The notes beneath the pieces were generated by a model. It saw only the letters and a program-made list of their open reading frames with translations, was not told the origin of the DNA and did not search any database. Of a stretch of DNA of 20,088 bases, positions 1-20,088 are shown one piece after another. The DNA is from a virus: IMG/VR virus record IMGVR_UViG_3300024520_000612, positions 1 to 20,088 of that record. One strand, 5' to 3'. Position 1 is the first letter of the stretch; each line of letters opens with the position of its first letter. The position numbers and the translations under genes were made by a program.

Positions 1-245
1 CGCGGGGTCCAGAACCACCCAAGCGAATCACTTGGTCGTCCTCCTCGTCCTCCCGGGACACGACATCTGGAAGGGAGCCACCGGGGAGTCCCCCCCTATT
101 CGAAATACTCCCCCCGGGTATACCCCCCTCTCCTCTCTTCTCTATCACTTTTAGAAAAGAAGGACATGGAGGACATGGTGACACGACGCGGCCTGAAACC
201 CTGCATCCACCGGGACATGTCCTTCCTCAACAGACCCATTTCGAT
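1..245. other. Gene-free, pyrimidine-rich left leader
   Basis: No convincing gene lies before 366. The stretch from about 90 to 150 is dominated by runs of C and then CT repeats, and contains the palindrome GGGTATACCC near 118. Plus-strand frame 1 stays open from base 1 to 384. Its product is a low-complexity Pro/Arg/Ser string that runs through promoter P1, so I do not call it. The region could be the end of an upstream intergenic segment, a genome terminus, or a regulatory leader; the sequence does not decide. Confidence 0.5.
162..222. repeat. Three GGACATG copies upstream of promoter P1
   Basis: GGACATG occurs at 162-168, 171-177 and 213-219. The first two are spaced 9 bases apart as a tandem repeat (GGACATGGA, then GGACATGGT). 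The third lies in the perfect palindrome GGACATGTCC at 213-222. They sit 35-100 bases upstream of the P1 -35 box, a plausible place for a regulator to bind. That role is inference; I did not see the motif clustered near the other three promoters. Confidence 0.4.
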
Positions 246-294
246 GATAAACAGATACTTGACAGGACGCGCCCCGTGTGCTACAATGGGGGTC
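246..294 (+). promoter_or_regulatory. Promoter P1, sigma70-type
   Basis: The -35 box TTGACA (259-264) and -10 box TACAAT (282-287) are separated by exactly 17 bases. An upstream TGATAAACAGATAC block and a GTGTG just before the -10 box match three other promoters in the window. Transcription should start near 294 and drive the small early genes from 366. P1 is the only copy with TACAAT rather than TATACT. Confidence 0.85.
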
Positions 295-365
295 GGACCG
301 GGGTGCCGTGTGCATTCCGCAGAAGGACGGGACAATCCCGCCCGGGACGAGACAAGGAGCCAGAA

Positions 366-542
366 ATGGACAACATGGAAATGACAGTGGAGGGCGACAC
401 GCTTACAATCGTAGTCAACCTCAAACAGGACCTCGGGTTATCGAAGTCAGGCAAGACCCGAATCATCGCTACCAGCCGGGGCAACGCAAAAATCCCCGGG
501 TCCGATGCAACCATCGGCCTAAACGTCTATCGGAAAGTGTGA
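366..542 (+). CDS. Small conserved phage protein, 58 aa
   Basis: This is the first gene downstream of P1. I chose ATG 366 because AGGAG lies at 355-359, six bases upstream; longer in-frame versions begin inside the promoter leader. The product is a short soluble protein with an N-terminal beta-rich part (EGDTLTIVVNLKQ) and a C-terminal SGKTRIIATSRGN/GLNVYRKV segment. This pattern resembles a small hypothetical protein I recall from many proteobacterial phages and prophages, but no function is known to me. A terminator-like hairpin follows at 550-594, so it may be transcribed largely alone, as a highly expressed early message. Confidence 0.8.
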   Translation: MDNMEMTVEGDTLTIVVNLKQDLGLSKSGKTRIIATSRGNAKIPGSDATIGLNVYRKV

Positions 543-549
543 ACCACAA

Positions 550-594
550 AGTCCCTCTCCCGCTATTATGCAGAATAGGGCGGGGGGCTTTTTA
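550..594 (+). terminator. Probable rho-independent terminator
   Basis: CCCGC/TATT at 559-567 can pair with AATA/GGGCGGG at 574-584 around a 6-base loop, with a two-base bulge. The stem is followed by GGGGC and a TTTTT run at 589-593. It begins eight bases after the stop of the first early gene. The bulge makes it imperfect, so read-through into the following small genes is likely. Confidence 0.6.
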
Positions 595-617
595 GTCCAC
601 ACCAACAGGAGAATACA

Positions 618-800
618 GTGGCAATAACGAAAGCAGTACCAAAGTACAACCTGCGAGTTGTTGAACTCAACAGCGACGCAGTGGTTTACGAAGAGGAGCT
701 GATAATCAAGCGTTACGACGGGGGTGTGTTCATTGACAACCTCGCAAACGCGATGCTGGTCAGCATGGAAGACGCAATAGAGGAGGCTGAAAATGCCTAA
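618..800 (+). CDS. Hypothetical early protein, 60 aa, GTG start
   Basis: This is a small acidic protein of unknown function. The GTG at 618 is the likely start because AGGAG sits at 607-611 with a six-base spacer. The sequence is beta-rich at first (YNLRVVELNSDAVVYEEE) and ends in an acidic helix (MEDAIEEAENA). It overlaps the next gene by 8 bases, which suggests translational coupling. I recognise no motif. Its place among short early genes is typical of phage host-takeover proteins, but that is only position-based inference. Confidence 0.7.
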   Translation: MAITKAVPKYNLRVVELNSDAVVYEEELIIKRYDGGVFIDNLANAMLVSMEDAIEEAENA

Positions 801-1029
801 TTTGATCATAATCATGGTCAACGGCAAGCCCGAGTTCGCCACTTTGAACAGAGAAGTGGCGGCACGGGTTGTGACCGAAATGGAGCGGGGGGCTGTCAAT
901 CCGAACCACCCGATCGTGGTAACAGAAATGGAGCCGCACCTTGAAACACCGGAGTCTTGGCTTGGCGAACCCAAGCGAATCGAGCACCCGGAAGACATGC
1001 ACCAACACCGGTTTAACCCGGATTGGTAA
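793..1029 (+). CDS. Hypothetical early protein, 78 aa
   Basis: The start ATG 793 lies inside the end of the preceding gene, with GAGGAGG just upstream. The protein opens with a beta strand (NLIIIMVNGKP), has a charged helix in the middle (REVAARVVTEMERG), and ends in a Glu/His/Pro-rich tail that looks disordered. No domain is recognised. The next gene starts ten bases after its stop, so the two are probably co-expressed. Confidence 0.7.
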   Translation: MPNLIIIMVNGKPEFATLNREVAARVVTEMERGAVNPNHPIVVTEMEPHLETPESWLGEPKRIEHPEDMHQHRFNPDW

Positions 1030-1038
1030 GGAGGCACA

Positions 1039-1371
1039 ATGAGCAAGCCAGACATTGGCCCTAACACTGAGCGGTTTGCAAAGCACATTGAACAGTGTAC
1101 GAGCCACATTCACTTTATGAACCGGGACGGCAAAGGGTTCAGAGAGCGCAACCACGTAGCAGAAGCACGTTGGTACATCGCTTACCACAACGCACGAGAC
1201 ATGTGCGAAACTTACAAAATCAAGGACTGGGCGGATTGCGTCTTGGTCGGAATCCCGGCCCTAACCGATGAAACCGTGGGCTACTATTGCCATTACATCG
1301 GGGACGAAGACGAGCAGGAATGCTGGGCAGGGGAGCCAACACGGGCTGAACTGGTAGCGTGGTTTAGCTAA
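1039..1371 (+). CDS. Hypothetical early protein, 110 aa
   Basis: ATG 1039 follows an AAGGAGG ribosome-binding site at good spacing. The product is rich in His, Cys, Trp and Tyr, for example CTSHIHF, ARWYIAYHNARDMC and YYCHYIGDEDEQEC. The His/Cys spacing is not a standard zinc finger, though metal binding is possible. It is otherwise unrecognised. The stop TAA is fused to the upstream block of promoter P2 (TAATAAACAG), so the gene ends exactly where the next transcription unit begins. Confidence 0.7.
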   Translation: MSKPDIGPNTERFAKHIEQCTSHIHFMNRDGKGFRERNHVAEARWYIAYHNARDMCETYKIKDWADCVLVGIPALTDETVGYYCHYIGDEDEQECWAGEPTRAELVAWFS

Positions 1372-1418
1372 TAAACAGATACTTGACAAGGACCCCCGAG
1401 TGTGGTATACTGGGGGGT
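1372..1418 (+). promoter_or_regulatory. Promoter P2, sigma70-type
   Basis: TTGACA (1383-1388) and TATACT (1406-1411) are separated by 17 bases, with TGTGG directly before the -10 box. The ATAAACAGATAC block upstream matches P1, P3 and P4. The predicted start, near 1418, lies in a near-palindrome whose core CCCGATCGGG (1419-1428) could fold at the very 5' end of the message. It should drive genes from 1443. Confidence 0.88.
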
Positions 1419-1442
1419 CCCGATCGGGCCAGAGGAAACGCA

Positions 1443-1637
1443 ATGGAAGTTTGGGTAACAGACCCCACAGACGGGGACGAAATTCACGGAAGTGGAGATT
1501 TCGACGAAAGGTGGGCGGAGATAGGGCGCAACGTGAAGTTCATGCTGCAGACCTATAATCCGGATACCACGTGGCTGAATCTGCATATTTCACATGACGG
1601 TAAACCGTCGTATCATCGCACAATCGTGCGCAAGTAA
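1443..1637 (+). CDS. Hypothetical protein, 64 aa
   Basis: This is the first gene after P2. ATG 1443 is preceded by AGAGGAAACGCA; a longer reading would start inside the promoter and is rejected. The protein begins with an acidic segment (DPTDGDEIHGSGDFDERW) and ends with an apparent strand-turn-strand (TTWLNLHISHDGKPSYHRTIVRK). No family is recognised. Confidence 0.7.
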   Translation: MEVWVTDPTDGDEIHGSGDFDERWAEIGRNVKFMLQTYNPDTTWLNLHISHDGKPSYHRTIVRK

Positions 1638-1658
1638 GTTAACACAGGAGTAGTAACT

Positions 1659-2054
1659 ATGTTACAGCAAATGAAGGAGGAGTTGGTAAGCTCCAGCGAG
1701 GCAGTTACACGTGTCGCTAGTTATTACCACACGCACAAACAGGAAATTGAGCGTGTTGCAGTAGCCTTCGTAAAGATCGACACACAATCAGCCAGAGTCA
1801 CGGATGGTTGTATCGATCTGAACGTCACAGGCGATAAGCACGTGCTAGCCGCATGCTTTCACGCCTTCCGTAAGCTGGGGTACGAACCTAGCGAACGACC
1901 CGGACCCAAACTGGAGTCCAGTTTTGCATGCAATTGGGAGCATCCCCAACATAAATGCAAGTGGTGGCTCTACTTCTCGTCGACCAAATGCACCCGCATC
2001 AAGGTTGGCACTGAAATGAGAGAAGTCGCCATCTACGAAACGGTCTGCGAATGA
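1659..2054 (+). CDS. Hypothetical protein, 131 aa
   Basis: ATG 1659 follows ACAGGAGTAGTAACT, a good ribosome-binding site. The N-terminal 30 residues look helical. The middle is beta-rich (ERVAVAFVKIDTQSARV, CIDLNVTG). The C-terminal half holds four Cys (ACNWEHPQHKCKWWLYFSSTKC, then the terminal TVCE), which may be structural or metal-binding. It overlaps the next gene by 4 bases (ATGA). No function is recognised. Confidence 0.7.
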   Translation: MLQQMKEELVSSSEAVTRVASYYHTHKQEIERVAVAFVKIDTQSARVTDGCIDLNVTGDKHVLAACFHAFRKLGYEPSERPGPKLESSFACNWEHPQHKCKWWLYFSSTKCTRIKVGTEMREVAIYETVCE

Positions 2055-2248
2055 ACCTACGCGACGCAAAGAAGCTTAAGGTGGGGGGCATCGTTGATGT
2101 CCCTTACCTTCGTATCGTTGGCGGTGAAATCCTCAAAATTGAACCCGACGACGACCCACGCATCAAGCTGTTAGTTAGGGTGCATAACCCGGGCGGGGCT
2201 ACGTTTACCCTGAACTACAGACACCTGAGAAAACACGATGAGCGGTAA
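2051..2248 (+). CDS. Hypothetical protein, 65 aa
   Basis: The start overlaps the previous stop as ATGA. The small basic protein (MNLRDAKKLKVGGIVDVP...) is predicted to be mostly beta strand and could be a compact SH3-like or OB-like fold, but I see no diagnostic residue. It overlaps the next gene by 11 bases. Tight packing on both sides supports it being real. Confidence 0.68.
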   Translation: MNLRDAKKLKVGGIVDVPYLRIVGGEILKIEPDDDPRIKLLVRVHNPGGATFTLNYRHLRKHDER

Positions 2249-2507
2249 AACCCCACTGGCCCAGCCCATTACCGGGTACACTGTTGCCGTCTTCAAGGAG
2301 GGCGGTAACAACCCGGTGATGGAAGAGGACCTCAAACTTTCAAAAGTGGGCGGTGCCCACATTACCAACCCCGAGGCCTTGATTATGATGATTGAGGACG
2401 CGGTGTTCAAAGTGGAAGACAATTACGATCCTACCCCGTGGTGCCATGTTTGTGGTGCAATGGACCAGAAGGATTGCACCTGTCTTCCCATAGCGGAGAA
2501 CAACTGA
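2238..2507 (+). CDS. Hypothetical protein, 89 aa, with Cys-rich end
   Basis: ATG 2238 overlaps the upstream gene. Residues 68-81 hold a compact cysteine cluster (WCHVCGAMDQKDCTC), with CxxC followed by CxC, that could bind one zinc. The N-terminal two thirds contain a strand-rich part and a helix (PEALIMMIEDAVFKVED). The stop TGA directly abuts the next gene's ATG. No family is recognised; a small zinc-ribbon-like adaptor is the best structural guess. Confidence 0.7.
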   Translation: MSGKTPLAQPITGYTVAVFKEGGNNPVMEEDLKLSKVGGAHITNPEALIMMIEDAVFKVEDNYDPTPWCHVCGAMDQKDCTCLPIAENN

Positions 2508-2690
2508 ATGGACAAGACTGATTGGATGCTCTTTAAAATCATCCACCCTATTCTTCTGTACATCGGATTTGCTTTCCTGTGCGGCCTATTGGTGGCGGCG
2601 ATTGTCGCCCCAGTAGGTTGCGCGGTTAGCCCCCCGGATGGCATGGGGTTTGCCGATTGCATGAAAGCGGAATTTAGTCAACTCTTCTAA
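2508..2690 (+). CDS. Small single-pass membrane protein, 60 aa
   Basis: ATG 2508 immediately follows the stop of the upstream gene. One clear hydrophobic segment spans about residues 12-41 (HPILLYIGFAFLCGLLVAAI, then VAPVGCAV). A short tail with CADC-like spacing follows (FADCMKAEF). The product should lie in the host inner membrane. Early phage membrane peptides can act in superinfection exclusion or membrane alteration, but nothing here proves that. Confidence 0.65.
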   Translation: MDKTDWMLFKIIHPILLYIGFAFLCGLLVAAIVAPVGCAVSPPDGMGFADCMKAEFSQLF

Positions 2691-2701
2691 AGGAGGAGAG
2701 A

Positions 2702-3469
2702 ATGGGTAAGAAACCCGCAGGCTCACTTGAGCCAACAAACGCTGGTGCCGGTAAGTGGTGGAACGGCATAGATTCAGCGGACATTGGGCAGTTAAATGCC
2801 TTGGCCACCGACATCAACAAGGTAGTGGACCAAACCGTAAAGCACGTCGCCAGAGGTAAAATACGGGTAGGGAAATTGCTCTTAGAAGCACGAGCCATGT
2901 TCGTTGAGGATCAGGCGTTCGGCACGTGGCGTAAAGAAAACACAGTGATCCAATCCAAGCAGCACACGCACTATTTGATGCAAGTGGCGGAGCGTTTTGG
3001 CGACGCACCCAAGCTCATCGAAGGTGCGAATTACAGCGTGTTGCAGGAACTGGTGTTAGCGGACCAGAAGGACATCGAGTGGATCGAAGCCAAAATTGAG
3101 GCGGGTGAACCACTACCCACGGTGGTTGAGGTCCGCAAGAAGGTGAAAGAGTCCAAAGGCACCAGTAAGAAGGGAACCGCCCATACCGGGGCAATGAACC
3201 AAGTGGGAATCAGCCCACGCGCCAGCATGAATCAAATCGTGCAAGCGAGTTTAACGCTCCGCATAAAGACGGTACTGGAACGGGAAATGAAGGGGATAGA
3301 AGCGGACTTTATAATCCTCGGAATGGACCCCGACCCACAAACGCCCTGTCACCCTGAAACGCTCAATGCGATCAGGGACTTGTGGCAGGAGGAAACAGAG
3401 CACCCGGATGAACTCAGAGCAATTAGAGATTCATATGACCGGATAACACAGGAGTTTAAAAATTGGTAG
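2702..3469 (+). CDS. DUF3102-like protein, 255 aa
   Basis: The start has a near-perfect ribosome-binding site (AGGAGGAGAGA) before ATG 2702, so high expression is likely. Residues 40-100 carry a helix pattern reminiscent of DUF3102 and related phage or plasmid proteins (GKLLLEARAMF, then FGTWRKENTVIQSKQHTHY, then MQVAERFGD). In such proteins a basic helix-turn-helix-like part is often followed by a coiled coil. A Lys/Gly/Ser linker (KESKGTSKKGT) separates an acidic helical C-terminal domain. DNA binding is plausible; the DUF match is from memory of the pattern and needs a profile search. It overlaps the next gene by 7 bases. Confidence 0.6.
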   Translation: MGKKPAGSLEPTNAGAGKWWNGIDSADIGQLNALATDINKVVDQTVKHVARGKIRVGKLLLEARAMFVEDQAFGTWRKENTVIQSKQHTHYLMQVAERFGDAPKLIEGANYSVLQELVLADQKDIEWIEAKIEAGEPLPTVVEVRKKVKESKGTSKKGTAHTGAMNQVGISPRASMNQIVQASLTLRIKTVLEREMKGIEADFIILGMDPDPQTPCHPETLNAIRDLWQEETEHPDELRAIRDSYDRITQEFKNW

Positions 3470-3798
3470 AAAAGATACCAGAGGAAATCTTGAGGGAAAT
3501 GCACAATGATATGGTCGATTGCGCCAACATTGCATCGTCAGCAATGACGCTTGCAGCGGAACGGTCGCAAGAGTTACAAATCCCGGTGCAAATCACCCTA
3601 ATCACGCTCAAAGTGCTCATTGAGATTAACATTAAGAAGAGCATGGATGAACGTACCCTTCCGGAGCCAGCACGAGAGTTGTGCAGCGCAATCGGCCTCG
3701 ATGAAGGTAAAGCATCCGTTATAGCCCACGAAGAACTAGAGAGGCTAATACGGGCATGGATGGCCCAAGCCAAATACAGGGAGGCAACGGTAGGATAA
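3463..3798 (+). CDS. Hypothetical helical protein, 111 aa, TTG start
   Basis: The TTG at 3463 is the chosen start because AGGAG lies at 3450-3454, eight bases upstream, inside the preceding gene. The protein is predicted to be almost wholly helical: EEILREMHNDMVDCANIASS, VQITLITLKVLIEINIKK, HEELERLIRAWMAQAKYRE. I recognise no family. Its overlap with the DUF3102-like gene suggests co-translation, and possibly a shared complex. Confidence 0.65.
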   Translation: MVEKIPEEILREMHNDMVDCANIASSAMTLAAERSQELQIPVQITLITLKVLIEINIKKSMDERTLPEPARELCSAIGLDEGKASVIAHEELERLIRAWMAQAKYREATVG

Positions 3799-3801
3799 CA
3801 A

Positions 3802-3823
3802 GGAGTCCCGATGTCGGGACCCC
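3802..3823. other. Intergenic hairpin, GTCCCG/CGGGAC family
   Basis: GTCCCG at 3805-3810 pairs with CGGGAC at 3815-3820 around an ATGT loop. After an A/C mismatch, GG at 3802-3803 pairs with CC at 3822-3823. No T-run follows, so it does not look like a classical terminator. It may instead be an RNA processing or stability element between the stop at 3798 and the ATG at 3842. The stem resembles the hairpin at 7585-7606. Confidence 0.55.
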
Positions 3824-3841
3824 AATCACAGGAGTAATGCA

Positions 3842-4108
3842 ATGCAGATAGTAAGATGTAGTAAACAAGCGTGTTACAAAGCGCTAGGTCACGTTGGCAC
3901 TGGTTCATCAGTGTGTTTCCGGCGTCCATTTAACGGTGAAGCTGAAGGTGAGGTCTTCATTGTAACCAAGGTGTGCAGCAGTTATTGGCCTGAAAGAGTT
4001 GATGCCTGCGATAAGACCCCCGTTACTAACCTGCGGACAGGCAAACTCTCCTACGTCGATTCTCAAAGAGACGTAATGATGATGCATGCACAGGTAACGC
4101 TCGAGTAG
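3842..4108 (+). CDS. Hypothetical protein, 88 aa
   Basis: ATG 3842 has AGGAG at 3830-3834, seven bases upstream. The product contains several Cys (VRCSKQACY, SSVCF, KVCSSYW, DACDKTP) and is predicted beta-rich in the middle (EGEVFIVTKVCSSYW). The Cys pairs could form a metal site, but the pattern is irregular. It is the last gene of the P2 unit: promoter P3 starts shortly after the stop. No family is recognised. Confidence 0.68.
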   Translation: MQIVRCSKQACYKALGHVGTGSSVCFRRPFNGEAEGEVFIVTKVCSSYWPERVDACDKTPVTNLRTGKLSYVDSQRDVMMMHAQVTLE

Positions 4109-4116
4109 CATTTCGA

Positions 4117-4166
4117 TAATAAACAGGTACTTGACAGGGACCTCTAGGTGTGGTATACTGGGGGTC
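4117..4166 (+). promoter_or_regulatory. Promoter P3, sigma70-type
   Basis: TTGACA (4131-4136) and TATACT (4154-4159) have a 17-base spacer ending in TGTGG. The upstream block ATAATAAACAGGTAC matches P1, P2 and P4. The predicted start, near 4166, lies in a GGTCCC-TAGC-GGGG element that can form a short 5' hairpin. It should drive the basic protein at 4205 and the helicase at 4691. Confidence 0.88.
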
Positions 4167-4204
4167 CCTAGCGGGGTACCATCAACGCCAGAAGGAGAAG
4201 TTCC

Positions 4205-4687
4205 ATGGCAAAGCAAGAAGAAGCAGAAGTAAAAGAGGTTCGGATCAAACCGAAGCTCGAAAATTACGTCAATGGCGTAAGCGGCTCCGGCAAGCGGACC
4301 AAGAACTGCGGTGACGAAATTGCGCAGGCTCTTGACGGCTTTACGCTGGAGGAAGTTCGGAAAGTCGCAAGTGACATGCGCGACATACCGGTTAAGGAGC
4401 TTGTTGCAAAATACGAGCACCTTAACGATGGGCAGATACGGATGAATCTGGGCAACCTGATTCGTGGTGCCGTTGGCAAGCTCGACAAAGCACACGACAA
4501 GGACAAGGCTGTTGTACCGGGCCTCAAGACCTTGAAGGTGCATTGCGATCCCTTTGCCGGTGCAGTTAAGGCCCGTAACAAGGCCGCTGCGGACGCGAAA
4601 GCGGCTCGTGAAAAGAAAGCTGCCGATAACGCCAAGGCGAAAGCTGCCGAAGCGAAGAAGAAAGGCGACGCAAAGAAAGCCGCGTAA
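4205..4687 (+). CDS. Basic protein with Lys/Ala-rich tail, 160 aa
   Basis: The first gene after P3 starts at ATG 4205 behind AGAAGGAGAAGTTCC. Residues 1-120 look like a compact, partly helical domain (LDGFTLEEVRKVASDMRD, KELVAKYEHLNDGQIRMNLG). From about residue 121 the chain becomes an Ala/Lys repeat (AAADAKAAREKKAADNAKAK and on), similar in composition to histone H1-type or HU-like nucleic-acid-binding tails. I infer DNA or RNA binding from composition only. It lies three bases ahead of the helicase start, so the two are probably made together. Confidence 0.65.
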   Translation: MAKQEEAEVKEVRIKPKLENYVNGVSGSGKRTKNCGDEIAQALDGFTLEEVRKVASDMRDIPVKELVAKYEHLNDGQIRMNLGNLIRGAVGKLDKAHDKDKAVVPGLKTLKVHCDPFAGAVKARNKAAADAKAAREKKAADNAKAKAAEAKKKGDAKKAA

Positions 4688-4690
4688 GCG

Positions 4691-6115
4691 GTGTTCGCCT
4701 ACAAAGTCCCTCCAATGGGCCACCAGTTGGTGGCCCTGCGGAAGGCATATAAGCCGCCAGAGTACGCCCTGTTCCATGAAATGGGAACGGGCAAAACCTA
4801 TACGGCTATAAATTTAGCAGCAGCGCGTTATGAGGCAGGGCTGATTGACGCGCTGGTAGTTATATGTCCAACCCCGATAAAACACATCTGGGAGGCAGAA
4901 CTTGAAAAATTCTGTCCAGTGGACTATTCATGTTGGGTGTGGGAATCAGGCGACCGATCCGGGGAGAAGTGGTTCAGGGTCAAACGGGACGAGCTTAAAG
5001 TTCTGGTGGTCGGGGTGGAATCCCTATCGATCAAGAATGGCCGATCCATCCAAGCAGTCGAATACTTCAAGCGCTTTCATAAGTTCATGTGCGTTGTCGA
5101 CGAATCCAGCCGCATCAAGAATTGGAAAGCGGCTCGGACCAAAACAGTCATTGAAATCGGGGGCTGGGCCGAGTTCAGGCTTATCCTGACAGGAACACCA
5201 GTGACGCAGGGCCTTGAGGACCTATTCGGGCAATTCCTCTTCCTAAACGCCAAAATCATCGACTGTAAGAACTACTTCGTCTTCCGGAACAAATACTGCG
5301 TGATGGGTGGGTTTCAGGGCAAACAGATACTGGGTTACCAGTTTAAAGAGGACTTGTTAGGCAGAGTGGCTCCCTACACCGATTACGTTACCAAGGAACA
5401 ATGCCTCGATCTGCCGGAACAAGTCTATCCGGAACCAATAGTGGTCAAACCCACTGATGAACAGAAGCGTGTGATGTTGCAAATGAAGACAGAATACGCA
5501 ATGGAAGACCAAGGTAAAGAAATCACAGTTAGTACCGTTTTAGAGCGGACTTTACGCTATCAACAGGTGATTGGAGGCACCTTTCCATATGAAGAAGCAG
5601 ACGGAACTTATCAAACAATTCCTATCTCGGGGAAAAACCCCAAACTTGAGGCCCTTATCGAGTACATTGAATTGCTCCCTAGAGAGTCCAAGGTTATCGT
5701 ATGGGCTAGGTTTGTACCAGAAATCGAGTATATTGTTGAGGCCCTTGGATTTGAGTACGGAAGAGAGAGAGTTGTGTCGTTCTATGGGGCCACAACTCAT
5801 GAGGAACGTCGAGAAAATAGTCGACGCATCCAAGAAGACCCGACGTGCCGTTTTATCGTCAGCAATCAGACGGTCGGGGGGTATGGACAGACTTGGACGA
5901 CTCCAAATTTCGTCGTCTACTACAGTAACACCTTTTCATACGAGGACAGGTACCAAAGCGAATCTCGTCCTCATAGAAAGGGACAGGTTAATCACGTTAC
6001 GTACCAAGATATTGAAATGGCTGTACCTCAGGACCGTATGATCTTGAGGGCGGTGCGCAAGAAAAGGAACCTAGCCGAGGAGGTTGAAGATACACTATTA
6101 AAATCTTCGGCATGA
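4691..6115 (+). CDS. SNF2-type superfamily 2 helicase/ATPase
   Basis: This is an ATP-dependent DNA translocase of the SF2/SNF2 class, 474 aa. A Q-type motif (HQLVALRKA) is followed by Walker A (EMGTGKT, residues 30-36). Motif II is unusual, DESS (137-140) instead of DEAH/DExH, and motif III is TGTP (167-170). The helicase C lobe ends in the motif VI region QSESRPHRKGQ (422-432), typical of SNF2 proteins. GTG 4691 is preferred to the internal ATG at 4715 because it keeps FAYKVPPMGHQ intact. The ribosome-binding site is weak and the gene starts three bases after the upstream stop, so coupling is likely. Similar phage proteins act in replication or recombination; the exact substrate is unknown. 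The stop TGA is fused to promoter P4. Confidence 0.88.
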   Translation: MFAYKVPPMGHQLVALRKAYKPPEYALFHEMGTGKTYTAINLAAARYEAGLIDALVVICPTPIKHIWEAELEKFCPVDYSCWVWESGDRSGEKWFRVKRDELKVLVVGVESLSIKNGRSIQAVEYFKRFHKFMCVVDESSRIKNWKAARTKTVIEIGGWAEFRLILTGTPVTQGLEDLFGQFLFLNAKIIDCKNYFVFRNKYCVMGGFQGKQILGYQFKEDLLGRVAPYTDYVTKEQCLDLPEQVYPEPIVVKPTDEQKRVMLQMKTEYAMEDQGKEITVSTVLERTLRYQQVIGGTFPYEEADGTYQTIPISGKNPKLEALIEYIELLPRESKVIVWARFVPEIEYIVEALGFEYGRERVVSFYGATTHEERRENSRRIQEDPTCRFIVSNQTVGGYGQTWTTPNFVVYYSNTFSYEDRYQSESRPHRKGQVNHVTYQDIEMAVPQDRMILRAVRKKRNLAEEVEDTLLKSSA

Positions 6116-6162
6116 TAAACCAGTACTTGACAGGACAGCCCGGATGTGGTATACTGGTGGAC
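6113..6162 (+). promoter_or_regulatory. Promoter P4, sigma70-type
   Basis: TTGACA (6127-6132) and TATACT (6150-6155) have a 17-base spacer ending in TGTGG. The TGATAAACCAGTAC block upstream includes the stop codon of the helicase gene. The predicted start is near 6162. It is the last member of the promoter family I found and is the best candidate to serve the replication and Z-cassette genes downstream. Confidence 0.87.
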
Positions 6163-6199
6163 CGGTGGGGCACATCCCACCACAACACAGGAGTAGTAA

Positions 6200-6655
6200 A
6201 TGGACGACGACCGAAAATCGCAGGTTGAAAGCGCCCTATCGGGCGTAGGTTATGACGAACTAGTGGCCGCTATGTTATCGGCCCAGACCCACCATGCTGA
6301 AATGAAGGCCGCTGCAGCCGAAGCGTGGAATGAAGTTTGTCTTATAGCCCGTCAGATCATCCCTAACCGGATGGACGCTGACAATATCCAAAACATCACG
6401 GTGATCTTGCCGGATGGCAGCAAAAAACAGCTCTTGGTTATGGATCAGGTTAGCGTAAAGACGCCACCTGAGAAGAAGCTTGAGCTTTGGGAGTGGCTAC
6501 GGGATCACGACGCAGCCGAGATAATCACCGAGACGGTGAACTCCAGCACCTTAGCGGCATACGTACGGCAGCAAATGAGAGCGGGTGACCCATACCCCAA
6601 CGACATTTGCGAAGTCAGCGCCTACGCAACCGCTTCCCTCAGAAAGGCGTCGTGA
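6200..6655 (+). CDS. Hypothetical phage protein, 151 aa
   Basis: This is the first gene after P4; ATG 6200 follows ACAGGAGTAGTAA. The N-terminal half is a long helix (YDELVAAMLSAQTHHAEMKA, then EAWNEVCLIARQIIP). A strand pair follows (NITVILPDGSKKQLLVMDQ), then a helical end (PEKKLELWEWLRDHDAAEII). No catalytic motif is visible and I recognise no family. Its place ahead of the replication genes suggests an accessory role there, which is only inference. Confidence 0.65.
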   Translation: MDDDRKSQVESALSGVGYDELVAAMLSAQTHHAEMKAAAAEAWNEVCLIARQIIPNRMDADNIQNITVILPDGSKKQLLVMDQVSVKTPPEKKLELWEWLRDHDAAEIITETVNSSTLAAYVRQQMRAGDPYPNDICEVSAYATASLRKAS

Positions 6656-6797
6656 GGCTCCTGTGTACGGGTTATGATCAGTCCCTATCTGCCAATCGGA
6701 TCATTTAGCGCGGCGAGAGTCGCGCTACTTATTAACACGGCAATTGGCTCCGCCGTAAGAGAGCCTAGAACCGAGAAAAAAGAAAGGAGTAAGGAGA
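6656..6797 (+). promoter_or_regulatory. Gene-free leader with three predicted hairpins
   Basis: This 142-base gap is long for such a packed genome. It can form three successive stems: ATGATC (6674-6679) with GATCAT (6699-6704); AGCGCGGC (6707-6714) with GTCGCGCT (6719-6726) around a GAGA tetraloop, with one G-U pair; and GGCTC (6746-6750) with GAGCC (6761-6765). A strong ribosome-binding site (AAAGGAGTAAGGAG) follows. No tRNA features such as a T-loop or CCA end are present. It may be a structured 5' leader or a small RNA. Confidence 0.5.
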
Positions 6798-7577
6798 ATG
6801 GCTAGTAAAAAAGAAGTAACGGTGGCACAAGGCACCGATGTGATTGAGCGTCCGAGTTATATGGGCGACACAGGTCGAGGGTCAGAGGAAGTCGGTATCA
6901 ATGACGTCACAATCCCTCGTTTGTCAATCATACAGGACCTGAGTCCTCAGCATAAGAAGAATAAGGCTGAGTACATTGAAGGTGCTGAGGTAGGTATGCT
7001 GTTCGACACGGTGACCATGGGCTTGTACAGCCAGTCGGTTATCTTCGTACCGGTGTACTATCGCCTTGAGTGGGTGATATGGAAGAATCGGGACGCTGGT
7101 GGTGGCTTTATCGGTGCCTACCCGTCGCAGCAAGATGCGGTGGATGCAGTAGGCGCGCACCCCTTGGCTGGTCAAACGACCGAAAAGGAAGAGCCAGTAC
7201 TCGAAATCCAAGACACAGCCCAGCATTTCGGGCTGCTAATGGACCCCAACTCACCAGCCGAAGACCCACGAGCCACTGAGATCGTTATCTCGATGTCAAG
7301 ATCGCAGTTAAAGCCATCCCGTCAATTCAACAGCCAAATTCGCATTGCGACCGGCGACCGGTGGGAGCGGTATTACAGACTCTCCAGTGTCGAGACGCAG
7401 AATGCGGCTGGGCAGGATTACTGGAACTGGAAGATCGAGCAATTGGGCTTTGTCTCCGAGCAGGTATTCGCGCAAGCGGAAATGCTGTACGAGGCGGTCA
7501 TTGCGGGGTCACGCGACGTAGAGCGCGGACCGACATCAACCCCCACCGAAGAAGAAGGGGAAAGCGATAACATGTAA
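6798..7577 (+). CDS. Conserved replication-region protein, possibly ssDNA-binding, 259 aa
   Basis: ATG 6798 follows a strong ribosome-binding site, implying abundant product. The protein has a disordered N-terminus, then a conserved-looking core opening with TIPRLSIIQDLSPQ and continuing through FVPVYYRLEWVIWKNRDAGG and EIVISMSRSQLKPSRQFN. It ends in an acidic tail (TEEEGESDNM), as phage single-stranded DNA-binding proteins often do. I recall similar proteins with a PRL..LQ.LSPQ motif beside podovirus polymerase genes. Single-stranded DNA binding is therefore plausible but unproven. A strong hairpin follows the stop by eight bases. Confidence 0.6.
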   Translation: MASKKEVTVAQGTDVIERPSYMGDTGRGSEEVGINDVTIPRLSIIQDLSPQHKKNKAEYIEGAEVGMLFDTVTMGLYSQSVIFVPVYYRLEWVIWKNRDAGGGFIGAYPSQQDAVDAVGAHPLAGQTTEKEEPVLEIQDTAQHFGLLMDPNSPAEDPRATEIVISMSRSQLKPSRQFNSQIRIATGDRWERYYRLSSVETQNAAGQDYWNWKIEQLGFVSEQVFAQAEMLYEAVIAGSRDVERGPTSTPTEEEGESDNM

Positions 7578-7584
7578 GTCATTT

Positions 7585-7611
7585 GGGGTCCCGGCGTCGG
7601 GACCCCTCTTT
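7585..7611 (+). terminator. Hairpin terminator, or partial terminator
   Basis: A perfect 9-bp stem, GGGGTCCCG (7585-7593) with CGGGACCCC (7598-7606), closes a GCGT loop. It is followed by TCTTTC, a weak T-run. It sits between the abundant upstream gene and the polymerase chain, so it could attenuate transcription rather than stop it. The stem resembles the hairpin at 3802-3823. Confidence 0.65.
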
Positions 7612-7630
7612 CACCGCCAGAGGAAAGGTT

Positions 7631-7849
7631 ATGGTTGCACCATCACACGGCGATCCTGCTATTGACGAGGAAGCCAAAGCACTACTGAAGAAGATTGAGT
7701 CGTTCGGCGCATACCGAAAGAGGGACAATCTGTCAGAGGAAATCTTGAGGAATTTGCTACTCGCATGCGGCATCCTCTTCATTAAATGTATACCCCACCT
7801 GATTGTTAGAGTTAAGCAATCACCCAATATCAACAACGGGAGAAAATGA
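7631..7849 (+). CDS. Hypothetical protein, 72 aa, hydrophobic near C-terminus
   Basis: ATG 7631 is chosen because AGGAAAGGTT precedes it; the longer reading from TTG 7583 would start inside the hairpin. The first 45 residues are charged and helical (DEEAKALLKKIESFGAYRKR). A hydrophobic stretch follows (LLLACGILFIKCIPHLIVRV, residues 47-66), which could be a membrane anchor or a buried helix. The stop overlaps the next start as ATGA. This gene begins the unbroken chain leading to the polymerase. No family is recognised. Confidence 0.62.
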   Translation: MVAPSHGDPAIDEEAKALLKKIESFGAYRKRDNLSEEILRNLLLACGILFIKCIPHLIVRVKQSPNINNGRK

Positions 7850-8106
7850 TGGGTGACTTCGTTCACAAAGAGCTAGGTGGGTCCATTTTCCGCAATGATA
7901 GGCGGGATAAGGACACCCAACCGACCCACAAGGGTGACTGTAAGATCGATGGCATTGACTATTGGATCAGTGCATGGACCAATGAAACTAAGAACGGGGA
8001 CAAATACTTCGGCCTGAAATTCGAGAAGAAGGAAGCTAAATACCAGACCGGGGAAGCGGCACCCGCACTTCCGGTTGGGGATATAGACGAAGACATACCC
8101 TTCTAA
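7846..8106 (+). CDS. SSB-like small protein with acidic DIPF tail, 86 aa
   Basis: The start overlaps the previous stop; ATG 7849, one codon in, is also possible. The body has a compact beta-rich pattern (HKGDCKIDGIDYWISAWTNE, then KYFGLKFEKKE). It ends in GDIDEDIPF, which closely resembles the C-terminal tip of bacterial SSB (acidic residues followed by DIPF) that recruits replication partners. I infer a small single-stranded DNA-binding or replication-hub protein. The body is shorter than bacterial SSB, so it may be a different fold with a convergent tail. Its stop TAA shares one base with the polymerase ATG (TAATG). Confidence 0.65.
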   Translation: MMGDFVHKELGGSIFRNDRRDKDTQPTHKGDCKIDGIDYWISAWTNETKNGDKYFGLKFEKKEAKYQTGEAAPALPVGDIDEDIPF

Positions 8107-9950
8107 TGTATCCGGATTTGTCCCGATACCCGTACTTTGCGTACGATACCGAGACTACCGGATTACGATACCCAATAGATAAGGCATTTGCCTGCTCTAT
8201 TGCTGTGCCCGGTGGGGAGTCTTGGTACTTCGATTTCCGGCGACAGCCAAAAGCCATCGAGTGGCTAAACGACCAACTTAGGGAGCTATCAGAGGTTGCC
8301 CGAGTTATTTGCCACAACGCGCCGTTTGACGCTTCGATGTCGGCTGTCGCTGGAATTCACATCCCCTTGCATCTGCTCGACGACACGGTGATAAGAGCCT
8401 GTCTGATCAATGAGCATGAAGCGTCAGTATTCCCATGGAATCGCAAGAAGAGACCCGGGGGCTACAGTTTAGACTACCTCTGCCGCAAGTATCTCAAGAA
8501 GGGTAAATTTGAGATCGACATAGAGAATATTGAGCATCTACCTGAGGCAGAAGTTAGAGGCTATGCTGTTCAGGATGCTATCCTAACTCTCGAGCTTTGG
8601 GAGTGGCAAGAAGAGCAGATCAAGAAAGAGAACCTCTACCGAATTGAGAAGCTTGAGCGCAATTGCATGCCGATCATAATTGAGTCCCAGATGGCTGGGA
8701 TTCGGGTCGACCTTAATGAGACTGAACGAGCGATGGAGGCAATGACCCCTCATATCGCCAATCTCCAGTGCGAAATGAATACGATAGCAGGGTGGGACTT
8801 TAACGTTAACTCCGGCCCTCAGATGATTAAGCTATTTGATCCGACCAAGACCAACTCGGGCTGGTGGGTTGGGCGTAATAGGATCGGTACCACAGACAAG
8901 GGAGCGCCAAGCTTCCGGAAGGAGTACCTTGAAGAACTCGCAGATTTCGACCCACGCGCCAGAATGGTCACGGATATTAGATCAGCACTCAAGACCCGGG
9001 ACACGTTTCTGGCCAAGCACATCCTTGAACACGCTATCGGGGATCGGGTTTACCCCACCATCAACCAGACGGTTAGGGAAACTGGCGGCACTAAGTGGGG
9101 ACGATTATCATACGTTGATCCTGCGATGCAACAAATCCCCTCGCGAGATAAAATCACAGCTGCCATTGTTAAGCCTTGTTTCCTCCCCGACGAGGGACAA
9201 ATCTGGCTCGACTACGACTTGGCCTCGTTTGAGGTACGGGTATTTGCGGCATTGGTCGGAATGTACAATGACTACTTAGTTAGGCTATACCAAAAGGACC
9301 CACGGCTAGACTTCCATCAGCTTGTGGCCGACCTCACAGGCTTGGTCCGCAATGCGGAGTATGGGGGTCAGCCCAACGCCAAACAATTAAATCTCAGCAT
9401 GATCTTCTCTCAAGGTGCTGGGGCTACCGCCCAGAAGATGGGCATGGAGACAACGGACGCGGAGTTTACCGATGAATGGGGAGACAAAATTAAGTACCAA
9501 CGAGCCGGAAATGACGCATATCGAATTATCGATAAGTACCATAGTAAGGTTAGAGGAGTTAGAAAGCTGGCTGAAACGGCTAGAAAAGTTGCAGAGACAC
9601 GTGGGCACCTGCGTACTAAATACGGGCGACACATACGATTCCCGAAGCGATATAAAAGTTACAAGGCTAGTGGAATCCTCATCCAAGCCACTTCTGCCGA
9701 TATCAACAAAGAGAATTGGTGCCTTATTGACGACGCTTTGGATGGACGAGGACGAATAGCCCTCAATACGCACGACAGCTACAGCATGTCAGTTGACATA
9801 GACACGCTGGAGGGAGTAAAAAAGGACATAGTAGGGGCAGTTGAGCGAGAATTCTTAGGTGTACCGCTCCTACTTGATTTAAATGGGGTTGGGTCGAACT
9901 GGTGGTCGGCTCTTAAGGACGAGGGGATAGAAGGTGCTGTTACCGATTAA
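8106..9950 (+). CDS. dpoZ: Family A DNA polymerase, DpoZ-like
   Basis: This replicative polymerase is 614 aa and has a proofreading domain. The DEDDy exonuclease is intact: D14 and E16 in AYDTETTG, D75 in CHNAPFD, Y153 and D157 in YAVQD. The palm and fingers follow: motif A at D371 (DLASFEVR), motif B around K426 (AKQLNLSMIF) and motif C at H556-D557 (THDSY). Motifs B and C differ from Pol I and T7: by eye the usual Arg is Gln, the aromatic residue after Lys is Leu, and HDE reads HDS. Family A polymerases beside purZ in other Z-phages (DpoZ) are known to favour diaminopurine over adenine. Together with the purZ, mazZ and datZ neighbours this supports the dpoZ name. The gene overlaps the PrimPol gene by 17 bases. 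Confidence 0.85.
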   Translation: MYPDLSRYPYFAYDTETTGLRYPIDKAFACSIAVPGGESWYFDFRRQPKAIEWLNDQLRELSEVARVICHNAPFDASMSAVAGIHIPLHLLDDTVIRACLINEHEASVFPWNRKKRPGGYSLDYLCRKYLKKGKFEIDIENIEHLPEAEVRGYAVQDAILTLELWEWQEEQIKKENLYRIEKLERNCMPIIIESQMAGIRVDLNETERAMEAMTPHIANLQCEMNTIAGWDFNVNSGPQMIKLFDPTKTNSGWWVGRNRIGTTDKGAPSFRKEYLEELADFDPRARMVTDIRSALKTRDTFLAKHILEHAIGDRVYPTINQTVRETGGTKWGRLSYVDPAMQQIPSRDKITAAIVKPCFLPDEGQIWLDYDLASFEVRVFAALVGMYNDYLVRLYQKDPRLDFHQLVADLTGLVRNAEYGGQPNAKQLNLSMIFSQGAGATAQKMGMETTDAEFTDEWGDKIKYQRAGNDAYRIIDKYHSKVRGVRKLAETARKVAETRGHLRTKYGRHIRFPKRYKSYKASGILIQATSADINKENWCLIDDALDGRGRIALNTHDSYSMSVDIDTLEGVKKDIVGAVEREFLGVPLLLDLNGVGSNWWSALKDEGIEGAVTD

Positions 9951-12111
9951 CGATGTCCGGGATATTGACCGGATCAAAGATTTCAATACAAAGATACACC
10001 AAGCTGCTAGATTGTACGCGGAGAATGGGATACCAATCGTTCCCTTGCGTCCACATAGCAAAATTCTGCCCGAGCGAAAGACGGGCATCAATTACTTCAG
10101 CGGATCGACCAAGCCAAAGACCATGGACAAGTGGTTTGGCCCTAGTGGGCGGTACCAAGGTTGGAATATCGGGGTAGTGTGTGGAGTTGAGGTCTTCGTG
10201 ATCGACCTCGACTTGCATGGCCGGGAAAACGGGCTTGAGAATTGGGATGAATTTAGGGGTGAGCATAATATCAATTGCCCCACCGCTGAGACACCCACCG
10301 GGGGTCGACACTTGTACCTACGGTGGCGAGAGAATCTCACGAGTAGCTCCGGGAAGCTCGCTCGGGGTGTCGATACCCGTGGAGGCGACGGGAAGCCCCG
10401 CTCGCACGTCGTCTGTTGGCCCTCGGAAACGGAGGACGGTTCCTATAGCTGGCTGACGGGGGGCGACGTACCCGACACACCAGAGTGGGTATCGGACGCT
10501 ATGGGGATACCTTGGTCCGCTAAACCGGGTCGTGGCAATGAGGAGGTCGGACAGGACGACGAGGAATTTAAATATGAGCTACATCAAATCGCCGCGATGC
10601 TGGACCATGTTGACACCAATGTTTTATCGTACGAGGAATGGCTATTTGTGGGACAGGCAATTAATAGCCAGCACCCTAGTGAAGATGGACTCAAACTTTG
10701 GGACGCGTGGTCGGCTAATGGCGACCGTTACGTACAGGGGGAGTGTCAGAAACGTTGGCCGGGATTCAATCCCGCTGGGACCATACGAGTTGGATCACTT
10801 ATATATTTCGCTAAACAGGGCGGATACGACCCAAGCAGCGATCCTGCGCGCTCTGGAGACTTTGAAGAGTTAGTGGATCGGATGAATGAGGACAATGCTA
10901 TCCTGCTGAGTGGGGGTAAAATTAGGGTAGCCCACCGGACAATTGATGGGAAAGTGCACATAATGGGGCTACAGGACTTTAGTGCCCTGCACTATAATCG
11001 AACAATCACCATACCTAACAAGAAAAGTAGAACCACCGAAGCTGACATTTGGATGGGTCACCCATTACGCAGAGAGTGTATAAGGGGCATGGGCTTCTTC
11101 CCGGATGAACCAATATGGTATGAGGGCTATGTTAACGTGTGGCGAGGCTGGGGGGTTAAGCCAGTGGAGGGGAACTGGGATATGTTCAAACTCCACGTTA
11201 GAGAAATCCTGTGCGATGGGAATGAGCGGTTATACGACTTTGTCCTTGATTGGGTGGCTGACATGATACAAGACCCAATGAACCCCAAGGGTACCGCAAT
11301 CGTGATGCATGGTAAGGAGGGGACCGGTAAAGGGACCTTCTGTGAAATGGTAGGCGCGATAGTGGGCAAGGATCACTATAAACACGTAACTAACGAGCGC
11401 CACCTGACCGGCAATTTTAACTCTATACAATTAGATGCACTATTTATGTTCGCAGACGAGGTGATTTATGGCGGATCAAGATCAACAGCCGGTATCCTCA
11501 AATCAATGGTCACCGAAAAGCAGTTGGTGTGTGAACGTAAGGGTCTTGAGCCTTTTATGTATGACAACCGAATGCGAGTTGCTGTGGCCTCCAACGAGGA
11601 TTGGTTTATACCTGCAGGGCCGGAATCAAGAAGATGGCTCGTACTGGAACTCAATGACAAAAAGGCAAATGACCGCCCTTACTTCGATAAGCTCTACACG
11701 CAAATGATCGACGAGGGTGGGTTAGAGGCAATGATGTACGATCTGCAGACCCGCAAGATTAAGAGCAACCTAACCAAGGCGATAGTGACCAAGGGCCTAC
11801 AAGCTCAGCGGGATATTTACCGATCCACTGGCGATTCGGTTGATATTTGGATGGATGAATGTATAGGTAAGGCCGATCTTGGAGTTCCGGACGAGGGACA
11901 AGGGGGATGGCCGGATGATTGTGATAGAATGGCCCTATTTGAAGCCTTTAACGCTTGGGCTAAGGATGGGAAAATAAAAACTAAGGGCACAGCCCATTTT
12001 TATAGGAAGTTGGAGAGTTATGGATTCGTTAAACACAGACCACAGCAAGATGGCATCCGAAGGTGGAGATACAAAATCCCTCCCCATGCCAAATTCTCAA
12101 CCGAAAGTTGA
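9934..12111 (+). CDS. PrimPol-SF3 helicase fusion (primase/helicase)
   Basis: This bifunctional replication protein, 725 aa, makes primers and unwinds DNA. The N-terminal AEP-type prim-pol domain shows VIDLDLHG (D91, D93), TPTGGRHLYLRW and GVDTRGGDGKPRSHVV. A PriCT-2-like domain follows at about residues 207-305 (LSYEEWLFVGQAINSQ, LWDAWSANGDRY). The C-terminal SF3/D5-type helicase has Walker A GKEGTGKGT (460-468), Walker B ending ADE (D508, E509) and a sensor-like VAVASNEDWF. The GTG at 9934 lies in the last codons of the polymerase, with GAGGGG upstream, so the two are coupled. Cyanophage S-2L also pairs a PrimPol with a Z cassette, but here a family A polymerase is present as well. Confidence 0.87.
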   Translation: MLLPINDVRDIDRIKDFNTKIHQAARLYAENGIPIVPLRPHSKILPERKTGINYFSGSTKPKTMDKWFGPSGRYQGWNIGVVCGVEVFVIDLDLHGRENGLENWDEFRGEHNINCPTAETPTGGRHLYLRWRENLTSSSGKLARGVDTRGGDGKPRSHVVCWPSETEDGSYSWLTGGDVPDTPEWVSDAMGIPWSAKPGRGNEEVGQDDEEFKYELHQIAAMLDHVDTNVLSYEEWLFVGQAINSQHPSEDGLKLWDAWSANGDRYVQGECQKRWPGFNPAGTIRVGSLIYFAKQGGYDPSSDPARSGDFEELVDRMNEDNAILLSGGKIRVAHRTIDGKVHIMGLQDFSALHYNRTITIPNKKSRTTEADIWMGHPLRRECIRGMGFFPDEPIWYEGYVNVWRGWGVKPVEGNWDMFKLHVREILCDGNERLYDFVLDWVADMIQDPMNPKGTAIVMHGKEGTGKGTFCEMVGAIVGKDHYKHVTNERHLTGNFNSIQLDALFMFADEVIYGGSRSTAGILKSMVTEKQLVCERKGLEPFMYDNRMRVAVASNEDWFIPAGPESRRWLVLELNDKKANDRPYFDKLYTQMIDEGGLEAMMYDLQTRKIKSNLTKAIVTKGLQAQRDIYRSTGDSVDIWMDECIGKADLGVPDEGQGGWPDDCDRMALFEAFNAWAKDGKIKTKGTAHFYRKLESYGFVKHRPQQDGIRRWRYKIPPHAKFSTES

Positions 12112-13069
12112 TCTAGTACTTGATCTTCAATTCGGTAGTACAGGCAAAGGGCTGATTTGCGGGTATTTGGGCGAATCAGGGGATCATGACACTTGCATAA
12201 CGGCTAACATGCCGAATGCTGGGCATACTTACATCAATCAGGCCGGGACAAAATATATATTTAAGGTACTGCCGAGTTCGGCGGTATGCCCCAGTATAAG
12301 GACGATAATGATCGGCCCGGGGGCGGTATTTAGCCTCGACCGGTTGAAAGAGGAAATGGTGTATCTTAGGGCGGACCAGACCCTCCGGATTCATCCTGCT
12401 GCAATGGTGCTGACTCCAGAGCATCGGAAAAAAGAAATGGCGACGTTAGGTCATATCGCCAGTACGTGCCAAGGTAGTGCAGCTGCCATGGTAGACAAGA
12501 TATGGAGGGGCAACCCATCCATGGCTAAATACGTACTCAAGGACACCAAATTTGAACAGTACCTTTGTACTCACGCCGAATGGCAGATGCGATTAGCAAT
12601 GTCAGACGGTATACTTGCAGAGGGGTCGCAGGGCTATAGTCTCGGGATTAACACGCATTTCTATCCCTACACTACCAGTCGTGATTGTGGACCTGCGGCC
12701 TTTCTCTCTAACATGGGCATACCTCTTGGGATGCTTAGTCGAATAATCGGCACCTGTCGTACCCTGCCAATCCGTGTCGGGGGGACAAGTGGCGATTGCT
12801 ATCCGGATCAGGAGGAGTTGACTTGGGAAGAATTAGGTCTCGAACCTGAGTTAACGACTGTCACCAACCGGGTGCGCCGCATCTTTACTTACAGTAAGTT
12901 GCAAATCGAGGAGGCCATTTGGTGGTGTGACCCTGATCTGGTCTTCCTCAACTTCGCCAATTATGTCGACAAAGACTACGTGTCAAATATCGTGGCCCAC
13001 ATCGACACTTTCAGTACGGTTCGGTGGGTCGGGTTTGGTCCCGCCTACCAAGATATAGGAGTAGTGTAA
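12086..13069 (+). CDS. purZ: PurZ, 2-aminodeoxyadenylosuccinate synthetase
   Basis: PurZ joins aspartate to dGMP, giving N6-succino-2-amino-dAMP, the first committed step to dZTP in Z-genome phages. The nucleotide loop reads QFGSTGKG (15-22 of this start). PurA has QWGDEGKGK there, and its catalytic Asp is replaced by Ser, the known PurZ hallmark. ANMPNAGHTYIN, AEGSQGYSLGIN, IRVGGTSGDCYPDQEELTWE and VTNRVRRIFTYS follow in the order of the family. I recall the same GSTGKG loop in the Vibrio phage phiVC8 enzyme. ATG 12086 gives the usual N-terminus with a 26-base overlap of the primase gene. ATG 12020 (best ribosome-binding site, but 92-base overlap) and 12050 are alternatives. Its stop shares one base with mazZ. 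Confidence 0.93.
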   Translation: MPNSQPKVDLVLDLQFGSTGKGLICGYLGESGDHDTCITANMPNAGHTYINQAGTKYIFKVLPSSAVCPSIRTIMIGPGAVFSLDRLKEEMVYLRADQTLRIHPAAMVLTPEHRKKEMATLGHIASTCQGSAAAMVDKIWRGNPSMAKYVLKDTKFEQYLCTHAEWQMRLAMSDGILAEGSQGYSLGINTHFYPYTTSRDCGPAAFLSNMGIPLGMLSRIIGTCRTLPIRVGGTSGDCYPDQEELTWEELGLEPELTTVTNRVRRIFTYSKLQIEEAIWWCDPDLVFLNFANYVDKDYVSNIVAHIDTFSTVRWVGFGPAYQDIGVV

Positions 13070-13395
13070 TGCCAGTAGAACTAGGCGGCGTCAATGCCGA
13101 CATTAGGGTAATTTCTAGGGCTATTAAGAAGTGGGCCGATGAAATTATGCCCCAGCGTTTGCCAGCAGACGCAATCAAGAAGCTCTCAATGGAGGAAGTG
13201 CCAGAGTTATGGAGAGCCTTAAAGGACTATGGAACAGTGGACCCCGGTGAAATAGCCGATGTCCTGATCCTTGCCCTTGACATCTGTGAATTGTCTAAAA
13301 TCGACCCACTGGAGGCGATACACGATAAGATGTTAATCAACCAGAGTCGGACGTGGAAATTCGAACACGGGGTGTTACAACATGAAAATAAATGA
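13069..13395 (+). CDS. mazZ: MazZ, MazG-type dGTP pyrophosphohydrolase
   Basis: This all-alpha NTP pyrophosphatase has 108 aa. ATG 13069 overlaps the purZ stop by one base and has AGGAG at 13057-13061. The MazG metal-binding pattern is present as E43-x2-E46 (EEVPE) and E61-x2-D64 (EIADV), followed by the helix LILALDICELSKIDPLEAI. In Z-phages this family (MazZ) converts dGTP to dGMP, the substrate of PurZ. The position directly after purZ is the main reason for choosing this over a generic house-cleaning MazG. It overlaps datZ by 14 bases. Confidence 0.85.
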   Translation: MPVELGGVNADIRVISRAIKKWADEIMPQRLPADAIKKLSMEEVPELWRALKDYGTVDPGEIADVLILALDICELSKIDPLEAIHDKMLINQSRTWKFEHGVLQHENK

Positions 13396-13882
13396 CATTT
13401 TACGGGCATCGGGCGTCACCCGGTGGCACATAGTCCGGACTGTACGCCCCCAGAGCCTAGCGGAGCATACGTTCGACGTGTGTATGATTGCCCGGGCGAT
13501 AGCTAAGATAGCGGGGTACGACGATGCGGAAATTACTAAGGCAGCACTACTCCACGACCTTGATGAAGTTGTCACGGGTGACTTCCCAACTCCGACTAAG
13601 AGTCGAGCGCGTGATAATGGGTGGGAGCTTAATGACCTATATAAGAGCGTCACGGGGCGGGAACTTAGTCAAGACGAATCGACTATCATCCACTTGGCCG
13701 ACAAAATGGCCGACCTCCACTGGCTGTGGTTGCATGCGCTTGGACCCCATGCTAATCAAGTGTATGAGAACATGGCCGAGTACTACAATCAGTACGTGCG
13801 GTCCGATTCGGTACCGGATAACATTCGGGAAGCGGCACTTGAGGTTCAACAGCAGATGTTATCTGAGGAGTTTACAATATGA
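13382..13882 (+). CDS. datZ: DatZ-like HD phosphohydrolase (dATPase)
   Basis: This HD-domain enzyme has 166 aa, close to the length of known DatZ and YfbR. The metal ligands are visible: H29 in SLAEHTFDV, H58-D59 in LLHDLDE and D107 in HLADKMADL. W15 lies where YfbR-type enzymes have the Trp that senses the deoxyribose. In Z-phages DatZ removes triphosphate from dATP, emptying the pool so adenine is kept out of the genome. A generic 5'-nucleotidase is the alternative, but the purZ-mazZ neighbourhood argues for DatZ. It starts inside mazZ and its stop overlaps the next ATG as ATGA. Confidence 0.87.
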   Translation: MKINDILRASGVTRWHIVRTVRPQSLAEHTFDVCMIARAIAKIAGYDDAEITKAALLHDLDEVVTGDFPTPTKSRARDNGWELNDLYKSVTGRELSQDESTIIHLADKMADLHWLWLHALGPHANQVYENMAEYYNQYVRSDSVPDNIREAALEVQQQMLSEEFTI

Positions 13883-14382
13883 GCCGGGGCGAACAAAAAA
13901 TGTGGAAGTACCTTCGCCCTAAATTGAAGCCATATGGACACTTTGAGAGGATTGAAAGTCATGAAACAGCTATCGGAACTCCTGATGTCGACTATTGTAT
14001 CGGGGGATATTGCAATCATATTGAACTCAAATTTACGGAGAGTGAAAAACGAGGACTTCGACTTCGCCCTTCACAGGCTTCTTGGTTCCGACGAAGAACT
14101 AAAGCTGGTGGTCAGCCGTGGCTCTTGGCACAAGCTATTGTTCGTAACAAGCGGGGATACGTACTGGTTCCGGGTACGAACGTACCGGCTTTGGCCCGTA
14201 CAACTAGAATTACCGATTGGTTAATGGCAGGAGTAATGGTATGGGAAGATCAAATAGTGATAGAGGAATTGATGGTATTCTTAAGCACCTTCCTGATAAC
14301 GGAACCACAAGACGGTGGAAATGGTGCCCAAGAACAAGAATCCTCTGGATTGATATTGCCATCAACAAAGTTGACGAGCTAG
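13879..14382 (+). CDS. VRR-NUC-like PD-(D/E)XK nuclease, 167 aa
   Basis: The N-terminal 110 residues carry the nuclease core: RIESHET (E26), GTPDVDYCIGG (D36), and the catalytic HIELKF (E49-x-K51), followed by LRPSQASWF, a conserved Gln/Trp element of VRR-NUC and Holliday-junction-type nucleases. The likely substrate is branched or flapped DNA during replication, recombination or packaging. The start overlaps datZ as ATGA, so it belongs to the same chain. The last 48 residues look unconserved and overlap the next predicted gene by 142 bases, so the true tail could be dispensable. Confidence 0.75.
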   Translation: MSRGEQKMWKYLRPKLKPYGHFERIESHETAIGTPDVDYCIGGYCNHIELKFTESEKRGLRLRPSQASWFRRRTKAGGQPWLLAQAIVRNKRGYVLVPGTNVPALARTTRITDWLMAGVMVWEDQIVIEELMVFLSTFLITEPQDGGNGAQEQESSGLILPSTKLTS

Positions 14383-14576
14383 ACTGGGCGCACAAACAAA
14401 TGATGCGTCGGGGGCCGTGTATTGTCATGCTCCGAGTTTATCAGGTTATCTGGACCTATTACTCAGGTGCAGCGTCGCCCACCAGTTATATGAACACCAC
14501 TATTGGCAGACACCAATACGATCTTATGGACGACGCTTTCTCACTCGCTTCTTCGGCTTCTTGGAATGAGAGATAA
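14241..14576 (+). CDS. Hypothetical protein, 111 aa, overlapping the nuclease gene
   Basis: ATG 14241 has AGGAG at 14229-14233, seven bases upstream, a strong site. The frame encodes a plausible folded protein (RRWKWCPRTRILWIDIAINK, then VDELDWAHKQMM). It lies for 142 bases within the end of the nuclease gene. A shorter version from ATG 14400 avoids that overlap. The 3' end also overlaps the convergent 48-aa gene by 53 bases. I do not recognise the family. It is the last rightward gene, at the point where the two transcription directions meet. Confidence 0.48.
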   Translation: MGRSNSDRGIDGILKHLPDNGTTRRWKWCPRTRILWIDIAINKVDELDWAHKQMMRRGPCIVMLRVYQVIWTYYSGAASPTSYMNTTIGRHQYDLMDDAFSLASSASWNER

Positions 14577-14670
14577 ACTTCTTGGCAGCTTTCTTGCCGA
14601 TGCCTATCTTGCCCCTTCCAGAGGCCGCAGCGTACATTGCACGTTTCTGCTTGGCTGATTTGAATGGCAT
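14524..14670 (-). CDS. Small very basic phage protein, 48 aa
   Basis: The product begins MPFKSAKQKRAMYAAASGRG and ends in a run of Lys and Arg (SKKPKKRVRKRRP). Proteins starting MPFKS.AQRRAMYAAA are common in phages, often near lysis or structural genes, with no settled function. The charge suggests nucleic-acid binding. The start shares one base with the holin stop (TAATG), and GGGAAGG lies upstream at fair spacing. It is the last gene of the leftward operon and runs 53 bases into the convergent plus-strand gene. Confidence 0.75.
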   Translation of the reverse strand: MPFKSAKQKRAMYAAASGRGKIGIGKKAAKKFISHSKKPKKRVRKRRP

Positions 14671-15071
14671 TATTTAGCCTTCCCTTTCACCTTTTCAACT
14701 GTACGCATCGTCCCCAACAGTCCGAGCATACCAAGGGTGAGTTGCATGATTACAGTCGTTGGGAGTTCCGGCCCGGGCTTATCGGTGATCCACTGAATCC
14801 ATGGATTGATCAGCATCATGTTGAGTACCCCCATGCCGCAAACCCAACCGATCCAAGGACGCCAGCCAGCGACAAAGATTGACCGGTGCTGGGCCTCTAC
14901 CTTGTTGATCTCGGTTTGGACCATATGCGGCTGTTGGGCAATCCGCATGCGAATCTCTTCGTGGGTCAACTTCTCGTCTTTCGACGTAAACAGACCATCA
15001 AGCACGTTCCCTACGGCTGATATAGCGGGAATAGCGTCGCCAACGCCGAAGATTTTGCTTAAGAAGCCCAT
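14670..15071 (-). CDS. Holin, GTA-type 3TM family
   Basis: This inner-membrane protein of 133 aa lets the endolysin reach the cell wall. An amphipathic N-terminus (MGFLSKIFGVGDAIPAIS) and a charged helix precede the signature SIFVAGWRPWIGWVCGMG (about 65-82). A second hydrophobic segment follows, and the chain ends in LTLGMLGLLGTMRTVEK. This matches the GTA_holin_3TM pattern as I know it. The start overlaps the stop of the 33-aa micro-ORF as TGATG. Placement directly downstream of the endolysin gene supports the call. Confidence 0.8.
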   Translation of the reverse strand: MGFLSKIFGVGDAIPAISAVGNVLDGLFTSKDEKLTHEEIRMRIAQQPHMVQTEINKVEAQHRSIFVAGWRPWIGWVCGMGVLNMMLINPWIQWITDKPGPELPTTVIMQLTLGMLGLLGTMRTVEKVKGKAK

Positions 15072-15172
15072 CAGTTGAGCAGGATCAGGGCCAAAATCAC
15101 CATAGATATGATGTAATGGATGCCGCTCCGATATTTGGCCTCAAAGGCCTTTACTGCCAGTAGATATTTCAT
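15071..15172 (-). CDS. 33-aa single-TM micro-ORF in the lysis cassette
   Basis: The start shares one base with the endolysin stop (TAATG) and the stop shares one base with the holin start (TGATG), so it fits the gap exactly. GAGGGCGG lies eight bases upstream of the ATG. The peptide has a basic N-terminal half (MKYLLAVKAFEAKYRSGIHY) and a C-terminal hydrophobic helix (IISMVILALILLN). It should insert in the inner membrane with a cytoplasmic basic end. It could be an antiholin, a pinholin or another lysis modulator. The exact junctions and ribosome-binding site make chance unlikely. Confidence 0.7.
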   Translation of the reverse strand: MKYLLAVKAFEAKYRSGIHYIISMVILALILLN

Positions 15173-15627
15173 TATACCGCCCTCAGGCCCAGATCATAAT
15201 GGGTGCCTTTAGCATCCCGGTAGGCCGTTAAATCTTGCAACCGGACATCAACTTCCTCTGGCGATATTCCAACGTGTACCCACTGTCCGAATTCGTGGAT
15301 AACTTGGTCGTACGGTAATGCAGCCGCTTTTATGTGTTCAGCAGCTTCTAGGGGGGTTAGACCATTGATGATAAAGTCTGCCGCCCTTCCGTCCATGTGC
15401 GCGGAAGTGGTGGACCCACCTATGAGTTGATTGAGTTCCAACGGACGATAACCGGACGTAACTGAAACAGGAAGCCCAATTATATCCCTGATGGGTTGAA
15501 GAATATCAACACAGAGACGCCGTAAGTTATCAATAACCTCGATAGGTGGGTCCATGTTAATTCCATGTCGTGCCGCAGTTTGCGACCGCAGGAACTCGTA
15601 AAGATAAAAATTATCTGTTAGCTTCAT
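15172..15627 (-). CDS. Endolysin, M15-family peptidase
   Basis: This cell-wall peptidase of 151 aa is of the M15_3 / D-Ala-D-Ala carboxypeptidase type and cuts peptidoglycan cross-links at lysis. The zinc ligands are visible: H77 and D84 in SAHMDGRAADF, and H118 in WVHVGI; E112 (IHEFG) fits the catalytic acid. VTSGYRP (56-62) is also typical. No signal peptide is seen, so release depends on the holin downstream. It overlaps the membrane-protein gene upstream by 17 bases. Confidence 0.88.
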   Translation of the reverse strand: MKLTDNFYLYEFLRSQTAARHGINMDPPIEVIDNLRRLCVDILQPIRDIIGLPVSVTSGYRPLELNQLIGGSTTSAHMDGRAADFIINGLTPLEAAEHIKAAALPYDQVIHEFGQWVHVGISPEEVDVRLQDLTAYRDAKGTHYDLGLRAV

Positions 15628-15895
15628 TGATCAGGTACTCCGTAAAGATTGTCTCAAATCGCTCTTGCGACTCAAGCGCCGTAGCTATGTTAGTCTCGAT
15701 GTTCTCGATGCTGCCCTTGATCACTTCCACGTCAGTTGTGATCTGGGTGGTGTCGGGTATTACAATCTCGTCCAGCTGGGCCTTAACCTCGGTGGCGATC
15801 CAGAACTGCGCCGCCATCCCAAGTACGGCAAGCACAAACCCGCCCCCAAGAAAGCTGCCAACTGAAATTATAACGGTTTTAGTCTTCGGGGTCAT
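15611..15895 (-). CDS. Single-pass membrane protein with coiled-coil tail, 94 aa
   Basis: ATG 15895 is chosen over upstream Mets because GAGG lies seven bases before it and it overlaps the preceding gene by only 17 bases. After a short basic start (MTPKTKT) comes one membrane segment (VIISVGSFLGGGFVLAVLGM). A probable coiled coil follows (IKGSIENIETNIATALESQE, RFETIFTEYLINEANR). This topology next to holin and endolysin resembles an inner-membrane spanin (Rz-like). No matching outer-membrane lipoprotein is evident, so the spanin idea is weak. Confidence 0.62.
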   Translation of the reverse strand: MTPKTKTVIISVGSFLGGGFVLAVLGMAAQFWIATEVKAQLDEIVIPDTTQITTDVEVIKGSIENIETNIATALESQERFETIFTEYLINEANR

Positions 15896-16433
15896 TTTCA
15901 AGCCTCTGTATAGTTTGTCGTGCGTAATCGCGTCGTTGCTGCGCTTTACGTGCAGCGGCTCGATTACCCGCTTCAATTCTGGCGAGACGGTCTTCAATGC
16001 TATCGTCGACTTTTTCATGCTCGACCCGATATTCCTCAAGGTCATAGCCCCCGCTTCCCTCTTTCATTACGGGGGCTGGTGCTGGGGGTGGTGGTCGGTA
16101 TTCAGTGGTGTCAATACACTCTTCTACGGAGCCGTACACTTTCCTGAACCGTCTAACAGAACAGCGCATCATTGCCGCTTCATGGTGTTTACCATCGGCG
16201 TCTAACCCATCAGCCACACACATAGTGTTAAGATGTGTACCCTGCCATAATCCGAACAGTATCGAGTGGGTTGCAAGGCACTGGTTAATGTCCATGTCGC
16301 CACCGGACATGCCATAAACGGTACTACCCTTTATGTTTGTAGCGACGTCCCCCGTTACGAGGTCATTCTCGATTTCGATGTCGTCACCGCTGGCGAAAGC
16401 CAGCATCGGTAGTAATAGAAGTAAATACCTCAT
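15879..16433 (-). CDS. Secreted or periplasmic hypothetical protein, 184 aa
   Basis: A clear signal peptide opens the protein (MRYLLLLLPMLAFASG), with no lipobox Cys. The mature part holds several Cys (NQCLATHS, NTMCVADG, MMRCSVRR, EECIDTTE) that could form disulfides in the periplasm. A proline-rich hinge follows (YRPPPPAPAP), then an acidic and basic helical end (DDSIEDRLARIEAG, AARKAQQRRDYARQTIQRLE). The start overlaps the 32-aa ORF stop as ATGA. It could be a lysis accessory, such as an unusual outer spanin partner, or a virion-associated protein. Confidence 0.68.
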   Translation of the reverse strand: MRYLLLLLPMLAFASGDDIEIENDLVTGDVATNIKGSTVYGMSGGDMDINQCLATHSILFGLWQGTHLNTMCVADGLDADGKHHEAAMMRCSVRRFRKVYGSVEECIDTTEYRPPPPAPAPVMKEGSGGYDLEEYRVEHEKVDDSIEDRLARIEAGNRAAARKAQQRRDYARQTIQRLENDPED

Positions 16434-16528
16434 ACGTTTGTCGCCATCCTCGCAAGCTGTAGACCGCTATTATCGTAGTCATGGGGATTACCATCAAAAA
16501 TTCTGGGCGCTTGGTGGATTATACTCAA
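16430..16528 (-). CDS. 32-aa micro-ORF repeating a tail-protein N-terminus
   Basis: The TTG at 16528 overlaps the tail-protein stop (TTGA), and the TGA overlaps the next ATG (ATGA), so the ORF fits the gap exactly. Its N-terminus, SIIHQAP after the start, equals that of the tail-associated protein at 16525-17295. The rest (RIFDGNPHDYDNSGLQLARM) is different. No ribosome-binding site is clear. It may be a real small protein, a remnant of a lost tail gene, or a recombination scar. Confidence 0.55.
   Translation of the reverse strand: MSIIHQAPRIFDGNPHDYDNSGLQLARMATNV
16505..16527 (-). repeat. Tail-gene start repeat, copy A
   Basis: On the minus strand this 23-base segment begins TGAGTATAAT and ends CCAAGCGCCC. 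It matches copy B at 17272-17294 at 21 of 23 positions. Both copies begin with a TGA that is the stop of an upstream tail gene overlapping the start of the next ORF. Confidence 0.7.
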
Positions 16529-17295
16529 GGGAAATAAGCCCATCTGGTGTGTTGGGTGTAATGATTAGCGCTAGATGGGAAAGGGGTATAACCTTGTTCG
16601 AATTCAGAGTAGGCAATACCGGGGTTCGTATACTTAAACTTAAAATTGACCCACATGGTGTCTACGGCTGGACCAACATCCCCACTATCGTTTACACCAA
16701 TCGATGCGATTGTCTCCATACCCTCTGGGTCGGTAGAGTCAACTGTTGGGGTTAATGCTCCGTTATTATTTCGTCTTCTAAACTCCCAGAGCATAGCAAA
16801 CGCATCCGGATCATTGGTGGTATTAAGTGCCAAGGAAGTACCGGGCGGGAAGCCAACGTCCCAATCATCACCGATATTTGGCGTATTGAGGAATCCGCCT
16901 TGAAATAGGGCAGGTGTATCGGTAAAATCAGTCTGGTGCCGAATCCTGCACATAAAGGCAACCATCAGATTAGTGTGGGCAGTAATACCAAATTCGTCCG
17001 CTGCGGTAGCGTCTGCCTTTCTCCTGAAAATTTTAACGGAATTACTAAGTCCAGTAACTACCTGAGTCCAATCGCCCGGATTTGATGGCTGTGAAAGAAT
17101 TCCGCTACTAGCGATGATAACAAATAAATCATCGTCTACCCCAATACTGGGCGGTTGCGGAATATTTTGTGCGCCCTGACCATCAACAAGAGAATTATAC
17201 CAACCCGGGGCGACAGCTTCGATACGGATAAGTCCTTGCTCAAAGCCGCCAGCAGCGCCAATATAAACACCGGGTGCTTGGTGAATTATACTCAT
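16525..17295 (-). CDS. Tail-associated protein, 256 aa, beta-rich
   Basis: ATG 17295 overlaps the fibre-gene stop (ATGA); the longer reading begins inside the fibre gene and is rejected. The protein opens MSIIHQAPGVYIGAAGGFEQ and is rich in strands, Gly, Asn, Asp and Thr, with no membrane segment (for example SVKIFRRKADATAADEFGIT and MWVNFKFKYTNPG). I infer a tail-fibre tip, a receptor-binding subunit or a second fibre protein, from the position and composition. No catalytic pocket is visible. Its end carries the next copy of the start repeat. Confidence 0.62.
   Translation of the reverse strand: MSIIHQAPGVYIGAAGGFEQGLIRIEAVAPGWYNSLVDGQGAQNIPQPPSIGVDDDLFVIIASSGILSQPSNPGDWTQVVTGLSNSVKIFRRKADATAADEFGITAHTNLMVAFMCRIRHQTDFTDTPALFQGGFLNTPNIGDDWDVGFPPGTSLALNTTNDPDAFAMLWEFRRRNNNGALTPTVDSTDPEGMETIASIGVNDSGDVGPAVDTMWVNFKFKYTNPGIAYSEFEQGYTPFPSSANHYTQHTRWAYFP
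17272..17294 (-). repeat. Tail-gene start repeat, copy B
   Basis: On the minus strand this segment begins TGAGTATAAT and ends CCAAGCACCC. It is 21/23 identical to copy A at 16505-16527. It encodes the SIIHQAP start of the tail-associated protein and overlaps the stop of the tail fibre. Confidence 0.7.
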
Positions 17296-18335
17296 GGTGT
17301 AAAGTTCGTCGTGCCCCACCACCAAAACTCGGTCGGGCTGCGCTTCCAAAGTGAGCCAAGGAACCCCGTCTGCAGGGTCCAAGATTGCGTCGCTGTCTTG
17401 GTGGTTCGAACCCCGGCTGCGCTTATATGGATCGCAGTAACGCCCGTACCCACTAATAGAGTAACGTCCCCGGCACCTTCATTGGACATACCATACAATC
17501 CACCATCAGCGACAGTCGCATCTTGATCAATAGTCCACGTTTCAGCGTCGGCATCCTCATTGAGGACCATGGTACCATTGCCATCGAGGTCGAAGGTATA
17601 GGCCCCGTCTTCCAACTTCGGAGCCATGATGTTGTAGCCCACTACGCGCAGGACCCCAAGCGTGTCCGATGCCCTAAGAAGCGACCCGGTTTGGAGTGTT
17701 ATATCTACCCCACCAAGGACAGCTTGTATGATCATGTCCTGAGTGGCACCATCTACAAAGCCGATTTCCCCTTGGACGACACTACCAGCGTCTAAGAAAC
17801 GCATGGAAACTAAAGAGGAAGCACCGTTCTCAACGTTATCCTGCAGGTGCAGAATGTCGTTATCGGAACCTTGAAGCTGTAACCGCCCATTCAGCGCGAG
17901 GAACGTGGTTAAAGCTACCTCATACAGCTTGGTGGTGTTATTCCACCGGAGCAGCTGGCCTTCAATCGTGCCGATCGGTAGAGCTTGGATTGCCACCACG
18001 TCGCCCGTGAGGTCTTGGATCATCATTGTTAGCCTGTCCAAGGCGTCTTCGTGCGAACCCGAATCGAACGGATCGTAACGGGCGTAGTCCAATAACTGAC
18101 TCTGCGGAGTGGATCGCAAGATCGTGAAGAACTGCAAGTTTGGCGGAGCCACCAAATAAGTAGCCGTTCCACCCGGGGTGGCTTCCTGATCCACGTTCAG
18201 GGCAAAGGTGTCGAAATCATCGAGGAAATCAACACTCAGCCAATTGACATCATCGACCCTAAACGCAAAATTGAATACAGTTTGGATTCCATCGCCCGTA
18301 TAATCGATGGAATTGCCTCCAGTTTGAACGGTCAT
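17292..18335 (-). CDS. Tail fibre protein with T7-like N-terminal domain
   Basis: This adsorption protein has 347 aa. Residues 1-130 match the T7 gp17 N-terminal attachment domain pattern: YTGDGIQTVFNFAFRV, then LVAPPNLQFFTILRSTPQSQ, then DALDRLTMMIQDLTGDV. The rest is repetitive and beta-rich (LQLQGSDNDILHLQDN, YTFDLDGNGTMVLNEDADAE), as in trimeric fibre shafts, and ends WKRSPTEFWWWGTTNFTP. No chaperone or autoprotease domain is seen. It is much shorter than T7 gp17 (about 550 aa), so the host-binding tip may be carried by the next gene. The start lies four bases downstream of the preceding stop. Confidence 0.8.
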   Translation of the reverse strand: MTVQTGGNSIDYTGDGIQTVFNFAFRVDDVNWLSVDFLDDFDTFALNVDQEATPGGTATYLVAPPNLQFFTILRSTPQSQLLDYARYDPFDSGSHEDALDRLTMMIQDLTGDVVAIQALPIGTIEGQLLRWNNTTKLYEVALTTFLALNGRLQLQGSDNDILHLQDNVENGASSLVSMRFLDAGSVVQGEIGFVDGATQDMIIQAVLGGVDITLQTGSLLRASDTLGVLRVVGYNIMAPKLEDGAYTFDLDGNGTMVLNEDADAETWTIDQDATVADGGLYGMSNEGAGDVTLLVGTGVTAIHISAAGVRTTKTATQSWTLQTGFLGSLWKRSPTEFWWWGTTNFTP

Positions 18336-18338
18336 AAT

Positions 18339-18653
18339 CTAGTCCTTAGTTGGTCTTTCCTTTTCTAAACAGTCGTAGACAGCCCCAACCATGCCGACAC
18401 CGTAAATAACGCCGACCAGTTCTTTGAGCAGAGCAACTTCCTCAGCTGTGAGTTCAACATCGCCACCTGCATGGACTGTTTGCAGTAGCCTGTAGATTTT
18501 GAGCTTGTCCTCACCTGTCTTGTGTTCCTGTGGATTGGCATTAACGCATGCCATCATAAGCACTTTACCCAACGTTACTGGCGAATCGTCCTCTCCTTCC
18601 GTGATGGGCTTGCCATCAAACCCTACTAACTCTTCTTCCATATTGTATTTCAT
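18339..18653 (-). CDS. Conserved phage hypothetical protein, 104 aa
   Basis: The start follows AGAGAGAACAATA, a weak to fair ribosome-binding site, 12 bases after the ejected-protein stop. The pattern GFDGKPITEGEDDSPVTLGK, then KLKIYRLLQTVHAGGDVELT, then AEEVALLKELVGVIYGVGMV is like a family of small proteins I recall from many phages and prophages. Their function is not established to my knowledge. The location between ejection and fibre genes suggests a virion or assembly role. Confidence 0.65.
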   Translation of the reverse strand: MKYNMEEELVGFDGKPITEGEDDSPVTLGKVLMMACVNANPQEHKTGEDKLKIYRLLQTVHAGGDVELTAEEVALLKELVGVIYGVGMVGAVYDCLEKERPTKD

Positions 18654-18665
18654 TATTGTTCTCTC

Positions 18666-20088
18666 TTATTGTTGTGGTTTGAAAAATTGTGGGCCTTCGG
18701 TAGGCTGATCAATAATGTACTGCTTGAGTTCTGGCGGCTTTGCCTCACCCTCGAATCTGATCGCCTTGACGAGTTCCCCATACTGTTGTACACTTACTTG
18801 ATGCTTAATAATAACATCCCTACCATCGGCCAACTTGTACGTATTGTTGTCACCGTGATGCTCGATAAGGAAGCCCAGCATAGCCAGCCTGCCCAATTTA
18901 CTGCCCTGCGACAGAGCGTCACGCAATGCCCCATCACCGAATGAGTTAGGACCGATCTGGTCTTGTTTTACAAACTCCTCCCATGCGCTGGTTTGAACTA
19001 GCGCGTCGACGTTTAATGCGCGCATTTCGCCCATGATCACTTGATACTTATCGTACAACCAGCCCTCACCCTCGTCCAAAGCATATAGATCAATGCCATC
19101 ACCACGTCCCTTGGGCCATTCGATGGTCTTATTGGGGATGGATACTGGAACACGGGCATAGGCCAATGCCATGCTCGCTGGGTCAGAGTCCTGTGGGTCA
19201 CGTATATTGAACGGCATCACACCACGGAAATAGGCATTACCGTAAGTATTCTTAGCGTCGCCCCTCCAATCTCGTTGGGGTGTCAAATCCTTAGAATGAT
19301 ACGGCGAAGCATTCATCATTTGCTTCTCTACCTGAGTCAGCAAATTCGTACTGGTCGTACTACGAGGTATTTCATCCACCGGGCGACGAAGATCACGCAT
19401 TATGTTAGGCACAACAAATGAGTTAACCATGCTAGCCATAACCGACCTTACTCGACCTGTTTCTTTGGACGAAATGGCGGTTATTAGATCACTTGCCGTA
19501 GACAGATAGGAATCGTCCAAGATCATGTCCGCTGTGTACAATAATCCTGCGCCCATCCACTCAACCCCAACCTTATCCTCTGGACGGAGTAAGGAATAGA
19601 AGTCGAATACCGATGCAATGGTGCCCAATGATTGTCCAGCCGGGTCCAACCGAGAAATATCAACCCACTTGTCTCCCGTCCACCACGCTTTGACTGAGGT
19701 TGCTTGCCACCCGGCAGCTTCCCACACTTTGCGTTCTTCCCAGTTGGTGGGTCCAGCGCCGGTAATGTTACCGTTCTCGTACATTTCGTACACGCTCAGC
19801 CATAAACCAGCAGCGACGGTCAACCGGGCTAAAGCGTCTTGGCTCTCCGATGCGGTGCCGTGCATAATGTTATCAAAAGTCTTGCTAGGCGATAGGATTG
19901 TATTAGCCCCAATCATTTCCATTGAGTAACTAAGCAAATTGGCCGGAGTACGGACAAAAGGTACAATCATATTAACTATCAAACTCTTGTTCTGGGCCGA
20001 AGATACGCCTCTGGCTAGAGCCGCTAATACGCCGCCATACACATTTGGATCATTGGTGTAGGTTTGTTTGGCAGCGAATTCCTTGGCC
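18666..20088 (-). CDS. Large ejected/internal virion protein, C-terminal part
   Basis: The frame stays open to the right edge of the window, so the N-terminus is missing and only the last 473 or so residues are seen. The GTG at 20042 is not a convincing start because AKEFAAKQTYTNDPN reads straight into it. LIVNMIVPFVRTPANLL matches a motif I know from the C-termini of large podovirus ejection proteins and polyvalent-protein-associated regions. These proteins leave the capsid with the DNA and help form the channel across the cell envelope. The rest is helical and mildly hydrophobic (AGLWLSVYEMYENG, LGTIASVFDFYSLL) with a charged end. Confidence 0.7.
   Translation of the reverse strand, partial: AKEFAAKQTYTNDPNVYGGVLAALARGVSSAQNKSLIVNMIVPFVRTPANLLSYSMEMIGANTILSPSKTFDNIMHGTASESQDALARLTVAAGLWLSVYEMYENGNITGAGPTNWEERKVWEAAGWQATSVKAWWTGDKWVDISRLDPAGQSLGTIASVFDFYSLLRPEDKVGVEWMGAGLLYTADMILDDSYLSTASDLITAISSKETGRVRSVMASMVNSFVVPNIMRDLRRPVDEIPRSTTSTNLLTQVEKQMMNASPYHSKDLTPQRDWRGDAKNTYGNAYFRGVMPFNIRDPQDSDPASMALAYARVPVSIPNKTIEWPKGRGDGIDLYALDEGEGWLYDKYQVIMGEMRALNVDALVQTSAWEEFVKQDQIGPNSFGDGALRDALSQGSKLGRLAMLGFLIEHHGDNNTYKLADGRDVIIKHQVSVQQYGELVKAIRFEGEAKPPELKQYIIDQPTEGPQFFKPQQ

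Follow-up and report, generated by a model that had tools for sequence, protein, structure and literature searches.

The window analysed here, 20,088 bases from a single IMG/VR virus record and a fragment of an uncultured phage genome, contains a locus that we interpret, with a probability of about 0.87, as the module for replication and Z synthesis in a phiVC8-like tailed phage, in whose DNA 2-aminoadenine (Z) would replace adenine. The system is of a known kind, its genes having been shown in earlier studies to enable viruses to put Z in the place of adenine. Clade-specific changes in the polymerase DpoZ and in the gene datZ set the window's clade apart from phiVC8. Judged from its genes, the phage very probably makes Z-containing DNA.

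Gene chain and assignment to the Z-phages

A sequence-only reading of the window had described an overlapping five-gene Z cassette at 8106–13882. All five ORFs are present there, intact and on the + strand, and the overlaps along the chain were confirmed: 17 nt (DpoZ/primase-helicase), 26 nt (primase-helicase/PurZ), 1 nt (PurZ/MazZ) and 14 nt (MazZ/DatZ). The chain runs on at both ends, with an overlap of 1 nt between the SSB gene and DpoZ and of 4 nt between DatZ and a nuclease-like gene, which occupies the same position as phiVC8 p23 and the ZP6 nuclease (Table 1). Because the gene order is that of phiVC8 and ZP6, the cassette is assigned to a divergent phiVC8-like Z-phage.

The profile matches of DpoZ and PurZ are far beyond chance. 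Every residue named in the sequence-only reading was found (the PurZ loop; E43, E46, E61 and D64 in MazZ; H29, H58-D59 and D107 in DatZ), and profile scores, closest structures, the PurZ tree and active-site residues agree with the identities it gave to PurZ, MazZ, DatZ and DpoZ. Estimates of dN/dS, where obtainable, lie at approximately 0.04–0.18 for these four genes, a sign of purifying selection. Near DNA relatives of the window were not found among 50,697 named phage records. A scan of a genome collection for the host gave a single result, a ZP6-like contig that belongs to a gammaproteobacterial MAG; with 49% PurZ identity, it is too distant for a host to be named.

Table 1 Predicted genes of the module and its flanks, with the evidence for each assignment.
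Gene	Coordinates	Strand	Product	Evidence
SSB (cassette flank)	7846..8106	+	Single-strand DNA-binding protein, 86 aa	phrog_18154 (E 1e-10); phrog_7364
DpoZ	8106..9950	+	Family A DNA polymerase with 3'-5' exonuclease domain, 614 aa	NF038380; PDB 7pbk
Primase-helicase	9934..12111	+	Primase-helicase, 725 aa, GTG start	PF09250; PF08707; PF19263
PurZ	12086..13069	+	Succino-amino-deoxyadenylate synthase, 327 aa	NF038379; PDB 6fm1/6fko; tree
MazZ	13069..13395	+	(d)GTP pyrophosphohydrolase, MazZ-1 (S-2L, DUF550) type, 108 aa	PDB 7ody; catalytic residues
DatZ	13382..13882	+	HD-domain dATP triphosphohydrolase, 166 aa	phrog_7076; PDB 6zpa; alignment; dN/dS
Nuclease-like gene (cassette flank)	13879..14382	+	VRR-NUC/nuclease-like; PHROG label 'DNA helicase'	phrog_2165 (E 6e-23); synteny

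PurZ and MazZ

The start of PurZ is most likely at 12086, within a longer ORF that begins at 12020. PurZ is a homologue of PurA (PF00709), and it could on that ground be an ordinary phage adenylosuccinate synthetase that raises adenine synthesis, with unrelated nucleotide-pool genes as neighbours. Several pieces of evidence make this alternative next to negligible in probability: (i) The loop reads QFGSTGKG where PurA has QWGDEGKG, so that Ser replaces the catalytic Asp13. (ii) PurZ scores 313.6 bits against the NCBIfam PurZ profile NF038379 (cut-off 300) and falls far under the PurA cut-offs; DpoZ also passes its own NCBIfam cut-off. (iii) In a tree, PurZ lies inside the PurZ branch beside phiVC8, K300 and ZP6, with bacterial PurA (n = 12) split off at 100/100 and PurZ separated from PurZ0 at 99/98. 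A grouping with cellular PurA, which the earlier reading had named as the outcome that would speak against it, was therefore not found, and PurZ falls with the phage enzymes. (iv) The synteny with DpoZ, MazZ and DatZ is fixed. The closest solved structures are those of phiVC8 PurZ (PDB 6fm1/6fko, 366 bits). A cellular PurA is ruled out by the HMM scores and the tree, and we assign the protein to PurZ, neither PurA nor PurZ0, with dGMP and aspartate as its predicted substrates.

MazZ has no match over its own cut-off in Pfam or NCBIfam; its closest solved structure is S-2L MazZ (PDB 7ody, E 1.1e-12). Two types, MazZ-1 (S-2L) and MazZ-2 (phiVC8), have been distinguished, and the active-site residues used for comparison come from the same work (PMC8342488). 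The window protein keeps all eight MazZ-1 residues, E42, E43, E46, E61, D64, I67, D71 and R94, the S-2L references being the metal ligands E34, E35, E38, E50 and D53, the guanine-specificity residues I56 and D60, and R83. In tblastn searches of named phages at E < 1e-8, every match was a Z-phage with MazZ-1, namely phages of Acinetobacter, Klebsiella, Salmonella and Providencia, Pseudomonas PSA28, Bm1, BUCT555 and S-2L. No phiVC8-group phage was matched at E < 0.01, and the ZP6 group also gave no match at E < 1e-8; a forced alignment with the MazZ-2 of phiVC8, ZP6 and OH gives only ~20–28% identity. The tblastn distribution and the MazZ-1 active-site residues rule out a phiVC8-type MazZ-2. We therefore classify the protein as MazZ-1, a predicted dGTP hydrolase; the window thus combines a phiVC8-like DpoZ/PurZ backbone with an S-2L-like MazZ.

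The primase-helicase

The primase-helicase consists of an N-terminal Prim-Pol (AEP) domain (PF09250), a PriCT_2 domain (PF08707) and a C-terminal DUF5906 helicase-like domain with a Walker A motif (PF19263). It matches phiVC8 p28 with 41% identity over 99% of its length, and its full-length identity to the phiVC8, ZP6 and K300 primases is 41–43%. It also matches several hundred phage records, most of which infect hosts without a PurZ match here. Similarity to the S-2L PrimPol (All3500-like AEP) was not detectable by blastp (best E 0.31), which rules out the S-2L enzyme. Given its homology to p28, its wide spread among phages and its lack of likeness to the S-2L protein, the enzyme is not diagnostic of a Z cassette: we class it as phiVC8-type and as part of the replication module, not of the Z pathway as such. 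The earlier reading had counted a PrimPol among the parts of the cassette; the gene is indeed there, but as a general phage primase-helicase.

DpoZ without helices E1 and E2

DpoZ scores 701.7 bits against NF038380 (cut-off 500), and phiVC8 DpoZ is the closest solved structure (PDB 7pbk, 634 bits). The phiVC8-like signature L455/F459/G548/S583 is kept as L430/F434/G523/S558, the exonuclease acids D26/E28/D85 are kept as D14/E16/D75 together with the HD dyad, and insertions 1–3 align without loss. Missing are ~16–17 residues that correspond to the mobile exonuclease helices E1/E2, R161 among them; M165 of phiVC8 DpoZ aligns with I139. Helices E1/E2 are a part thought important for proofreading.

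Each phiVC8-like DpoZ was examined for E1/E2 carrying R or K at position 161 and M, I or A at position 165. E1/E2 are absent from all ten clade polymerases that include this stretch of the protein (the window and nine relatives) and are kept in all ten compared from outside the clade: phiVC8, ZP6, K300, BUCT555, Bm1, PMBT28, SH-Ab 15497, Barton, OH and the MAG contig. The AlphaFold model of DpoZ places the domains poorly (pTM 0.41); of this model, the exonuclease domain alone entered the analysis, where it counts as weak support. We assign the protein as a phiVC8-like DpoZ, predicted to be aminoadenine-selective, from which E1/E2 are gone.

In phiVC8 DpoZ, the double mutant R161A/M165A loses exonuclease activity and discriminates more strongly between Z and A (342 vs 1.9 µM, compared with 449 vs 15.6 µM for the wild type; PMC8599892). 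The clade polymerases may resemble this mutant, with less exonuclease activity and a stronger preference for Z over A, in which case the polymerase alone would exclude adenine and datZ would be optional; by analogy with the mutant, we hold this as a tentative idea, with the odds somewhat against it.

Exchange of datZ within the clade

Counting the window, the clade is represented by 12 IMG/VR records, genomes or fragments, that have the cassette. Nine carry datZ; in the other three (L007, L010 and L012) its place between mazZ and the nuclease gene is taken by an intact DUF7220 gene of 73–89 aa. Aligned with L007, the window shows 82–84% DNA identity as far as base 13382; the identity resumes at 13886, so that the break coincides with the borders of datZ. 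The L007 record is 40,822 bp long and has a 141-bp exact terminal repeat, which indicates a complete genome. A search of the whole record gave no match to DatZ or HD_3. Among 31 ORFs of the early region and its surroundings, a scan that ended at the convergent structural genes beyond ~21.4 kb gave no HD, dUTPase or NDT family that could supply another dATPase; MazZ itself (PF04447, E 0.0045) was its one match to a nucleotide-pool family.

An assembly artefact might be suspected behind the absence of datZ, as the three records are metagenome contigs and two of them come from one sample (3300020235). This is very improbable: the intact DUF7220 ORF recurs in three contigs, which are divergent and stem from two samples, the alignment with L007 holds at 82–84% on each side and is interrupted precisely at the borders of datZ, and one of the contigs is complete by its terminal repeat. 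In a PurZ and primase tree, the presence and absence of datZ require at least three independent switches, forced by well-supported branches, and datZ is present in some and absent from others of the relatives ~92% identical in PurZ. Thus, datZ is an optional, exchangeable slot in this clade. Phages with a phiVC8-like DpoZ have all been said to possess datZ, mazZ and purZ (PMC8599892), and PurZ phages mostly encode DatZ (PMC12884076). The cassette had been called complete in the earlier reading; its genes are all there, but completeness means less where datZ is dispensable or exchangeable and DpoZ is without E1/E2.

Between the window and L034, another clade member, DatZ is 83% identical (dS 0.86) and PurZ 65% identical (dS 2.4). 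These uneven identities and the DUF7220 swap would fit horizontal movement of datZ but, with dS saturated, are suggestive only.

The DatZ protein

The window's DatZ matches phrog_7076 (dATP triphosphohydrolase) at E 4e-30. S-2L DatZ (PDB 6zpa) is both its closest solved structure by sequence (E 8e-12) and the best fold match of its model (E 1.1e-6, TM 0.75/0.72), ahead of YfbR. The metal ligands H29/H58/D59/D107 are kept, as are the base- and sugar-specificity residues W15 and I17 (S-2L W20 and I22) and R14, P71, K73, Q24, A27 and G66 (S-2L R19, P79, K81, Q29, A32 and G74). One position departs from this pattern: H104 stands where S-2L DatZ has K116, a phosphate-contacting residue described as strictly conserved (PMC8065100, also the source of the comparison residues). 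Eight of the nine clade DatZ have H or Q at this position and L034 has K; every other DatZ examined has the equivalent Lys, as does YfbR.

The substitution, together with an identity of only 32–35% to any characterised DatZ, could mean that the protein has changed its job and acts as an HD deoxynucleotidase on mono- or diphosphates or some other substrate. We regard this as unlikely, since the metal ligands and all of the other residues listed above are retained and DatZ, ahead of YfbR, gives the best fold match; moreover, E. coli YfbR has the same Lys, so its loss gives no pointer toward YfbR. Decay of DatZ on account of H104 was also considered and is ruled out by a dN/dS of 0.05–0.15, which indicates purifying selection where the gene is present. 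We therefore retain the assignment as DatZ, a predicted dATP triphosphohydrolase.

Proposed pathway and adenine content

Taking the reaction of each enzyme from published work on homologues, MazZ would convert dGTP to dGMP, which PurZ would join with aspartate to form succino-dZMP; dZMP would then form as host PurB splits off fumarate, and kinases of the host would carry it on to dZTP. DatZ would destroy dATP by converting it to dA. The primase-helicase would start replication by providing primers and would unwind the DNA, and DpoZ would copy from the primers, choosing dZTP over dATP. From the loss of E1/E2 we infer that the exonuclease of the clade polymerases may be weaker or differently gated, with selectivity for Z kept or raised and DatZ serving as an optional helper beside the trimmed DpoZ.

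Taken together, the loss of E1/E2 and the exchange of datZ suggest that the polymerase may be selective enough to make DatZ dispensable. Relatives without datZ are equally well accounted for if traces of adenine are tolerated in some members of the clade. It is accordingly conceivable, if on balance doubtful, that dZTP is made but that virion DNA is a mixture of Z and A, DatZ being altered or missing in the clade. Such partial substitution would fit the complete relative without datZ and the repeated switches, the H or Q in place of a triphosphate-contacting Lys in most clade DatZ, and the finding that phiVC8 DpoZ alone puts in some adenine at physiological dATP (PMC8599892). However, the window itself carries datZ under purifying selection, and the change in DpoZ may instead raise selectivity (PMC8599892). 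Replacement of adenine by Z remains the preferred reading, and the packaging of Z-DNA, concluded in the earlier reading, is a prediction from the genes.

The cassette is a divergent addition to the known group of Z-phage systems, and its variant features bear on how the exclusion of adenine is shared between the polymerase and the clearance of dATP. For phiVC8, whose DpoZ was reported to leak some adenine, the purity of the Z genome has been explained by invoking DatZ (PMC8599892). With its trimmed DpoZ and variable datZ, the clade makes a direct comparison of the two roles feasible and supplies natural DpoZ variants for making Z-DNA; if the polymerase alone does exclude adenine, the clade would be a natural experiment.

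Comparison with known Z-phages

The Vibrio phage phiVC8 (Enhodamvirus) shares with the window the gene order SNF2 helicase, Pam3-gp33/34-like genes, SSB, DpoZ, primase, PurZ, MazZ, DatZ and nuclease, with identities of ~53–55% for PurZ, 50–51% for DpoZ, 41–43% for the primase and ~35% for DatZ; its structural genes converge from the other strand. It differs from the window in its MazZ-2, in an additional endonuclease gene ahead of DpoZ and in the DpoZ helices E1/E2, whereas the window has MazZ-1, the shortened DpoZ and H104 in DatZ. The Alteromonas phage ZP6 (Mareflavirus) has the same gene order and overlapping genes (PurZ ~51–53%, DpoZ ~50%) but differs in its MazZ-2-like enzyme, in keeping E1/E2 and, as far as compared, in its structural and tail genes.

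The Stenotrophomonas phage BUCT555 and the Burkholderia phage Bm1, like the window, combine a phiVC8-like DpoZ and PurZ with MazZ-1 (35–40%); unlike it, both keep E1/E2 and the DatZ Lys, and in Bm1 the primase gene between DpoZ and PurZ is missing. Cyanophage S-2L shares the purZ-mazZ-datZ order, the eight MazZ-1 active-site residues and the DatZ specificity residues, but has no DpoZ, and its PrimPol is without sequence similarity to the window's enzyme. The Arthrobacter phage Wayne/PurZ0 type forms a separate PurZ0 branch with a Wayne-like DpoZ and with DutZ/DmtZ replacing MazZ/DatZ (PMC12884076), but shares with the window the PurZ fold and the Ser in the catalytic loop.

Probable promoters, and genes ahead of the polymerase gene

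A 58-nt intergenic element recurs in the window, and each copy (4/4) carries a near-perfect sigma-70 promoter, TTGACA-17-TATACT or TACAAT with a TG preceding the -10 box, behind an upstream sequence common to all four. These elements are probably early promoters of the phage, read by the host polymerase. Two near-identical palindromic 22-mers look like terminator hairpins between genes. Genes resembling gp33 (DUF7307) and gp34 of phage Pam3 lie upstream of DpoZ, as they do in phiVC8-like phages, and are conserved neighbours of the Z module.

Coordinates of features in the window and related phages
Feature	Position	Source or basis
58-nt intergenic element, 4 copies	237-294, 1361-1418, 4109-4166, 6105-6162	window
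Palindromic 22-mer GGAGTCCCGATGTCGGGACCCC	3802-3823	window
Palindromic 22-mer GGGGTCCCGGCGTCGGGACCCC	7585-7606	window
Pam3 gp33-like (DUF7307)	6200-6655	protein family match
Pam3 gp34-like	6798-7577	protein family match
DUF7220 gene in place of datZ	L007:11319-11540	
datZ / possible MazZ-2 gene region, Vibrio phage K300	L014:7027-7290	annotation

Related phages and contigs

The DUF7220 genes that replace datZ in the relatives L007 and L012 share 89% identity, despite far less similar PurZ proteins; the datZ/DUF7220 slot therefore seems to be exchanged as a single unit. No mazZ is listed in the K300 annotation, where the datZ reading frame exceeds those of its homologues by about 30 codons; the extra length may conceal a small MazZ-2 gene.

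IMG/VR contig 3300027881_000696 differs from window positions 12021-20088 at 12 of 8,068 bases and continues 331 bases beyond the right end; it is the same phage or a sister phage, from another assembly. A gammaproteobacterial MAG contains a ZP6-like Z-phage contig (PurZ 49%) and, on a second contig (C631), a further PurZ-like gene additional to its cellular purA.
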